A stretch of DNA of 64,000 bases from Bacteroidales bacterium (GTDB lineage Bacteria; Bacteroidota; Bacteroidia; Bacteroidales; UBA10428), in NCBI GenBank assembly GCA_016931575.1, contig JAFGEO010000062.1:1-64000 (forward strand), written 5' to 3'. Position numbers and translations under genes: made by a program. Of this stretch, positions 1 through 64,000 are shown piece after piece (positions within the stretch are counted from its first letter, which is position 1; the number at the start of each line of letters is the position of its first letter). A model generated the notes under the pieces. It saw nothing but the letters and a program-made list of their open reading frames with translations. It was not told the origin of the DNA and did no database searches.

Positions 1-1857
1 ATAGGGCATGTCGAGTCTTCCCCAGTGTGCAGCTGCACCATATGTGGTACTCGTGCCGATCATAAGAGCGGCATACTCACCCATAAGATTATCGGTTCTT
101 TTGGACCAGGATACAACGGTTTCTGCCAGCGTGATTTTTTTATTGTAAACCCAGGCCGAAATAGTAAAAGCAGAGTTCCAGCTAAGGCTCAGCGGGGCTT
201 CTTCGCTAAGGACGAAGTAGTCGCTGCCATCCAGGTTAATGGATTTTACCTTATAGATGGTGTCGACCACCGGATTTCCATGGATAGTGAATGCACCGTT
301 TAAGGATCCGGCATTTGCAGGGTCATCTTCAATTTCTCCGGCCAAAAGCAAACTGGCATCCAGCTCCACCAACAGGCTTTTTGAACTGGCCGTGCCCGGA
401 CCATCATCGGATGTTACTGGTGTTAATGAAGGAAGCTCAAATAGTTCGCTGTACACCTTCACATTCCAGATTGCGGCAAACATGCCGGTTTTCTGGGTAC
501 CCGAAACGGTGATCCTCAGGTAGCGGGCAGTGACATCACCATCGTCGATCATTGGGCTGCCGCTCTCCCGGTTGTCCGACCTGTCGGCGAAAACTTCCCA
601 GCTGGCGCTGTCTGAGGAGTACTCGATGGTATACTGGTAGTAGTAAAATGCATATTCGAACTGTGTCATCACACGTTTGATGTTGATATCGGATCCAAGG
701 TCGATGACCAGGGAATGTGGCATATCGTTATCTCCTGCGCGCCAAATGGTTCCGTTATTGTTATCCACGACACAGGAAGGATAGTAGACATAGTCATTTA
801 CACCATCTTCCAGGTGATAATATGATGTAGCAGATGCGGCAGCTCCATGGGCGTGGTCTGTGGCTGTTATCTGGTTTGGGCCCAGGTAACCGATCCCGGC
901 ATGGCTTGGTGCGACTTTCCGTATGGTGCTGTCATTTTCAAAGATCAGGCTGTCAACACAAAGCTGGCGGAATTCACCACCCGTGCTGTGCGGATTGTCA
1001 TGACGGTGATAGACAATGTAGTAGTCGTCTACTTCTTTCAGTACGGAATGGTGCCCGGGACCGTCGACACTTCCGTCGGCATTTGTCTCCAGGATCGGAT
1101 TATTCTCGCCAAAAGTAAAAGGTCCGACAGGACTGTCACTGTATGCGTATTGTACCCGGTAGCTGCTTGCCTGGCAGTCCCCTGATGAATACATCATAAT
1201 GTATTTATCATTTTTCTTCAGCATGTAGGGAGCTTCGAAAATTTCGGGCAGCTGGCTGTTCGCGATGTTGCCGCTCTCAAGGATGGTAACCATATCGTTG
1301 GTGTCCACCCTTGCCCATGCCAGACCGGCAAAGCTGCTGATCCAGGTGCCATAGTAGACATAAAGCGATCCGTCGTCATCCAGGAAGTAATGCTGGTCAA
1401 GAGCGGGAACGCCTCCAATGGTATTTGGGGTAAAAAGGGCATTGCCGGAATTGATCGCTGTCCAGGGTCCCAAGGGACTGTCAGACTCATAGCCATAGAC
1501 GTTGCAGCCAGCCTCGCAGTTTCCGTGGAAATAGTAGTATTTGTTGTTCACGAAAAGCACATCCGGGGCCCAGATATTGGTCAGGCTGGTCGGAATGTCA
1601 ATCTCCTGGTTATACCAATTCACAAAATCCTTGCTTTGCCAGATCTGTGGCTCTCCTGAAGCCAGGCGCACACCGTCCCCTGTTGCATAGATGTAATACG
1701 TATCATCAACTTTTAATATGGTGGGGTCGGCAAAATAGCCCGGGGTCAGCGGGTTGCCATTATTCTGATCCAGGTATGAAGGCTCCTGTGACAGAGCCGG
1801 AAAAAGCGTGCCTGTCAGCAGGGTAATCAGTAACAGGTATAACTTGCTTCGTTGCAT
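1..1857 (-). CDS. Secreted glycoside hydrolase family 43 protein with discoidin and LamG-like domains (3' end outside window)
   Basis: The reading frame is open from the ATG at 1857 to the left edge (619 codons, no stop), so the C-terminus is missing. A signal peptide ends near residue 23 (LFPALSQ). A five-bladed GH43 fold follows: Asp44 in YFADPT is the expected general base, Asp99 in WAPDV the pKa modulator and Glu208 in FEAPYM the general acid, so the catalytic triad is intact. Residues about 355-470 look like an F5/8-type C (discoidin/CBM32-like) domain, and about 490-619 like the start of a LamG/concanavalin-type domain. GH43 enzymes are mostly alpha-L-arabinofuranosidases, arabinanases or xylosidases; I cannot fix the specificity. 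It diverges from the hydroxyproline dehydratase operon and sits near two beta-L-arabinofuranosidases, so arabinose-containing plant glycans are a plausible substrate. A T9SS tail could lie beyond the edge. Confidence 0.88.
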   Translation of the reverse strand, partial: MQRSKLYLLLITLLTGTLFPALSQEPSYLDQNNGNPLTPGYFADPTILKVDDTYYIYATGDGVRLASGEPQIWQSKDFVNWYNQEIDIPTSLTNIWAPDVLFVNNKYYYFHGNCEAGCNVYGYESDSPLGPWTAINSGNALFTPNTIGGVPALDQHYFLDDDGSLYVYYGTWISSFAGLAWARVDTNDMVTILESGNIANSQLPEIFEAPYMLKKNDKYIMMYSSGDCQASSYRVQYAYSDSPVGPFTFGENNPILETNADGSVDGPGHHSVLKEVDDYYIVYHRHDNPHSTGGEFRQLCVDSLIFENDSTIRKVAPSHAGIGYLGPNQITATDHAHGAAASATSYYHLEDGVNDYVYYPSCVVDNNNGTIWRAGDNDMPHSLVIDLGSDINIKRVMTQFEYAFYYYQYTIEYSSDSASWEVFADRSDNRESGSPMIDDGDVTARYLRITVSGTQKTGMFAAIWNVKVYSELFELPSLTPVTSDDGPGTASSKSLLVELDASLLLAGEIEDDPANAGSLNGAFTIHGNPVVDTIYKVKSINLDGSDYFVLSEEAPLSLSWNSAFTISAWVYNKKITLAETVVSWSKRTDNLMGEYAALMIGTSTTYGAAAHWGRLDMPY

Positions 1858-2273
1858 GGTAATTTTAAATTTATCGTTTATTGGATACTACAATAATACA
1901 AGTACTACACTTAAGGAATGACCATATACCTGCCATTAACTGGTAACCAATATTCACAACTTGTAAATTCAGGTCATTTTTTTGTAATCAGCAGTCAGGT
2001 AAATCAGGTGATTTAACTTAAAATCCAGAAAGTCAATGTTATAATGAATTTTACGTGAGTTTCAATCTTCGTCAAATTTTGAGTTAAATGTTTGCTTATG
2101 AGCGGTCCTGATAATAATTTTACGCTCAATTACTGGATGTCATGAAGATTAACTCCCGCAACATCAATTTTCTGCACCACGATGGGAAAGGGCTTTACGA
2201 GTGCTGGATATTTTAGCCTGCCTGACACCTTTCTTCCGCGTATTTTTTACTAATCAACATTTTTTTTCTTCCT
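1858..2273. promoter_or_regulatory. Divergent intergenic region between GH43 and hypD activase genes
   Basis: This gap holds the promoters of two divergent genes. It contains a near-perfect direct repeat, ATAATGAATTTTACG at 2041-2055 and ATAATAATTTTACG at 2111-2124 (one base indel, 70 bases apart), which could be paired regulator sites. I found no clear -33/-7 pair. A 24-codon frame (2142-2216) is too short to support as a gene. Confidence 0.4.
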
Positions 2274-3062
2274 ATGCAGGGAATTGTTTTTGATATAAAG
2301 CGATTTGCAGTACATGATGGTCCGGGCATACGCACAACCATCTTTCTGAAAGGCTGCCCGCTAAGTTGCTGGTGGTGCCATAATCCCGAGGGGATCTTCC
2401 CGGAAATTCAATATTGCACAAAGACTGTACGACTGGGAGAAAAGACTTTCCACGAAGCGGAGCAGGTAGGGAAGGAATACGATTTAAGACAAGTGTTAAG
2501 CGAAATTGAGAAAGAGGCATTATTTCATGAGGAATCCGGAGGAGGGGTCACCCTCTCGGGAGGGGAACCCATGATGCAGTTTGAATTTGTCCTGGAACTC
2601 CTGCAAGAACTCCGCAGCAGGGAGATTCATACCTGCCTCGACACCTCAGGGTATTTTACCCTGGAGAAGCTGCAGCAGGTAATGCCCCTGGTGAACCTGT
2701 TTCTTTTCGACCTGAAACTGCTGGATGATCAGAAACATTTAAACTATACCGGGGTTTCAAACCGGCGTATTCTTCAGAACCTGGAAACCCTGATCCAAAG
2801 CAGGTGCCCGGTGATCATCCGGTATCCCCTGATTCCCGGGATAAACAACGGGGAGAAGGACCTGGAGGCATTGCATGCCCGACTGGATAACCGGGTTAAG
2901 GAGATTCATTTTTTGCCATTTCATGCGATTTCGGTTGGGAAATGGAGCCGTATTGGACTGGAATACAAATTAAAAGGATTAAAACCACAGCCTGAAAGCA
3001 GTGTTACCGATATCAGGGATAAATTCACGCAATTAGGGTATAAGGTAAGTATTGGAGGATAG
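2274..3062 (+). CDS. Glycyl radical enzyme activating enzyme (radical SAM), hypD activase
   Basis: A radical SAM activase that would use a [4Fe-4S] cluster and S-adenosylmethionine to place the glycyl radical on the dehydratase encoded 16 bases downstream. The cluster-binding CxxxCxxC motif is Cys28, Cys32 and Cys35 (GCPLSCWWC). The SAM-binding glycine motif is SGGEP, following the ESGGG stretch typical of this family. The protein has 262 residues, against about 300 for most dehydratase activases. The cysteine-rich ferredoxin-like insert that usually follows the CxxxCxxC motif is absent: only Cys48 lies between the motif and SGGEP. In this respect it resembles pyruvate formate-lyase activase, although the rest of the sequence is of the dehydratase-activase kind. 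The gene order, activase first, and the close spacing indicate one operon with hypD. Confidence 0.93.
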   Translation: MQGIVFDIKRFAVHDGPGIRTTIFLKGCPLSCWWCHNPEGIFPEIQYCTKTVRLGEKTFHEAEQVGKEYDLRQVLSEIEKEALFHEESGGGVTLSGGEPMMQFEFVLELLQELRSREIHTCLDTSGYFTLEKLQQVMPLVNLFLFDLKLLDDQKHLNYTGVSNRRILQNLETLIQSRCPVIIRYPLIPGINNGEKDLEALHARLDNRVKEIHFLPFHAISVGKWSRIGLEYKLKGLKPQPESSVTDIRDKFTQLGYKVSIGG

Positions 3063-3078
3063 TATAAAATAAGGTATT

Positions 3079-5442
3079 ATGAACGAACGAGTAAAAAAAT
3101 TAAGGGAACAAAGTCTCAATGCCGTGAATAAGATTAGTGTGGAACGTGCTTTGCTTGTCACAGAATTTTATCGTTCCATTGAGGGAAAAGAATTGCCTGT
3201 GCCTGTACAGAGGGCCAGGTGCCTGTACCATATTCTGGATAAAAAAAATATATGCATAAATCCCGGGGAACTGATTGTCGGTGAAAGGGGTCCCGCCCCC
3301 AAGGCTACGCCAACCTATCCGGAAATTAGTCTCCATTCACTCGAGGACCTGCGTATCCTCAACAGCCGGCAGAAGGTATCCTTTAAAGTTGACAAGGATA
3401 CGACCGATGCCTATGTAAAAACCATCATCCCCTTCTGGAAAGGGAAAAGCAACCGGGATATCATCATGCGGCTGCTGCCGCAACACTGGCACGATGCCTA
3501 TGATGCCGGGATTTTCACCGAATTTCAGGAGCAAAGGGCCCCGGGACATTCCGTATGCGGAAATAAGATCTACCGCCTGGGAATGCTGGACATCATTGAG
3601 CAGATCAAAGCACAGACAGCCATCCTGAAATCCGAGACTGAATCCGTGACCGACTCACAGCTGGCAGAGCTCGAAGCTATGAAAATTGCCGCTGAAGCGA
3701 TCATTCGCTTTGCTCAGCGCCATGCATCCTGCCTGAAGGAACTTGCCAAAGCAGAAAAGGACCAGGACCGCAAAAATGAGCTGCTGAAAATGGCCGATGT
3801 ATGCCAAAAGGTACCCGCTCATGCCCCCGAAAATTTCCATGAAGCACTCCAGTACTACTGGTTTGTACACCTCGGTGTGATTACGGAGCTGAACCCCTGG
3901 GATTCCTACAACCCGGGCCGGCTCGATCAGCATTTGTATCCCTTCTACAAAAAGGGTTTGGAGGCCGGCTCGCTAACCAAAGAAGGGGCAGTAGAGCTCC
4001 TGCAGTGCTTCTGGGTTAAGTTCAACAATCACCCTGCTCCTCCGAAGGTAGGTGTGACAGCCCTTGAAAGTAACACCTATACGGATTTTGCCCTGATCAA
4101 CCTCGGCGGGCTTACTGAAAACGGCAGGGATGCGGTAAACGAATTAACCTACATCATTCTCGACGTCATCGAGGAGATGAGGCTGCTGCAACCCAGCTCC
4201 ATGGTACAGGTGAGCAAACAAAATCCCGATGCCTTCGTGAAAAGGGCACTGAAAATTATTAAAACCGGTTTCGGTCAGCCCTCCATCTTCAATACCGATG
4301 CCATCATTCAGGAGCTCCTGCGACAGGGAAAATCCATTCAGGATGCCCGTAACGGCGGTGCCAGCGGTTGTGTGGAGACCGGTGCCTTCGGGACGGAGAG
4401 TTACATCCTGACCGGTTATTTCAACCTGACAAAGATCTTTGAACTCACCCTTCACAACGGTTTCGATGTGCGCACCGGGAAGCAGGTCGGACTAAATACA
4501 GGGAAGGTTAAAGAATTTAATGATTTTTCCACCCTCATGGAAGCTTTCGAAAAGCAGGTCAGGTATTTCGCCGGGATCAAAATTGAAGGGAACCTGATCA
4601 TCGAAAAACAGTTTGCCCATAACATGCCCGTACCCTTCCTCTCACTGCTCGTTGATGATTGCATTGGCAATGCCTGCGACTACAATGCCGGAGGTGCCCG
4701 TTACAATACCAGCTACATTCAGGGTGTAGGGCTGGGTACCCTGACCGATTGTCTGACAGCCGTAAAGTACCACATCTATGATAAGAAGAAGCTGGGCTGG
4801 GAGAACCTGTGCTATGCACTGTCAGAGAACTTCGTGGATTTTGAAGACTTACGAAAGGACCTGATCTACAACACTCCAAAGTACGGAAACGATGACGATT
4901 ATGCAGATGACCAGGCTGTGCAGATCTTTGAGATCTTCAGTAAAGCGGTAGAAGGCATTCCTACCTATCGCGGGGGGACCTTCAGGATTAATATGCTGCC
5001 CACTACTTCACATGTTTATTTTGGCAGTGTTACCGGTGCTACTCCTGATGGGCGACTGGAAGGACAGCCCCTGTCCGAAGGGATCTCACCGGTACAGGGA
5101 GCCGACAGGCAAGGACCTTCGGCAGTGATTAAGTCGGCATCCAAATTTGACCATATCCGTACCGGGGGAACCCTCCTGAACCAGAAGTTCACCCCGGCAT
5201 TCTTTTCTTCGGAAGAGGCACTGGGCAAGCTCTGTTCGCTGGTTCGTACCTATTTCCGAATGGATGGGCACCATATCCAGTTCAACGTGGTTTCGGCAGA
5301 TACCCTCCGAAAAGCTCAGAAGAACCCGGAATTGTACAGCGATCTCATCGTCAGGGTGGCGGGCTATTCCGATTACTTCAACGACCTGGGAGAAGACCTG
5401 CAGAATGAAATTATCAAACGTACCGAGCACGAATCAATTTAA
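3079..5442 (+). CDS. hypD: Glycyl radical enzyme, probable trans-4-hydroxy-L-proline dehydratase
   Basis: A 787-residue glycyl radical enzyme that probably dehydrates trans-4-hydroxy-L-proline to 1-pyrroline-5-carboxylate under anaerobic conditions. The thiyl cysteine and partner glutamate are Cys431 and Glu433 in SGCVETGAFG; the glycyl radical site is Gly762 in RVAGYSDYF near the C-terminus. As I recall the Clostridioides difficile HypD structure (789 residues), its key residues are His160, Asp278, Ser334, Asp339, Phe340, Cys434, Glu436, Tyr450, Thr645 and Gly765. Here the same residues occur at 157, 275, 331, 336, 337, 431, 433, 447, 642 and 762, a constant offset of three. That argues against choline lyase, glycerol dehydratase or pyruvate formate-lyase. 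No proC gene for the next step, reduction to proline, lies nearby. The gene ends 54 bases from a convergent GH127 gene. Confidence 0.9.
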   Translation: MNERVKKLREQSLNAVNKISVERALLVTEFYRSIEGKELPVPVQRARCLYHILDKKNICINPGELIVGERGPAPKATPTYPEISLHSLEDLRILNSRQKVSFKVDKDTTDAYVKTIIPFWKGKSNRDIIMRLLPQHWHDAYDAGIFTEFQEQRAPGHSVCGNKIYRLGMLDIIEQIKAQTAILKSETESVTDSQLAELEAMKIAAEAIIRFAQRHASCLKELAKAEKDQDRKNELLKMADVCQKVPAHAPENFHEALQYYWFVHLGVITELNPWDSYNPGRLDQHLYPFYKKGLEAGSLTKEGAVELLQCFWVKFNNHPAPPKVGVTALESNTYTDFALINLGGLTENGRDAVNELTYIILDVIEEMRLLQPSSMVQVSKQNPDAFVKRALKIIKTGFGQPSIFNTDAIIQELLRQGKSIQDARNGGASGCVETGAFGTESYILTGYFNLTKIFELTLHNGFDVRTGKQVGLNTGKVKEFNDFSTLMEAFEKQVRYFAGIKIEGNLIIEKQFAHNMPVPFLSLLVDDCIGNACDYNAGGARYNTSYIQGVGLGTLTDCLTAVKYHIYDKKKLGWENLCYALSENFVDFEDLRKDLIYNTPKYGNDDDYADDQAVQIFEIFSKAVEGIPTYRGGTFRINMLPTTSHVYFGSVTGATPDGRLEGQPLSEGISPVQGADRQGPSAVIKSASKFDHIRTGGTLLNQKFTPAFFSSEEALGKLCSLVRTYFRMDGHHIQFNVVSADTLRKAQKNPELYSDLIVRVAGYSDYFNDLGEDLQNEIIKRTEHESI

Positions 5443-5496
5443 CATGTATGCCATGAGATTCCAGACATTTCTCATCCCGGGAAAACCCTTACCGCT

Positions 5497-7914
5497 CTAT
5501 TTCACCACCCACTCATGAATGCCGGATGCAAATTCTTTTGGCATGGTAACCAGCAGGCGAAGTGCTGTGGTTTCTACCGGCTCAAATTCAATGCTGTCCC
5601 ACTTATCTTTGCTGACGGGATAAGCAGCAGTTGCTTTTACGGGGATCCACTTATCCCCCGACTTATACTGAACCTCCCAGCTGGCAGGGATCCTGCAGCC
5701 TCCAAACGGCGCATCGTCATACCAGTATACCTCGCAGGAAGAGACGGTCGCTTTCTCTGCAAAATCGTACTGGATCCATTCTGTCGTATCCTTTTCAGGC
5801 CACCAGTGAAGGAAGGGCCAGGTATGGTCCCCGGATTCTGAAGGCATCAACTGGTCGTTAATAGAAGCCAGCATCCGTGAGGGGTGGCCTGCACTTACTG
5901 TGCTTGTACTGGCTATGGTTGGTAAAGGCAATGGCCGGATGTTTTTTTCGTTTATGGGCATCCAGACCATCATCTCTCCCGGACCCCGGTTGTTCCAGGA
6001 GTAGTAGGGTATCAGGCTGATATTTTGTTCTTCGCCGTATTTTACGCCACCCTCTTCGGTGCTTTGGGCAGCTTTGGCCTTTCCGTTCAGTACCACAACG
6101 CCGTTCAGGAAGTCAGGTTTGAATTCAGGAGTGAAATCCTGGTTTTCATCAACGATGAGACAGAGGGCATAGCCGTCTTTTGCCTCAGGCCATTCCATGG
6201 TGTATACCAGCGGGCCGCGCTGCAGGGCCATCTTGTTCAGATCGTCTTTCACCTTTTCATTGGCAATGATCTCCCTGGGTTCAATGGGAAATTCGATTCG
6301 AACAACATCGCCCTTTTTCCATTTCCTTGCGATCACAGCGTAGCCTTTTTCCGTTACAATTTCCCGTTCTACGTCGTTTACGTAAAGTCTAACATTCTTT
6401 TCCAGCTTGTTTTTGAAATGATAGAGGTCGCCAGGGAGGACTTCTTCTTCCGCCCATCCAGGTATGCGAAGTTTCAGGGTAAATACTGATTTTTTCTCAG
6501 GATTCACACCGATCTCAACATTTCCCTTCCAGGGATACCCGGTTTTTTGTCTGATCTCAACCGGGTTACCGTCAAATTCGAAGTTAGCTGTGTTCGACAG
6601 GTACAGGTTCACATAAACCGCATCATCTGATGTGGCATAGATATAACCGGGTACCGAAGGGAGGGTCCTTGCGAGGTTGGGAGGGCAGCATGCGGTATTG
6701 TCCCATCCGAAACGCTGGTGCTGTCCGATGGACTCCAGGACATTCGGATAGAAGAAACGGTCTCCCGAAAGCGATACTCCCGACAGGAATGCATTATAGA
6801 GCGTGCGCTCCAGTACGTTGTAGTATTTTGCATCCCCTGTGGAAAGGAACATCCTGTAGTTCCACATGATGTTACCGACTGATGCGCATGTTTCGCAGTA
6901 AGCCCGCATGTTAGGCAGGATATAGGGAGGATCGAAACCTTCGTTTCCACCCCCGGATCCAATCCCCCCGGTGACATACATCTTCTTGGTTACCAGATCC
7001 TCCCAGATGGCAGTAAGTGCATGTAAGTAGGAAGTGTCGGCGTATAGTTTTGCGATATCGGCCATGCCGGAATACATATAGGTTGCACGTACGGCATGTC
7101 CGACGGGTTCACGCTGGTCGACAACCTTCTCGTGTGCCTGGCTGTATTCTTCACCTCCTGGTCCCCTGATATCCAGGAAAAATTTTGCCAGGTCACGGTA
7201 TTCTTTCTTTCCGGTTGCTTCGTACATCCGTACGAGCCCCATTTCAACCACCTGGTGACCGGGAGCGATCTCCAGTTTACCGGGTCCCAGATCTTTCACC
7301 AGCAGGTCGGCAGTCTTGATGGCCAGGTCGAGCATGGTGCGTTTTCCGGTGGCAGCGTAGTGTGCCGTTGCGGCTTCAAAAAAGTGGCCACAGTTGTATA
7401 ATTCATGACTGCCGGCGTACCCCTTGGCCGCACCGGTCCATCGGGTAGAATCGGCCCATGGGTGAGGATGTTCCGGATCAATGGTACGGGTAGTATAAAT
7501 ATACCCGTCGGGTTCCTGCGCCAGGCTGATATAATGGATCAGTGTGTCGAGGCGGGCCTCCAGGAGGGGGTCCGGATTGGATAACAGGGAATAGCTTGCA
7601 GCTTCAATCAGTTTGTAAACATCCGTATCATTAAACGGATAGTTGGTCTGCATCTTTCCTTCCATGAGGCCTCCGGCAATTTTGAAATTATTTACGGCCC
7701 CGGATTCATAGATCTTTTTAATGGCTATGGGTATGGTGACCTCATAGTTCTGCTGGATTTTCGGTGCCCAGAATTCATCGGTAACTTTCACCTTCGTGAA
7801 GGGAACCCCTTCAATAAGTGATTGGGCATTTATCTCTCCTGCAGAGAAAGTTGTTATAAAGAAAAAGGCTGCAATCAAGGGTATGAGCCCGTACTTGTTT
7901 TGTTTATTCTTCAT
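5497..7914 (-). CDS. GH127-type (DUF1680) beta-L-arabinofuranosidase with C-terminal discoidin-like domain
   Basis: An 805-residue exported enzyme with a signal peptide ending near residue 30 (GEINAQ). The DUF1680 catalytic domain spans about residues 32-640. Its zinc site is Glu341 and Cys343 in YCETC, plus Cys409 and Cys410 in ACCPPN. This matches Glu338, Cys340, Cys417 (nucleophile) and Cys418 in Bifidobacterium longum HypBA1, as I recall it. A glutamate in NEGFDPP is placed where the acid/base residue is expected. Residues about 670-805 resemble an F5/8 discoidin-like sugar-binding domain, absent from the neighbouring paralogue. HypBA1 removes beta-1,2-linked L-arabinofuranose from hydroxyproline-linked oligosaccharides. 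GH146 and some RG-II enzymes share the fold and CC motif, so the linkage is unproven. It starts 11 bases after the upstream GH127 gene and is surely co-transcribed with it. Confidence 0.92.
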   Translation of the reverse strand: MKNKQNKYGLIPLIAAFFFITTFSAGEINAQSLIEGVPFTKVKVTDEFWAPKIQQNYEVTIPIAIKKIYESGAVNNFKIAGGLMEGKMQTNYPFNDTDVYKLIEAASYSLLSNPDPLLEARLDTLIHYISLAQEPDGYIYTTRTIDPEHPHPWADSTRWTGAAKGYAGSHELYNCGHFFEAATAHYAATGKRTMLDLAIKTADLLVKDLGPGKLEIAPGHQVVEMGLVRMYEATGKKEYRDLAKFFLDIRGPGGEEYSQAHEKVVDQREPVGHAVRATYMYSGMADIAKLYADTSYLHALTAIWEDLVTKKMYVTGGIGSGGGNEGFDPPYILPNMRAYCETCASVGNIMWNYRMFLSTGDAKYYNVLERTLYNAFLSGVSLSGDRFFYPNVLESIGQHQRFGWDNTACCPPNLARTLPSVPGYIYATSDDAVYVNLYLSNTANFEFDGNPVEIRQKTGYPWKGNVEIGVNPEKKSVFTLKLRIPGWAEEEVLPGDLYHFKNKLEKNVRLYVNDVEREIVTEKGYAVIARKWKKGDVVRIEFPIEPREIIANEKVKDDLNKMALQRGPLVYTMEWPEAKDGYALCLIVDENQDFTPEFKPDFLNGVVVLNGKAKAAQSTEEGGVKYGEEQNISLIPYYSWNNRGPGEMMVWMPINEKNIRPLPLPTIASTSTVSAGHPSRMLASINDQLMPSESGDHTWPFLHWWPEKDTTEWIQYDFAEKATVSSCEVYWYDDAPFGGCRIPASWEVQYKSGDKWIPVKATAAYPVSKDKWDSIEFEPVETTALRLLVTMPKEFASGIHEWVVK

Positions 7915-7925
7915 GATTGTTTGAA

Positions 7926-9878
7926 TTAGCGCGAGTTAACTTTTATCCAGACTGCCATTTCTCCCGGAGACCTGTTGGCCCAGAGAAAGTATGGTATTGC
8001 TGTTAGAATTTTATCGTTTTGTTCAACCTTAAGTGTTCCTGTTCCTCCCAGCAAGGTCTCATTGTATTGGTACTCAGACGGCACATCGGCAGGGAGTTCC
8101 AGTTTGCTGATCTTTCCGTTATCGACTTCCTCCAGGCAGTAAACAATTGGGCCCCTTTCGAAGGCTATGCGGCCGCTGTCTGCTGCGACTTTCGCATTCG
8201 CCAGTACTTTGCGAACGGGCATCGGAAGGCTCACCTCCAGGCGGTCATTTTTCTGCCAGGATCGTTTGATACAGGCATAGCCTTTCTCCACGGTGTACTT
8301 CACCGGCTTGCCATTCAGGCTTATTTCCGGTTGATAAGCGGTCTGATCCATGTAGTGGTACAGGTCTCCCTCGAAAGGAGCAGTGCCCAGCCAGGAGGGT
8401 ATTCTGACCTTTATGGTGAAGTCTGCCTTCTTCTCCGGAGATACCAGGATCGATACGGACCCGCTCCAGGGATACTCCGTTTGCTGTTCAAGCTTCACAG
8501 TTGTTCCTCCCAACCCGATTTTCGCTTCGGAAGCTACAAACAGGTTCACATATACCCCGGCATTTGTCGTGGCATAGATCAGGTCGGGAACACGGGCCAT
8601 GAACCGGCATACGTTACCCGGACAGCAGGCCACACCAAACCAGGGACTACGTTGATAGGTGCCGTCAGATGCCAGTGGATTGGGATAGAAGAAATGCATT
8701 CCGTCTTCGGAGATACCGGAGATCAGACCATTGTACAAGGTTCTCTCCAGTACATCCATGTATTTTGAATTGCCCGTTGAAAGGAAGAGGCTTTGGTTCC
8801 ATAGTACATTTCCAATGGCAGCACAGGTTTCATTGTAGGCTTCCTTGTTGGGGAGGGCATAGGCCTCGCCAAATGCTTCTCCCTCATGTCTGGCACCTAC
8901 GCCGCCAGTGATATACAGTTTCTTCCCGGTAACATCCTTCCATAATTCTTCCGACTTTTCATGATATGCCGGGCACCCGGGCAGATACCTGGCCAGGTCT
9001 GTCATGGCCGTATACATATAGGTTGCCCTGACAGCATGCCCAATGGCTTCCGGTTGCTCCAGGATGGGTGCGTGTTGTTGCAGGTAGGGTTTGTTGTTAT
9101 AGATGGCAAAGCGGGTACCTTCCGGATGTTCCTTATATTCCTGCTGCTTTCCGCGTACATCGAGGAAGAATCGGGCCTGTTCGAGGTATTTCTTATCCCC
9201 GGTAAGCTGGTAGAGTTTGATGAGGCCAATTTCAATTTCCTGGTGTCCGGGTGCAGCTTCCTTTTTTCCCCAGCCGAATACCTCACAAACGAGGTCGGCA
9301 TTCTTCCTGGCGATATTCAGCAGTGCATCCTTTCCGGTTGCCAGGTAGTAAGCAATAGCTGCCTCATAGAGGTGTCCGGCATTGTAGAGCTCGTGACTAA
9401 CCCAGATATCGGTCCAGCGATCGCTTCCCGCTCCGGGTGAGGGGTGGTCAGGATCTGCCGAGCGGGCTGTAAAGAGGTACCCGTCTTCTTCCTGGGCCTG
9501 GCCGATAAGGGTGATCAGGCTGTCAGTGTACCTTTCCAGATCAGGATCAGGTTTAATTCGCAGCGATCCTGCAGCCCCTTCGATGATCTTGAAAACGTCG
9601 GTATCATTATAACGTTCACCCTCATGTTTTTTGGTGCTGTTACCCGCGGCGACCGAAAAGTTTTCAATGCGCCCGGTTTCCTCGCACATGCGAAAGGCGT
9701 AGGGGATGGTTACATCAATATTACGCCTGACCAGGGGTTCCCAGAAACCTCCCCTGAGGGTTACATTACGTATATCTAAGGCTTTGATTTCGTTGCTATC
9801 CTGGCTTATGGGTGTGTTCTTTCCTGTACAGCCCGGGAGTAATAAAATGCCAATGGGTATCAGAAATAGTAGTTTCAT
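7926..9878 (-). CDS. GH127-type (DUF1680) beta-L-arabinofuranosidase, lipoprotein
   Basis: A 650-residue lipoprotein; the lipobox cysteine is Cys17 in LLPGC, so it is probably membrane anchored. The whole mature chain is one DUF1680/GH127 domain, close in length to the 658-residue HypBA1. The zinc-site and nucleophile residues are Glu350 and Cys352 in YNETC, and Cys418 and Cys419 in ACCPGN. The expected reaction is retaining hydrolysis of beta-L-arabinofuranosides with cysteine as nucleophile. Compared with the next gene it lacks the C-terminal discoidin-like domain and differs in anchoring, which suggests the two act at different sites or on different chain lengths. It is transcribed before the other GH127 gene and lies 156 bases downstream of the peptide transporter gene on the same strand. 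Confidence 0.92.
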   Translation of the reverse strand: MKLLFLIPIGILLLPGCTGKNTPISQDSNEIKALDIRNVTLRGGFWEPLVRRNIDVTIPYAFRMCEETGRIENFSVAAGNSTKKHEGERYNDTDVFKIIEGAAGSLRIKPDPDLERYTDSLITLIGQAQEEDGYLFTARSADPDHPSPGAGSDRWTDIWVSHELYNAGHLYEAAIAYYLATGKDALLNIARKNADLVCEVFGWGKKEAAPGHQEIEIGLIKLYQLTGDKKYLEQARFFLDVRGKQQEYKEHPEGTRFAIYNNKPYLQQHAPILEQPEAIGHAVRATYMYTAMTDLARYLPGCPAYHEKSEELWKDVTGKKLYITGGVGARHEGEAFGEAYALPNKEAYNETCAAIGNVLWNQSLFLSTGNSKYMDVLERTLYNGLISGISEDGMHFFYPNPLASDGTYQRSPWFGVACCPGNVCRFMARVPDLIYATTNAGVYVNLFVASEAKIGLGGTTVKLEQQTEYPWSGSVSILVSPEKKADFTIKVRIPSWLGTAPFEGDLYHYMDQTAYQPEISLNGKPVKYTVEKGYACIKRSWQKNDRLEVSLPMPVRKVLANAKVAADSGRIAFERGPIVYCLEEVDNGKISKLELPADVPSEYQYNETLLGGTGTLKVEQNDKILTAIPYFLWANRSPGEMAVWIKVNSR

Positions 9879-9939
9879 GGTTTATGTTAAGGTTACTAAG
9901 CAGACATTTTTATCCTGTCATTCCAGCATACAATATTAG

Positions 9940-9983
9940 AAAACCTGCGACAGAAAAAGCCTTTCTTTTCGATCACAGGTTTT
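9940..9983 (-). terminator. Inverted repeat between transporter and GH127 genes
   Basis: AAAACCTG at 9940-9947 pairs with CAGGTTTT at 9976-9983 around an A/T-rich loop that can itself pair in part. In the direction of transcription the right arm reads as a short T run. It may attenuate or terminate transcription after the transporter gene, or mark an RNA processing site. Confidence 0.4.
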
Positions 9984-10034
9984 AAAATCCGGACCAACAT
10001 TTGGAATACTGGTTCAGAAATATGGAATTATTGA

Positions 10035-11513
10035 TCAGTGGATATCTTTCATCAGCCTGTTCAGTAGCGGGGAGATGAGAAGCAGGACAATTCCTGCACC
10101 TAATGTAGTGAAAGTCAGGAAGGAATAGAGTCTCATCTGCGGAAAATAGTTATGCAGGATGCTTTCCAGCACCCCGGCAAGGTAGTTGGCCAGGGCAATG
10201 CTTCCGAACCAGATGCCCATCATAACCGATACGATGGGACGGGGAGACAATTTGGTCACCATCGACAAGCCAATGGGGGACAGGCAAAGTTCACCCATGG
10301 TATGCATGAAATACACACCCAGGAGCCAGAAGGGTGATACCGCACCAGCTTGTCCTGCTCTGCCCGCTGCCAGGTTCATGATCACAAAACCCACGCTCAT
10401 CAGCATGAGACCTATGGCAAACTTAACAGGAGTCCGGGGTTCCTTTTTGCGCTTATTTAGCCATACCCACAGCATGGCAAAAAGCGAGGCAAAGGCAACG
10501 ATGTAGAACGCAGGAACCATCTGAAACCAGGAGGCTGGAAATTCACCGAACGGGGTCAACCGGTCAGTCTGGTGCTCTGCAAAGAGGTTAAAGGTTCCCC
10601 CTGCCTGCTCATAGCCCGACCAGAACAGGATGTTAAAAAAGGCCAGGATGAAAATGACGGATATATTGCTCCATGCCTTGCTACCTTTGGTATTTCTGAT
10701 AATGATCCAGGCAAGCACCGAGGTTCCTGCAACCACGAGCGCCCATATGAAACCAGTCTGGATAGCAGAGCTGATCATACCCCAAAGCCGGAGCCCTCCC
10801 CATACCAACAAAAGGATGGAGCCAATGTAAAGGATGATATCCCGGCCATCCCGGCCGGTCAGGCGATGTATGCCGGCTGCCAGGTTCCGTGGGGGCAGAC
10901 CTGCTGTGCCCAGTTTGCTGCGTTGGGTATAAAACCAGATCGCACTCAGGATCATTCCGACACCTGCTGAAGCGAATCCCCATGCCCAGTCGATTTCCTG
11001 TCCGAGAAAACCCGCAACGAAAGGCCCCAGCAGCGCACCAACATTGATGCCCATGTAAAAAATGGTAAAGGCAGAATCTTTCCGTGCGTCATTCTCTTCG
11101 TATAGTTCACCGACAATGGTGGAAATATTTGCTTTAAAGAAACCAGTTCCCATGATGATCAGACCGAGCCCCAGGTTCCGGTTGGATTCCCGGAGTACCA
11201 TCTCTCCGAATTCCGAGTAGGCCATAAAAAACTGACCAATAGCCATCAGGATGGCCCCGATATATACCGCTTTCTGCTGACCGAGGAACTTATCGGCAAG
11301 GTATCCCCCGATGATGGGTGTCAGGTAAACCAAACCCGTAAAAGTGGCGTAGATCTGCAGGGCGTCGGCCCGGACAAGACCAAAACCTCCGTTTATCAGC
11401 TCGGTGGTAAGGTAAAGGGTAAGGAGGGCACGCATGCCATAGTAGCTGAAGCGTTCCCACATTTCGGTGTAAAAGAGGACCATCAGGCCCCTGGGGTGTT
11501 TGATTTTGCTCAT
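10035..11513 (-). CDS. POT/PTR family proton-coupled oligopeptide transporter
   Basis: A 492-residue inner-membrane transporter of the proton-dependent oligopeptide (POT/PTR2) family, which imports di- and tripeptides with protons. The proton-coupling signature ExxERFxYYG is present near the N-terminus (EMWERFSYYGMRALL, about residues 17-31). A second family motif appears around residue 150 (FYMGINVGALLGP). Hydrophobic stretches are enough for 12 or more membrane segments. It is transcribed in the same direction as the two GH127 genes and directly upstream of them. That is unusual for an arabinofuranosidase cluster, where one expects SusC/SusD or a sugar permease. It suggests the cargo after deglycosylation is a small peptide, possibly hydroxyproline-containing. 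The family is certain; the cargo is inferred only from context. Confidence 0.92.
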   Translation of the reverse strand: MSKIKHPRGLMVLFYTEMWERFSYYGMRALLTLYLTTELINGGFGLVRADALQIYATFTGLVYLTPIIGGYLADKFLGQQKAVYIGAILMAIGQFFMAYSEFGEMVLRESNRNLGLGLIIMGTGFFKANISTIVGELYEENDARKDSAFTIFYMGINVGALLGPFVAGFLGQEIDWAWGFASAGVGMILSAIWFYTQRSKLGTAGLPPRNLAAGIHRLTGRDGRDIILYIGSILLLVWGGLRLWGMISSAIQTGFIWALVVAGTSVLAWIIIRNTKGSKAWSNISVIFILAFFNILFWSGYEQAGGTFNLFAEHQTDRLTPFGEFPASWFQMVPAFYIVAFASLFAMLWVWLNKRKKEPRTPVKFAIGLMLMSVGFVIMNLAAGRAGQAGAVSPFWLLGVYFMHTMGELCLSPIGLSMVTKLSPRPIVSVMMGIWFGSIALANYLAGVLESILHNYFPQMRLYSFLTFTTLGAGIVLLLISPLLNRLMKDIH

Positions 11514-11883
11514 TCTTCTTCCTTATTAGCTTTCCTGATATACTGTCTGATCAGGTAATGGAAGTTCCTTTACCGGCAACGAATATACTGTTTCATTTTT
11601 AATTTCAGTATGATTAATGGGTTTGGGTACTTGCGGGATCCAGCTATCCGCAGGTCCTGACAGCGATTACAAATAAAGGGGTCCGTGGCCATCTGGCAGC
11701 TATCTTATCTTCTGCAGGAGCTACAAAATGGAGAAGGTAACTGACAGATATTATGCGGTTTACAGTTGAACGGGGTGTCTGATTTCAGACTCACTGAATC
11801 AAAAAAGAGCATCTTCATTTTTTTAACCGTCAAACCACTGTAAATTTGGAGTTGAAACCGAAACGTATTATGAGGGAGGCCGC
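11514..11883. promoter_or_regulatory. Divergent intergenic region with promoter-like element for psd
   Basis: This 370-base gap separates the divergent transporter and psd genes. On the plus strand a -7-like TAAATTTG occurs at 11841-11848, with TTTT at 11818-11821 where the -33 TTTG is expected (19-base gap). That would start transcription about 30 bases before psd. I saw no matching element for the transporter and no gene in the gap. Confidence 0.45.
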
Positions 11884-12780
11884 ATGATAAATCTACCCGA
11901 ACTATATAACAGGAAAACCAAAGCCATCGAACATGAAAATACCTATAAGGTTGAAGGCCTGGTCTTTTTATACCGCAATTTTTTTGGCAGGGCGCTGACA
12001 TTTTCGGTCCTCAATAAACACCTTGTTTCCAAAATGTATGGCCGCTGGGTGAAAAGCACACGAAGCGTTGGGCAAATCTCCGGGTTTGTAAAGCACTATG
12101 ACATTAATACCGATGAAATCAGGGAGCCGCTGAATTCGTTTCCCTGCTTTAATGATTTTTTTATCCGGGAGCTGAAGGATGGAGCGCGACCGGTTGATAA
12201 TACTCCCGCTCACCTGATTTCCCCTGCCGATTCCCGTTTGCTGGTTTTTGATCTTTCCAAAAATATTGACCTGCCGGTTAAGGGTTACTGGTACAAGCTG
12301 GAAGATCTGGTAAGGGATAAAAAGCTGGTGGATGACTATGCCGAGGGCTGGTGTTTTATCTATCGGTTGGCACCCTCGGATTATCACCGCTATGCCTATA
12401 TCGACGACGGGAGCCAGCAGGAAGTAAAGATCCTTCAGGGAGTGTTACATTCCGTAAACCCGATTGCATTGTCCGTTACAAAATCTTTATTAGCCAAAAA
12501 CTACCGCGAACTTACCCTGCTGCGCACCGACAATTTCGGAGATGTACTGCAGCTTGAAGTCGGTGCGCTTCTGGTCGGAAAAGTTATCCAGCATCACAGG
12601 CAGTCATACAGTTTTAAAAGAGGCGAAGAAAAAGGGTATTTCGAATTTGGAGGGTCAACCATCATTCAACTGTTTAAAAAAGGATCGGTAAAACCGGATA
12701 GCGATATTGCGGAGTATTCATTGAAAAATATCGAGAGCCTGGTAAAACTGGGGGAGAAGGTAGGTGTGGGTCTTTCCTGA
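11884..12780 (+). CDS. psd: Phosphatidylserine decarboxylase proenzyme
   Basis: A 298-residue proenzyme that converts phosphatidylserine to phosphatidylethanolamine at the inner membrane. The self-cleavage motif is GGST, with Ser258 becoming the pyruvoyl group. The partners of the protease-like triad are visible as Asp116 in SPAD and His168 in PSDYHRY. The conserved CFNDFFIRELK segment at about 88-98 is typical of the longer psd subgroup. The usual histidine-rich continuation after YHRY is replaced here by AYIDDG. No other lipid gene is adjacent, so it appears to be a single-gene unit with its own promoter. Confidence 0.93.
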   Translation: MINLPELYNRKTKAIEHENTYKVEGLVFLYRNFFGRALTFSVLNKHLVSKMYGRWVKSTRSVGQISGFVKHYDINTDEIREPLNSFPCFNDFFIRELKDGARPVDNTPAHLISPADSRLLVFDLSKNIDLPVKGYWYKLEDLVRDKKLVDDYAEGWCFIYRLAPSDYHRYAYIDDGSQQEVKILQGVLHSVNPIALSVTKSLLAKNYRELTLLRTDNFGDVLQLEVGALLVGKVIQHHRQSYSFKRGEEKGYFEFGGSTIIQLFKKGSVKPDSDIAEYSLKNIESLVKLGEKVGVGLS

Positions 12781-12915
12781 GGCCCGGGGGACAGTTTAAA
12801 GCATGAAACGGTCATTCTGAGCCTGACTGGAGATTGACACGTCATTCTTCTGCCCACCTGATAATTAATTGCTCCCTTTTTGAGATCCTCCCGTGTGTTT
12901 GCCGTCATAATCCTA

Positions 12916-12923
12916 TATATTTG
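12916..12923 (+). promoter_or_regulatory. -7 promoter box TATATTTG upstream of YbjQ-family gene
   Basis: The sequence matches the Bacteroidota consensus TAnnTTTG exactly and lies 32 bases before the start codon. A TTTG occurs at 12898-12901, but at 14 bases it is closer than the usual 19-21. It probably drives the run of genes from 12956 to 17588. Confidence 0.48.
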
Positions 12924-12955
12924 TCAGTCTACAGATAACTTAATCATACAAAGCC

Positions 12956-13279
12956 ATGCTGGTAACAACAACCCATTCCATTGAAGGAAAAAAAATCGTC
13001 AGGTACCTGGGCGTAATGACCGGTGAATCCATTATCGGTGCAAACATTTTCAAAGACTTCTTTGCATCGATTACAGACATCGTTGGTGGCCGCTCCGCGT
13101 CCTATGAAAAAGTACTGCGCGAAGCAAAAGAAAATGCCCTGCGCGAGCTAAAGGACAATGCCAGGGCCCTGGGCGCCAATGCGGTGATCGGGATCGACCT
13201 CGATTATGAAACCATAGGTTCGAATGGCAGCATGCTTATGGTGTCTGCCAGTGGGACAGCGGTGGTATATGAAGACTAG
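12956..13279 (+). CDS. YbjQ/UPF0145 family protein
   Basis: A 107-residue cytosolic protein of the YbjQ/UPF0145 family. Typical features are the start [14 protein letters not shown], the [18 protein letters not shown] stretch, the helix with [23 protein letters not shown], and the closing IGIDLDYE segment. The family forms pentamers in solved structures and is often called heavy-metal-binding, but its function is not settled. It starts the group that continues 15 bases later with a secreted protein, a TonB receptor and a DUF4249 lipoprotein. Whether it is functionally linked to them or merely shares a promoter cannot be told from the sequence. Confidence 0.88.
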
Positions 13280-13294
13280 GAAGGCGATTTTCTT

Positions 13295-14371
13295 ATGCTC
13301 GCAAAACACAATTGTTTCTTCACCCGGATCCGGATTATCCTGTTGATGCTTTGCACAGGCATTCCGGGATGGTCGCAGACACTTTTTCCGGATACGCTTT
13401 ATATTGATTTCCGGGGGGATTCACTTATCCGACTGGAAATTGTTGCGATCCCGGAAATACGCGATCTACGGAATGAGGATCCTTCCTTCATCAGCATGAC
13501 TACCCGCAGGCAGCTGCTCCTCATCCCGGTCGACCGGGAAATTCACACAAAGGATACCCTGGCGAAGCTGATCCGGACAAACATTCCGGAGGAGACTGAC
13601 AGGGGGATGCAGTATTATCTGGATCTAAATCGTTTTGAGATCATCACCAAGGAGAACAAGCTTTCTTCGTCCCTCATGCTTGTGGCGGATATCGGGGTTT
13701 TTGTGCACGATGGTGATACAGAACGACAGATCGGCAACCTTTTCTATGATAAACCTTACATTCCGCGAATGCGGAAGGAAACGTATGCCGAATCCTGCGA
13801 GAGGCTTTTAAATGACTGGCATACCGATTTTAAGCTCGATCTGATGACCTTACAGCTTGTAGGTACCGGAAACGGACCCGAACTGACCCCGAATTTCATC
13901 GGCGATCTGAGTGTTAAGTCCTTGTTTCTGAATGCCCGCGCAGGTGCCTTCGCCGGATTGACATGGTACGGCTTTCAGGGTGAGCTGTTTTTTAGCCGGC
14001 CCGAGACCAAAGGCTACGATCGCTATACTGCCGGCATAGTCAGGTATGTACACCATCAGGAATATGAGTCATTCGCCCTGGGCAGGAAGGCCGGACATTA
14101 TACCCTCCGGTGGAATTCCAACTGGCTGATAGATGCCGATGCGAATGTTCTTATGGGCTTTTGTAAGTGGAAGGATATGGAGCTTAGTGATCCGCAGCTT
14201 TATCAGCTGCTCGATTTGGAAATATCTTCAGTTCAGAGCCTTGCCTGGGCACCCCTGAACAGGAATAGCATGACCTTCAGGGTAGGGGTCATGGAAAATT
14301 TTAGCTATGTCATCGAAAAGAAACCGCTTTTTGAAGTCGGATTGTATGGAGAGTTGGGTGTAAAATTCTGA
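13295..14371 (+). CDS. Secreted protein of unknown function, first of a TonB receptor/DUF4249 run
   Basis: A 358-residue protein with an N-terminal signal sequence (hydrophobic residues about 12-23, then GWSQT). I do not recognise a named domain. The second half is rich in alternating aromatic residues and ends in LYGELGVKF, a pattern seen in outer-membrane beta-barrel proteins, so an outer-membrane location is likely. The central part (about 30-175) looks like a soluble periplasmic domain. The stop codon is followed two bases later by the start of a TonB-dependent receptor gene, so the two are translationally coupled. It may be an accessory barrel or assembly partner for that receptor. Confidence 0.65.
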   Translation: MLAKHNCFFTRIRIILLMLCTGIPGWSQTLFPDTLYIDFRGDSLIRLEIVAIPEIRDLRNEDPSFISMTTRRQLLLIPVDREIHTKDTLAKLIRTNIPEETDRGMQYYLDLNRFEIITKENKLSSSLMLVADIGVFVHDGDTERQIGNLFYDKPYIPRMRKETYAESCERLLNDWHTDFKLDLMTLQLVGTGNGPELTPNFIGDLSVKSLFLNARAGAFAGLTWYGFQGELFFSRPETKGYDRYTAGIVRYVHHQEYESFALGRKAGHYTLRWNSNWLIDADANVLMGFCKWKDMELSDPQLYQLLDLEISSVQSLAWAPLNRNSMTFRVGVMENFSYVIEKKPLFEVGLYGELGVKF

Positions 14372-14373
14372 TC

Positions 14374-16764
14374 ATGATAGCCGGAAAGAAACTACATATA
14401 TGCCTGATCCTGCTGATCGCCCTGAGCTTAATCCCCTTCAGGGTTTTTGGACAGCGCTACACGGTATCCGGCTATGTTGTTGATGATCAGACCAGGGAAA
14501 CCCTTATAGGCGCCACCATTTATCATCCTGAAAGCGGCAGGGGAACGGTTACCGACAGCTATGGCTATTTCCGGTTTTCTGGTCTTTCCCCCGGAAATCA
14601 TACACTGATCCTTTCTTATATGGGATATGATCAGGACAGCCTGATGGTTAAACTCGTAGATAAAAGCCTGGTGATTTCGGAGGTTTACCTCCGGCAGAGT
14701 TTCCATTCAGTGGATGAGGTAAGCATTATCGCAGTGCGTCCCGACAGGGCTGCCGACCGCCAGGTGGAGACCAGCATGCTTGAGCTTTCGCCGAAAACCA
14801 TTCAATCGATTCCAACAGCAGGAAAAGATGTATTCTCTGCCATAAAATTCCTGCCCGGCATTGAACGGACAGAACCATTTTCTCCTCTGTACAGCGTCAG
14901 GGGAGGCGATCCGGGTGAAAACGCCGTTATGCTGGATGGAGTGATGATCTACAATCCTTACCATTCCAGCATAAATTCAGGGATCTTCAATACCCAGACC
15001 ATAAAAAACGTTGACCTGCTTACGGGGGGCTTCGGGGCAGAGTATGGTGGCCGGAATTCCTCAGTTATGTACATCACAACCAAGGACGGGAACAGTACGG
15101 AAATGCATGGTGAGGTGGAGCCAAGCACCTTCCATTCCAAGGTTTTTCTTGAGTTCCCTGCCGGAAAGAACGCTTCAGCCATCGTTGCCGGGCGCTATTA
15201 CTACGATATCTTTTCAGAGTTTATTTACCAGAGCCAAAGCTACTTCTATGATTTTAACCTTTCGTATACTGCCCGCCTGAGCAACAAGCACCGGCTAAGC
15301 CTGAAGTATTTTCAGTCGCGGGACAGAAACAACATCGATTTCAGTTCCTTCTACCAGGTATTCGGGAATACCTTCGGAATAGACCTGTATGACGATTTTA
15401 ATTTCCGCTTTGAGGACCGCTGGAAAAACCTTGCCGGGACAATCATCCATAAATGGGCCATGACCCCCAGAATTTATATGCGCACACAGCTGTACTATTC
15501 TGCGCATCAGTCGGAAAATGCCAGCGGGGTGAATTTTCAATTCGACTTTGCGGATGAGGCCACGGATACGCTGAATTTTAACTGGAATACAAATTCAATA
15601 TTTACGAACCGGATCAGCGACCTCTGTGCGAAATCCTTCCTGAATATCCTTTTGTTCAGAAATAATAACCTCAGGATAGGAGGGGAACTGAATGCCTATC
15701 ACTTCCAAAATACCGCAGCTATCAATGATTTTGATCAGGGGAGCCTGGAGAATAACTCCATGTTGTACACCCTGTTTATGGAGGATAAGCTTGAACTTGG
15801 ACCGCTCATCATCCGGCCGGGGGTTCGGTTTACCCGGTACAATGGGAAGGATATTCACTATGAACCGCGCGTCAATGCTGTGCTGAACTTCCCGCATGGA
15901 TACAGTCTGAAGCTCGCCTGGGGCGAATACTACCAGTATGTCATCAGCATGAATACCAACGAGGTGGAAATGAACCAGGCAGTGGATTATTATTTTCCCC
16001 TGACAACTTACGAACCCAGCAAGTCCGTTCACTATATAGCCGGTATCGAGAAGGCAATAGGTTCCCATTCGCTGTTGTCCCTGAATGCCTACTATAAGAA
16101 TATTGAACGGGTATACACCTTCGATATTAACCAGACTGCCAATGAGGTGCTGATGTTGTCAGACAAGTTGCAGCAGGGAAGCGGGGATGCCTATGGGGGA
16201 GAGATCATGTACCGGGGTCGGATCAGGAACTGGTCGGGGTGGATGAGCTATGGCCTTGCCTGGGCAAACCGCCAGTATCCCATGACGGGTATGCAGAAAT
16301 ATCCTTATGACTATAACCGGAGACATACTTTTAAGCTGGTTGGCAATTACACCATATCTGAAAGCCTGGAGTACAATACCTCCTTTCTGTTTATGTCTGG
16401 CACTTACCGGAGCATCGAGCAGATCCTGCAGAATTATTACTACTATAACCCGGATGCAGAGGAGCTCAGCTTTTTCCCCATCTGGATACCGGAAGGGAAA
16501 AATACCGCGAAGATGCCACCGGTGATGAACCTCGATATGAGCATCAGAAAGAAACTGCGGCAGGGATTCGGGAAACAGATAGCCGATAAGTTTCATGCCG
16601 ACGAATCATACCTGACGGTTACAATCAGGAACCTTCTGTTTTTCAGGAGAAATGTCGACTACTATTACCCGATTTCAGGGATACCCCGATGGGAAGGTAA
16701 ATACCTCCCGGTAGGCACGAACCTTTTCCCGTCGATCGGATTCAGTTATACCATTAAGTTCTGA
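14374..16764 (+). CDS. TonB-dependent receptor with N-terminal carboxypeptidase-regulatory-like domain
   Basis: A 796-residue outer-membrane receptor. A signal peptide ends at about residue 26 (FRVFGQ). A CarboxypepD_reg-like domain follows (about 30-115, with SGYVVDDQTRETLIGATIY and FSGLSPGNHTLILSY). The plug domain (about 125-240) contains PLYSVRGGDPGENAVMLDG and the strand-turn NVDLLTGGFGAEYGGR. The rest is a 22-strand-type barrel ending in FSYTIKF, with the C-terminal aromatic residue typical of barrels. It is shorter than SusC-type receptors (about 1000 residues) and has no SusD beside it. Instead it is followed two bases later by a DUF4249 lipoprotein, a pairing common in Bacteroidota. 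The transported ligand is unknown. Confidence 0.92.
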   Translation: MIAGKKLHICLILLIALSLIPFRVFGQRYTVSGYVVDDQTRETLIGATIYHPESGRGTVTDSYGYFRFSGLSPGNHTLILSYMGYDQDSLMVKLVDKSLVISEVYLRQSFHSVDEVSIIAVRPDRAADRQVETSMLELSPKTIQSIPTAGKDVFSAIKFLPGIERTEPFSPLYSVRGGDPGENAVMLDGVMIYNPYHSSINSGIFNTQTIKNVDLLTGGFGAEYGGRNSSVMYITTKDGNSTEMHGEVEPSTFHSKVFLEFPAGKNASAIVAGRYYYDIFSEFIYQSQSYFYDFNLSYTARLSNKHRLSLKYFQSRDRNNIDFSSFYQVFGNTFGIDLYDDFNFRFEDRWKNLAGTIIHKWAMTPRIYMRTQLYYSAHQSENASGVNFQFDFADEATDTLNFNWNTNSIFTNRISDLCAKSFLNILLFRNNNLRIGGELNAYHFQNTAAINDFDQGSLENNSMLYTLFMEDKLELGPLIIRPGVRFTRYNGKDIHYEPRVNAVLNFPHGYSLKLAWGEYYQYVISMNTNEVEMNQAVDYYFPLTTYEPSKSVHYIAGIEKAIGSHSLLSLNAYYKNIERVYTFDINQTANEVLMLSDKLQQGSGDAYGGEIMYRGRIRNWSGWMSYGLAWANRQYPMTGMQKYPYDYNRRHTFKLVGNYTISESLEYNTSFLFMSGTYRSIEQILQNYYYYNPDAEELSFFPIWIPEGKNTAKMPPVMNLDMSIRKKLRQGFGKQIADKFHADESYLTVTIRNLLFFRRNVDYYYPISGIPRWEGKYLPVGTNLFPSIGFSYTIKF

Positions 16765-16766
16765 CC

Positions 16767-17588
16767 ATGAAGAAGAGAATGCGAAGATCCATATATGCCC
16801 TGATGATCATGCTTTTCCTTCCGGGATGCGAGAAGATCGTCGACTATTACATTGGTTTTCCCCAGCAGCCTGAAATCACCGTGGAAGCTGATACTGACCA
16901 GCTCAACGTTTTTGGTGTACTCAGGCCCGACAGCATCGGCGGGTTCAACAAATCTTTTGTTTTCGTCCAGCGGATCTGGCCGGCGCTGGACTTTTCCACT
17001 TTTTCCATTCTTCCGGATGTCGAAGTACTTATCGAGTCAGTCGGGGAAGACGGTACCCTTACTGCATTCCCCTTCCCCCTTTCCCCGCCGGATGCAAATT
17101 TCAAGGATACGCTTTACCGGCCAGCTACAGGATTTACCCCGGTCCCCGGCCAGCATTTCAGGATATCCTGCCTCCATTCAGAACTGAAAGATGCCTATGG
17201 TGAATTGATCTTTCCTGCTGTACCGGCCCTGACAGAAAATTCCCTGTCGGCTGCAGGAGGTAGGATAAGCCTGTCGCTGAAAGCCGATTCAAGCATTGAG
17301 ATGTATGATTTTTACCTGAAGAACAATGCAGGAAGTCACTTTATTGGCAGAGAGCTATCGCTGGATAACGAAGATCTTCCTGTTATACTCTATACAAATC
17401 AACCGGTGGAAGGGGCAAAGCTTCGAATTTTTGCTTACGAAAACAGGCTTGCTACCTATATCGGGAATTCGAACACATCTCTGAATTTCAACAAATACAG
17501 GGAAGGATTTTCAACACTGGATAGTGGTTATGGGGTATTTGGAGCCTTGAATTTCCTGGATATAGACCTGGGACCGGTACTGAAATAG
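16767..17588 (+). CDS. DUF4249 family lipoprotein, receptor partner
   Basis: A 273-residue lipoprotein; the lipobox cysteine is Cys21 in LFLPGC. The rest resembles DUF4249, which typically follows a TonB-dependent receptor gene: the domain starts with strands around FVFVQR and DVEVLIES and continues with GQHFRISCL. The gene begins two bases after the receptor stop codon, so both are made together. By analogy with SusD it may act as a surface lid or ligand-capturing lipoprotein for the receptor, but no function has been assigned to the family that I know of. It is the last gene before a convergent SusCD operon. Confidence 0.8.
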   Translation: MKKRMRRSIYALMIMLFLPGCEKIVDYYIGFPQQPEITVEADTDQLNVFGVLRPDSIGGFNKSFVFVQRIWPALDFSTFSILPDVEVLIESVGEDGTLTAFPFPLSPPDANFKDTLYRPATGFTPVPGQHFRISCLHSELKDAYGELIFPAVPALTENSLSAAGGRISLSLKADSSIEMYDFYLKNNAGSHFIGRELSLDNEDLPVILYTNQPVEGAKLRIFAYENRLATYIGNSNTSLNFNKYREGFSTLDSGYGVFGALNFLDIDLGPVLK

Positions 17589-17650
17589 TGCGATAACAAA
17601 GGAATTTCAAGGGAGTGCTTCTTCGGAAAATAATATTGATCCCGGATCTG

Positions 17651-17686
17651 TAAAAAAATCCCGGCAGGAATAGGATCCTGCCAGGA
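17651..17686 (-). terminator. Rho-independent terminator of the susCD operon
   Basis: GGCAGGA at 17663-17669 pairs with TCCTGCC at 17676-17682, and the stem extends by three pairs beyond one mismatch. On the minus strand the hairpin is followed by seven T residues (17652-17658). It lies about 35 bases after the susD stop codon. On the plus strand no T run follows, so it acts for susCD. Confidence 0.85.
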
Positions 17687-17720
17687 TTATCAAGTATGCA
17701 GACTAAACTATCGGGAAAAA

Positions 17721-19325
17721 CTAATTTTCTACTTCATAAGGCCATCCCGTGTTTTGGATAAGGGTGCCCTGGGATAATTCGATCTGAGAGATCGGGACTT
17801 CGAACAAACCATTCGTTTCCGGCCTGAAATTCACAGGATAAGGTGCCAGGCTGAAATATTCATCGCTTTCATTCCAGTCCAGGATCTGATCGGCTGTAGC
17901 CATGTCCTGCCGTATAACATCCCAGTAGCGGAGCCCTTCGAAAGCAAGCTCCAGCCTTCGTTCCTCGAGGATATTTTCATAGCTCACCGATTTTGCCGGG
18001 GCACTGCCGGCAAAGGCACGGTTACGTACGCGATCGAAATATTGCTGCGCAAGGGCTGCATTGTCATCCAGGTGCAGTTCGGCACCGGTAAGCAGAACTT
18101 CGGCAAAGCGAATCTCCGGCTTATCATCCGGGTTATCGATTATGTAATTACCTCCCAATTCTGTGGTGGAATGCGCATCGGTTGCTGTATCCCATATCGG
18201 GACGAATTTCCGCCAGTTGTAGCCCGTATACTCACGCTGGTCGCTCTCATCGAATTCAAGTCCCAGCTCGTCCCAACCCAGGATGGAAGCATCGCGACGT
18301 GTGTCTCCAGCTTCGTAGGCATGGTACAAGGCAGGATTTACGGTACAGGCTCCCCAGCCGTTGGCGTATGTACTGATGTTTTGGTTCCGCAGTCCGATCA
18401 TGACCTGCCAGTTGTTACCATCATGCAGGTTTGCATCGCCGTAACCTTTGTAGGTGTATTTAATCGGGAAAACCGTTTCGATGTTGTCTTCCCCGACAAA
18501 TCCATCGAGGGTTTGTACCCAGAGATTGTTAAAATCCGGAACCAGGTCGTAGCCACTGTTGTCGATTACATCATCCACATAGGCCGCTGCCTCGGCACGG
18601 GTGACTATCCCTGCGAGGTCAGGTTTTTCATAATAATCGGTATAGTAAAGGAAAACCCTTCCGAGTAAAGCTTCTGCGGCCCATTTAGTAACCCTTCCAT
18701 ACTCAGAAGGATCGATGCTCTGATAAGGTACGGCTTCCAGGGTTTCAATGGCATAAACCAGGTCTTCTGCAATCTGTGCGTAAACATCCTCCGGAGGAGA
18801 AGGGGGAACGTTCAGGTTGTTAACGTCGATCACACTGGAGAGCAGGGGAACATTTCCCCACATTCTGACCAGGTCGAAATAGAAGTAAGCCCTCAGGAAG
18901 CGGGCTTCAGCAGTAAAACGCTCCTCAGACATGTTGTCTTCATTTTCCCATCCGCTAACATCTCCCAGATTCTGTAGCAAAACATTACAGCGATAGATGC
19001 CCGTCCAGTATTTTCCCCAGCATTCATCATGCGGGTTGTTGAATCCATAACTAATAAAGTCATCCCAAACCTGATACCGTTGGTCATCGGATGCCCCGGC
19101 ACCACCAAAGCAATTATCCGAGGCTGCTTCCGTGATTTGCAGGATATGATCGTAGTAGCTCCATTGAAGGACGTCGTAGGCTGCGACGAGTCCCTGCAAA
19201 GCATCTGCAGGAGTTTGATAGAAGTTGCCGACTACTTTTTGCCCGTATGGGGATACCTCCAGCCATTCCTCGCATGAGCCGAAGGCAAGTAGTCCTACTA
19301 GTGCGATTAAATATATTTTTTTCAT
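17721..19325 (-). CDS. susD: SusD/RagB family outer-membrane nutrient-binding lipoprotein
   Basis: A 534-residue SusD-like lipoprotein that captures glycans or peptides at the cell surface for the partner SusC. The lipobox cysteine is in LLAFGSC at about residue 18. The mature start CEEWLEVSPYG is typical of the family, as are the TPR-type helices (FLRAYFYFDLVRMWGNVPLL, about 148-167) and the C-terminal EERRLELAFEGLRYWDVIRQ segment. I placed the start at the ATG at 19325; an in-frame TTG at 19334 would add three residues and is less likely. It follows susC by 12 bases and ends before a strong terminator. No glycoside hydrolase is next to the pair, so the substrate is open. Confidence 0.95.
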   Translation of the reverse strand: MKKIYLIALVGLLAFGSCEEWLEVSPYGQKVVGNFYQTPADALQGLVAAYDVLQWSYYDHILQITEAASDNCFGGAGASDDQRYQVWDDFISYGFNNPHDECWGKYWTGIYRCNVLLQNLGDVSGWENEDNMSEERFTAEARFLRAYFYFDLVRMWGNVPLLSSVIDVNNLNVPPSPPEDVYAQIAEDLVYAIETLEAVPYQSIDPSEYGRVTKWAAEALLGRVFLYYTDYYEKPDLAGIVTRAEAAAYVDDVIDNSGYDLVPDFNNLWVQTLDGFVGEDNIETVFPIKYTYKGYGDANLHDGNNWQVMIGLRNQNISTYANGWGACTVNPALYHAYEAGDTRRDASILGWDELGLEFDESDQREYTGYNWRKFVPIWDTATDAHSTTELGGNYIIDNPDDKPEIRFAEVLLTGAELHLDDNAALAQQYFDRVRNRAFAGSAPAKSVSYENILEERRLELAFEGLRYWDVIRQDMATADQILDWNESDEYFSLAPYPVNFRPETNGLFEVPISQIELSQGTLIQNTGWPYEVEN

Positions 19326-19337
19326 TTTTATCAAGAT

Positions 19338-22300
19338 TTAGAATGCAAGATTAAGTCCGACAAGTGCAGTTCGCGGTGTTGGATAGTACCCGTTGTCAAT
19401 ACCAATGGAGTAGTTCTCGTAGCGTGTTTCATCCAGATCGCCATAGCCTACTTCCGGATCATACCCGGGATAGTTGGAGAAAGTATATAGGTTCTGCAGG
19501 GTAACATAGATACGGAATTGTGAAGCCACCGGGTTATTCCTGAAGATCCCTTTTCCAAAATCATAGCCCAATGTCAGTCCCCTGACTTTCATGTACGAAC
19601 CATCCTGCACGTAGAGGTCGGAGATACGCTTGTAGTTCTGGTTACCTTCGGCACCGGTAGTTACTCGCGGAATGGTATTGGATGTTCCCGGACCAGTCCA
19701 GCGGTTCAGGATATCGGTGGTGTAGTTACTGATAGCTTTCTCCTCTGAGCGATAGCCATAAAGTACCTCATTACCATATACTCCCTGGAGGATAAGTGCA
19801 AAGTCGAATCCTTTATAGAAAACATCAAATGAAAATCCGTAGCTAAGGTCGGGATGAGGATTTCCGATCATTACACGGTCTTCGATGTCGATTGTTCCGT
19901 TGCCGCTGAGATCTCTGAAGATTACATCACCGGGTACAGCACTGGGCTGTATGGGTCTGCCAGAGGGGCCGACATATTGGTCAATCTCCTCCTGGGTCTG
20001 GAAAACACCATCGGTTTCGTAACCCCAGAAGTAGCCGATCGGGTATCCGACTTCTGCACGATAGCACTCGGTCTGACCACCATGAAACAGCTGTCCTTCT
20101 TCACCGTGGATAACACCTTCCGGGTTGTCGATCCTGAGTACCTCGTTCTGGTTCATGGCCATGTTTCCGCTGACATTGATGGAGAAATCCCCGACGTTGA
20201 AGCGGTAGCTGAGCATTAGTTCGATACCCTGGTTACGGACATCGCCACCATTGACAGTTGGTGCCTCGGTACCGGCCAGGTCGGAGACGGGAGCGATGAT
20301 GAGCCAGTCTTTCGTTGTCTTACGATAGATATCGAAAACGAAATTAAAACCAGCAAAACGGCTGTCGATACCAATGTTTGTTTGTTCTGAGGTTTCCCAT
20401 TTAAGGGCAGAGTTATGGATTTTCTCAGGTGATGCTCCCACATATTGTTCATCACCTGCGCCGAAGTAATAATCCCTCTCCACGGAAGCAATGGTAGCTT
20501 CATACATGTAATCAAGGATCTTGTCATTTCCATTTCTTCCCCAGCTGCCTCGGATCTTCAGGAAGTCGATGAAAGAGACATTGAAGAAATCTTCTTCTGA
20601 GATTACCCAGCCTGCAGAGAATGAGGGGAAATAACCGAATTTGTTATCAGGTCCGAATTTGGAAGAACCATCCGCACGGTAAATGGCAGAAAATAGGTAT
20701 TTTTCATCGTAGTCGTAATTTACCCTGCCATAAAATGAAGCCAGTCTTCTGAGGACTTTCCCCCCTGAAGTGACCTGGGTTTCGGAGTTGGTAGCTCCAT
20801 CCAGGATAGCGTTATCAAAATCGTTGATAACCAGGTTTTCTTTTTCTCCTCTGACCCAAAATCCATTGTACTCTTCTAAGGTATTACCAAGGAGGGCATT
20901 GATTCGGTGCTTGCCAAAGGTGTGCGTATACTGGAAGAAATTTTCCCAGTTGTAAGTGAAATCCCGGCGCATTTCCATAATGGCCCGGGAATTATCGTTG
21001 AACACGATAGAATTCAGGTGATAGATGGGATTGTATTCGTTGGTAAGCTCATACCCAAGGTCGATGTTCATGCGGGAGGTGAACGTAAAACCTTTAAGGG
21101 GTTCCACTTCAATGAACATGTTCCCCAGTAATTTGTCCCTTTCGGTCACTCCCAGGAAATTATAGTAGAGTGCAGCCAGGGGATTTGCATCGCTAAAAGC
21201 CAGCTGCGGGATCCAGGAAACCCCGAAACCGTCAGAAGTGGTATCGCTGTATGCCGGGAAAGTGGGGCTGGTATTCAGAAAATTTCTGACGGTGTTATTT
21301 CCGTAGATACTCTCTGTTCGTACACCTTCCTGTTTTTCACGGCTGTAAACCAGGTTCTGCCCGATACGCACGCGATCGTTATAGAGCTTGTGCTCAGAGT
21401 TCAGTCGGAGGGATATACGCTGGTAATTAGAGCGGCTGTCGCCCATGGTATCGGGGCCAATGATCCCTTCCTGTTTGAAATAGGAGATAGAAGTGGAGAA
21501 TACACTGGTTTCATTACCCCCGTTCATAGCGAACACATGGCTGGCTGTCGGGGCATTTTTCCGGAACATGTAATCCTGCCAGTCGGTACCCTCGCCAATG
21601 GTATCAATCAATTCCTGGGGATAAAAACCGGTAAATCCCATATTGGTACGCTGCTCATTCTGGATCATCAGGTAATCCGATGCACCCAGCATATCGAGTT
21701 TTTTTGGTGTATTCTGGACGCCCATGTAGGAGTCGAAAGAAACCCGGAGTTTACCTTGTTCACCTTTTTTGGTGGTGATCAGAATAACGCCGTTAGCAGC
21801 TCTCGCTCCATAGATAGAAGAAGAGGCAGCATCTTTCAGGATGTCGATCGATTCGATATCGGCAGGGTTGAGAAAACGCACATTGTCAGTGACCATACCG
21901 TCTACAACATACAGGGGGCTCGAGTTACCTACTGTACCGAGTCCGCGGATATTCACCCTCAGGTCTTCACCAGGCTGCCCGCCATTGGCGGTGATGTTTA
22001 CCCCCGGGGCAAGACCTTGCAGGGCCTGCTCCAGACGAAGGGTTTTCTTCTGGGTCAGCTCCTCGCTGCCAAGGTGCATGTTGGCGCCGGTTGAGAGTTT
22101 CTTCTTCTGAACGCCATACCCAATTACAACAACCTCGTCGAGGTCGAGCAGACTAGGTGAAAGTTCAATATTTAGAACATTCGATGTACCAACAGTGATT
22201 TCTTCGTCAAGGTATCCGATAAAGCTGAAAACCAGGATGTCACCTGCTTTTGCTTCAACAGAATAGTTACCATCCACATCGGTAATGGTACCCGTGGTCG

Positions 22301-22517
22301 TTCCTTTAATCAGAATGGAAACACCGGGTAAGGCTTCGCCGTTGAGGGCATCGGTAACAATACCTGTGATAACATCTGAAGCATCCTGCTTAAGGGTCTC
22401 GGGCAGGAGGTTGCTTGCCTGTAGTGTCGGGGTGAGCAGTGTAAATCCCAGCAGCATTATGAGAATTGACCGCATAAGATTTAGTCCCGTCATACAGGAG
22501 GGGCTTTTTTCTTTCAT
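19338..22517 (-). CDS. susC: SusC/RagA family TonB-dependent outer-membrane transporter
   Basis: A 1059-residue SusC-type transporter, the usual family length. A signal peptide of about 35 residues is followed by a CarboxypepD_reg-like domain (about 48-120; GIVTDALNGEALPGVSILIKG). The TonB-box region is DEVVVIGYGVQKK. The plug domain (about 145-250) carries IRGLGTVGNSSPLYVVDG and ILKDAASSSIYGARAANGVI, both diagnostic for SusC. The barrel ends in LVGLNLAF. It forms a two-gene operon with susD. An exact TAnnTTTG (TAAATTTG) occurs on the minus strand at 22562-22569, about 45 bases before the start, without a well-spaced -33 box. No sigma/anti-sigma or hybrid sensor regulator adjoins the pair; the nearest regulator is a GAF histidine kinase upstream. 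Confidence 0.96.
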   Translation of the reverse strand: MKEKSPSCMTGLNLMRSILIMLLGFTLLTPTLQASNLLPETLKQDASDVITGIVTDALNGEALPGVSILIKGTTTGTITDVDGNYSVEAKAGDILVFSFIGYLDEEITVGTSNVLNIELSPSLLDLDEVVVIGYGVQKKKLSTGANMHLGSEELTQKKTLRLEQALQGLAPGVNITANGGQPGEDLRVNIRGLGTVGNSSPLYVVDGMVTDNVRFLNPADIESIDILKDAASSSIYGARAANGVILITTKKGEQGKLRVSFDSYMGVQNTPKKLDMLGASDYLMIQNEQRTNMGFTGFYPQELIDTIGEGTDWQDYMFRKNAPTASHVFAMNGGNETSVFSTSISYFKQEGIIGPDTMGDSRSNYQRISLRLNSEHKLYNDRVRIGQNLVYSREKQEGVRTESIYGNNTVRNFLNTSPTFPAYSDTTSDGFGVSWIPQLAFSDANPLAALYYNFLGVTERDKLLGNMFIEVEPLKGFTFTSRMNIDLGYELTNEYNPIYHLNSIVFNDNSRAIMEMRRDFTYNWENFFQYTHTFGKHRINALLGNTLEEYNGFWVRGEKENLVINDFDNAILDGATNSETQVTSGGKVLRRLASFYGRVNYDYDEKYLFSAIYRADGSSKFGPDNKFGYFPSFSAGWVISEEDFFNVSFIDFLKIRGSWGRNGNDKILDYMYEATIASVERDYYFGAGDEQYVGASPEKIHNSALKWETSEQTNIGIDSRFAGFNFVFDIYRKTTKDWLIIAPVSDLAGTEAPTVNGGDVRNQGIELMLSYRFNVGDFSINVSGNMAMNQNEVLRIDNPEGVIHGEEGQLFHGGQTECYRAEVGYPIGYFWGYETDGVFQTQEEIDQYVGPSGRPIQPSAVPGDVIFRDLSGNGTIDIEDRVMIGNPHPDLSYGFSFDVFYKGFDFALILQGVYGNEVLYGYRSEEKAISNYTTDILNRWTGPGTSNTIPRVTTGAEGNQNYKRISDLYVQDGSYMKVRGLTLGYDFGKGIFRNNPVASQFRIYVTLQNLYTFSNYPGYDPEVGYGDLDETRYENYSIGIDNGYYPTPRTALVGLNLAF

Positions 22518-22687
22518 AGTATGAGTTATAGGTTAGTGGTTATTATTATAAACTTAATTAACAAATTTATCATCAGCAAGCAAAGTCCGCGTTCATAATT
22601 TGATATTTGCAACATTTTAATGAGTTATTTGTACGATTTAGCACACTCGAAGCATCCGGATAAGGCTTGCAAGGTTCATTTATGTTC

Positions 22688-23989
22688 CTATTGGGGCAGT
22701 ACAAGGATAAATTCAGAACCTTTCCCGGATTTTGATTTAACATGCAGATCCCCTCCGAGCATGGTGGCAAAATCTTTTGAGATAGAAAGTCCCAGACCTG
22801 ATCCGCCATAGTTCCGTGCCTGTGAGTGGTCTACCTGCCAGAAACGGTTGAATACAAAAGGCAAGTCTTTTTTATGAATACCAATACCAGTATCTGAAAC
22901 AAAAAATTCCACCTGATTTTTACGGGTCCGATAGCCTAGTGTGATGACTCCTGCAGGCGTGTAGCGAATAGCATTTTTCATCAGGTTGTCAAGGATCTGC
23001 CTTAACCTGCGGGAATCCGTTTTTATACTCAGCTTACTTTCAAGGTAGGGAAGGTCAAGCTTGAGTTGCAGATCTCGGTTGGGTGGAAGTTCATGAATGA
23101 AAGTCTCGTAAACACCCAATACCGTATCCCGGACATTGATGGTTGAACCGATCATTTTCATGCTGCCGCTTTCAATTCTTGATAAGTCGATCAGGTCATC
23201 GATAATGGAAAGCAGGTGTATCGAACTTTTCTCAATCAGCTTACCATAGTGGGCTTTCTTTTTTTCATTATAACGATTACTCGTCATTAGTTTTGTGAAG
23301 CCCATAATACCGTTCAGTGGGGTCCGTATCTCATGGGAGAGGTTTGCCATGAAGGCAGATTTCATTTTGTCACTTTGCTCGGCTCGTTCTTTCTCTGTGA
23401 TAAGCTTCTGGTTCGATTCGCTTCGCCCGATAGAATGCTCAATAAGCACAGCGATAAAGACCACCATCCGGATAATCTCTCCCGGCCATTCTCTTGTAGG
23501 TTTATTAAGTTCCAGGTGGAGGTTTCCCCGGAATTCATTATTTGAGGCAAAAGAGGAGATCAGTGCTGCCCTGATCTTATGTCTTTTGAAGAGTTTCTTT
23601 TCATTCTGCGCTTCATCGGGCAGCTGTGAAGTATCATTAATGACAATGTATGCTTGTTCTTTATAGACTTTTTCAAACCAACTATTCTCATCCTTGTGGA
23701 GATTCTGAGCATACCTGGCTACCTTTCTGAGACCTTTTCGGCATTTTTCATGGGTCATGGAGATTAAAGAGGGATCGTCTGCATTGACCTGCATAATCAC
23801 AGCCCTGTCACATATAGACAACTCAAGCAACTTTTGCAGGGCAAAGTCAAATGCCTCGTTTTGGTTGGAAGGCTTGATAAACTGGATGGCAATTTCCTCC
23901 AGAGCCTGCTCTACAGCTTCTTTCCTGGCAAGTGATTCTTTAAGTTGTGAAATCTCCTTTTCCAACAATTCAAGTTTACTCGTGTCCAT
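22688..23989 (-). CDS. Cytosolic GAF-domain sensor histidine kinase
   Basis: A 433-residue histidine kinase without membrane segments. A short coiled coil at about 5-30 precedes a GAF-like domain (about 30-190). The dimerization domain holds the phospho-accepting His219 in LSHEIRTPLNG. The ATP-binding domain (about 320-433) shows the N box (QILDNLMKNAIRYT), the G1 box (SDTGIGI), the F box (FNRFWQ) and the G2 box (GGSGLGLSI). It has no receiver domain, and no response regulator gene lies nearby, so it is an orphan kinase in this window. It is transcribed in the same direction as susCD but separated from susC by 170 bases. A role in controlling susCD is possible but not shown. Confidence 0.92.
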   Translation of the reverse strand: MDTSKLELLEKEISQLKESLARKEAVEQALEEIAIQFIKPSNQNEAFDFALQKLLELSICDRAVIMQVNADDPSLISMTHEKCRKGLRKVARYAQNLHKDENSWFEKVYKEQAYIVINDTSQLPDEAQNEKKLFKRHKIRAALISSFASNNEFRGNLHLELNKPTREWPGEIIRMVVFIAVLIEHSIGRSESNQKLITEKERAEQSDKMKSAFMANLSHEIRTPLNGIMGFTKLMTSNRYNEKKKAHYGKLIEKSSIHLLSIIDDLIDLSRIESGSMKMIGSTINVRDTVLGVYETFIHELPPNRDLQLKLDLPYLESKLSIKTDSRRLRQILDNLMKNAIRYTPAGVITLGYRTRKNQVEFFVSDTGIGIHKKDLPFVFNRFWQVDHSQARNYGGSGLGLSISKDFATMLGGDLHVKSKSGKGSEFILVLPQ

Positions 23990-24400
23990 ACATGCAAAAA
24001 ATTGACTAAAACGACTTGAACTGAGAGTTTGATGGTTTACTTAAAGGTAGAAAAAAAAGGGCAGCACGAAAAATTAATCTTCCTGCCGGATTTCACCCCA
24101 ACCTGATTATTCTTTCGTTGATTAATGTAAACTATCTGGTAACAAGCAATATACCAACATTCGTCAATCCACGTTCTTTAAATGTAACGAAGAAAAAATA
24201 TATTCGTATGAATGAGTATTCCCGGTTTTTATTAGATTGAAACCGATGACATTAAAGTAGTTAGCTAATCAGAATCAGGGATAAACAGAAGAAGGAATAT
24301 TGGTTAATAATTAAAATAAAAAATATTGATTCCCGTTCTTTAACTGAATGTACCGATAGTCTAAAATATTCTTATATCAACAGTTTTAACTGAAAGGAAG
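23990..24400. promoter_or_regulatory. Divergent A/T-rich intergenic region with a repeated motif
   Basis: This 411-base region separates the histidine kinase gene from two small plus-strand genes. It has no coding frame of note. CGTTCTTTAA occurs at 24172-24181 and again at 24334-24343, each followed shortly by ATGTAaCG or ATGTAcCG. The repeat might be a regulator-binding site or a duplicated promoter element. Confidence 0.35.
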
Positions 24401-24610
24401 ATGGAAACAATAGGTATGCTTGATCATCAAAAGATCGTTCTTGAAAAGGTAACCAGTGACAACAAAACTTTTGTCAAGGAGCTTAGAAAATCCCTCAAAT
24501 GGTTAAATGCAGGTGAACGGAAAGAGCTGTATGCCTGGCTGAGAGAGAACTTTTGGGAATCACATCGATACGAGATAGAAAGAGTTTTTAAAGTTGAATA
24601 TGCGGCTTAA
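24401..24610 (+). CDS. Small hypothetical protein (69 residues)
   Basis: A 69-residue charged protein, predicted mainly helical (KELRKSLKWLNAGERKELYAWLRENF in the middle). It has no signal peptide or membrane segment. I do not recognise the family. An AAGGAAG stretch lies just before the ATG and could serve as a ribosome-binding site, which is uncommon in this window. A second small gene follows 13 bases later, so the two probably form a unit. Codon use looks like that of the neighbours. It could be a DNA- or protein-binding regulator, but nothing in the sequence proves that. Confidence 0.6.
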   Translation: METIGMLDHQKIVLEKVTSDNKTFVKELRKSLKWLNAGERKELYAWLRENFWESHRYEIERVFKVEYAA

Positions 24611-24623
24611 GCCTTACTGAACG

Positions 24624-24836
24624 ATGAAGAGGAACAGTAACTTTTATAAAATGTATAGTAAATACGGCCTGGAAGGCTATTATATTCCGGTCCGGAATTC
24701 TTTTAATAATGCTATCGAACGGGAGTTTATACCCGTGGAGGCCCGTCAATTATTTGAACAGCAATTTGGGGAAGAGGTAGTAACAGACCAGGAATTTTTG
24801 GCATGGTACACCCAACATGCCCCTGCCTTCCAATAG
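24624..24836 (+). CDS. Small hypothetical protein (70 residues)
   Basis: A 70-residue protein rich in aromatic and acidic residues (FYKMYSKYGLEGYYIPVRN at the start). It has no signal peptide, no cysteine motif and no membrane segment. I do not recognise the family. It follows the preceding small gene by 13 bases and probably shares its transcript. The two may be partners. Its reality rests on the clean open frame, a normal ATG and the tight spacing. Confidence 0.55.
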   Translation: MKRNSNFYKMYSKYGLEGYYIPVRNSFNNAIEREFIPVEARQLFEQQFGEEVVTDQEFLAWYTQHAPAFQ

Positions 24837-24930
24837 TGCCAGGTTTTAATACTTTGAGTATTTCTGTCGTCACAATCCTTTTTTTCTCCTTTTAGAATTA
24901 TTTTATTTGTGTTTATTAAGTTTTTTCACT

Positions 24931-25185
24931 GTGCATTGTAGAGAACATTGCGGTGCCTGTTGCATCGCCCCATCAATTTCCTCCCCCATACCCGGAATGC
25001 CCAACGGGAAGCCACCCGGAGTTCCGTGCATTCATTTGGATGAAGATTTCAGGTGTACCATTTTTGACCGTCCGGAAAGGCCTGCTGTCTGTTCGGGCTT
25101 TTTGCCTGAGCCATGTATTTGCGGGACAAGCAGAGAAGAAGCTCTGGCCATCCTGAGGAGTCTTGAAGAGGGTGAATTGGATTAG
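24931..25185 (+). CDS. YkgJ family cysteine-cluster protein
   Basis: A short protein with the YkgJ-type cysteine pattern: CREHCGACC near the N-terminus, then PCIHLDEDFRC, VCSGF and PCICG. This family is thought to bind zinc or an iron-sulfur cluster; its cellular role is unclear. No ATG is available before the first cysteine. I chose the GTG at 24931, giving 84 residues; a TTG at 24907 would add eight hydrophobic residues. It stands alone between the small-protein pair and a secreted protein gene. Confidence 0.75.
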   Translation: MHCREHCGACCIAPSISSPIPGMPNGKPPGVPCIHLDEDFRCTIFDRPERPAVCSGFLPEPCICGTSREEALAILRSLEEGELD

Positions 25186-25257
25186 GCGGGTATAATTTTA
25201 TGCCGTGTATCACCCGACCTCAAATTTGAGTAACTTGCGCGATCAAACGATATAACG

Positions 25258-25737
25258 ATGGTAAAAAGACTTTTCATCAGCAGTATTTTAATACTGGCAG
25301 TGATGGCGGCTTTCTCTCAAAAGAAGGAGGAGAAGAAAATTATATACAGGCAACTGGAAATAAAAAGGGACAGGCTTGATACCTACTTTCAGAAGTCCAT
25401 GGCTGACAGCATAGCGGAAATGTTCTCTCCCAATTGCCGGATGGCGATGGAATATGATACCCTCGTGGAGGACCGGGAGGGGGTAAGCGCCTATCTGAAG
25501 AATGACTTTCTGAAAGGCAAGGAAATATTACAGTTCCGGTGCATACCCGAGGAGAAAAAGATTTACGATGAAATTATTATTGAGATGGGTGTCTGCCTCG
25601 TGGAATATACCCGCCCGATTGAGAAGAAGCTGTACAAGAAGAAGATGAATTACCTGTTTGTCTGGAAGAAGGCTGATGATAATGTGTACAGGATCCGTGC
25701 GGCTATGTGGAACTCTAGTAGTTTCCCCTGCAAATAG
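25258..25737 (+). CDS. Secreted NTF2/SnoaL-like protein of unknown function
   Basis: A 159-residue protein with a signal peptide (hydrophobic residues about 4-19, cleaved after AAFS). The remainder, with YFQKSMADSIAEMFSPNCRM followed by a run of beta strands (YLFVWKKADDNVYRIRAAMW), fits the small cone-shaped NTF2/SnoaL-like (DUF4440-type) fold. I cannot name a substrate. A 12-base palindrome, CTCAAATTTGAG, lies 27 bases before the start (25219-25230) and may belong to its promoter. The next gene, mnmA, starts 32 bases later and may be co-transcribed. Confidence 0.6.
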   Translation: MVKRLFISSILILAVMAAFSQKKEEKKIIYRQLEIKRDRLDTYFQKSMADSIAEMFSPNCRMAMEYDTLVEDREGVSAYLKNDFLKGKEILQFRCIPEEKKIYDEIIIEMGVCLVEYTRPIEKKLYKKKMNYLFVWKKADDNVYRIRAAMWNSSSFPCK

Positions 25738-25769
25738 ATTGCTCCCCGGACGAAATAAATACGGTTTAT

Positions 25770-26852
25770 ATGAGGAGTAAAGTACTTGTCGCATTAAGCG
25801 GAGGTATCGATAGTGCAATGGTCGCCTGGCTGTTGATGCAGCAGGGCTATGAGATACGAGGGGTACATTTCCTCTTCCACGAAAACACCGGTACATCGGT
25901 TCCTGACAGACTGGAATTCATAAAAAGTACTCTCGGCATCAATTTGGAAATCTGTGATGTAAGGGATCTGTTTGAACGGGAGGTAGTTGGCTATCTGACC
26001 CGGATGCACCTGGAAGGTAAAACTCCAAGCCCTTGTGCTATCTGTAATCCAAAGGTGAAATGGCATGTACTGACAGAATTAAGAAAGACCTTTTCCTGTG
26101 ATTATTTTGCTACCGGTCATTATATCCGTATTATGCCCCTGGGTCAGCAGAAAAGGATCTGTAAGGGAGCTGATCCCCTGAAGGACCAGTCTTATTATCT
26201 CTGGGGGATCACAGCCGCGCAACTTAAATATGCACTGGCTCCGCTGGGTGACATGACCAAACAGGAGGTAAGAAGACTGGCAAAGGAAGCAGGTCTGGAT
26301 AGCCTCATCCGCGAGAAGGAGAGCATGGGATTGTGCTTTTCTGACCATGAACACTATAGAGATTTTCTATTGGAAAAGATTGGCACTAAAGGCATAGGGC
26401 CCGGAATGGTATATGACAGGGAAGGGAAGTATGCCGGTAAACATACTGGCTATCCATATTATACAATAGGACAGAAGAAGGCTCTTAATCTGGATGCCGC
26501 TTACCGGAAATGGTGCGTTGCCGAAATCCTGCCTGCGGAAAATCGATTGATCGTTGATCATTGGCAGAACCTCTATACCCGTGACCTGTCAATTCGTGAA
26601 TATCATTTCTTTGATGATCAGGAAATCGGTAAAAAAAACCCCCTCCAGGTAAAAGTGCGTGGATTTGGACTTAATCCCGGAAATAATGCTTTCATTTTCC
26701 GGGAGTCGCCTGAAATTCTTCGTGTCCGGCTGGAGGAACCAGCATGGGCAATTGCTCCTGGGCAACCGGTGGTGTTCTATTCAGGAGATCTTTTGGTCGG
26801 CGGAGGTATAGCCTGCTCTCCTGCGGAATCCTGCCAGGAGGAACATCCGTAG
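25770..26852 (+). CDS. mnmA: tRNA-specific 2-thiouridylase MnmA
   Basis: A 360-residue enzyme that thiolates U34 of certain tRNAs, using sulfur relayed as a persulfide. The PP-loop ATP-binding motif SGGIDS is at residues 10-15. The two catalytic cysteines are Cys88 in TPSPCAICN and Cys188 in ESMGLCF; KDQSYYLWG (about 137-145) is the tRNA-contact motif. The C-terminal part (about 260-350) has the beta-barrel region with VKVRGFG. MnmA is usual in Bacteroidota, some of which carry two copies. No sulfur-relay gene adjoins it. Confidence 0.93.
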   Translation: MRSKVLVALSGGIDSAMVAWLLMQQGYEIRGVHFLFHENTGTSVPDRLEFIKSTLGINLEICDVRDLFEREVVGYLTRMHLEGKTPSPCAICNPKVKWHVLTELRKTFSCDYFATGHYIRIMPLGQQKRICKGADPLKDQSYYLWGITAAQLKYALAPLGDMTKQEVRRLAKEAGLDSLIREKESMGLCFSDHEHYRDFLLEKIGTKGIGPGMVYDREGKYAGKHTGYPYYTIGQKKALNLDAAYRKWCVAEILPAENRLIVDHWQNLYTRDLSIREYHFFDDQEIGKKNPLQVKVRGFGLNPGNNAFIFRESPEILRVRLEEPAWAIAPGQPVVFYSGDLLVGGGIACSPAESCQEEHP

Positions 26853-26867
26853 AAGCTTAATTCGCTG

Positions 26868-28151
26868 CTAATTGGAACCTGAACCACCCTCTGTCAGATT
26901 TGACTCCGAATCGTCTTCCCATTCGAAAGGTTCGTAAAGCGGACCTTCCTCAGGTATGCTGTCAAGCTCATTGAAATACATCTCGAAAAAGGTTGGAACA
27001 CTGATGGATGAGACGTGGTTAGGCGAATTCTGTATAAATGCAATGCCGGTCCCGGCTTCCGGGCAGAAGGCAATTTCTGCCCTGTATCCCTTTACATACC
27101 CCCCATGATAGATAATCTTGCGCCCCATAAATTCATAAATGCGCCATCCGAGGCTGTAGTGTTTTGAGTCCAATCTGCCCCAGTGTACGGTATACTTGTA
27201 TTTCAGCGGACTAACAATCACCGGGGTTTCTATCTCCCGGAGGATCTCCGGAGATAGTACACCAGGCATATTTCCTAACAGGGCAAGGAGCCACAAAGAT
27301 AGATCAGATATGCTGGCATTCACCCCCGCTGCAGGTGCAGTATTATAGTAACCAAGGTTCACAGGCAGAGCCTGATACTTATGCAGCCCCAGGTTTCGGT
27401 GAGGATAGGCAAAGTTCCCATCCTTACTGAGGAAAATATCCGGATTGGCGGATGCATCCTCCATTTTCAGAGGCTTAAACAGTTTTTCCGCCAACAATTC
27501 CGGATAGGTGGTTTTGGTAAGGGTGTTTGCGATGGTATCGATCAGACTGAATACCACATTCTGATATCCATAAAGTTCTCCCGGGGGGGCTGAAATGTCT
27601 ACCTCTGCAAGTTTCCCGAGTACAACAGGAAAGGGAACATCATCCTCGATGAGGTCATCATAAGCATGGGGTATCAGGCCGGAAGAATGGCTAAGGGTAT
27701 GTTTCAGACTGATATTGGCGGTACTGGTCGAATCTTTAAGCAGGAAACCAGGCAGATAGGTTTTGATTTTATCATCAAGTGAGAAATAACCTTCATCTTC
27801 GAGTAAACAGGCGAGAATGCCGGCGAAGCCTTTCGAGCAGGAAGCAAGCCTGAAAACAGTATGCACATCCACGGAGTCGGTGGTACCGACTTCCTTCACA
27901 CCATAACTTTTTTGTATCAACACCTTGTTGCCCTGCACAATCGTAAGGGCGGCACCAACTGTAGCCGTGCTGTCAAGGTATTGTTCAAGCAGCGAAACAT
28001 ACTTTAGCACTGAACCAGGGGGTGATATCACATGATCTGACGGAATGAATGTTGGCTTTTCAGCTGATTCTGATTTGTGGCAGCCTGGAACAAACAGGAA
28101 AACAGGTAGAAGGATTAAAACAAAGCTTCGTATTGGGGCGAGTTTCTTCAT
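26868..28151 (-). CDS. Serine beta-lactamase-like (class C type) lipoprotein
   Basis: A 427-residue lipoprotein (Cys24 in FVPGC) of the class C beta-lactamase/penicillin-binding-protein-like family. The nucleophile motif is Ser104-x-x-Lys107 (SCSK), the second motif is YQN in LYGYQNVVFS, and the third, usually KTG, is represented by HGG in IYHGGYVKGY. Such proteins are often esterases or D-amino peptidases and not antibiotic-resistance enzymes. I chose the ATG at 28151: it starts a clean lipoprotein signal and leaves a 13-base gap. The earlier ATG at 28184 would overlap the upstream peptidase gene and bury the signal. It is co-directional with that M23 peptidase, suggesting cell-wall turnover. 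Confidence 0.86.
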   Translation of the reverse strand: MKKLAPIRSFVLILLPVFLFVPGCHKSESAEKPTFIPSDHVISPPGSVLKYVSLLEQYLDSTATVGAALTIVQGNKVLIQKSYGVKEVGTTDSVDVHTVFRLASCSKGFAGILACLLEDEGYFSLDDKIKTYLPGFLLKDSTSTANISLKHTLSHSSGLIPHAYDDLIEDDVPFPVVLGKLAEVDISAPPGELYGYQNVVFSLIDTIANTLTKTTYPELLAEKLFKPLKMEDASANPDIFLSKDGNFAYPHRNLGLHKYQALPVNLGYYNTAPAAGVNASISDLSLWLLALLGNMPGVLSPEILREIETPVIVSPLKYKYTVHWGRLDSKHYSLGWRIYEFMGRKIIYHGGYVKGYRAEIAFCPEAGTGIAFIQNSPNHVSSISVPTFFEMYFNELDSIPEEGPLYEPFEWEDDSESNLTEGGSGSN

Positions 28152-28164
28152 CGGCAAATATGAT

Positions 28165-29121
28165 TTAGTCCAGGCTTGCTTCAAACGAATTGGCTTTTGT
28201 TATAATTTCCTGGTATTGTTCAACGCTAAGGTCATCAAAAAAGTATTGGACAGGATCCACTTCTTTGCCTTTGACATGTACTTCATAATGCAAATGAGTG
28301 CCGGCAGATAAACCAGTGTTGCCTACCCATCCGATTACTTCTCCCCGCTTGACCTCCTGTCCTTTTTTTACATTAGACCTTTTTAGATGAGCATAAAGAG
28401 TATGATAACCGTATCCGTGGTCAATTTCCACAACATTCCCAAAAGTTCCCGAGATGCGTGAGGAACTTATTGTTCCGCCCGCGGTTGCATATACTTCAGT
28501 CCCTGTGGGGGCAATAAAATCGATTCCCTTATGCATTCTCCTGATTTTAAGAATGGGATGGTACCGTAAACCGAAACCGGAACCTGTATAGCTAAGATCT
28601 TTGTTCGAAACAGGCATAATTGCGGGTAAATGGATCATCCTCTCCTGATTCCTGGCAGCATATTCTGCTAATTTAAGTAAGGATTTTTCCTCAATCATCA
28701 TTCTGGATTCAAGCTTTTCGATCTGCGCAGCTGTGTTCTTTATCACTGCAGGGAATTCAGCTGAAGTACCCGAATGCCCACCCCGTCCTGCCTTACGTAC
28801 GGTCGGGTCTAGAGGAGAAACTCCAAGGAGCGACCGGTACAGGCTGTCATCCTTAACCTCAACAGCGCTTAATTTCGAAGATATTACTCCAAGCCTGACA
28901 GACAATCGCTTATATTGTTCCTGCAGGTCCTTATTCCTGGATCGAAGTACGATCTCCTCGTTACTCATATGGAGCCTGGAACTTATCGAGTAAGCCAAAA
29001 CGCCAACTGTTGAAGCCATTAAAAGACCTGCCAGAGTTTTCATTAACCTGGTTTTCCAGTTCCTCCTGTAATGAGTATACCTAAGATCTTCCTGCTGAAA
29101 AATATACTTTGTCTGCCTCAC
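28165..29121 (-). CDS. M23 family cell-wall metallopeptidase with membrane anchor
   Basis: A 318-residue membrane-anchored peptidase expected to cut peptidoglycan cross-links. One membrane segment lies at about 27-46 and a coiled coil at about 55-85. The M23/LytM domain occupies about 185-290. Zinc ligands appear in HKGIDF, and in HLHYEV, with LYAHL also conserved. The start is a GTG at 29121. I kept it because the cytoplasmic leader (KYIFQQEDLRY, then NWKTRL) resembles the conserved leader of this Bacteroidota subfamily; an ATG at 29043 would remove it. The beta-lactamase-like gene follows 13 bases later. Confidence 0.92.
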   Translation of the reverse strand: MRQTKYIFQQEDLRYTHYRRNWKTRLMKTLAGLLMASTVGVLAYSISSRLHMSNEEIVLRSRNKDLQEQYKRLSVRLGVISSKLSAVEVKDDSLYRSLLGVSPLDPTVRKAGRGGHSGTSAEFPAVIKNTAAQIEKLESRMMIEEKSLLKLAEYAARNQERMIHLPAIMPVSNKDLSYTGSGFGLRYHPILKIRRMHKGIDFIAPTGTEVYATAGGTISSSRISGTFGNVVEIDHGYGYHTLYAHLKRSNVKKGQEVKRGEVIGWVGNTGLSAGTHLHYEVHVKGKEVDPVQYFFDDLSVEQYQEIITKANSFEASLD

Positions 29122-29222
29122 CTGAAATAAAGTTTTGTTACTATCAATATAAAAATACGACTATAAATATAGTTATAAAGTTTAATTTTCTTCATTTCTG
29201 ATAAAAAATCAGTTTATATTGA

Positions 29223-30392
29223 TCAAAGAGCCTTTACGAAAAGAGCCTCAAGCTGATTAATAGTTTCAATACAGTACCTCACATTATGGTACATCGATTT
29301 CCAAAGGTGCAGTTTCATTCCTTCCGGAAGCGGCATTCCTTCACGCGAAACTGTCTCAAACCACTCGCCGTATGTATGATCGGCAAAGGTATTGTCAATG
29401 TATTCCAGGATCCGGATGGCATAGCTTAGAAACTTTTTATTATGGCTTACATGGTACGAGTACATGCAGGCGATAACAGCCTCAGCCTGGGGCCACCATT
29501 CCTTATTTGTTGTAATGGCTTCTCCCTGGAGAAACCGGTTTATAATCCCTCCGTATTGTTGATCAAATCCCAGGTCGATAGCTTTTTCGCATAGGGTGAT
29601 CAGTATTTTCTCAGCTTCGGTAACCAAATCGGCTTTTTCAGTCAGTCTGGCTGCCTTATAGACTATCCAGGCTACTTCGAAATTGTGCCCTGCCCAGTTT
29701 TCATTGGGTCTGCGTTCCCAGTCAGCACCGAATTCATGGTAAATTTCTCCGTGCTGGAGCGAAATAAACCTGGTTATCAGGATGTGCAGCAAATTCTCGA
29801 TGTTTCGTCGATAGATCACATCACCAGTGACCTCCGTGAATTTTGTAAAAGCTTCCAGAAGGTGTATATGCGTTCCCAATGACCTTGACTGTTCCCCGAG
29901 CGGGTTCCACTCCTCATCATATCCATCCAGGTACGAATTGTCCGAAACATTTTTTATCCTGTTTTCGATACAGTCAATCTGGTGATAGATTTCCCTTTTT
30001 ACCTGTGATTCGCCGGTGAGGGCATAGTATTCGCTCAATCCGTAAAGGGCAAAAGCCTGAACAAATGAAATATGTTTAGGATCATGAATTACCCCGCCAT
30101 TTTCATCTGCTGCCCAGTAGTAGCCGCCATTTGGATTTGACAGCTGATTCCTGAGGGTCCGGTAGGCAAGTTCTGCGATCTGGTGATAGTAAGTTTTAGG
30201 AAAAGTTCTGGCTGCGGCTGATGAGCCGTACAATATTCTTGAGACATAAAGGCTCCCCAGGGGTTCTGAAAAGCTGAATTTCCCCTCATTTGATACCTGC
30301 GAGGCAAAACGCTCTCCGGAGATAGCATACCTCCTCCAGAATTCCATAATGTTTTCAAGTTCCTGTTTGAGACGTTCACTATAATAATCCAT
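29223..30392 (-). CDS. AGE family epimerase, probable cellobiose/mannobiose 2-epimerase
   Basis: A 389-residue cytosolic (alpha/alpha)6-barrel enzyme of the N-acylglucosamine 2-epimerase superfamily. The length and the motifs THIHLLEAF (about 197), GHNFEVAW (about 257) and KEWWPQAEA (about 322) fit cellobiose 2-epimerase, which interconverts the reducing-end glucose and mannose of beta-1,4-disaccharides. N-acylglucosamine or mannose epimerase activity cannot be excluded. It follows an NAD-dependent epimerase gene by 11 bases, so the two form an operon. That suggests a small sugar-conversion unit. Confidence 0.85.
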   Translation of the reverse strand: MDYYSERLKQELENIMEFWRRYAISGERFASQVSNEGKFSFSEPLGSLYVSRILYGSSAAARTFPKTYYHQIAELAYRTLRNQLSNPNGGYYWAADENGGVIHDPKHISFVQAFALYGLSEYYALTGESQVKREIYHQIDCIENRIKNVSDNSYLDGYDEEWNPLGEQSRSLGTHIHLLEAFTKFTEVTGDVIYRRNIENLLHILITRFISLQHGEIYHEFGADWERRPNENWAGHNFEVAWIVYKAARLTEKADLVTEAEKILITLCEKAIDLGFDQQYGGIINRFLQGEAITTNKEWWPQAEAVIACMYSYHVSHNKKFLSYAIRILEYIDNTFADHTYGEWFETVSREGMPLPEGMKLHLWKSMYHNVRYCIETINQLEALFVKAL

Positions 30393-30403
30393 TTTTTGTG
30401 AGA

Positions 30404-31387
30404 TTAACGATTAAGGTACTTGTAAATTAGTTTATTGGTTCTTTCTTCGATAGACTGGTCCGGCACAGCCCTTTCAGGGTCAGATTCAAACCATTCAACT
30501 GATTCGGTCAATCCCTGTTTCAGGCTCTTAACTGCCTGCCAGTTAGTAGTTACAGATTTTATTTTAGTATTGTCAAAGACAACAGATCTGGCCTTGTCGC
30601 CCAACAATCCCTCTCCCCATTCGGGCTCATGCTGATGGATGAAGTCTGAAGGGATATGAATGAGTTCCGGTTCCCTTCCAACGATACTGCCTAGAATACC
30701 GTAGATCTGGTCCCAGGTATGCACCTCATCTGAGGTGATGTGGAAATGCTCATTCAGGGCCCTGTCATTATCGAATAGTTGCACAAATGCCCTCGCAAAA
30801 TCGCTGTTATGCGTTGTGATCCACAAGGATTCCCCGTCACCATGCGAGATTATGGGAAGACCTTCCCTGATCCTGTATACCGGATTATACTGTCGGGCGG
30901 TTAAAGCCATGGGTATCCAGGTGTTTCCATAGGTGTAGGATGGCCTTACAATGGTGAAGGGTACCTTCTTTTGGCTGCTGAGCAATTTCTCACAGGCGAT
31001 TTTTTTCTGTGCGTACGGCCAGTACGGATTCTCAAGTGGACAATCTTCAGTTACAATATAATGATCAGGAGGTTTTTTATAGACAGTTGCTGAGCTTATA
31101 AAAATATATTGGCGGGTGAGCGGGCCAAAGAAGTCAATATCACGGGCCATTTGCTCAGGGGTAAAACAAATGAAATTAGCGATGACATCAAAGGGGGCAT
31201 ACCTGACAATACTATTAAGGCTGTTGTTGTCGCTGTAGTCACCCTCCAGGCTGGTCACTCCGGGGACAAGCCGTTCGGGGTGTTTATTGCACCGGTTAAA
31301 ATGAAAGACTTCAATACCATTCTCCACCGCTTCATTGGTACAAGCGGATGAGATATTCCCAGACCCACCAATAAACAATACTTTCAT
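30404..31387 (-). CDS. NAD-dependent epimerase/dehydratase family protein
   Basis: A 327-residue extended short-chain dehydrogenase. The Rossmann motif GGSGNIS is at residues 6-12, directly after the start MKVLFI. The catalytic region shows SSATVY and a Tyr in YAQKK (YxxxK), in line with a sugar nucleotide or sugar epimerase/dehydratase. I chose the ATG at 31387; an upstream ATG at 31474 would add 29 residues unlike the family before the nucleotide-binding strand. It is co-transcribed with the AGE-family epimerase. The substrate is unknown. Confidence 0.88.
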   Translation of the reverse strand: MKVLFIGGSGNISSACTNEAVENGIEVFHFNRCNKHPERLVPGVTSLEGDYSDNNSLNSIVRYAPFDVIANFICFTPEQMARDIDFFGPLTRQYIFISSATVYKKPPDHYIVTEDCPLENPYWPYAQKKIACEKLLSSQKKVPFTIVRPSYTYGNTWIPMALTARQYNPVYRIREGLPIISHGDGESLWITTHNSDFARAFVQLFDNDRALNEHFHITSDEVHTWDQIYGILGSIVGREPELIHIPSDFIHQHEPEWGEGLLGDKARSVVFDNTKIKSVTTNWQAVKSLKQGLTESVEWFESDPERAVPDQSIEERTNKLIYKYLNR

Positions 31388-31697
31388 AAAAAAAAATACA
31401 ATAGGTGATCTACACCTCTCATGAATGCCATGAAAATAAGGATTTTTTGCATTGGCCCTGAATAAGTTATCCACAATACAGGCTAATAGTCAGATTGAAA
31501 GTTGATTACACAGGATGAAATCAGGCAGGATATTGCGGAGTAGGGCTGCCGCTTCGCCCTTGGTTGATTTCACTTATTCCCCGGAAGGTGAAAAACTTTT
31601 GGTTGGTTTACTTTTGTATGGTTTTAAGTAACGAAAAAGTTGATTGAACGTACATTACCATATGCATTTTCTGACGTCGAATAATTAAGAAGCATTC
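31388..31697. promoter_or_regulatory. Divergent intergenic region with -7 box for the CotH gene
   Basis: This 310-base gap separates the epimerase operon from the CotH gene. A plus-strand TACTTTTG at 31609-31616 matches TAnnTTTG and lies 81 bases before the CotH start. No TTTG sits at the usual -33 distance. No gene is visible in the gap. Confidence 0.4.
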
Positions 31698-34600
31698 ATG
31701 ATCAAGAATTTTACTTCCCGCATACGGCTGTACACCATTTTCTTTTTATCACTCATAATGGTTTCCGCCCGCGGACAAATCACTTTTCCTTCGAATTCTG
31801 CCTTCCGGTACCTGAAAGGAAGCCAGGCCCAGAGCCTTACTTCCTCCTGGAAGGATCCGGGCTATAATGATGCTGCTTGGTCGATGGGCAGCTCACCATT
31901 CTGGTATGGTGATGGCTCCGGAGGAACTGAGATTACGGATATGCAGAATAATTACCTGACTTTTTACCTCAGGACCACATTCAACGCTTCCAACGTGGAA
32001 AATATTCAGGAAGCAAACTTCAGTATTAATTATGATGATGGTTTTGCCCTTTGGATCAATGGGGAAGAAGTATTAAATCAGTATGCCCCGGCTTCGTTTG
32101 CATACAACGATTCAGCCACGGATCTTCATGAATCCGGTACTTTCGAACAATTTGTGGTTTCCGGCAATGACCTGAATCTTACGGAGGGGACCAACACCCT
32201 GGCCATCCAATGTTTCAATGCAAACTATTCCAGCTCTGATTTTCACTTTAACATGAGCCTTGATGCGCTTACTACGACACCTGTGTTGCAGGATACTGTT
32301 GGCATCAGCTATAGTCTGCCCTCAGGCTACTACGAGTCGGCTTTTACCCTGACACTGACATCGCCTGATCCTGCCGCAGAGATTCTGTATACCATAGATG
32401 GAAGCAACCCCCAGGTGTCAACCTCGGCTCAAAATGGAGGGACATCCGTGAATATCCTTGTCGACCCTTCCATTACTTCCGGCAGGGGAGCCACCCCGGC
32501 ATTTGTTGTCAGGGCATCGTTAACGAAGGCCGGTTATCAGCCTTCCTATCCTTCGGGCAGGACGTACATATTCTTTAATGCCTTGCTCTCCCAGGGCTAT
32601 CCGGGCAATGTCTGGCCAAGTGGGAATGTGATTGGTGTTACCTATCCTGGAGATCCCCAGATAATTGATTACAACATGGATCCTGACATTATTAATGACT
32701 CCCGCTACACAAATCTGATGCGGGCCTCATTCACCGACATCCCGACCATGTCTGTCATAACTTCTGCTGAAAATCTTTTTGATCCGAATACCGGTATCTA
32801 TGTTAATGCCGCAGGCCATGGAATTGAATGGGAGCGTGAGTGTACTTTCGAAATGTTCGATCCTGAAGGTGATGAAGAAGGCTTTTCTGTTAATGCAGGG
32901 GTGCGTATCCGCGGAGGTTACAGCCGACATCCCTGGTATCCGAAACATGCCTTCCGGGTTTTTTTCCGCTCGGAATATGGTGATGCCAAGTTGAACTATC
33001 CCCTGTTCGGTGATGAAGGGGTTGATACCTACGATAAAATTGACCTGAGAACTTCACAGAACTATGCATGGAGTTTGGGCGATTCTCGCAACACCATGGT
33101 CAGGGAGGTATTCTCCCGCGATATGCAGCGGGATATGGGGCAGCCCTATACCCGCAGCCGCTATTACCATCTTTTTATTAACGGGATGTACTGGGGACTG
33201 TATCAAACCCAGGAGCGTTCAGAGGCCCGCTTTGCCTCGGATTATTTTGGGGATAGTTCGGAAGATTACGATGTGGTAAAGGTTAGCACCGAAAACTGGA
33301 GTTATCAGGTGGAAGCAACCGACGGCTCAACGGAATCCTGGAGGGAAGTTTACAACCGCGCACAGGCCGGTTTCGCCGAAAATGAAGATTACTTTGCGCT
33401 TGAGGCCAAAGATTCCTGGGGTAAGCCCCTGCCCGGAGAGGAACGCCTGATAGAGATCGATAACCTGATTGATTATATGCTGACAATTTTCTATGCCGGC
33501 AATTTTGATGCTCCCACTTCTTCTTTCGGAGGTAATGAAGGCCCGAATAATTTCTATGCCATCTATAACCGCAGTGATATGGATAAAGGCTTCATGTTCT
33601 TCAACCATGATGCAGAACATTCACTGTTTTACTATGACGCAACTCCGGGAATCGGGATTAACGAGAATCGCGTGAATCTTGGCACGCGAAGTGATGACCT
33701 AAGGATGAATGTCAGCAGTTTTTATGGCTTCCATCCTCAGTGGCTGCATTTTAAACTGAGCGAGAATGAGGAATACCGAATGCGTTTTGCAGACAGGGCT
33801 GTCATGTATCTATCGGAAGGTGGGGTTCTTTCACCAGAGAAATGCACAGAACGTTTTCAGGCCCGTGCCGATCAGATAGATATGGCCATTATTGCTGAAT
33901 CGGCGCGCTGGGGCGATCAGGGTGGGGGAACCCCCCTTAACCGCAATGACCATTGGCTTCCGCAAATAAACCACACCAACAACCTGTTCTTTCCCGCACG
34001 TACCGACATAACCATTACGCAACTGAGGGATGCCGGATTGTATCCGAATGTCGATGCCCCCGAGATATATAGAAATGATGTGCTCCTGACCGAACAGGAA
34101 TACGATATTAACCCGGGCTGGATCATTAGCCTGGAGAATCCCGAAACCTCCGGAACCCTTTATTACACGCTCGATGGCACCGATCCCAGAAAAACAGGAG
34201 GCGACATAAGGGAGAGCGCGCACCAGGGGCACAATCAAAATGTTATGACGCTGACAGGCTCGACCATTATTAAGGCCCGGGTCTATCAATCAGGGGAATG
34301 GAGCGGGCTGAGACAAATCAGGTTTTTTGCTCCGGAACAGGACTTCAGCAAGCTGAAAGTTACGGAAATAGCCTATCATCCGGTGTATATCCTCGAGGGA
34401 CCCGATACGGTATCAGGGAAAAGTTTTGAATTTATCGAATTTAAGAATACCGGAACCCGCACCCTTAATCTTTCCGGGGTGACCATCGATTCAGCTGTAT
34501 ATCTTCAAATTCCCCCAAAAACCTTGCTCGCACCTGGTCAGTTTTATGTACTTGTATCCAAGCCTTCGAATTTTTTCCAGCGTTATGCCCTCAAAGGCTC

Positions 34601-35126
34601 CGGGAATTTTTCCGGAAACCTGGCAAACAGCGGGGAACGCATACTGGTAACAGATCCTTCCGGTGGAGTAATCATGGATTTCACATACGACGACCAGGCA
34701 CCCTGGCCCGAACTTCCGGATGGAGATGGGCCAACATTGGTCTCTGCTGATATGGACCCCACAGGATCTCCGGGAAATCCTGAATACTGGCGTGCTTCCT
34801 TCAGGGATGGTGGCTCACCATTCGCCAATGATTACCTGTACGATGCCATCGGAGAACAGACACATCCTGTTGGAGCACTACCTGAACTGATGTTATTCCC
34901 GAATCCTTCCAGCGATCAGCTTAATATCCAGCTAAGCTATTGGGATCCTGATGAGCAGGTCCGACTTGGATTATACCAACTTGACGGAAGGGTATTAACA
35001 TCCATGGATATTCATTCCGATCTGTGTTTGAGCCTTGGCAGGCTGAATATCGAATCAGGTGTTTATCTTCTGAGGCTCGAAGGTAAGAACTGGAAGCAAA
35101 CCCGCAGGGTGATCTATTCTAAATAA
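31698..35126 (+). CDS. Secreted CotH-family protein with lamin-tail domain and T9SS sorting signal
   Basis: A 1142-residue secreted protein with a signal peptide ending near residue 27 (SARGQ). An N-terminal jelly-roll-like region (about 30-195) and a chitobiase-C-terminal-like repeat (about 205-300, YTIDGSNP) precede a CotH kinase-like domain (about 345-700; KHAFRVFFRSEYG, RSRYYHLFINGMYWGLYQ). A second YTLDGTDP repeat lies near 820. A lamin-tail domain follows at about 890-1010 (EFIEFKNTGTRTLNLSGV). The last 80 residues are a type IX sorting domain (LFPNPSSDQLNIQ, then RLEGKNWKQTRRVIYSK). CotH proteins of spore formers are protein kinases; many bacterial relatives are uncharacterised. Likely cell-surface or released. 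Confidence 0.9.
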   Translation: MIKNFTSRIRLYTIFFLSLIMVSARGQITFPSNSAFRYLKGSQAQSLTSSWKDPGYNDAAWSMGSSPFWYGDGSGGTEITDMQNNYLTFYLRTTFNASNVENIQEANFSINYDDGFALWINGEEVLNQYAPASFAYNDSATDLHESGTFEQFVVSGNDLNLTEGTNTLAIQCFNANYSSSDFHFNMSLDALTTTPVLQDTVGISYSLPSGYYESAFTLTLTSPDPAAEILYTIDGSNPQVSTSAQNGGTSVNILVDPSITSGRGATPAFVVRASLTKAGYQPSYPSGRTYIFFNALLSQGYPGNVWPSGNVIGVTYPGDPQIIDYNMDPDIINDSRYTNLMRASFTDIPTMSVITSAENLFDPNTGIYVNAAGHGIEWERECTFEMFDPEGDEEGFSVNAGVRIRGGYSRHPWYPKHAFRVFFRSEYGDAKLNYPLFGDEGVDTYDKIDLRTSQNYAWSLGDSRNTMVREVFSRDMQRDMGQPYTRSRYYHLFINGMYWGLYQTQERSEARFASDYFGDSSEDYDVVKVSTENWSYQVEATDGSTESWREVYNRAQAGFAENEDYFALEAKDSWGKPLPGEERLIEIDNLIDYMLTIFYAGNFDAPTSSFGGNEGPNNFYAIYNRSDMDKGFMFFNHDAEHSLFYYDATPGIGINENRVNLGTRSDDLRMNVSSFYGFHPQWLHFKLSENEEYRMRFADRAVMYLSEGGVLSPEKCTERFQARADQIDMAIIAESARWGDQGGGTPLNRNDHWLPQINHTNNLFFPARTDITITQLRDAGLYPNVDAPEIYRNDVLLTEQEYDINPGWIISLENPETSGTLYYTLDGTDPRKTGGDIRESAHQGHNQNVMTLTGSTIIKARVYQSGEWSGLRQIRFFAPEQDFSKLKVTEIAYHPVYILEGPDTVSGKSFEFIEFKNTGTRTLNLSGVTIDSAVYLQIPPKTLLAPGQFYVLVSKPSNFFQRYALKGSGNFSGNLANSGERILVTDPSGGVIMDFTYDDQAPWPELPDGDGPTLVSADMDPTGSPGNPEYWRASFRDGGSPFANDYLYDAIGEQTHPVGALPELMLFPNPSSDQLNIQLSYWDPDEQVRLGLYQLDGRVLTSMDIHSDLCLSLGRLNIESGVYLLRLEGKNWKQTRRVIYSK

Positions 35127-35222
35127 GGACTGAAAGCCGGATTCTCAGTTATTAATTTAAGCTGTCAAGACCCGGCAGCCAAAAAACTGATTACCTGGAA
35201 ACCTTTATCAGGCAATAAAAAT

Positions 35223-35256
35223 AAGAAACCGGGAATGCATGCATTCCCGGTTTCTT
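35223..35256. terminator. 34-bp perfect palindrome between convergent genes
   Basis: The arms 35223-35238 and 35241-35256 are perfectly complementary, giving a 16-bp stem around the central AT. An A-rich stretch precedes it and a T-rich stretch follows, so it can end transcription from both the CotH gene and the GerW-like operon. The perfection of the palindrome exceeds what a terminator needs. Confidence 0.75.
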
Positions 35257-35282
35257 GGTGTCACACGGTTTTGGCTCCGGGA

Positions 35283-35678
35283 TTACTTGCTTTTTTTATC
35301 CTCTTTGCTTTCTTTTCCTTCCTTCTTCTCCTTAAATTCCATGGCTTTCTCGATAATGTCAGGGATTTTTTCAAAGAGGGTGTTCAATCCTTTGTTCCTT
35401 TCCGCAGAAATAAAAGAGATCTCATCCTTCTTACTCACGAGGAAGCCTACCGGAGAAATACCGATACCTGCTCCGCCGCCTGTACCTGTTCCGCATGCCT
35501 TGCCTTTCGGATCTTCTCCGGTACCACTGCCGGAGACGAATCCGGTACCGATCTTAATAACGGGTTTGCATTGATACTCACCCATGGTGAATTCTTCTCC
35601 GATGATGGTTTCAGTTCTGGCCATCTCTTTCAGGTGTTGAGTGATTTTGTCCAGTAATTCAGTTACATTGTTTTCCAT
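35283..35678 (-). CDS. GerW/YtfJ family protein
   Basis: A 131-residue protein of the GerW (YtfJ) family. The signature is the glycine-rich GTGTGGGAGIGISPVGFLV at about 64-82, preceded by the conserved IIGEEFTMGEYQCKPVIKI region and followed by a lysine-rich tail. In Bacillus the family is tied to spore germination, but it is widespread in bacteria that do not sporulate and its role there is unknown. It follows a DUF2953-like gene by 12 bases, repeating the ytfI-ytfJ order of Bacillus. No sporulation genes are present, so a general envelope role is more likely. Confidence 0.88.
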   Translation of the reverse strand: MENNVTELLDKITQHLKEMARTETIIGEEFTMGEYQCKPVIKIGTGFVSGSGTGEDPKGKACGTGTGGGAGIGISPVGFLVSKKDEISFISAERNKGLNTLFEKIPDIIEKAMEFKEKKEGKESKEDKKSK

Positions 35679-35690
35679 AGTTTTAACTTT

Positions 35691-36203
35691 TTAGTTATGA
35701 ATCGTAAAATATTTCCATAAAATGGTTGCCGGCCTGGTTTGAATAATCAGCTCCAGCTTGTTTCTTTCTTCAAAGTTTATATTCAATTGCCGGTTTCCCC
35801 CGTTGATCAGGTAGGTCAGGGGTATCAGCTGGGCATTCAGGGGAAAATCTCCGGTATCAATATCGGCACGCAGTCTTTTTATCGCCAGGGAGGCATGAAG
35901 GGCCTTCACCAGTCGGACCATTCTTTTAATACTAACAGAACGCGAGCGTTTTTTCTTACTTGTCTGACCAGCTTCGGTGATCTTCTTTTTGACTTTTTTC
36001 CAGGGTTGAAGGTAAAAACTGACCAACAGTACTCTAAGTCTTAAACAGAGGTTCTGCTTTCTCCTGACCATGCCCACTGAGATCCATCTTCCAAAGTCTG
36101 CCTGGTACAGTCCCTTTTCAGTATTCACGGTGAGCCTGAACCTGGCGAAAAGCAGGAAGCTCATAATCAGGATCAGCAGGATCAGAAGAATTGTTATTAG
36201 CAT
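35691..36203 (-). CDS. DUF2953-like membrane-anchored protein
   Basis: A 170-residue protein with one N-terminal membrane segment (about 3-22), a strand-rich part (LTVNTEKGLYQADFGRW) and a basic linker rich in KKK and RSRS (about 74-95). It then continues with VRLVKALHASLAIKRLRADIDTGDF. The layout and the last motif resemble DUF2953 proteins (Bacillus YtfI), whose gene also neighbours ytfJ. Here too the GerW/YtfJ gene follows 12 bases downstream. The assignment rests on layout and neighbourhood as well as weak sequence similarity. Confidence 0.68.
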   Translation of the reverse strand: MLITILLILLILIMSFLLFARFRLTVNTEKGLYQADFGRWISVGMVRRKQNLCLRLRVLLVSFYLQPWKKVKKKITEAGQTSKKKRSRSVSIKRMVRLVKALHASLAIKRLRADIDTGDFPLNAQLIPLTYLINGGNRQLNINFEERNKLELIIQTRPATILWKYFTIHN

Positions 36204-36298
36204 ACCATTAAGATTATGGGAACAAAACTAAAGCCTTGCCGGCAGCTGTTAAAGAAGAATTAGGTTATTGAAACCCTGGGAAGGGCGAATAGGGGAAA

Positions 36299-36979
36299 TC
36301 AGGCGGTGATTTGTTTTAGCTCAGCATTAACCGAATTTTTACCGGAGATTGAAATCACCGCATATTTACCAGTCCTGAATGGCCCTGGGTTTACGATGAG
36401 GGTCGATCCGATACGGTCGATGCCGATGCCTTCATGAATGTGGGCAGTCATACAAACAAGCGGCTCCATCTCCTCAATAAAATTCCGGATCTGCCGGGAG
36501 CCAACATGTTCTCCGGTGCTCAGCCTGTCATTCAGGGTATTTGCCGGGGGCTGGTGTACCAGAAGGAAATCAAGGGAGCCGGTTGCGATCTGTCTGAGGG
36601 AATCGAGCCATTCTTTAACTTCAGGCTCCTCGAATTCGTTTGGTGTTCTTCCCGGGCAGGGCAGTGATCCGCCTATGCCTGCCCACAGCCAACCTGAGTT
36701 TTCACGAAAGCTACCATGAATGCCATATCCATTCTCCAGGAGGTAGTCTTCAACATCGGGGTAATCACAGTTGCCTGAAACAGCCAGTACATTTTCGTTG
36801 TAGCTTGTGATTTTCCGGAGGATGGTTCCTGCCGCATTGGCATGCCCGAAATGTGTGATGTCACCCGCTAAAACTACCAGGTCAGCTTTTTCCAGCTCCG
36901 ATTTTATCTCGTCGATCAGGAAATCTGCGCCATGAATGTCTGAAAGTTGAAGGATATTTAATGCTGAAGCTTGCCCCAT
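36299..36979 (-). CDS. Calcineurin-like metallophosphoesterase
   Basis: A 226-residue cytosolic phosphoesterase. The metal-binding motifs are in order: DIH (SDIHG, about residue 14), GDITH, GNCD (the usual GNHD with Cys in place of His), VHQPP and AHIHEG. The compact length and the NPGP motif near the end (VNPGPF) resemble YfcE/MJ0936-type phosphodiesterases. I chose the ATG at 36979 because the upstream extension to 37057 is unlike the family. The Cys in GNCD replaces the usual catalytic histidine, though GNCD is also found in active relatives. Substrate unknown. Confidence 0.85.
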   Translation of the reverse strand: MGQASALNILQLSDIHGADFLIDEIKSELEKADLVVLAGDITHFGHANAAGTILRKITSYNENVLAVSGNCDYPDVEDYLLENGYGIHGSFRENSGWLWAGIGGSLPCPGRTPNEFEEPEVKEWLDSLRQIATGSLDFLLVHQPPANTLNDRLSTGEHVGSRQIRNFIEEMEPLVCMTAHIHEGIGIDRIGSTLIVNPGPFRTGKYAVISISGKNSVNAELKQITA

Positions 36980-37370
36980 GCTATAAATATAGAGAAGAGA
37001 GAAATAAAATGCAAGACTACAGGCGGCAGAATCTTTCGAAGGATAGGGGATAAGCAATAATTAAAACAGAAACAGGGTACGTGTGATATGCTGCTTGTTT
37101 GTCACAGAAACATAAGGTATATAAAAAGGGAATGCCGGATTACCTGAAAGGAAGCCGGCATCTTTCCCAAAAAACCAAAACCATGAAAACAAAAAACAAA
37201 AATAGCGTTAATTGTAACTTAAAGCTAATTTTCCGGCATTAATGTATGCATTACTGGGCAAAAAACAAAAAAAATACGAATCTGCCCTCTTAGGGAGTGT
37301 GATCTCGTAGAAATATCCACAAAAAAACCCTGAAAGAATCCTTTCAGGGTTTTGTTTAGTATCCTATAAC
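36980..37370. other. 391-base intergenic region with two hairpins
   Basis: No gene is supported here. ATGCCGG (37132-37138) pairs with CCGGCAT (37155-37161), and GGGA/TCCC flanks extend the stem; minus-strand transcripts from the polysaccharide operon would meet a T run after it. The terminator proper is listed separately. An 18-codon frame starting at 37183 is too short to call. Confidence 0.45.
37324..37353 (-). terminator. Rho-independent terminator of the polysaccharide export operon
   Basis: Arms 37324-37336 and 37341-37353 form a perfect 13-bp stem with a four-base loop (AATC). On the minus strand it is followed by a run of T residues. It lies 17 bases after the stop of the tyrosine kinase gene. 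Confidence 0.88.
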
Positions 37371-39818
37371 TTAGTCTTTCTTCTTTCTTTTAAAAAGCCG
37401 GCGCAGGAATCCGTGGTTCTCTTCCGTATAGTATTTGGTATCATACCCGTATTTGTAGGATGCTTTGCGGATATTCAGGTCATTCAGCAGCAGGTTGAAA
37501 TTGTTGAATCCGTTATTGGCAAGTCCTTTCAGAGCATTTCTGAAGGCATCCCGAATGGTATAATCCAGTCGGACAACAAAGATGTTGACATCGGAGTGCT
37601 TCATCAGCAGGAAGGTTTCTGAAACAATACCCACCGGTGCTGAGTCGATGACAATATAATCGTACATTTCTTTCAGGGTTTCAAGGAACTCACCGGTCCT
37701 TTCAGAAGCAATCAGTTCAGCCGGATTCGGGGCTGCTGGGCCTGCTGAGATCAGGTCGAGATTTTCCACTTCGGTGGGCAGGATGATATCCTCGATCACG
37801 GCTTTGTCGATCAGGAATGAACTGATACCGATCATATTGCTGGCACCGAATTCCTGATGGACTTTGGGTCTCCTGAGGTCGAATTCAAGAAGAACTGTGC
37901 GATGTCCGTTAAGTGCCAGTACCGAAGCAAAGTTTATGGAACAGAATGTTTTTCCGTCTCCACTGGCTGATGAGGTCAGCAGGACCACCTGTTTTTTGCC
38001 GCTGTGATCAAAGAATTGGAAGTTTGTTCTTACAGAGCGGAAAGATTCTGAGACAGAAGATTTCGGGCGCTGGGCAACCACCAGGGAAGTTTTCCTGAAA
38101 CTCCGGAATATTTTCCCCAGGATGGGCTTCCCGGCCATTGCTTCTATTTCATCCATATCGCTCAGGCGGTTATTAAAGAAGTCTTCGATCAGTATAAACA
38201 GTGTAGGCAGAAGGAATGCCAGGAAAAGGGCCAGGAGCAAATTAAGTTTTTTTCTGGGAGAAACGGGGTACTCAGCCAGAGCCCTGGCAGGTTCTACAAC
38301 CTCATAGTCCGGCATGCTCGATGCCTTGGTAATTTGCGCCTCTGCTCTTTTCTGGAGCAGGAAGGTGTAGATGGCATTGTTCAGCTCAAATTTCCGCTCG
38401 ATACCTTTGAGTTTCAGCTCCGTTTTAGGCATGGTGGATATCTGGTTTCCGAGTCGCTGGATCCTGTACTGTAAGCGGTCCAGTGATTCATTGATGTTGC
38501 TGAGCGAATTGTTTACCAGTTCGAGGATCTGTGCCCGGTCGTTCTCAACATTACTTTCAAGTTTTTTACGGTAATCCCCCATTTCTGGTGCCGTGGCCAG
38601 CTCAAGGGCTTTATCCGTAAAGGCCCTTAATCTGGAAATAAGCAGTGGATCTGTGATGTCACGGGCAGGAGGAGCATTTACCCGTGGGTCATTCTTAATG
38701 CGGATCAGGTAGTCACGGAGATTAACATAAATTGTCCGCTGTTCTTCAAGGGTAGCTTTTTCTGTCTCCAGGTCTTCAAGTTTCGAGAAGATCTGTTGCC
38801 CCTGAAAGCTGAGGTCCATCAAACCCTTGGAGGTCCTGAACTCGTCCACCTCAGCTTCATTCCGTGCCACAGAGTCTTTGAACTGGGTGATCTGTGCATC
38901 AATGAAGGAAACCGTACTGGCAGCAGCATTGTTCTTTTTCTCAAGGTTTCGTTCCAGGAAAACCTGCGCCAGGTTATTCAGAAAATCGGTAACCCGGTAA
39001 TAGTTGGTTCCCCGAAGCGATAACTTGATAATGGAAGAGGTCTGGCTGGTCTGTTCAACAGCCAGGCTGCTCTGGTATTCGAAGGTCAACTGGTTCGTAT
39101 TATGCAGTTCGAAATACAGTACCTTATTGGATGTAAATGACTTATCAAAGTATTCAGTTTTCAGGATCTGGAAGTCATATTTATCTTCATTGATGGTGCT
39201 TCCGAAATTGAATATTCCATTCAGAGGTGTATAGGGTTCACTCCCGGCAACTTTGTCATCAATATAATTGAAGCGGAACACTGGCTTGTTCGGATCCTTG
39301 GTATGAATCCGGAACGAGTTATCATCGATGAATTCAACATAGTATGACAGATCAGTTATTTGATCTTTCGTTGGATTTACAACGATCCGGATCGGCGAGT
39401 ATTCATACTCTTCGTGTTTTTTGATCAGGTTGGTTTTTTCAAATCGGGTATTCCCCAGAATCTTTGAAATGATCGACCTCTCATAACTGTGAATGGTAGT
39501 TTTCAGATCCATCCGTTGCACCGTTTCTTTAAGAATGGTGAAGGATTTGAGGATCTCGATCTCATTATCGATGTTGTTGTTCCCGCTAAGGAATGCCATA
39601 CCCGACATAAAATCCTTGCTTGCTGCCAGCGGGTTATTGTCTTTCTCCGTTATCAGAATGGTAGTGCTGTTTGAGAACAGCACAGTGGCAGTGCGGTTAT
39701 ATAGATAAGCCAGACCCAGAAGGAGAATGACAGAGATAATGTAGAGCTTTTTGAAATTTAAGAAGCGCTGGACTACCTTCTTGTAATTTATACTTTGTTT
39801 AAAATCGTCATCCTTCAT
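37371..39818 (-). CDS. Wzc-type polysaccharide co-polymerase with tyrosine kinase domain
   Basis: An 815-residue inner-membrane protein that controls chain length and export of a surface polysaccharide. The first membrane segment is at about 28-45, followed by a Wzz-type periplasmic domain with long coiled coils (about 300-480). The second segment is at about 510-530. The cytosolic BY-kinase domain has Walker A at about 616-624 (SASGDGKTF) and the A' motif FDLRRP. The C-terminal tail carries a tyrosine cluster (YKYGYDTKYY) as autophosphorylation sites and a basic end (RRLFKRKKKD). It is the last gene of the operon initiating sugar transferase - export lipoprotein - kinase. Confidence 0.95.
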   Translation of the reverse strand: MKDDDFKQSINYKKVVQRFLNFKKLYIISVILLLGLAYLYNRTATVLFSNSTTILITEKDNNPLAASKDFMSGMAFLSGNNNIDNEIEILKSFTILKETVQRMDLKTTIHSYERSIISKILGNTRFEKTNLIKKHEEYEYSPIRIVVNPTKDQITDLSYYVEFIDDNSFRIHTKDPNKPVFRFNYIDDKVAGSEPYTPLNGIFNFGSTINEDKYDFQILKTEYFDKSFTSNKVLYFELHNTNQLTFEYQSSLAVEQTSQTSSIIKLSLRGTNYYRVTDFLNNLAQVFLERNLEKKNNAAASTVSFIDAQITQFKDSVARNEAEVDEFRTSKGLMDLSFQGQQIFSKLEDLETEKATLEEQRTIYVNLRDYLIRIKNDPRVNAPPARDITDPLLISRLRAFTDKALELATAPEMGDYRKKLESNVENDRAQILELVNNSLSNINESLDRLQYRIQRLGNQISTMPKTELKLKGIERKFELNNAIYTFLLQKRAEAQITKASSMPDYEVVEPARALAEYPVSPRKKLNLLLALFLAFLLPTLFILIEDFFNNRLSDMDEIEAMAGKPILGKIFRSFRKTSLVVAQRPKSSVSESFRSVRTNFQFFDHSGKKQVVLLTSSASGDGKTFCSINFASVLALNGHRTVLLEFDLRRPKVHQEFGASNMIGISSFLIDKAVIEDIILPTEVENLDLISAGPAAPNPAELIASERTGEFLETLKEMYDYIVIDSAPVGIVSETFLLMKHSDVNIFVVRLDYTIRDAFRNALKGLANNGFNNFNLLLNDLNIRKASYKYGYDTKYYTEENHGFLRRLFKRKKKD

Positions 39819-39821
39819 ATC

Positions 39822-40580
39822 CTATTGGTTTTGGGTATAATTTAGAATGGATACTACAGCTGTTGTGGTTGTTCCCAGTGTTGAAAGAACAAGGTAGACC
39901 AGACTTCTGTCCTGCATCAGCCGGTATTTTTGCTTTATTGGATCGACAATCAGGATATCATTTGGAAGCAGGTAGTAGAAGTCGGAGGCAACAATATCCT
40001 TATCGGTAAGATCGAGATAGTAATAGCTGATCACATCATCCTTTTCACGCAGCAGTGTAACCTCTGTCTTGTCACCCCAACTGGCAATATCACTTGCAAG
40101 TCCCAGAGCCTGGAACACGGTGATCTTTTCGTCATAGAATGTGTAGTTACCCGGGCGGTTAACTTCACCTACAACCGTGATGGTATTCCCGACAAAGCGT
40201 AATCTGATGGATACGTTTGAAAGGTATTTGTTTAATTCCGTTTCCAGCTTTTGTCTGGCTTCATCAATGGTCAGGTCCCGAACGGGAAGCTTGCCAACAA
40301 ATGGGAAATGGATGTATCCCTTATCGTCGACCTCGTACGACTGCATACGTTCGTTCATCATGGAGTATTGCGCATCGCTGTTAAACAGCACGGTTGTACG
40401 TTCATCGAGACTATACAGTTTGATGTACAGATAGTCGTAAGGCTGGATGGTTTTCTCCGACCGGTCGTTCGAATATCGGTTCTGAGTTCCCTCTACATTG
40501 GCGGTATACTGCAGCTTCTCTATGGGCGTACAGCTTGCCAGGGCAATTAAAGCCAGGGCAAAAAGAAATAGTTTTCGCAT
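39822..40580 (-). CDS. Wza-type polysaccharide export lipoprotein
   Basis: A 252-residue lipoprotein (lipobox LALIALASC, Cys17) forming the outer-membrane exit channel for the polysaccharide. The Poly_export domain is at about 43-135 (IQPYDYLYIKLYSLDERT, then GYIHFPFVGKLPVRDLT), with one SLBB domain at about 138-220 (ITVVGEVNRPGNYTFYDEKITV). A hydrophobic C-terminal helix (about 228-246) is where Wza places its membrane-spanning helix. At 252 residues it is shorter than E. coli Wza (379) and has one SLBB domain fewer, as is usual in Bacteroidota. The stop codon is three bases from the start of the kinase gene. Confidence 0.93.
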   Translation of the reverse strand: MRKLFLFALALIALASCTPIEKLQYTANVEGTQNRYSNDRSEKTIQPYDYLYIKLYSLDERTTVLFNSDAQYSMMNERMQSYEVDDKGYIHFPFVGKLPVRDLTIDEARQKLETELNKYLSNVSIRLRFVGNTITVVGEVNRPGNYTFYDEKITVFQALGLASDIASWGDKTEVTLLREKDDVISYYYLDLTDKDIVASDFYYLLPNDILIVDPIKQKYRLMQDRSLVYLVLSTLGTTTTAVVSILNYTQNQ

Positions 40581-40641
40581 GGTTTACTCCTATGGTGAAT
40601 ATCCACAAAGTTAGAACAGGAAGAATAATATGCAAGGAAAA

Positions 40642-42078
40642 TTAATGACCCCCCGCCCGAAAAACGCTTAAAATTGTCCGGAAGAAGAGGACGAAGTCTT
40701 CCCGAAGTGTCCAGTTATCAATATATTGGATGTCGAGTTTCATCCATTTTTCAAAGATCACATCATTTCGATTTGGGATAATTTGCCAGGTACAGGTGAT
40801 CCCGGGTTTTACGGATAAGCGTTTTATTTGCCAACGTTCGTACTGGTCCACCTCTGAGGGCAGCGGGGGACGCGGACCGATCAGGGACATTTCCCCTCTT
40901 AATACATTGAAAAGCTGAGGCAATTCATCAAGTCCGGTTTTGCGTAACAGACGGCCAATCGCTGTGATCCGGGGATCTTTCTTTATCTTGAAGGCCGGTC
41001 CGTCACTTTCATTTTGTTCCATAAGTTTGGCCTTCAGTGCCTCGGCATTCTGTACCATGGTTCTGAACTTATAAATATAGAATTTCCTGCCTCTGAGTCC
41101 GACCCGCTCCTGTTTGAAAATCACGGGTCCTCTCGAAGTAAACTTCACAACCAGGGCGATAAAGAGCATGAAGGGCGACAGGAGGAACAGGATAATGAAC
41201 GAGATCCAGAAATCCATAAAAGCTTTCCAGGTAATGGCCAGTCCATTCCTGGGGGAATTACCGAAGGTAAAGAATGACACATCGTTGAAAGTGGTCAGGT
41301 ATGCATTGGTATGGGACATGGGAGTCAGCCCTGACTGCAAGCGAAGGATAACCCCGATCTCTTCACAGGTTTCGATAAGTTCATGAATCTTGCCGGGCTC
41401 TACATCGCTTTTGCAATAAATCACCTCATCGATAATATCCACTTTTATCAGGTCCTTGATTGAAATTTTATCAGGCAGAATACGCATTTTCTTGCCGTAT
41501 TTGCTTCTGATAAGGTCTGAATTTGTGATGACCATCAGAATCCTGAATCCCCATTCCTTATGGTTTAAAATATCCTCAATAAATTGTTCCGACTTGTCGT
41601 CAGCATATATGATAACATTATGAATGTTGTGCCCGTTTACCCTGAAATATTTGAAAACCCTGAAGGTAACCATGCGGAAGACAAACAGGGAGATCATATT
41701 GATCACTGAAAAAGCAATGATCATATAGTGACTGAATACCTGTAACTGGAAGACGTGCTTATAGGTAAAAATCAGGATAAATCCGATAAAGTTGAAGTTC
41801 AGAAGGTTGAAAAAGATAGAGATTGTGCTGCGGGTACGAGGGATCTGGGCCAGATTTGAATTTCTCAGAAGGATGGCCCAGGTGGGAACGATGAGCACCA
41901 GCATATAAATGTAGTCAACGGTAAAGATGAAATACCACCGCTCAATAAGATTTACAATAAAATATGCCAGAAAATAGGATACGATCGTGATCAACACATC
42001 AAAGATGGGCAGAACATTCTTTAATTTGTAAGTTGTAAACAGATTGGTTAGCCACCTAATATCATACAAGCGTTTCAT
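40642..42078 (-). CDS. Polyprenyl-phosphate sugar transferase initiating polysaccharide synthesis
   Basis: A 478-residue WbaP/EpsE-type enzyme that attaches the first sugar phosphate to undecaprenyl phosphate. The N-terminal part (about 1-150) has four membrane segments, then a CoA-binding-like cytosolic domain (about 150-270) and a fifth hydrophobic segment at about 290. The catalytic domain has FKQERVGLRGRKFYIYKFRTM, GLDELPQLFNVLRGEMSLIGPRP and WQIIPNRNDV. It heads the operon that continues with the export lipoprotein and tyrosine kinase. The donor sugar (glucose or galactose type) cannot be read from the sequence. Confidence 0.95.
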   Translation of the reverse strand: MKRLYDIRWLTNLFTTYKLKNVLPIFDVLITIVSYFLAYFIVNLIERWYFIFTVDYIYMLVLIVPTWAILLRNSNLAQIPRTRSTISIFFNLLNFNFIGFILIFTYKHVFQLQVFSHYMIIAFSVINMISLFVFRMVTFRVFKYFRVNGHNIHNVIIYADDKSEQFIEDILNHKEWGFRILMVITNSDLIRSKYGKKMRILPDKISIKDLIKVDIIDEVIYCKSDVEPGKIHELIETCEEIGVILRLQSGLTPMSHTNAYLTTFNDVSFFTFGNSPRNGLAITWKAFMDFWISFIILFLLSPFMLFIALVVKFTSRGPVIFKQERVGLRGRKFYIYKFRTMVQNAEALKAKLMEQNESDGPAFKIKKDPRITAIGRLLRKTGLDELPQLFNVLRGEMSLIGPRPPLPSEVDQYERWQIKRLSVKPGITCTWQIIPNRNDVIFEKWMKLDIQYIDNWTLREDFVLFFRTILSVFRAGGH

Positions 42079-42091
42079 GTAAAGTAGTTTT

Positions 42092-42129
42092 ATGGTACAA
42101 ACTTAAGCATCTTTATACCCACTTAAACG
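42092..42129 (-). promoter_or_regulatory. Promoter-like element of the polysaccharide export operon
   Basis: On the minus strand the -7-like TAAGTTTG (42098-42105) follows TTTA after 18 bases, close to the -33/-7 spacing of Bacteroidota promoters. The core GCTTAAGTTTGTACCAT (42092-42108) recurs with 15 of 17 bases identical upstream of the T9SS gene ending at 44183. The implied 5' leader is short. Confidence 0.45.
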
Positions 42130-42248
42130 ATAATATCTGTAAACGACTGATTTATTTTGACCAGCGTCCGTATTTTTGAGGTATACTTCAAAAATCTGGT
42201 CTGAAGTCTGAAAATTGTAATATTTATCAGGGATTCCGCGGAGGATAT

Positions 42249-44183
42249 CTACTGATTAATAATAATGTTTTTAGTGTCCACGATCCCATAAGGATTTATC
42301 AGGATCAGGGAATATACTCCAGGATCCAGCCCGGAAACATTAAGCCGGGCGTTCCCGATATTCAGAATATCGGAAACCTCGATATTTCGAATAATATATC
42401 CCTGCGGATTTACAAGCATGACCCTGTACGCATGGGTTACTTCGAGCTTCTCATTCTCGTTCAGGAAATCGATCGTCAGAATGTCCACAGAAGGATTCGG
42501 GAATGCTTTCATGCTATAATCCCTGGAATTCAGGATATAGTTATTTTCAGCAAATGGAGAAGCATAATAATTCTGTGCTACCTCCCCGCTAGACAAAGCC
42601 CTGTTGTAAACAGCACACATATATAGATTTCCCTTAAAGGCCGCATCACCCAAAAAATTGTTTGCGATAATCAGAGAGTAATCGTCTTCCCAGGAATCAT
42701 ATTTGGGTGGGCGGAAGCCAATGTTGGCGGCCTTGCCGTTGATATAGAACACTTCTTCACCCAGGCGGTTATGGGTATACACCAGGTGCTGCAGGACACC
42801 TTCTTTTGCTGTGACTTTACTTTCAAAATCAGGGTTCCCCCTGTTGTCGGTAGTGTTGGTAGTCAGGTTGACCAGGTATTTAATTCTGCCGGGTTTACTG
42901 TTATCCCTGTTACAACTGATGGAGAATGCCAGAGCGTTCTCGCTCTCAAGACTAAGGATAGTAGCGATGCCATCTTCAGGAAGCGAGGAGGTTTTGATCC
43001 AGCATTCCAGGGAAAGCTCATCCGTTTGCTGGCATGCTGCTTTGATCTTCGAAGCAGATGTGGCGATCAGCTTATTCTGGTTTTCTATCCTCAGATAGGA
43101 GGAATCAACAAAGCTTGTTCCTGCTGTGTCCTGTAATGAAAGGTCTGCCGCAGCCCCGTACCTTGATCGGTCAGGCACAAGGGTTCCTTCCATCTGGGAG
43201 AAGATATACCAGGCTACCAGGCTGTCGCCTGCCCGGTACTGGCTGAACCAGGGGAGTGTTTTTACCGAAAGGATGTTACTGAGCAAAGTGTCGCCATCCG
43301 AATCTTCAACTTGTAGCTGATAGGTATAAAGGGTGTTGGAAATCAGCCCGGTATCGGTATAGACAGATGTGTCATGAAGAACAATGCCGGATGTATCCTC
43401 GCGGGATGAGCGATAAAGGGTGTAACTGGCATCGTGGATCTGGGTCCAGCTAAGAGTTACCTCAGTGGCAGTCACATCTTCCAGGGTAAGTACCGGCTCG
43501 TCTACAACGATTTCACCCACCTCAACCAGGAGGGTATCAGTAGTCGCTGAACTGCCATAACTGTTTTGGGCAAGCACAGCATAGTAATAAGTGGTATTCG
43601 ACCCGATCCGGTAGTCGGAATATTCTGTTCCGTCGCGGACAACTGAATCAAGCAGACTCAGGCTGTTCCTGCTGGTTCCCCGATATACCATAAAGCCTGT
43701 CTCATTCTCGGAATTATCCTGCCAGCCAAGGATAACACGGTTGACGTTATCGAAATATCCGGAGAGGTAAGTGGGACTGTCCGGCGGCCGGTTTGGTAAA
43801 TCATACGTTGAGGTATCCACCTCGTTGCTGTATTCCGAGGAACCGTCAGCATTAACTGCATATACCCGGTAGTAATAGCGGGTGTTGGGTTCTACAGTGT
43901 AATCGATGTAATAGCTGCTGTTAGCAGCGACGGTGGCATATTCAGCAAACTCATTCCCTTCGGTATGGCGCTCAATAATAAAATTATCCTCTGTTTCAGA
44001 GTTGTCGGTCCAGACAAGGTAAATGAAGTCGAATGAACGCTCCAGAACGGTCAGACCGGTCGGGGCTTCGGGAACAGCATCCACAGCCCGGGAATAGATG
44101 CTTCCTGCAAAACTGAACAGCAATAAAAATAGTACCCCTGTCTGCAGGACAACTAAACGGGCTGTTGATGGGTTGGAAATCAT
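42249..44183 (-). CDS. Secreted fibronectin type III/LamG protein with T9SS sorting signal
   Basis: A 644-residue secreted protein with a signal peptide of about 30 residues (LLFSFAGSIYS). Three fibronectin type III domains follow (about 38-130, 133-225, 230-310; each with the LxWxDNSExExxF or LSWTQ pattern). A LamG/concanavalin-like domain lies at about 318-545 (LVAWYIFSQMEGTLVPDRS, then VYNRALSSGEVAQNYYAS). The T9SS C-terminal domain starts at about 560 (MKAFPNPSVDILTIDFL). No catalytic domain is seen. Its place in the polysaccharide locus, with a promoter core like that of the export operon, suggests it binds or organises the secreted polysaccharide. Confidence 0.88.
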   Translation of the reverse strand: MISNPSTARLVVLQTGVLFLLLFSFAGSIYSRAVDAVPEAPTGLTVLERSFDFIYLVWTDNSETEDNFIIERHTEGNEFAEYATVAANSSYYIDYTVEPNTRYYYRVYAVNADGSSEYSNEVDTSTYDLPNRPPDSPTYLSGYFDNVNRVILGWQDNSENETGFMVYRGTSRNSLSLLDSVVRDGTEYSDYRIGSNTTYYYAVLAQNSYGSSATTDTLLVEVGEIVVDEPVLTLEDVTATEVTLSWTQIHDASYTLYRSSREDTSGIVLHDTSVYTDTGLISNTLYTYQLQVEDSDGDTLLSNILSVKTLPWFSQYRAGDSLVAWYIFSQMEGTLVPDRSRYGAAADLSLQDTAGTSFVDSSYLRIENQNKLIATSASKIKAACQQTDELSLECWIKTSSLPEDGIATILSLESENALAFSISCNRDNSKPGRIKYLVNLTTNTTDNRGNPDFESKVTAKEGVLQHLVYTHNRLGEEVFYINGKAANIGFRPPKYDSWEDDYSLIIANNFLGDAAFKGNLYMCAVYNRALSSGEVAQNYYASPFAENNYILNSRDYSMKAFPNPSVDILTIDFLNENEKLEVTHAYRVMLVNPQGYIIRNIEVSDILNIGNARLNVSGLDPGVYSLILINPYGIVDTKNIIINQ

Positions 44184-44197
44184 GCGCTTTTGACTTA

Positions 44198-44214
44198 ATG
44201 GTACAAAGTAAAGC
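44198..44214 (-). promoter_or_regulatory. Shared promoter core upstream of the FN3/LamG gene
   Basis: The minus-strand sequence GCTTTACTTTGTACCAT lies 14 bases before the start codon and matches 15 of 17 bases of the element upstream of the polysaccharide export operon (42092-42108). The match includes the TTTGTACCAT part, so shared control is likely. Confidence 0.42.
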
Positions 44215-44388
44215 TCTTTTTTGGAAACCTGCAGGACCTTGGGTTAAAAATGTGATCAGGGAGGAGGTAAAAGGCACAAGTCACAATTCACTGGCCTTTT
44301 GCCTTTCCCTCTCGTCAACCCATCAACCCATCAACTCAGAGGCCGGCTCTTCTGCTGATCCCATGGCACTTTAGCTCAGACAGCACTT

Positions 44389-44511
44389 CTAAACAACTAA
44401 ACAACTCAACAACTCAACACCTCAACACCTAAACAACTAAACAACTAAACAACTAAACAACTAAACAACACCTAAACACCTAAACACCTAAACACCTAAA
44501 CAACTAAACAA
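44389..44511. repeat. 8-bp tandem repeat array, about 15 units
   Basis: Units of CTAAACAA, CTAAACAC, CTCAACAA and CTCAACAC run without a break from 44389 to 44468 (10 units). After three extra bases (CAC) the array resumes from 44472 to 44511 (5 units). Variation is confined to positions 3 and 8 and comes in blocks of identical units, as expected for slippage or unequal exchange. An 8-bp unit is not a multiple of three and the array is not within a gene. Confidence 0.9.
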
Positions 44512-44729
44512 CGAATAAACAACCTCAATCCCCCACCACCCATCCAAAAAGCACCTATCACCCCATCACCCCAAACCCCCTAAACAAGTAAAAAGAAAAT
44601 GCCGGGTGCTGCCGAAAGAGTTGAAAAGCCTGTGATCCGCAAAATACCTGCCTGCCAAAGTTGATGTCCATTCAGTCCCAGATATTGAATTGTTAATCAA
44701 AATGCCCCTGATCTCTGATTGCGTATAAC

Positions 44730-44737
44730 TATATTTG
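44730..44737 (+). promoter_or_regulatory. -7 box TATATTTG upstream of GT4 gene
   Basis: An exact TAnnTTTG on the plus strand, 35 bases before the start codon of the glycosyltransferase gene at 44773. I found no good -33 box. Confidence 0.45.
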
Positions 44738-44772
44738 AGGAAAAATAGGCAGTATTATATAAGTGAGCAAAA

Positions 44773-45906
44773 ATGAGGATTTGTGTTATTTCGAATGGTT
44801 TTCAGGAAGATTATATTGTTCATTATCTTGATTCCCTTGTCGGCAGAGTTGATCAGATTGATTTTATCGGTTCCCGGATTTATCCCAGGGAGAAAATTCA
44901 CCCGAGTGTCAATTTTTATGATTTGAAGAGCGGAGGCATCATGGATTTGCCGGCCAAAGTTAAGGTGAGGCGTTCAATGTATTATTATTGGCACCTGATC
45001 CGCTTTTTTATGAAGAAACCGAGAAAGGGGATCGTTCACTTGCAGTGGCTTCGCTTTAAATATCTCGACGGGATCTTTTTACCGCTGTTTTATAAGGTGC
45101 TTGGGTATAAACTGGTTTATACGGTCCACGATGTTGTGCCCCATGACCGTGATACCTGGCTGAACAGATTGGTATTCAAGATAATATATAAGTTGAACTG
45201 GAAATTAATTGTCCATACTGAATTCATTAAGAATCGACTGATCAGCGAGTTTGGAATCCGCCCTGACAGGATCCGCGTGATTCACCACGGAGTATATGAG
45301 GTGTCGGAAAAGGAGCTTAGTCTGCCGGCCGCTGAAGCAAAAACCCGGCTCGGTCTGGATGAGAAGGATTATGTAATTTTGTTTTTCGGTTTTATTACCC
45401 ATTATAAGGGTTTGGATATGCTGCTTGAGGCTTTTAGTAAAGTAAAGACCGATAAACCCATTAAGCTGGTGGTTGCGGGCCGATCGTACGAGGGGTACCA
45501 GGAAAATCTGAAAGCATTGCAGGATCAGTATAATCAGGAGACTATTCGCTATATCATACGACGGATTGAAGACGATGAATTACCCTTGCTGTTCAATGCA
45601 GCCGAACTGACGGTATTGCCTTACCGGGAGGCGAGTCAGAGCGGGGTGCTGTTTATGTCTTATGCATACGGGGTACCCGTATTGGTTCCGGATATCGGAG
45701 GATTTCCTTTTGATATCAGGGATAAGGAAACCGGAATTTTGTTTACAGGTTGCGATACAGGGGACCTGACAGTGAAACTGGAAGATTATGTCAACGGTAA
45801 GTATGCACCTACTATGATGGACCGGGAAGGAATCAGGAAGTTTGCCAAGGATAACTATTCCTGGGCCAAAAGTGGTAAAGAGTTTGTCGAATTTTTGCAT
45901 GAATAA
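44773..45906 (+). CDS. Glycosyltransferase family 4
   Basis: A 377-residue GT-B-fold cytosolic glycosyltransferase. The N-terminal acceptor domain includes YTVHDVVPHDRDTWLNRLV (about 115-133). The donor domain starts at about 185 with VILFFGFITHYKGLDMLLEA and has the EX7E-like stretch YREASQSGVLFMSYAYGVPV at about 283-302, typical of retaining GT4 enzymes. It probably adds a sugar to the lipid-linked repeat unit. A GT2 gene follows 12 bases later in the same operon. Donor and acceptor are unknown. Confidence 0.92.
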   Translation: MRICVISNGFQEDYIVHYLDSLVGRVDQIDFIGSRIYPREKIHPSVNFYDLKSGGIMDLPAKVKVRRSMYYYWHLIRFFMKKPRKGIVHLQWLRFKYLDGIFLPLFYKVLGYKLVYTVHDVVPHDRDTWLNRLVFKIIYKLNWKLIVHTEFIKNRLISEFGIRPDRIRVIHHGVYEVSEKELSLPAAEAKTRLGLDEKDYVILFFGFITHYKGLDMLLEAFSKVKTDKPIKLVVAGRSYEGYQENLKALQDQYNQETIRYIIRRIEDDELPLLFNAAELTVLPYREASQSGVLFMSYAYGVPVLVPDIGGFPFDIRDKETGILFTGCDTGDLTVKLEDYVNGKYAPTMMDREGIRKFAKDNYSWAKSGKEFVEFLHE

Positions 45907-45918
45907 CCCCACAAGATT

Positions 45919-46848
45919 ATGAAAGATACAACTGTTTCCGTTATCATTCCTTCCTACAATTCAATATCCACCATCGATGAGACAATCGCCGGGATACGGA
46001 GGCAAACAGCCATCAAATCAGTGCTGGAGATTGTGATAGTGGATTCTTCAGATGATCAAATTACCCATGAACACCTTAAAAGTCAGGAGGATGGACTCAT
46101 TCGCGTTATTCGGTCGGGATACAGGGTGATGCCTGCCATCCAACGAAATATCGGAGCAAAAGAGTCCAAAGGTGATGTGCTGTGTTTTATTGATTCCGAT
46201 GCGTTTCCTCACCCTGACTGGATCGGGAACATTCTGGATGCCTACAGGAGGGGTTACCGGATAGGAGGGGGGAGTTACCAGGTTCCCGACCAGCAACGAA
46301 AGAGCAGGGTCGCCTACGCACAGTATTTCATTGAGTTCAGCCAGTTTATCGGGTATGGTAGTGAAGGGAAGGTAAGTATCGTAGCCTCCTGTAACATCTT
46401 TTGTGAACGGGAGCTCTTTATGAAGGATACGGGATTTCCGGAGATCCGCGCATCAGAGGATTCACTGTTTTGCCTTAAAATGGGGAAGTACGAAACCCTG
46501 CGTTACCTTCCTCAGGCAGTTGTTTATCACATATTCAGGGAGAATCCCGGGCACTTCCTTTCAAATCAGCAAATGCTGGGTAAATATATTTTCGTGTTCC
46601 GCAGGAAGAGTTTTGACAGCTTTTATTACAGGGGGATCTTTCCTTATCTGCTGTTCCCGGCTTTTATCAGCTTTAAATTCTTCAGGATTTTTATCCGGGT
46701 TCTTCGTACCCGAAAATCCCATAACCTAAAGTATTTCTTCCTGTCTTTTCCATTGATGATAAAGGGGCTTGTAGCTTGGAGCAAGGGCTTTCTTGAAGGT
46801 GTCAGGGAATATAAGACGGGTAAGCATGAGATCCTGACTGCCGGATAG
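45919..46848 (+). CDS. Glycosyltransferase family 2
   Basis: A 309-residue GT-A-fold glycosyltransferase. The fold starts with VSVIIPSYNS; the metal-binding DxD motif is DSD in CFIDSDAFPHPDW (about 90-102); the catalytic base region is ASEDSLFCLKMG (about 176). Two hydrophobic segments near 235-285 suggest membrane association at the C-terminus. It is co-transcribed with the GT4 gene upstream and ends 20 bases from a convergent WecG-type gene. Confidence 0.92.
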   Translation: MKDTTVSVIIPSYNSISTIDETIAGIRRQTAIKSVLEIVIVDSSDDQITHEHLKSQEDGLIRVIRSGYRVMPAIQRNIGAKESKGDVLCFIDSDAFPHPDWIGNILDAYRRGYRIGGGSYQVPDQQRKSRVAYAQYFIEFSQFIGYGSEGKVSIVASCNIFCERELFMKDTGFPEIRASEDSLFCLKMGKYETLRYLPQAVVYHIFRENPGHFLSNQQMLGKYIFVFRRKSFDSFYYRGIFPYLLFPAFISFKFFRIFIRVLRTRKSHNLKYFFLSFPLMIKGLVAWSKGFLEGVREYKTGKHEILTAG

Positions 46849-46868
46849 CAATTCCGGCTTTTACAGGC

Positions 46869-47606
46869 TCAGGCTTTCTTTAACTTTATTTTGAAAAGAA
46901 TCAGGTCTACGAAAAACAGGGGAGAATATACCAGGTATCTTTTCCAGAGACGCTTAGGCTCTTTTAACAGGCGGATAAACCATTCCAGTTTCAGCTTGAT
47001 CCAGAATTGTGAGGGGCGCTTCACCGATCCGGCATAAAAATCGAAAACCGCACCGATCGAGCAGATAATTCCGTGACCAATTTCCGGAGCATTGTCATGA
47101 ACCCATTTTTCCTGCTTGGGGGCAGTCATTCCGACGAATATAACATCCGGATTAAAGGCAGCGATGGCTTCCAGCATCTGCTGGTTATCCTCGTCGGAGA
47201 ATACAGGCTTGTAGGGTGGGGAGTAGAACCCTGCTTTGATACCCGGGAAGTCGGATTTGAGCCGGCTTTCAATCATGCCCAGGGTTTTTTCGGAAGAGCC
47301 CAGGAAAAAACAGCTGCCCTTCTCAGTATTCAGGATCCTGCAGAGGTGAAAGAAAATATCGGCACCTGCAATTTTCCGGATCTTTATTCCATTTAACCAT
47401 TTTGCTGCGGTGACAACCGGAAATCCGTCCGGAAGGAGAATATCTGATTGCTCCAGGGCAGTTTTAAATAGCTTGTCTTTTTTAGTAACTATATAGGAAT
47501 AGGCATTGATGGTATTCACAATCTGCCTGGTTTTTCCGGGTCGTATTGCCTGCAGGTCATCAGCAAATACATCGAAAGAGAAAACGCGGGTAGTATTAAA
47601 AGACAT
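46869..47606 (-). CDS. WecG/TagA/CpsF family glycosyltransferase (GT26)
   Basis: A 245-residue enzyme of the GT26 family, which adds N-acetylmannosaminuronic acid, N-acetylmannosamine or glucose to a lipid-linked acceptor. Family motifs are LLPDGFPVVTAAKWLNG (about 54-70) and VGMTAPKQEKWVHDN (about 154-168), followed by GAVFDFYAGSVKR. The basic, hydrophobic C-terminus (PKRLWKRYLVYSPLFF) is the usual membrane-docking tail. It belongs to the polysaccharide locus but is transcribed against its GT4/GT2 neighbours. Confidence 0.93.
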   Translation of the reverse strand: MSFNTTRVFSFDVFADDLQAIRPGKTRQIVNTINAYSYIVTKKDKLFKTALEQSDILLPDGFPVVTAAKWLNGIKIRKIAGADIFFHLCRILNTEKGSCFFLGSSEKTLGMIESRLKSDFPGIKAGFYSPPYKPVFSDEDNQQMLEAIAAFNPDVIFVGMTAPKQEKWVHDNAPEIGHGIICSIGAVFDFYAGSVKRPSQFWIKLKLEWFIRLLKEPKRLWKRYLVYSPLFFVDLILFKIKLKKA

Positions 47607-47680
47607 AGTTATGATTAATATTTTATGGGATTAGCGAAATTACTAATAGTCTGCCGATCTTGTATCAGCTTTTATCAATA

Positions 47681-48412
47681 TTATTCTTTCACAGCTTCGA
47701 GGACTAATCCATCACGGGTATCGAGTTTATCAACATCGATCATCCTTCCGGTGCCCCTGGAGCATTCTGTAACCTGCTTAAATCCTGCATTCGCCAATAT
47801 TTCGCCCAGGGAGGCTGCGTTGTACATCCATCTGTGGCAACTCATCTCCTTAATGTAGCCGAATTGCTCTTGTGTGACATACTTCTGAATATGATCTGTT
47901 TCACCTGCTTCGTATTCCTTGAGCGCCTGTCGTATCTCTTCTGCAGCTTCATCGAGTGAGGGGACCATGATCCGAATCATGCCACCGGACTTAAGCACCC
48001 GGAAACATTCATTTAGCACATTGACAGCATCCTCTTTGGGAAGGTGTTCCAGGAAATGGGAGGAGTAGATATTGGGGACTGACTCGTCATATAAGGGCAG
48101 CCCGTTACGAATATCATGATGCAGGTATTTCACGCTCCTGCCCCGTTCAACATACTCCTCAAAGCTCATCTCACTCGCCAGGTCAAAACTTTTATAGAGA
48201 AGTTTCACGAGAAAATTGGGTGAGCGTTGCAGCATATAGATCGAAGCGCCTCCGTCGATTCCCAGCCAATGGGGAGGATTACTAAATCCGGAGCCAAGAT
48301 TAATGCCCCGGAATTCAGGATTAAAAACAACGCGCTTCCTTCGCCGGAATTTGAGGATTTTAGGGTTGTAAAACTCCCAGATAAGTATTTTAAGTAAATC
48401 GGTCCCTTTCAT
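47681..48412 (-). CDS. Class I SAM-dependent methyltransferase
   Basis: A 243-residue methyltransferase of the Methyltransf_11 kind. The SAM-binding glycine loop is INLGSG (about 33-38), followed by the acidic residue in IDGG. The SSHFLEHLP motif (about 113-121) and FRVLKSGGMIRIMVP (about 135-149) are typical of methyltransferases in polysaccharide loci, which methylate sugar hydroxyls or carboxyls. It lies 74 bases upstream of the WecG-type gene on the same strand and probably shares its transcript. Confidence 0.87.
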   Translation of the reverse strand: MKGTDLLKILIWEFYNPKILKFRRRKRVVFNPEFRGINLGSGFSNPPHWLGIDGGASIYMLQRSPNFLVKLLYKSFDLASEMSFEEYVERGRSVKYLHHDIRNGLPLYDESVPNIYSSHFLEHLPKEDAVNVLNECFRVLKSGGMIRIMVPSLDEAAEEIRQALKEYEAGETDHIQKYVTQEQFGYIKEMSCHRWMYNAASLGEILANAGFKQVTECSRGTGRMIDVDKLDTRDGLVLEAVKE

Positions 48413-48823
48413 GGTACTATCATTGTTTACTTATTAGTATGCATGGATAAGCAGGATTGAGATATCCTGAATTTGCTAAGCTTTTACGAAGGAATTAAAA
48501 AAAAGTCAGAACTATCCGCATATTTTATCCGATTTGCAGATATCCATTGATAAATAGGTGAAATATCGTCATTAAATCAAATAAGGGATGCTACTCATGG
48601 AAAAAAATATGCAATTCATTTCTTAAAAGCCTACTTTTGATATCAGAATAAATCCTACTGATTTTAAGGTTGATTTATTATCGGCACAGAAGAATTAAGC
48701 GGCTTAAAATGAGGGGAGTCAGGTTGAAAAAATGATTGCATTAAAAGGGTACCTGATGAAAGTTAAATCTTAAACCAAAATAAAAAACAGTTAATATTAA
48801 TATAGAAATTCAACCCTGCACCT
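48413..48823. other. 411-base A/T-rich divergent intergenic region
   Basis: The region lies between divergent methyltransferase genes. It is strongly A/T-rich, with no open frame, hairpin or exact TAnnTTTG box that I could place convincingly. Confidence 0.5.
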
Positions 48824-49570
48824 ATGAAGTATTTCCTAAAAAAACTGGTTCTGTTATTACCCTACAGATTTCGCACAAAATATTTTAAAAAGCTGGCACT
48901 GCGCTATTCCATGATTGAAGGGCTCCACCATTTAAAAGATATGGGTTTTGAACCGGATTACATCCTCGATATTGGTGTAGCCGATGGTACACACGCCATT
49001 CAGAATGCATTTCCTGATTCATTTTATATTTGGATCGAACCCCTTAAAGAATTTGAAGGTGCTATCCGGAAGCTTCAGAAGAAATACAAGGGAGACTACT
49101 ATTGTGCAGCAGCCGGGAGCAAGCCTGGTAAAGCAACAATCAATATCCACAATGAATTGACCGGCAGTTCCCTGCTAAAGGAGGAAGATGGTCCTGCTTC
49201 AGATGGCATTCAGCGCGAAATAAACATTATTACGGTGGATAGCCTGCTGGAAAAATATCCTTTTAAGGATGATACCAGGATATTTATGAAACTCGATGTC
49301 CAGGGATTTGAACTGGACGTACTTGACGGTGCAACCGAGTTCCTGAAGAAATGTGATGCTGTTCAACTGGAGGTTTCAATTTTTAAATTCCAGAAAGACT
49401 CTCCGGATCTTCATGATGTGGTTGTATATATGAAAAAAGCCGGTTTTGTGGTTTATGATATTGTTGATGGGCTTAACCGGCCGCTTGACAATGCTCTCGC
49501 ACAAAAGGACCTGATCTTTGTTAAAGAAGAGGGCTTTTTCAGGCAAACCAACAAATTCAGGGAAGATTGA
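48824..49570 (+). CDS. FkbM family methyltransferase
   Basis: A 248-residue SAM-dependent O-methyltransferase of the FkbM family. SAM-binding features are LDIGVADGTHAI (about 49-60) and the acidic WIEPL. FkbM-specific motifs are TVDSLLEKY (about 140) and FMKLDVQGFELDVLDGA (about 154-170). Such enzymes often methylate sugars of surface polysaccharides. The gene stands alone between two large non-coding gaps, and no other gene is close enough to share its transcript. Confidence 0.92.
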   Translation: MKYFLKKLVLLLPYRFRTKYFKKLALRYSMIEGLHHLKDMGFEPDYILDIGVADGTHAIQNAFPDSFYIWIEPLKEFEGAIRKLQKKYKGDYYCAAAGSKPGKATINIHNELTGSSLLKEEDGPASDGIQREINIITVDSLLEKYPFKDDTRIFMKLDVQGFELDVLDGATEFLKKCDAVQLEVSIFKFQKDSPDLHDVVVYMKKAGFVVYDIVDGLNRPLDNALAQKDLIFVKEEGFFRQTNKFRED

Positions 49571-50138
49571 CAACTGGCAAGACTCTTATTACCTGCTGAC
49601 TAATACCCAAAGGCATTTTTTGAAAAACATGGATCCTCAGGTTACGTGCTGCCTGAATGCATGAAGCTGCCCTGAAACCAGGCAAATAGTAGTAACCGGA
49701 TGGTAAAGCCCGGAAGCAATTCCCGGGAGAAGGTTATGAACTGGTCTCCGGATCCAGATTTGTCTAAATTAAAAATTTGATTAGTAGCGAATTAGGCTTA
49801 CTATCTCAAAAAAAATAAGTATATTAGATAGAACTGAGACTAACAAAAAAAGCAAAAATGAATGCTACCCTTTTCTTCCGGATTTTCGCTAGTGGAAATG
49901 AAAATTGAACAGGAGAATTGAACTGGAATGCATGACGTCATTTTACCCGTAAGGCCTGAAAAACCTGGTTTTTAACGGGTTAAAATGTCTGATCATGAAA
50001 ATATGAGAAGGTGATTATCTGGTGATGCCTATCACCATAACCCGGAGTAACTTTTTTGAAAAATGAACGTATCAACGATTACGGTTCTTTCGTCAAAGAA
50101 ATCGTGCATTTCGTCAAAAAAAACTAAACTTGGGTAAG
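49571..50138. other. 568-base intergenic region upstream of the first beta-helix gene
   Basis: No gene longer than about 15 codons is visible. Close to the beta-helix gene, TTTCGTCAAA occurs twice (near 50089 and 50109), about 20 bases apart, possibly a regulator site. No clear promoter pair was found. Confidence 0.4.
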
Positions 50139-53100
50139 ATGAAAAAAATTTTGAAGCTGGGGTCATCTCTGGGCTGGATTGCGGTCGTAGGAATAGTGGC
50201 CTTTCAGTTGCTGATTCCTTCAGAGGTTTTGGCAACAAATTACTATTTCTCCACGATTAGGGGAAATGATGGAAATTCAGGAACAAGTCCCGGCAGTCCA
50301 TGGGCAACAATTTCCAAAATGCAGTCCACTGTCAATAGCTTAAAAGCAGGAGATGTAATCTACCTGGAACGGGGATCTGTCTGGTATAAGGCTGAACTCG
50401 ATTTTCAGTACAGAAAAGGTACCAGCTCCAATCCAATCCGGATCCGCCCGTATGGCGAAGGGCCCATGCCAATCCTTTCGGGGGAGAAGGTCCTGACCGG
50501 AGGTGTGAAGAGTGGAAATATCTATACTTTCCATGATGCGGATATACCGGGTGTTTACCTGACCAGTCAGAGTTATGGCAGAAGGTATCTGGGAAGCGTA
50601 AGTATCGGAGGTAAATGCTATCCTACCGCCCGATATCCCAATACCGGTGAATACCTCTTATCTACAGCTGCAAGTTCAACTACCGTAACCGGTGATCAGT
50701 CCTGGTCCACGAATCAATGGCAGGGTGGATTTGTCGCTGTGAAGAATGTTAACTGGCAATGGTCGTCCGCCTATATCTATTCGAACACCTCGAATGTTCT
50801 GACAACTTCACCGCATGTTACCAGCGGAAGTATCGGGAATCCCGGTGGCACAAAGTATTATTACATTCTGAATGCTTACAATGCCATGGATGTGACTGGT
50901 GAATGGGCCAGTAAGGAAGATGAGATATCCATTTACTGGCCGGGCTCCATCGGTGAGGTGAAAGTATCGGTTGTCGATACCATCATAAACATGTTTGAGT
51001 GCGATTATGTACAGTTTGATTCCCTTGACATCCGGGGTGCAAATTTCATTGGTGCCATGGTGCGGCAGGGCGACTATAATAAATTCAACCATTGCAGGTT
51101 TTCCGGCATTGGTGAGTATGGTGTTTATATGTATGGAACACTTCAGGTTCCCGACGATCCGGGAGATACCGAAGGGGGAGAGGTTACCAATTGTGAATTT
51201 GCTGATGTGCTGCATTCCTCAGTACTTTTCCGTTTTTGCCGCGGGGGGCTGGTGAAAGGGAACTATATTCACCGGAATGCACTGCATAATGGGTATCATA
51301 ACCTGGTACAGGAAACCATTGAAACCCCGGTGAACGGATATTCCATTGCGGTATTTAATAACCTGATGTACAGTCCCCGTGTGCTCAGGAATTATATCGA
51401 TTCAACCGCAGCAGGGATCATCACCCATTATAACCGATATAACATCTACATCAGGGAGAACTACATCAGCAATTACGGGCTGACAGAAATGTCTGACATT
51501 GCTGCTTTCTACCTGGTGAGTGACACCTATTCTTCTGCTATTAAATCGTACAAGCGAAATATCATGGTCAATGGTCATGCACCCAAAGCAACGATCATGC
51601 ACCCCTATACCGATAACTACACCCATGCGGTCTACTTTGACGCGGACAGTTATTCGGTTAAAGGAGATTCAAATACGATTCACACAACATGCGCTGCCCT
51701 TTGTACCAATGGAGGTAAATACAGGAGTTTCAAGTATAACAATATCATGAACCCCAACGCGTATGCTATGCATCCTGCCCATGGGAATGCCATTTATCAT
51801 TCCTACAACTGGCCAATGAGCAATGGTTATGCAAGTCATGATACCATTTATGGGAACAACATGGTTTTCGGTGCGGTTTCAACCCGGGGATATTCATTCT
51901 GGAGGCAGCAGGCTGTCTACGGAAGCCATATGCCTTTGTATGGCAGAATGGATAATAACCACTACTTCGACCCGCTGAATACATCCCCCACAATAGCCAT
52001 CATCTACGATCAATATTCTCCCGATGGCACCTACAATATGGAACAGTGGAAGGCAGCGACTTTTACTAGCGGTGATTTCTACACAAACCCGGGGGCGAAT
52101 TCCACCTACAACAACACGGCTTATGCTGCAGTGAAGTTTTTTAAAAACTTTTCTGATGAGGACAAATCTTTTCCGCTGAAGGCTAAATATGTTGATGTCG
52201 ATGGGAACCCGGTGGAAGGTTCGGTCATTGTGCCGGCATTCTATTCCGTTCTGCTTTTCCGTGTCGAAGGTGATGCTTCGCTGGATTCTGAATTATACAT
52301 CGATACCACACTGGTGCCTGCGCTGGCAAAAAACGGCATTCAGGTTGAAGAACCCTCAAACCGGGCACCTGCAGTTTTCGATGCTCAGTATACAGTGAAC
52401 GAGTCGGATAATGTTCCCCTTACCATTGGCACGATCGTAGCTACTGACCCGGATGCCGGGCAGAGCCTGAGTTTTACCATTGCTTCGGGAAACAGTTCAG
52501 GTCTCTTTGCGATCAACAATCAGGGTGTGCTATCCTTCACTACATCAGCCATCAATTTTACGGGCGATCCTTTGTACACCCTGACAATCAGGGTGCAGGA
52601 CAACGGGGCTCCAGCCTTGACAGATCAGGCTACTGTAACGGTGAAGCTTGTTGCGCAGGAGGAGCAGACCGTGCAGAACTTTGCTCCCGAGGCGGAGGAA
52701 CAGACTTTCCTGACAAGTTTTGATGAAGAATTGTATACAGTGATCGGAACTGTAGAAGCCTCGGATCCGGATGACGGGCAAACACTGAGTTATACGATTA
52801 GCGCTGGAAACTCTGAAGGTTTATTTACAATTGATGAGAGTTCGGGAGCGATCGCGCTGGTGGAGTTACCTGCAAATCCGGTGCCTGCCACGTATAAACT
52901 TATTGTAAATATCTCGGATGATGCCGCAGATCCCTTGGTCACGGAGGTTGCAATAACCATCTATATTTCGGCTTCCGATCTGATTTATTATATTGACCCG
53001 ACCAATGAAGGAGATGCTCTTGCCGATGGTTCCTACGAACATCCTTTCTCAAGCTGGTCGGAGGTTGAATGGAAAGAAAATGCCAGTTACCTTCAGAAGA

Positions 53101-54227
53101 AAGGTACAGTATCTAATGAAGAGAAGATACTCATCACGGCCAGTGGTGTTACGCTGGGCGACTATGGTTCGGGAGCAAAACCCATCATCAACAGCACTTC
53201 GGATGATTATGCCATAAAGGCCATTGATAAGGAAAATGTCACTGTTAAGAACCTGAAAGTCAATGCAGACATGGCTATAGGTTGTGTCTATTTTATCGGT
53301 GCCAGCTGTAAAAACAATGCCATCGAGAACTGTGAGCTGATAGGTGCCGATTACGGACTGCGCATGATTGACGGAAGTTCATATATCGTAAAATATAATG
53401 TATTTATGTGCGATGTCGATGGTATCTACTCCATTGCCAAGGACGCTGAGATCTACTACAACGTTTTTAAAGGAAACCATAAAGCCATCAATCTGAGTAG
53501 CTACAGCTCCAATGCCCGGATTTACAACAATGTCTTCTATGACAACAGACAGGGAATTTCAGCTTCCTATGCCGAAGTTACCCTGTTCAATAATATCTTT
53601 TACCTTGCAGGGGCAGGCGACCAGGCAATTAACCACAAACTCGATAAGCTTGTTTCGAACAATAACATGTTCTACCCCGAGCAGAGCGGGTTCATCGAAA
53701 TTGAAGATGTTCAGTATAATAGTCTGGAAGAATACCAGGATTACCTGGGCCTCGACCTGAATTCCTTTGCAAAAGATCCACTCTTTGTGGATGTATACAC
53801 CAATAATTTTTCTGTTGCCGGTGAATCGAAAGCGATTGATGCCGGAAGACTGGTTGGGCTTACTCAGGACTTCTCGGGAAGGGAGGTGCCCTATGGTGGC
53901 GGACCTGATATTGGGATGATTGAAGCTTCCACGGAGGCAATCATTACCTCTGTCAGCTTCTTCGACAAGGAAGACGGGGAAAAGCTGCTGTCAGTTTACC
54001 CCAATCCTTCACAGGGCCGATTCAGCCTGGAATACGAATGCAAAACGGCAGCGGCAACCGAACTAATGATCCATAGCCTGAACGGTAAGCAGGTATTCTA
54101 TGATGTGATTGATGTTGGAGGCCGCTTTGTAACTGAAATAGACCTTTCCGATATGCCTAAAGGCATGTACTACGTAACTGCAAAAACCGAAAATGAGGTT
54201 ATGACCCAGAAAGTGATCATTCAGTAG
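50139..54227 (+). CDS. Giant secreted beta-helix/cadherin-like protein with T9SS signal, copy 1
   Basis: A 1362-residue secreted protein. The signal peptide ends near residue 33 (EVLA). A first right-handed parallel beta-helix (about 35-730) opens with the typical GNDGNSGTSPGSPWATI and GDVIYLERGSVW segments and carries many asparagine-rich turns. Two cadherin-like domains follow (about 740-840 and 846-945; DPDAGQ, DPDDGQ). A second beta-helix spans about 947-1270. The T9SS domain starts at about 1284 (VYPNPSQGRFSLEY). I chose the ATG at 50139 over an in-frame TTG at 50130. Beta-helices often bind or cleave acidic polysaccharides (lyases, epimerases), but I cannot identify catalytic residues. 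It is paralogous over its full length with the next gene. Confidence 0.9.
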   Translation: MKKILKLGSSLGWIAVVGIVAFQLLIPSEVLATNYYFSTIRGNDGNSGTSPGSPWATISKMQSTVNSLKAGDVIYLERGSVWYKAELDFQYRKGTSSNPIRIRPYGEGPMPILSGEKVLTGGVKSGNIYTFHDADIPGVYLTSQSYGRRYLGSVSIGGKCYPTARYPNTGEYLLSTAASSTTVTGDQSWSTNQWQGGFVAVKNVNWQWSSAYIYSNTSNVLTTSPHVTSGSIGNPGGTKYYYILNAYNAMDVTGEWASKEDEISIYWPGSIGEVKVSVVDTIINMFECDYVQFDSLDIRGANFIGAMVRQGDYNKFNHCRFSGIGEYGVYMYGTLQVPDDPGDTEGGEVTNCEFADVLHSSVLFRFCRGGLVKGNYIHRNALHNGYHNLVQETIETPVNGYSIAVFNNLMYSPRVLRNYIDSTAAGIITHYNRYNIYIRENYISNYGLTEMSDIAAFYLVSDTYSSAIKSYKRNIMVNGHAPKATIMHPYTDNYTHAVYFDADSYSVKGDSNTIHTTCAALCTNGGKYRSFKYNNIMNPNAYAMHPAHGNAIYHSYNWPMSNGYASHDTIYGNNMVFGAVSTRGYSFWRQQAVYGSHMPLYGRMDNNHYFDPLNTSPTIAIIYDQYSPDGTYNMEQWKAATFTSGDFYTNPGANSTYNNTAYAAVKFFKNFSDEDKSFPLKAKYVDVDGNPVEGSVIVPAFYSVLLFRVEGDASLDSELYIDTTLVPALAKNGIQVEEPSNRAPAVFDAQYTVNESDNVPLTIGTIVATDPDAGQSLSFTIASGNSSGLFAINNQGVLSFTTSAINFTGDPLYTLTIRVQDNGAPALTDQATVTVKLVAQEEQTVQNFAPEAEEQTFLTSFDEELYTVIGTVEASDPDDGQTLSYTISAGNSEGLFTIDESSGAIALVELPANPVPATYKLIVNISDDAADPLVTEVAITIYISASDLIYYIDPTNEGDALADGSYEHPFSSWSEVEWKENASYLQKKGTVSNEEKILITASGVTLGDYGSGAKPIINSTSDDYAIKAIDKENVTVKNLKVNADMAIGCVYFIGASCKNNAIENCELIGADYGLRMIDGSSYIVKYNVFMCDVDGIYSIAKDAEIYYNVFKGNHKAINLSSYSSNARIYNNVFYDNRQGISASYAEVTLFNNIFYLAGAGDQAINHKLDKLVSNNNMFYPEQSGFIEIEDVQYNSLEEYQDYLGLDLNSFAKDPLFVDVYTNNFSVAGESKAIDAGRLVGLTQDFSGREVPYGGGPDIGMIEASTEAIITSVSFFDKEDGEKLLSVYPNPSQGRFSLEYECKTAAATELMIHSLNGKQVFYDVIDVGGRFVTEIDLSDMPKGMYYVTAKTENEVMTQKVIIQ

Positions 54228-54261
54228 CGAAAAGTTAAGCTTATTTAGAAATAATTTAGAG

Positions 54262-54289
54262 CCGCTCTGTTATCAGGGCGGTTTTTTTT
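54262..54289 (+). terminator. Rho-independent terminator after beta-helix gene copy 1
   Basis: CCGCTCTG (54262-54269) pairs with CAGGGCGG (54274-54281), including one G-T pair, around a four-base loop. Eight T residues follow. It ends the transcript 35 bases after the stop codon, so the second beta-helix gene needs its own promoter. Confidence 0.9.
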
Positions 54290-54480
54290 ATTTCGCACAA
54301 TTTCAGGCCAGTTTATCACGTTGATTTGGAAACATTTACATGAAAACTGCATAAACTTGTCGATTTAGGGTAAAATTCATGTCAGGGATTTGATTATTGA
54401 TAAAAAAAGACAGATTTTTGCAGACTACAGAGTGTAGAAGAAGAGTTATTGTAAACCCAACAAGAATATTAACCGTACGG

Positions 54481-57400
54481 ATGAAATCAGGACGTTTCAT
54501 TAACTGGGTATTTATTACGCTGTTATTTTCTGTTTCCATTAACCTGTTTGGTCAGAAGAGCTACTATGTCTCTTCCCTGAATGGCAATGATGGAAATGCA
54601 GGAACCAGTTCAGCTGCGCCCTGGAAAACCATGTCGCGCCTTCAGCAGGTGTTACCCACCCTGAGTGCCGGTGATGTCGTGTACCTGCAAAGGGGATCTA
54701 TCTGGCACGAAACCAGTCTCGTTTTAAACAGCCGGGGCGGAACTGAGTCTGCCCCAATCGTGTTTAAGGCATATGGAGAGGGTCCACGGCCTGTATTATC
54801 AGGAAGCACGGTGATCAGTAGTTTCGAACAATCAGGAAATGTTTTCTCAGCATCAGTGTATAAAGATTTTCCCCAAGTACCTCTGTGTGCACCCACCGGG
54901 ATCCTGATAAACGGAGATTGGAAGGATATCGCAAGGAGTCGTGAATTTATCGTTCAGGGCAGCGGTTCCAACTCCTATATTTATGCGGGAGAACAGGCCT
55001 GGGCAGCCAACCGGTATGTCGGGTCACTCATCCTCATGCAACCTGTGCACTGGCATTGGACCCCTAGTCCCATTACCGCCAACACATCAAATTCTATCAG
55101 CTTTATGCCTGTTCAGCACAGCTCATCAACTGGTCAGGAAGCCGCATTTTATCTTGTAAATCACGATGATTTTCTTAAGGATCCCGGAGACTGGGTCTTT
55201 AAGAACCGTCAGCTAAAGGTATACTTCCCAACAGATCTGAACCAGGAAAATGTCCAGTTTGCTGTTTCCGATTCGATTGTTAGTCTTCTGGACTGTTCAA
55301 ATATCTCTTTCCAGGATCTCGTGTTCGAGATGTCAAATCACAGGTTTATTGCAGCTTTTAAGGGCTCAAACATTAAAATCAGCGGTTGCGAGTTCAGGTA
55401 TACAGCGGGAGAGGCAGTGATGTTCCGCCAGACTAATGGTATTTACTTTACCGGTAATTACATTCATGATTGCGGAGCGGTTGGTTTGCGGTTAAAATGG
55501 TTTGGATATGCGGAAGTACGGAACAACCTTTTCAAAAGGATTGCCACAGAACACGTAGGGCTTGCAAATTATGACTTCAGGATGGGAGCAGCCATCAACC
55601 TGAATTACTGCTTCAGTCCAAACTATTATGTAGAATATAATTATTTTGACAGTGTGGGACTTGCAATCCAGTCGTTTACTTTCAGTGAGGGTGGCTCGGC
55701 AAGCATTCGTTACAACTATATCGAGAATTACGGAATGACCATTTCGGATTGCGGAGCTATTTATTTCAACTCGGATATGGGTAGTGAGCCTCCAAAATAC
55801 GTGGAAAACAACTTCATCCGGAATGCCATTACAGCCGGGTATAAGTATTCAACCAACTTCCATCCTGTTCTTCATCCGCACGCTATCTACTGCGACGAAG
55901 GGGCCATGGGATATTACTGCAACCGGAATACCATTGATAATACGAGTTACGCCCTGTACATGAACCGGAACTTAAAAAATACGATGGTTAATAACAACAT
56001 TGTGAATGCCAATCAGGATAATCCGGAATTCTTCAATGCCGTATTCATGAAGGACCAGGCCATTGGTGCCATTAGTTCATCGGCTGACAGGGATTCCATC
56101 CGGAACAATAACATCGTTCTTGGCACCGGCAGCAATCCAAGCGTTTACCTGCGGCATGAGAGCGAAGAATCCCATAACGCCTGGGTAGATCAAAATATAT
56201 TCTACTTTGATTATAACAAAATTGCCGCTCCCTTCCAGGCAGGTACCCCTGATATAGGCAGGTACATTCTTCATTGGGGACATGCAGACTACAACTATAC
56301 GATTGAACGTATGCAGGCTGATGGGGGGAACGTTTCAAGCATTCCTACAGATGTACATTCCGTTATTAATCCGCAGGGTATAAAATATGCTTCTGTATCC
56401 TCCCTGGTCAGCCAGGAAGATTTTGTTAAACTCTTTACCAACTACAGTGCGGGCACACGAACGGTAAACCTCGGGAATGCCATCTTCAGGGATATGAATG
56501 GCAGTACCATCAGCGGATCGGTTTCAATTCCTCCTTTTTATTCACGAATACTCTTCTACCAGTCAGGAAATCTTAGTACTGTTGACCCGGAAGACTATTT
56601 TGATTCAAGTCTGATCCCCGCTCTGGTCATCGATGATAACGGGTATGCCAATCATGCGCCGGTAATTAACAACAGGGAGTTTGTGATCAATGAATCCACA
56701 CAAACAACCCTGGTTGTTGGAACTGTGCCTGTTTACGACCAGGACGATATACAAGGGCATTCCTTTGTGATCGTAAGCGGAAATAGCAGCGGCCTGTTCA
56801 AGATCAACAATTCGGGGACCATCTCCTTCACAACTTCAGACATTCCCTATGCAGGGAATCCTGTATATACCCTTACAATTCGTGTTACCGACAACGGAAA
56901 TCCTCCCCTGAGTGATGAGGCTACCATCAGTATAAAGTTAGTAGAACTGGAGGCTAATATTGCACCAATCCTTGAGAACCAGACGTTCGAATTCTATGAG
57001 GACCAGACTGAAGGTATTTTCATTGGTCATGTTGTTGCTCACGATCCCGATAATGACCTGATTTCCTATGAGATCATTTCAGGGGAGAATATGGATCTTT
57101 TCGCTGTCGATGCTTCTACCGGGGCCCTGTTCTTCAATCAGATCCCCGGGGACACTATTCCGGCTACTTACGAATTGCTAATCAGGGTTACGGACAATGG
57201 TGTGCCGGAGCTGTCAGACGATGCACTGATCACCGTGGTTTTTATTCCATTGCGCTATGCTGTCTTTATTGATCCCTCCGCCAGTGTTGATGGCGATGGT
57301 TCTTATTCCAGCCCATATCGTTCTTTCGAAACTCTTGAGTTCAAGGAGGATCATAGCTACCTGATTAAGCGTGGTACTGAGCTTTCTGTTGACAGGATGA

Positions 57401-58500
57401 CATTCTCATCGGGAAATATCGAAATAGGCGCCTATGGACAGGGTGAGCTTCCTGTAATTAAATCTGCTTCTACAAGCTTTGTATTCTTCTCTGCCGACCA
57501 GGGGAATATTAGCATCCGGGATCTGAAAGTTGAAGCCGACCAGGCATTAAGTATCTTCTATTTTGTGGGGCCGAAGTCGGATAATATTCGCATCACAAAT
57601 TGCGTGCTTTCCGGTGCTGAATATGGCTTGCGTTTCATCAATACAGGAACAACCATCACTGAGTATTGCCGGTTTATTAATAATCACACTGCGGCTTATG
57701 TGGTTAGCAGCAGTTCCCATTTCTACTACAACATTTTTGCCAATAATTTTGCTGGCATTAGCATGGTTATTCAGAACAGTTCAAGCAATGTCTACAACAA
57801 TGTCTTCTACAACAACCGGGAAGCCGTTGATTTTAAAGGGCTGCAACTGAATCTGAGGAACAACATCATCTGCCTGACAAGTGAAACAGACCGGGCCCTG
57901 AAAACAGCTACTGAAGAGGTGAAAATGGATCATAATATCTATTTCCCGGAACGTAAGGGTTTTGTCAGCCTTGGCAACTATAGCTATAATACCCTCGATG
58001 ATTTGAATACTTATGCGGCACAGGATCTGAATTCGCTGGTTGTCGATCCGGTGTTCCTTTTCCCGGGCCAGGATGATTTTAACCTGGCATCACATTCCCC
58101 GGCAATCGATGCAGGAATCTATGTCGGTCTTAATTACGACATGAATGGTATTCCAATCCCGGTTGGGCATGCGCCTGATATCGGGATTAACGAATTCGAT
58201 TATAACCAGACAGGCACCATTGATACCGTCGATGACCTGGCAGAAAGCCCATATTGGTCGTACCCTAATCCGGCAAGCTCCTTAATTTTTGTAAATGCAA
58301 ACGAGGAATTTTCCGGCAGAGAAAACCTGCGTATTATCAACTCATTCGGACAGGTTGTGACCAGTGTCAGGGCCAGTGAATGCCAGGTGGATAATCAGCG
58401 GTGCTATGTTGATATCAGCTCGCTGAATCCCGGATTATACCTGATCAGCATAAGTGATGAAAACATATTGGGAACGGTCCGGTTTATTAAAGGAAATTAG
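54481..58500 (+). CDS. Giant secreted beta-helix/cadherin-like protein with T9SS signal, copy 2
   Basis: A 1339-residue paralogue of the preceding gene with the same order: signal peptide (ends near LFGQ, residue 25), beta-helix 1 (about 27-710; GNDGNAGTSSAAPWKTM), two cadherin-like domains (about 723-820 and 827-920; DQDDIQG, DPDNDL), beta-helix 2 (about 927-1240) and a T9SS domain from about 1257 (YPNPASSLIFV). An upstream ATG at 54397 would add 28 charged residues before the signal peptide, so I used the ATG at 54481. The copies are diverged, which suggests an old duplication and different ligands. The cadherin-like domains would bind calcium. A role in modifying or holding the locus polysaccharide is plausible. 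Confidence 0.9.
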   Translation: MKSGRFINWVFITLLFSVSINLFGQKSYYVSSLNGNDGNAGTSSAAPWKTMSRLQQVLPTLSAGDVVYLQRGSIWHETSLVLNSRGGTESAPIVFKAYGEGPRPVLSGSTVISSFEQSGNVFSASVYKDFPQVPLCAPTGILINGDWKDIARSREFIVQGSGSNSYIYAGEQAWAANRYVGSLILMQPVHWHWTPSPITANTSNSISFMPVQHSSSTGQEAAFYLVNHDDFLKDPGDWVFKNRQLKVYFPTDLNQENVQFAVSDSIVSLLDCSNISFQDLVFEMSNHRFIAAFKGSNIKISGCEFRYTAGEAVMFRQTNGIYFTGNYIHDCGAVGLRLKWFGYAEVRNNLFKRIATEHVGLANYDFRMGAAINLNYCFSPNYYVEYNYFDSVGLAIQSFTFSEGGSASIRYNYIENYGMTISDCGAIYFNSDMGSEPPKYVENNFIRNAITAGYKYSTNFHPVLHPHAIYCDEGAMGYYCNRNTIDNTSYALYMNRNLKNTMVNNNIVNANQDNPEFFNAVFMKDQAIGAISSSADRDSIRNNNIVLGTGSNPSVYLRHESEESHNAWVDQNIFYFDYNKIAAPFQAGTPDIGRYILHWGHADYNYTIERMQADGGNVSSIPTDVHSVINPQGIKYASVSSLVSQEDFVKLFTNYSAGTRTVNLGNAIFRDMNGSTISGSVSIPPFYSRILFYQSGNLSTVDPEDYFDSSLIPALVIDDNGYANHAPVINNREFVINESTQTTLVVGTVPVYDQDDIQGHSFVIVSGNSSGLFKINNSGTISFTTSDIPYAGNPVYTLTIRVTDNGNPPLSDEATISIKLVELEANIAPILENQTFEFYEDQTEGIFIGHVVAHDPDNDLISYEIISGENMDLFAVDASTGALFFNQIPGDTIPATYELLIRVTDNGVPELSDDALITVVFIPLRYAVFIDPSASVDGDGSYSSPYRSFETLEFKEDHSYLIKRGTELSVDRMTFSSGNIEIGAYGQGELPVIKSASTSFVFFSADQGNISIRDLKVEADQALSIFYFVGPKSDNIRITNCVLSGAEYGLRFINTGTTITEYCRFINNHTAAYVVSSSSHFYYNIFANNFAGISMVIQNSSSNVYNNVFYNNREAVDFKGLQLNLRNNIICLTSETDRALKTATEEVKMDHNIYFPERKGFVSLGNYSYNTLDDLNTYAAQDLNSLVVDPVFLFPGQDDFNLASHSPAIDAGIYVGLNYDMNGIPIPVGHAPDIGINEFDYNQTGTIDTVDDLAESPYWSYPNPASSLIFVNANEEFSGRENLRIINSFGQVVTSVRASECQVDNQRCYVDISSLNPGLYLISISDENILGTVRFIKGN

Positions 58501-58530
58501 CCTGCTTTGAAGAGTGTCAGACAGGATTTG

Positions 58531-59433
58531 TTAACTTTCGCGACTGCGGCCAAACAATAATTTACTGATTTTCCACTTAAAAAATCCCCCGAACAGCCTG
58601 AAGTACCGGTCAACCAGGAACCAGTAGGCAAAAATACTCCTTGCATATTTCTTGTGGAACTTTAGGTTAACTTTCAGGTAATACAGAGAACGCTTGTCGG
58701 ACAGCAGCCTGAGCAGGGTGCGGAAATTATCTTTATGACTGAGCCCGGTGTTAGTGATATCATTCCAGATGACAAGGTCAGGGTGGATTACGTTTCTGAA
58801 ACCCTTAAGTTTGGCCCGGTAGGTAAATTCTGTATCGCCATGATACTGAGGGAAATCCTTTTCGTCCCAATATCCGATTTCCCGCATGACCCTGGCCGGA
58901 ACAAGTGTGCCCATTCCGGTTATCCAGTCAACTTCCACAGCTTGCTGGTACTGCTCTGATTCGGGGACCATGAAAGCATGCATACCTGTTTTTCCGCTTT
59001 TGGGATAGAAATACCCGCCCATCGACCAGATAGTCTTCTTTTTTGGATCAGCATAGATCTTGGAGCCCAGGATAACCGTATCATCATATTCTCCGACCAG
59101 TTTCAGGCAATTTGAAAAGTAAGCGGCATCGATCTGGATGTCATTGTTCCAGAGCAAAACATAGTCGCAGTTCATGGACTCAACGGCATGTCGTGCACCC
59201 ACATTGATCCCGCCGCTCCACCACAGGTTACCATTCCCGTGAAGAAGGTTTACCTGGGGATAATGTGCTTTTATCCAATCTGAGGTACCGTCGGTCGACC
59301 CGTCATCAATGACAATGACCGGGAAGTTCTCAGAAATCCCTGCTTTTACCAACATGTTATCCAGGTTGTTCAGACAGGCTTTGGTATAGTCGAGGTGGTT
59401 AAAAACCGGTATGAGTATGGCGATTTTGGTCAT
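58531..59433 (-). CDS. Glycosyltransferase family 2, rhamnosyltransferase-like
   Basis: A 300-residue GT-A glycosyltransferase. It starts with IAILIPVFNHLDYTKACL; the nucleotide-binding DDGSTDGT motif lies at about 43-50. The metal-binding motif is replaced by NND in LLWNNDIQID (about 93-102), as in the WcaA/rhamnosyltransferase group of GT2. GDTEFTYRAKLKGF (about 194) is the catalytic-base region. It is downstream of the flippase gene by six bases, in a minus-strand operon of three genes. Confidence 0.91.
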   Translation of the reverse strand: MTKIAILIPVFNHLDYTKACLNNLDNMLVKAGISENFPVIVIDDGSTDGTSDWIKAHYPQVNLLHGNGNLWWSGGINVGARHAVESMNCDYVLLWNNDIQIDAAYFSNCLKLVGEYDDTVILGSKIYADPKKKTIWSMGGYFYPKSGKTGMHAFMVPESEQYQQAVEVDWITGMGTLVPARVMREIGYWDEKDFPQYHGDTEFTYRAKLKGFRNVIHPDLVIWNDITNTGLSHKDNFRTLLRLLSDKRSLYYLKVNLKFHKKYARSIFAYWFLVDRYFRLFGGFFKWKISKLLFGRSRES

Positions 59434-59439
59434 GGATGC

Positions 59440-60906
59440 TTACATTCTTTTCCGAAGCGGATTAAACTCTTTCAGTTTGTCAATCAGGAAGCGGTAGCCA
59501 TATTTTGGAACGTCTCCGAGGAACTGTCCAAGGGGCCATTTCAGCAGTCGCAGGTTCAGGAACATGGCATACCAGTTATTAAAGCTGAGCTGTGCAAAGA
59601 ACCGGGTCAGGATAAGACCTGTGACAAAAAACTCTATCCCCCTGTCCTGGTGCATGGGCAACAGAATAAACATTCCGATGCTGAAGATAATCGCTCCGGA
59701 AATGATAGAGGGCCAGAAGAAGGGGATATGGTTCGTAGAGGTGTAAATTCCGGCATGGAAACTGGAGTGCAGGTCCAGGAATTCGGTAACAGCCATGATA
59801 ATAAACAGTCCGATCGGCATAAGCAGAGTCGCTGAATTTACCGACTTCAGGAGGGGGTTCCCGGCAGCACCCAGTGCAAGATAGGCAATGGCAATCATCG
59901 ACAGGCCCAGGAACATATATCCTGAGGCTGATTTCCTGAGCATATCGAGCTTCTTTTCAGCCGCCAGTTTGTAGAGTACCGGTAGTCTTGAATATACTGG
60001 TGTAAGGGAGAAGGTGAATATTTGTTTTAGGATCCAGATCGTGAAGTTGAAATTGTTCATGATCTCGGAATCCTTGATCTGCATGATGATAATGCTGTTT
60101 CCTCTTTCAACCAGGAAGTTGCCCAGCTGAATGCCGCCCTGTCGCCAGGCTGCTGGCCACATGCTCAGGAAAATATCTTTATTGAAGCTTCCTTTGGAAT
60201 TTATTCTCAGCTGATTCTTCCTGAACCAGTTTATGATGAAGATCCGGAGGACAATGTGGGTGGCAATACCTTCAGCCAGCAGGGCAAGGGTAAGTGCCAG
60301 GGGGGGGAATCCAAAAGAGAGGATGAATATCCACGCTGCAATCCTGAAACTGATAATTACCGTATTAAAACGGGCTTCGGTAGCAACATAATCCAGTCCC
60401 CGCATGAGTGAAGACCACCGTATATTCAGCATATATACCGTAAAATAGAGTACCAGAACACCATAGGCAGCCCACAGGTCGGGGCGATGATCCGCCAGTG
60501 ACATCAGGTTCCAGGTGGCAGCAACACCTCCCGTAGCCAGTATCAGGAACAGAAATCCAGCTAAAATGATATAAAGCCATCGGGAAGTATGAAACAGTTC
60601 AATCACCCGCTGATAGTTTGGGGCCTTGTCCCCCAGTTCCTGGGCGGCATCAAATTCTTCCTTGTTCTTGGGGATTGAATCTGCTCCTGACATGAAATAG
60701 GTGGTGGCCCGGATCATGACTGAGCTAACCCCGGCATCGGCTACCATGACAAAGGAAAAGAGAGTCCCTATCCACCAGTAAAAGTTTTGTTCTTCGAGCG
60801 AATAAAAGGCCAGAACCAAAGGAACAACGAAGAGGGGAGTGCCAATACGGATAAAATCCCTTAACCATGTCATCATAATGGCACTATTCAATATCTTTTT
60901 AAACAT
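59440..60906 (-). CDS. Polysaccharide flippase-like membrane protein (Wzx/MOP type)
   Basis: A 488-residue integral membrane protein with about 12 hydrophobic segments and a long cytosolic loop near 80-105, which fits the MOP (Wzx-like) group that moves lipid-linked oligosaccharides across the inner membrane. Supporting features are its length, the paired helices with conserved charged residues (LARG-type region around SSLMRGLDYVATEARF at about 168) and its place between two glycosyltransferase genes. The similarity to known Wzx proteins is at the level of topology, so a different multi-spanning role is possible. Confidence 0.78.
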   Translation of the reverse strand: MFKKILNSAIMMTWLRDFIRIGTPLFVVPLVLAFYSLEEQNFYWWIGTLFSFVMVADAGVSSVMIRATTYFMSGADSIPKNKEEFDAAQELGDKAPNYQRVIELFHTSRWLYIILAGFLFLILATGGVAATWNLMSLADHRPDLWAAYGVLVLYFTVYMLNIRWSSLMRGLDYVATEARFNTVIISFRIAAWIFILSFGFPPLALTLALLAEGIATHIVLRIFIINWFRKNQLRINSKGSFNKDIFLSMWPAAWRQGGIQLGNFLVERGNSIIIMQIKDSEIMNNFNFTIWILKQIFTFSLTPVYSRLPVLYKLAAEKKLDMLRKSASGYMFLGLSMIAIAYLALGAAGNPLLKSVNSATLLMPIGLFIIMAVTEFLDLHSSFHAGIYTSTNHIPFFWPSIISGAIIFSIGMFILLPMHQDRGIEFFVTGLILTRFFAQLSFNNWYAMFLNLRLLKWPLGQFLGDVPKYGYRFLIDKLKEFNPLRKRM

Positions 60907-60965
60907 TCAGCAGTTCTTAGTAAGTAAACATTAAATGCGAAGGGCGGATCTGAAACCGCACGAAG

Positions 60966-62006
60966 CTAGTCTTTTTTTGATTGCTCCTTCCATTTATTTT
61001 CTGATAAAGCCTCTTTTACGGCACGATAGCGCTTTTTGTTCCTGATAAGCTCACCTATTAATGCCGTATAGCGTTCAAAGAGCAGGATATCTTCATTGCC
61101 CTCGTTCCTGAAAGCCAGTGCGAGCAGGTATCCGGGAAGATATTTGATAAGTTGATAAAAATTATACAGAAGGTAGAGGGAATAGGATCTGAAAATCCTG
61201 AGCCTGTGTGGCGGAATGATCCCCTGGGCAGCGAAATATTGCTGGGTGACCAGGTCGGAGCGGCCAAAGGCTTTGTAGAGTTTCCTGAAGTATGACCAAG
61301 TAAGCCTTCCTTCAGGCATATAGTGCCGGAAAGAGATCCTGTTATCATAGTATAGCTTATAGCCCAGCATTTTCCAGGCCTGGCAGAGTTCAAAATCTTC
61401 CCCGGAATTAAGCTGTTTCCCTTTTCTGCCAGAGAGGAAAAACTGAAAATTGATTTCCAGGAGCTTATCCCACAATGATTTCCTGTATACCGCACAGGCA
61501 CCATAAAGGTAATTCCTGTCGCTCGTCATGTAGCCGGTCTGATCGGCCTGTGCACCAATGGCCAGGGCGGTTTCAAATTGCTTCAGCCATGCCGGGGGTG
61601 TAACCTCAAATTCACCGATTCCATAGCCACCGCAGACAGCCACTTCAGGATGCTGATTCATGATCTCCCATACCAGGGATACATAATCCCGGCATACCCA
61701 GGTGTCATCATCGACATTGCAGACGAATTCGTACTGAACGTTTTTAAATCCTGTGCGGAGCGCATTGTCACGTCCGGGATTGGGTTCGGAGATAATCCGG
61801 AATGGAATGCCTGCATTCCCCCAGATCTTTTGGGCAGTTTCTGCCGTACGATCACTTGATGCGTTGTCAACAAGGACCACTTCCCAGGGGATATTCCCCG
61901 CCTTTTCCTGGTTGAGCAGTGCCTGAAGGGTAGGTTCCAGTCTGCTCGCTCCGTTATACGTGCATATCAGTACGGATACCCCACGTTCTGTTTCATTATT
62001 TGCCAT
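60966..62006 (-). CDS. Glycosyltransferase family 2
   Basis: A 346-residue GT-A glycosyltransferase. Motifs: VSVLICTYNGASRLEPTL at the start, VDNASSD (about 46), the metal-binding DDD in CNVDDDTWVC (about 95-104), and the catalytic-base region GEDFELCQAWKML (about 205). The C-terminal part has a hydrophobic stretch near 275-290 (SYSLYLLYNFYQLIKYLPGY) and a very basic end. It is the first gene of the minus-strand group with the flippase and the rhamnosyltransferase-like gene, 59 bases upstream of the flippase. Confidence 0.92.
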   Translation of the reverse strand: MANNETERGVSVLICTYNGASRLEPTLQALLNQEKAGNIPWEVVLVDNASSDRTAETAQKIWGNAGIPFRIISEPNPGRDNALRTGFKNVQYEFVCNVDDDTWVCRDYVSLVWEIMNQHPEVAVCGGYGIGEFEVTPPAWLKQFETALAIGAQADQTGYMTSDRNYLYGACAVYRKSLWDKLLEINFQFFLSGRKGKQLNSGEDFELCQAWKMLGYKLYYDNRISFRHYMPEGRLTWSYFRKLYKAFGRSDLVTQQYFAAQGIIPPHRLRIFRSYSLYLLYNFYQLIKYLPGYLLALAFRNEGNEDILLFERYTALIGELIRNKKRYRAVKEALSENKWKEQSKKD

Positions 62007-62137
62007 TTTATGGAATCAAAGTGTCGATTTATAAAAATCTGGTTGCGAAAGTATTTTTATACGACTAATTTCACAAAAATATTCGCCAAATGCTCAGGTT
62101 TTTTTGAGCAGGGTACCAAATTAAGCTATAAATCAAT

Positions 62138-63058
62138 ATGGAAGTTTCCAAATTATTCACCATCGCATTTCCGGTTTATAACCGGACTGATTATTTCAGA
62201 ACAGCGCTGGACAGCGCAGTAAATCAAACAGAAAAGTGTAGTATTCTGGTTATAGACAACAATTCACCACACGATGAATTCAGGAAGATCGTTGACAGCT
62301 ATAATAATCCACTGATTAAGTATGTAAAAACGGACGAAACAGTCCATCAGGATGAGAATTTTAATAACTGCATCCGGTATTCTGAGACGCCCTGGCTGAC
62401 TATTCTCCATGACGATGACACCTTGCACTGTCAGTATGTGGAGCTTTTCCTGAAACTTTTAAAAGATCATCCTGACATGGGAGGATTTGCCGTCGACTGC
62501 AACGTAGGCGCTGAAGAGTGGCAGGGGATCCATGAAAAAGTCGAATTCACCGGGGATGTAAAGCAGGTTGCCGAGCCTTATTTCTATTTTTCCAACCTCT
62601 CCGCTTTTCCGGGGGTGAGCTTCCGGAAGGATATTGCACAGCAACTGGGAGGTTTCAATGTAGACCTGCACCCGATCGGAGATAATGATTTCTGGTACCG
62701 GCTGAGCATGGCATCCAACGTGTACCTTGTCAATCAGCAGTTTGCCTATTATCGTGTATCGCCCACCCAGTCTACCAACCGCCTGATGGAAGCCATGATC
62801 AATGACGTCTATAAATACAGGTTGAATTTGATGAAAGGGGGTCAGAAAAACAATATTCTTACACGCCTTGCGTTGGAAGAATCAAGATTGAATAACATCA
62901 GGTACTTTTATAAAATGTACAATGAGGTGCAAATGCCGCCCAAACTTCATAATAAAGGATGGATGAACCTCGCTAAACTTTTTTTACTGATTCCTGGAAC
63001 TTTAGGACTTATCTATCGTTATAAAGGGAAGATTTCCTTTGTTCGTCAAAGGAATTAA
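62138..63058 (+). CDS. Glycosyltransferase family 2
   Basis: A 306-residue GT-A glycosyltransferase. The fold starts with FTIAFPVYNRTDYF; VIDNNSPHDEF (about 36) replaces the usual DDGS; the metal-binding motif is DDD in ILHDDDTLHC (about 90). The region PIGDNDFWYRLSM (about 184) holds the catalytic base. It is the only plus-strand gene at this end of the polysaccharide locus and is transcribed divergently from the preceding GT2 gene. Donor and acceptor are unknown. Confidence 0.91.
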   Translation: MEVSKLFTIAFPVYNRTDYFRTALDSAVNQTEKCSILVIDNNSPHDEFRKIVDSYNNPLIKYVKTDETVHQDENFNNCIRYSETPWLTILHDDDTLHCQYVELFLKLLKDHPDMGGFAVDCNVGAEEWQGIHEKVEFTGDVKQVAEPYFYFSNLSAFPGVSFRKDIAQQLGGFNVDLHPIGDNDFWYRLSMASNVYLVNQQFAYYRVSPTQSTNRLMEAMINDVYKYRLNLMKGGQKNNILTRLALEESRLNNIRYFYKMYNEVQMPPKLHNKGWMNLAKLFLLIPGTLGLIYRYKGKISFVRQRN

Positions 63059-63177
63059 GGCTTTTTTGCAACTAAATGACCATAAATCAACTAAAATTGA
63101 AGCTTGATCAAATATTGAGTGAAGCTTGAATAATTCGAGACTATTTTTACACTGCTAAATTCTTAATTTCCATTTTT

Positions 63178-64000
63178 ATGAAACAGAGCTACCGTTTTTT
63201 ATTTGTTGCGATCCTGATTTCAGTGCTTTCCTTTAGCAATGCAAAGGCTGAATTCCTGATCCGTGATGACGTACATACCTATTCCCTGTGTGACTATGGT
63301 TGGTACTACTGGTATGACATGAGTGCTTACCCAACAAACTGGCATACACCGGTTGATTACTGGAATGGCCAGATTTACCTGCGTTTTGAAGTATTGTCGC
63401 AGGGAGAAACCGGCACCTGTGCCACTCCGTTCAGAATGTCCTTTATTATGTGGGACGTTGTTTCGGGTAGTGGGAACGAGTTAGCCAGTGATCCCTGGCA
63501 AAACCTGCTGGGAGGTGTTGGAAGTGTTGCCACCTCCAGTCAGTCGCTCTCCGACTACTGGCCGGTTGGAAGCGGGATAGATATGACCAATGTTTACAAT
63601 GTTAAGCGCATGGGCTGTGATGTCCGTGACGAATATGCCAGAGGGATCTCCAATCCTTCCTGGGGATATCTCACGGAACTTTGGGACCGCCGGTCTGAGT
63701 GGTATCCGCTTCAGGTAAGGATGACCGTTGTTGCTGTGGCAGCCGGAGAATCCTTTTCAGGCTGGGGTAATTATAACTCTCCTGTATATACCAATGGAGC
63801 AACCGGCTGTGGCGTACTTCCCAGTGGTAGTTGTTCAAGCAGTAGTTCCAGCTCCAGTTCCAGCAGTTCCAGCTCCAGCTCCAGCAGCGGATGCGTTGAT
63901 CCGGAATATGTAGCCGATTCACCAACCGCAGGGCCCCTGGCTTACGAAGCTGAAACTATGACTTACAATAACTACTTTACCCAGGTGTACATGGGGGCTT
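63178..64000 (+). CDS. Secreted protein with poly-serine linker and probable C-terminal carbohydrate-binding module (3' end outside window)
   Basis: The frame is open from the ATG at 63178 to the right edge (274 codons, no stop). A signal peptide ends near residue 24 (NAKA). Residues about 25-215 form a compact, aromatic-rich domain with several cysteines that I do not recognise. It is followed by Cys, 18 consecutive serines, then Gly-Cys (about 219-240). After the linker, PLAYEAETM resembles the start of a CBM6/CBM35-type module. Poly-serine linkers join catalytic and binding domains in plant-wall enzymes of Cellvibrio and Saccharophagus; they are uncommon in Bacteroidota. The enzyme domain, if any, lies beyond the edge. 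Confidence 0.8.
   Translation, partial: MKQSYRFLFVAILISVLSFSNAKAEFLIRDDVHTYSLCDYGWYYWYDMSAYPTNWHTPVDYWNGQIYLRFEVLSQGETGTCATPFRMSFIMWDVVSGSGNELASDPWQNLLGGVGSVATSSQSLSDYWPVGSGIDMTNVYNVKRMGCDVRDEYARGISNPSWGYLTELWDRRSEWYPLQVRMTVVAVAAGESFSGWGNYNSPVYTNGATGCGVLPSGSCSSSSSSSSSSSSSSSSSSGCVDPEYVADSPTAGPLAYEAETMTYNNYFTQVYMGA

Follow-up and report, generated by a model that had tools for sequence, protein, structure and literature searches.

Why should a gene for hydroxyproline dehydratase (HypD), a glycyl radical enzyme (GRE), lie among genes for predicted arabinofuranosidases in a member of the Bacteroidales? This question is raised by the window, i.e. the whole stretch of 64,000 nucleotides that was analysed, near the start of which these genes are found (Table 1). 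Our preferred reading, to which we assign a probability of roughly 0.7, is that they form one locus for the use of plant hydroxyproline-rich glycoproteins (HRGPs), with HypD and a short activase as the last step: extensin or arabinogalactan protein (AGP) would be deglycosylated, its peptide digested and the hydroxyproline passed to HypD. Extensins are cross-linked, arabinosylated, hydroxyproline-rich proteins and, to our knowledge, no complete anaerobic route for their degradation is known. Most of the interest lies in the surroundings of hypD, which were absent from an earlier sequence-only reading of this DNA, rather than in the enzyme itself.

Table 1. Genes of the hypD region, with positions counted from the first base of the window.
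Feature	Position	Strand	Remarks	Basis
GH43 with F5/8C domain, apparent signal peptide	1..1857	-	cut at base 1 by contig end	
Putative HypD activase, radical SAM, 262 aa, short form without ferredoxin-like insert	2274..3062	+	16 bp upstream of hypD	
HypD (trans-4-hydroxy-L-proline dehydratase)	3079..5442	+	787 aa; Cys431, Glu433, Gly762	residues, profile, tree
GH127 beta-L-arabinofuranosidase-like, 805 aa, apparent signal peptide	5497..7914	-	ETC + CC motifs; convergent with hypD, 54 bp	
Second GH127, 650 aa, apparent lipoprotein signal	7926..9878	-	ETC + CC motifs; 11 bp from first GH127	
POT-family oligopeptide:H+ symporter	10035..11513	-	strand of GH127 pair, 156 bp upstream; presumed member of the locus	

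HypD and its activase

The sequence-only reading had claimed that ten residues of C. difficile HypD recur in the window protein at a position three lower, and all ten do so with the same amino acid (H160, D278, S334, D339, F340, C434, E436, Y450, T645 and G765 in C. difficile numbering), while any other offset between -12 and +12 gave 0 or 1 match. In the alignment, the offset equals 4 up to approximately residue 37, where one residue is missing from the C. difficile protein, and 3 from there onwards without a further gap. According to the accessible text of Backman et al. 2020 (PMC7077986), these positions are exactly those mutagenised in C. difficile HypD, and four extra pocket residues given there (F152, R156, W277 and K326) are likewise matched in the window protein.

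When the HypD proteins of 101 loci were aligned together with C. difficile HypD, glycerol dehydratase and seven further GREs taken from related genomes, the complete set of ten residues was seen in 100 of the 101 loci, compared with 4/10 in glycerol dehydratase and in six of the other GREs, and 3/10 in the remaining one. S334, D339, Y450 and T645 are found in none of these eight controls, D278 in one (L032, a distant row) and F340 in four; the first four are therefore the most telling residues, and D278 nearly so, since they are absent, or almost absent, from the controls, while the H, C, E and G residues and F340 tell little about HypD identity among GREs. As far as the accessible part of PMC7077986 goes, Asp278 and Asp339 are HypD-specific and Ser334 replaces the Phe of other eliminases; for Asp278, L032 constitutes the one exception in the present set. 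The only locus with an incomplete set is that of genome G009 (L055, HypD at 8038-10539), whose radical glycine is out of frame and thus missing, since the reading frame departs near the C-terminus; sequencing error and decay are indistinguishable here. A second GRE group was also noted in the related genomes (L033-L036), scoring 558-573 bits against the HypD model and having N, H, P, Q or R, F, C, E, F, I and G at the ten sites.

Other comparisons gave the same assignment. The NCBIfam equivalog NF043068 ("trans-4-hydroxy-L-proline dehydratase") was matched with 1218.2 bits (curated cut-off 1100), nothing else in the genome matched the HypD model at E <= 0.001, and the best solved structure was C. 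difficile HypD 6vxc with 982 bits, followed by glycerol dehydratase (528), with HplG 7vua at 387. A FastTree tree was built from 66 of the 101 HypD loci, C. difficile HypD, glycerol dehydratase and six other GREs (35 HypD loci and L037 were left out), and the 67 HypD rows were split from the 7 others with a support of 100, some branches, including two in the outgroup, being long. The window protein, which the sequence-only reading had placed among hydroxyproline dehydratases and proposed to check by such an alignment and subfamily tree, thus groups with C. difficile HypD, and the assignment is borne out by residues, profile score, best structure match and tree alike. With the C. difficile enzyme (6vxc/6vxe) it shares 54% identity over aligned positions, all ten residues and an adjoining GRE activase gene. 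Judged by its sequence, the protein is thus HypD and adds one more member to a family already known. Scores, residues and tree led us to reject HplG, diol dehydratase, sulfolyases and other GREs as its identity. It is very improbable that it is a GRE for another substrate (a diol dehydratase, a D-hydroxyproline lyase such as HplG, or a relative of HypD that acts on modified hydroxyproline), for which the low confidence of the AlphaFold pocket leaves some room (mean pLDDT 75.5, with poor active-site loops and values <50 at, among others, 151-159, 274-277, 325-337, 429-442, 642-677 and 759-765), but against which stand the ten catalytic and binding residues, the four pocket residues and the scores given above.

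The upstream gene was named by position and superfamily, because with 276.9 bits its product stays below the curated threshold of 425 bits for the HypD-activase equivalog NF043069 (best stretch starting at model position 96 of 299). It scores 266.1 bits against TIGR02494 (glycyl-radical-enzyme activating proteins; cut-off 174.35), is the only protein of the genome above this cut-off, and contains the radical SAM Cx3Cx2C motif as CPLSCWWC. By motif, the insert with CxxCxxCxxxC motifs is absent, so that relative to the NCBI HypD-activase model (299 positions; the comparison is with the model rather than with the C. difficile activase itself) this is a short form without the ferredoxin-like insert. 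A pattern search in 88 activases located beside HypD (ORFs of at least 150 aa, leaving out the incomplete L057, L071 and L103) found no CxxCxxCxxxC motif in 83, two in each of L052, L053 and L054, and one in L122 and in L134. These five loci lie towards the base of the HypD tree, on which the trait requires one change. The AlphaFold model of the activase (pLDDT 92.1) has 3cb8 as its closest fold (TM 0.85/0.91, 31% identity), and the E. coli PFL activating enzyme (3cb8/3c8f) is both the closest fold and the closest solved sequence; both proteins are without the ferredoxin-like insert, although the E. coli enzyme serves pyruvate formate-lyase and the one described here is partnered with HypD. 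Most GRE activases carry auxiliary clusters of unknown function, as stated in the accessible parts of PMC11528403 and PMC10239695, the latter also describing the function of the ferredoxin-like domain as largely unknown, the clusters being required for a lasting radical in one enzyme and not in another. Since some of these activases have the ferredoxin-like motifs and others lack them, while both forms apparently serve the same reaction, they constitute a natural comparison for the role of this domain.

The neighbourhood and its presumed continuation

A point against our reading is that hypD shares no transcript with the GH127 pair, with which it is convergent, or with the GH43 gene, from which it is divergent. 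Each GH127 protein comprises three GH127 domains (Pfam), with the ETC/CC zinc/catalytic motifs at 341/409 and 350/418, respectively; signal peptides were judged by eye from the N-termini, and the second protein has a lipobox. The nearest structure for both is 6ex6, which we take to be BT3674 of an arabinogalactan locus. Aceric acid hydrolase (NF049879, a GH127 subgroup) was rejected as their identity (461 and 410 bits, cut-off 950), and no GH121 beta-L-arabinobiosidase was identified here, the lone sign of one being a weak match of a GH127 C-terminus to the HypBA2 model with 20 bits (cut-off 3200). The POT symporter was rejected as a conserved partner, since among the 101 loci a full-strength match was found in the window only, along with two weak matches 8-10 kb away. 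Elsewhere in the window there is a SusC/SusD pair (17721-22517) with an adjoining histidine kinase (22688-23989), parted from the HypD cluster by a phosphatidylserine decarboxylase gene and others, and, away from HypD, a CotH protein with a secretion tail (31698-35126).

Contig C92, from which the window is taken, ends at base 1, and the missing part of the GH43 gene seems to begin contig C143 of the same genome. The window GH43 aligns with residues 21-618 of its relative in G009 and the first ORF of C143 with residues 621-795, and the genome held one other match to the window GH43 at E <= 1e-20 (32% identity, residues 34-468). As the contig ends do not overlap, the join is one that we infer; contamination of the assembly amounts to 4.35%. 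C143 encodes a DPP-IV/S9 peptidase, a secreted protein with a HEFAH motif (HEFAH protein), a 280-aa protein without Pfam match, GH146 and a hybrid two-component regulator (HTCS), and further CotH, aminopeptidase P, GH127, a DUF6055 protein, SusD, SusC and prolidase (GH127, GH146, SusC, SusD and prolidase were assigned by similarity to scanned relatives). The SusC/SusD pair and glycoside hydrolases (GHs) of a polysaccharide utilisation locus are present on C143 and would be linked to the window through the split GH43 and G009. With the presumed join, the locus would have SusC, SusD, HTCS and several GHs in common with the polysaccharide utilisation loci of Bacteroidetes and would differ from them in its proline-type peptidases, peptide symporter and radical amino-acid dehydratase. 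The M64 peptidase of this genome is encoded on contig C136, and the part of that contig that was read showed no GH127.

The HEFAH protein (275-289 aa, apparently secreted) occurs at L149:3106-3975 (the C143 copy of the window genome, G000), L039:3748-4605, L040:6081-6932, L055:5982-6848 and L136:2669-3496. HEFAHTIH is present in 5/5 aligned copies, the L039 copy had no Pfam or NCBIfam match, and these proteins seem to make up a family of metallopeptidases, as yet undescribed, that is associated with HypD/GH127/GH146 loci. CotH-kinase-domain proteins recur in GH127/M64 loci (L149:12293-15682, L146:6020-9409, L145:6282-8021 and L147:3151-4962), and DUF6055 proteins recur beside GH127 (L145:3901-6081, L147:688-2862 and L150:380-4306).

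Proposed route and the target glycoprotein

In the proposed route, secreted GH43, GH127 and GH146 enzymes would strip L-arabinofuranose chains off hydroxyproline, and the bared peptide would be cut by proline-aware peptidases (DPP-IV/S9, the HEFAH protein and, in relatives, M64). The products may be imported via SusC/SusD and the POT symporter, and hydroxyproline would be freed inside the cell by aminopeptidase P and prolidase (M24), the genes presumably being regulated jointly. The activase is predicted to place a glycyl radical on Gly762 and Cys431 to start the reaction, by which HypD would dehydrate trans-4-hydroxy-L-proline to pyrroline-5-carboxylate (P5C). Finally, P5C could be converted to proline by P5C reductase or to glutamate by P5C dehydrogenase, both encoded elsewhere in the genome (one proC on contig C7 and two P5C dehydrogenases above cut-off).

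The accessible parts of two sources describe precedents for the first steps: Ara4-Hyp is stripped by GH43 HypAA, GH121 HypBA2 and HypBA1 (PMC6085000), and GH146 enzymes of Xanthomonas and B. longum attack arabinose that is bound directly to Hyp (PMC10850190). Given these characterised GH43, GH127 and GH146 relatives, the order GH43, GH127, GH146, peptidases, uptake and HypD fits the proposal. Judged from the same accessible parts, the HypAA/HypBA1 (GH127)/HypBA2 cluster of B. longum and its Xanthomonas counterpart have in common with the present locus GH43 together with GH127 or GH146 for Hyp-linked arabinofuranosides; there the sugar is used, whereas here peptidases and HypD would consume the protein too, and GH121 was not identified.

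AGP is the main alternative substrate, because 6ex6 is the nearest structure for both GH127 proteins and the GH43 subfamily could be a galactanase. In its strict form, this alternative holds that AGPs (or pectic side chains) are the target, that HypD handles their hydroxyproline backbone and that extensin is not the main substrate. We consider it unlikely, although to be taken seriously: AGP is likewise hydroxyproline-rich, but no GH16, GH30 or GH79 was detected by Pfam among the proteins scanned (part of the ORFs of C143 and of the first 24 kb of the window), even if the GH43 could supply a galactanase, and GH146 beside HypD fits Ara-Hyp. GH27, which occurs in relatives, could act on the galactosyl-serine of extensin, although also on AGP. 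In favour of AGP, the GH127 enzyme BT3674 acts with exo-galactanases on larch arabinogalactan, according to the accessible part of PMC10850190.

As for the narrower form of the HRGP reading, we see about an even chance that this is a dedicated anaerobic locus for HRGPs such as extensin, combining arabinose removal, M64 and new HEFAH peptidases, destruction of hydroxyproline by a glycyl radical and an activase lineage without the auxiliary-cluster domain. On present evidence, a utilisation locus with HypD, peptidases and arabinofuranosidases is a new variant, HypD itself belonging to a known family. In a search made mostly outside the subscription literature, no paper was found that links hydroxyproline dehydratase with arabinofuranosidase, or glycyl radical chemistry with extensin or HRGPs, nor one that treats glycyl radicals and hydroxyproline together with arabinose and the plant cell wall. 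Extensin use by Latescibacteria was proposed from GH127 (PMC4454575), a source whose accessible part presents no hydroxyproline-degrading step and terms the information on such extensin degradation limited, and the setting of HypD in the accessible part of PMC7077986 is that of gut Clostridiales and collagen-type hydroxyproline. The locus offers a joint route for sugar, peptide and hydroxyproline that can be tested, also in Thermophagus xiamenensis DSM 19012, which is a deposited strain, and that, if true, would give HypD a place in the breakdown of plant matter.

Gene order and enrichment among relatives

Among 60 related genomes, 21 have HypD above the cut-off, counting that of the window, and with a fragment in G006 the total comes to 22; within the genus of the window only 2 of 9 genomes have it, one of these as a fragment. 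GH127/146 is present in 17 of the 22 genomes (no match in five), and in eight of them the distance to HypD is no more than 8 kb, versus 0.39 expected (P = 8e-10, assuming random placement and independent genomes). The expected number is on the high side, full 8-kb flanks having been assumed even where contigs are short, but seven of the eight positive genomes come from the family of the window (7 of its 12 HypD genomes), the other being G054, so that the genomes are not independent and the P value is inflated by kinship. On the HypD tree, many forks of which are weak, this nearness requires at least seven changes, loci on short contigs being counted as lacking it. M64 peptidase genes, present in 15 of the 22 genomes, lie within 8 kb of HypD in four (0.07 expected), and 5/16 of them are within 8 kb of GH127/146 (0.23 expected).

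The gene orders are varied. The single contig of G009 has SusC-SusD-GH43-GH127-GH127-aminopeptidase P-prolidase-HEFAH-activase-HypD in approximately 21 kb. On one strand, L043 and L047 have M64-activase-HypD-GH127, the genes either overlapping slightly or lying no more than about 30 bp apart, and T. xiamenensis (L136) has GH27-HEFAH-GH146-DPP4-activase-HypD, while L038 has activase-HypD-GH146 (29 bp). In G012 (L145 and L039), SusD, DUF4859, DUF6055, CotH, GH51-like, GH127, GH27 and GH127 are followed by prolidase, HEFAH, DPP4, activase, HypD, GH146 and M64, and in G014 and G022, GH43, GH27, M64 and GH127 occur together on contigs other than that of HypD.

In 80 further named loci, proline-type peptidases were found within 3 kb of HypD in 32, and there were 33 peptidase matches in 398 kb near HypD versus 2 in 440 kb at 5-10 kb. 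The queries came from L039, L048 and L055 and were chosen after peptidases had been seen near HypD there, the 80 test loci being fetched separately; at least two of these appear to duplicate relatives (L065/L042 and L129/L050), neither with a peptidase match. GH127/146 was near HypD in only one of the 80 (L136, 3.9 kb) and within 3 kb in none, many contigs being short; the link is thus so far limited to the family of the window, G054 and Thermophagus. Peptidases are therefore the wider partners of this HypD branch, whereas arabinofuranosidases are, so far, a speciality of these three groups.

These counts bear on a second alternative, namely that HypD is a general scavenger of free hydroxyproline (e.g. 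from collagen or gelatine) and that its proximity to arabinosidases is accidental or due to hitch-hiking. Such an explanation draws on the 79 of 80 named loci without a GH127/146 neighbour, on the 32 with a nearby proline peptidase and on the concentration of positives in one family, yet we judge it improbable in view of the excess over chance expectation, the repeated changes on the tree, the differing GH127/146 genes, positions and strands among relatives, and the GH146 near HypD in Thermophagus.

Unlike in gut Clostridiales, where HypD stands beside P5C reductase, no such neighbour occurs in the window, where arabinofuranosidases and a peptide symporter adjoin HypD and its activase instead; C143 adds peptidases and SusC/SusD. 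P5C reductase was likewise rejected as a neighbour in relatives: proC was found in 11 of 12 genomes searched, never near HypD (0.66 Mb away on the one contig of G009, on other contigs in the remaining genomes). The HypD neighbourhood of L110 (SACF01000012.1), titled Alphaproteobacteria, is much like those of L105 and L085 (Bacteroidales), and its label may be wrong. In two loci, a protein of the proline racemase / hydroxyproline epimerase family is encoded directly downstream of HypD (L079:12486-13526, scanned, and L119:4605-5666, assigned by the same cluster), suggesting another fate for proline or Hyp there.
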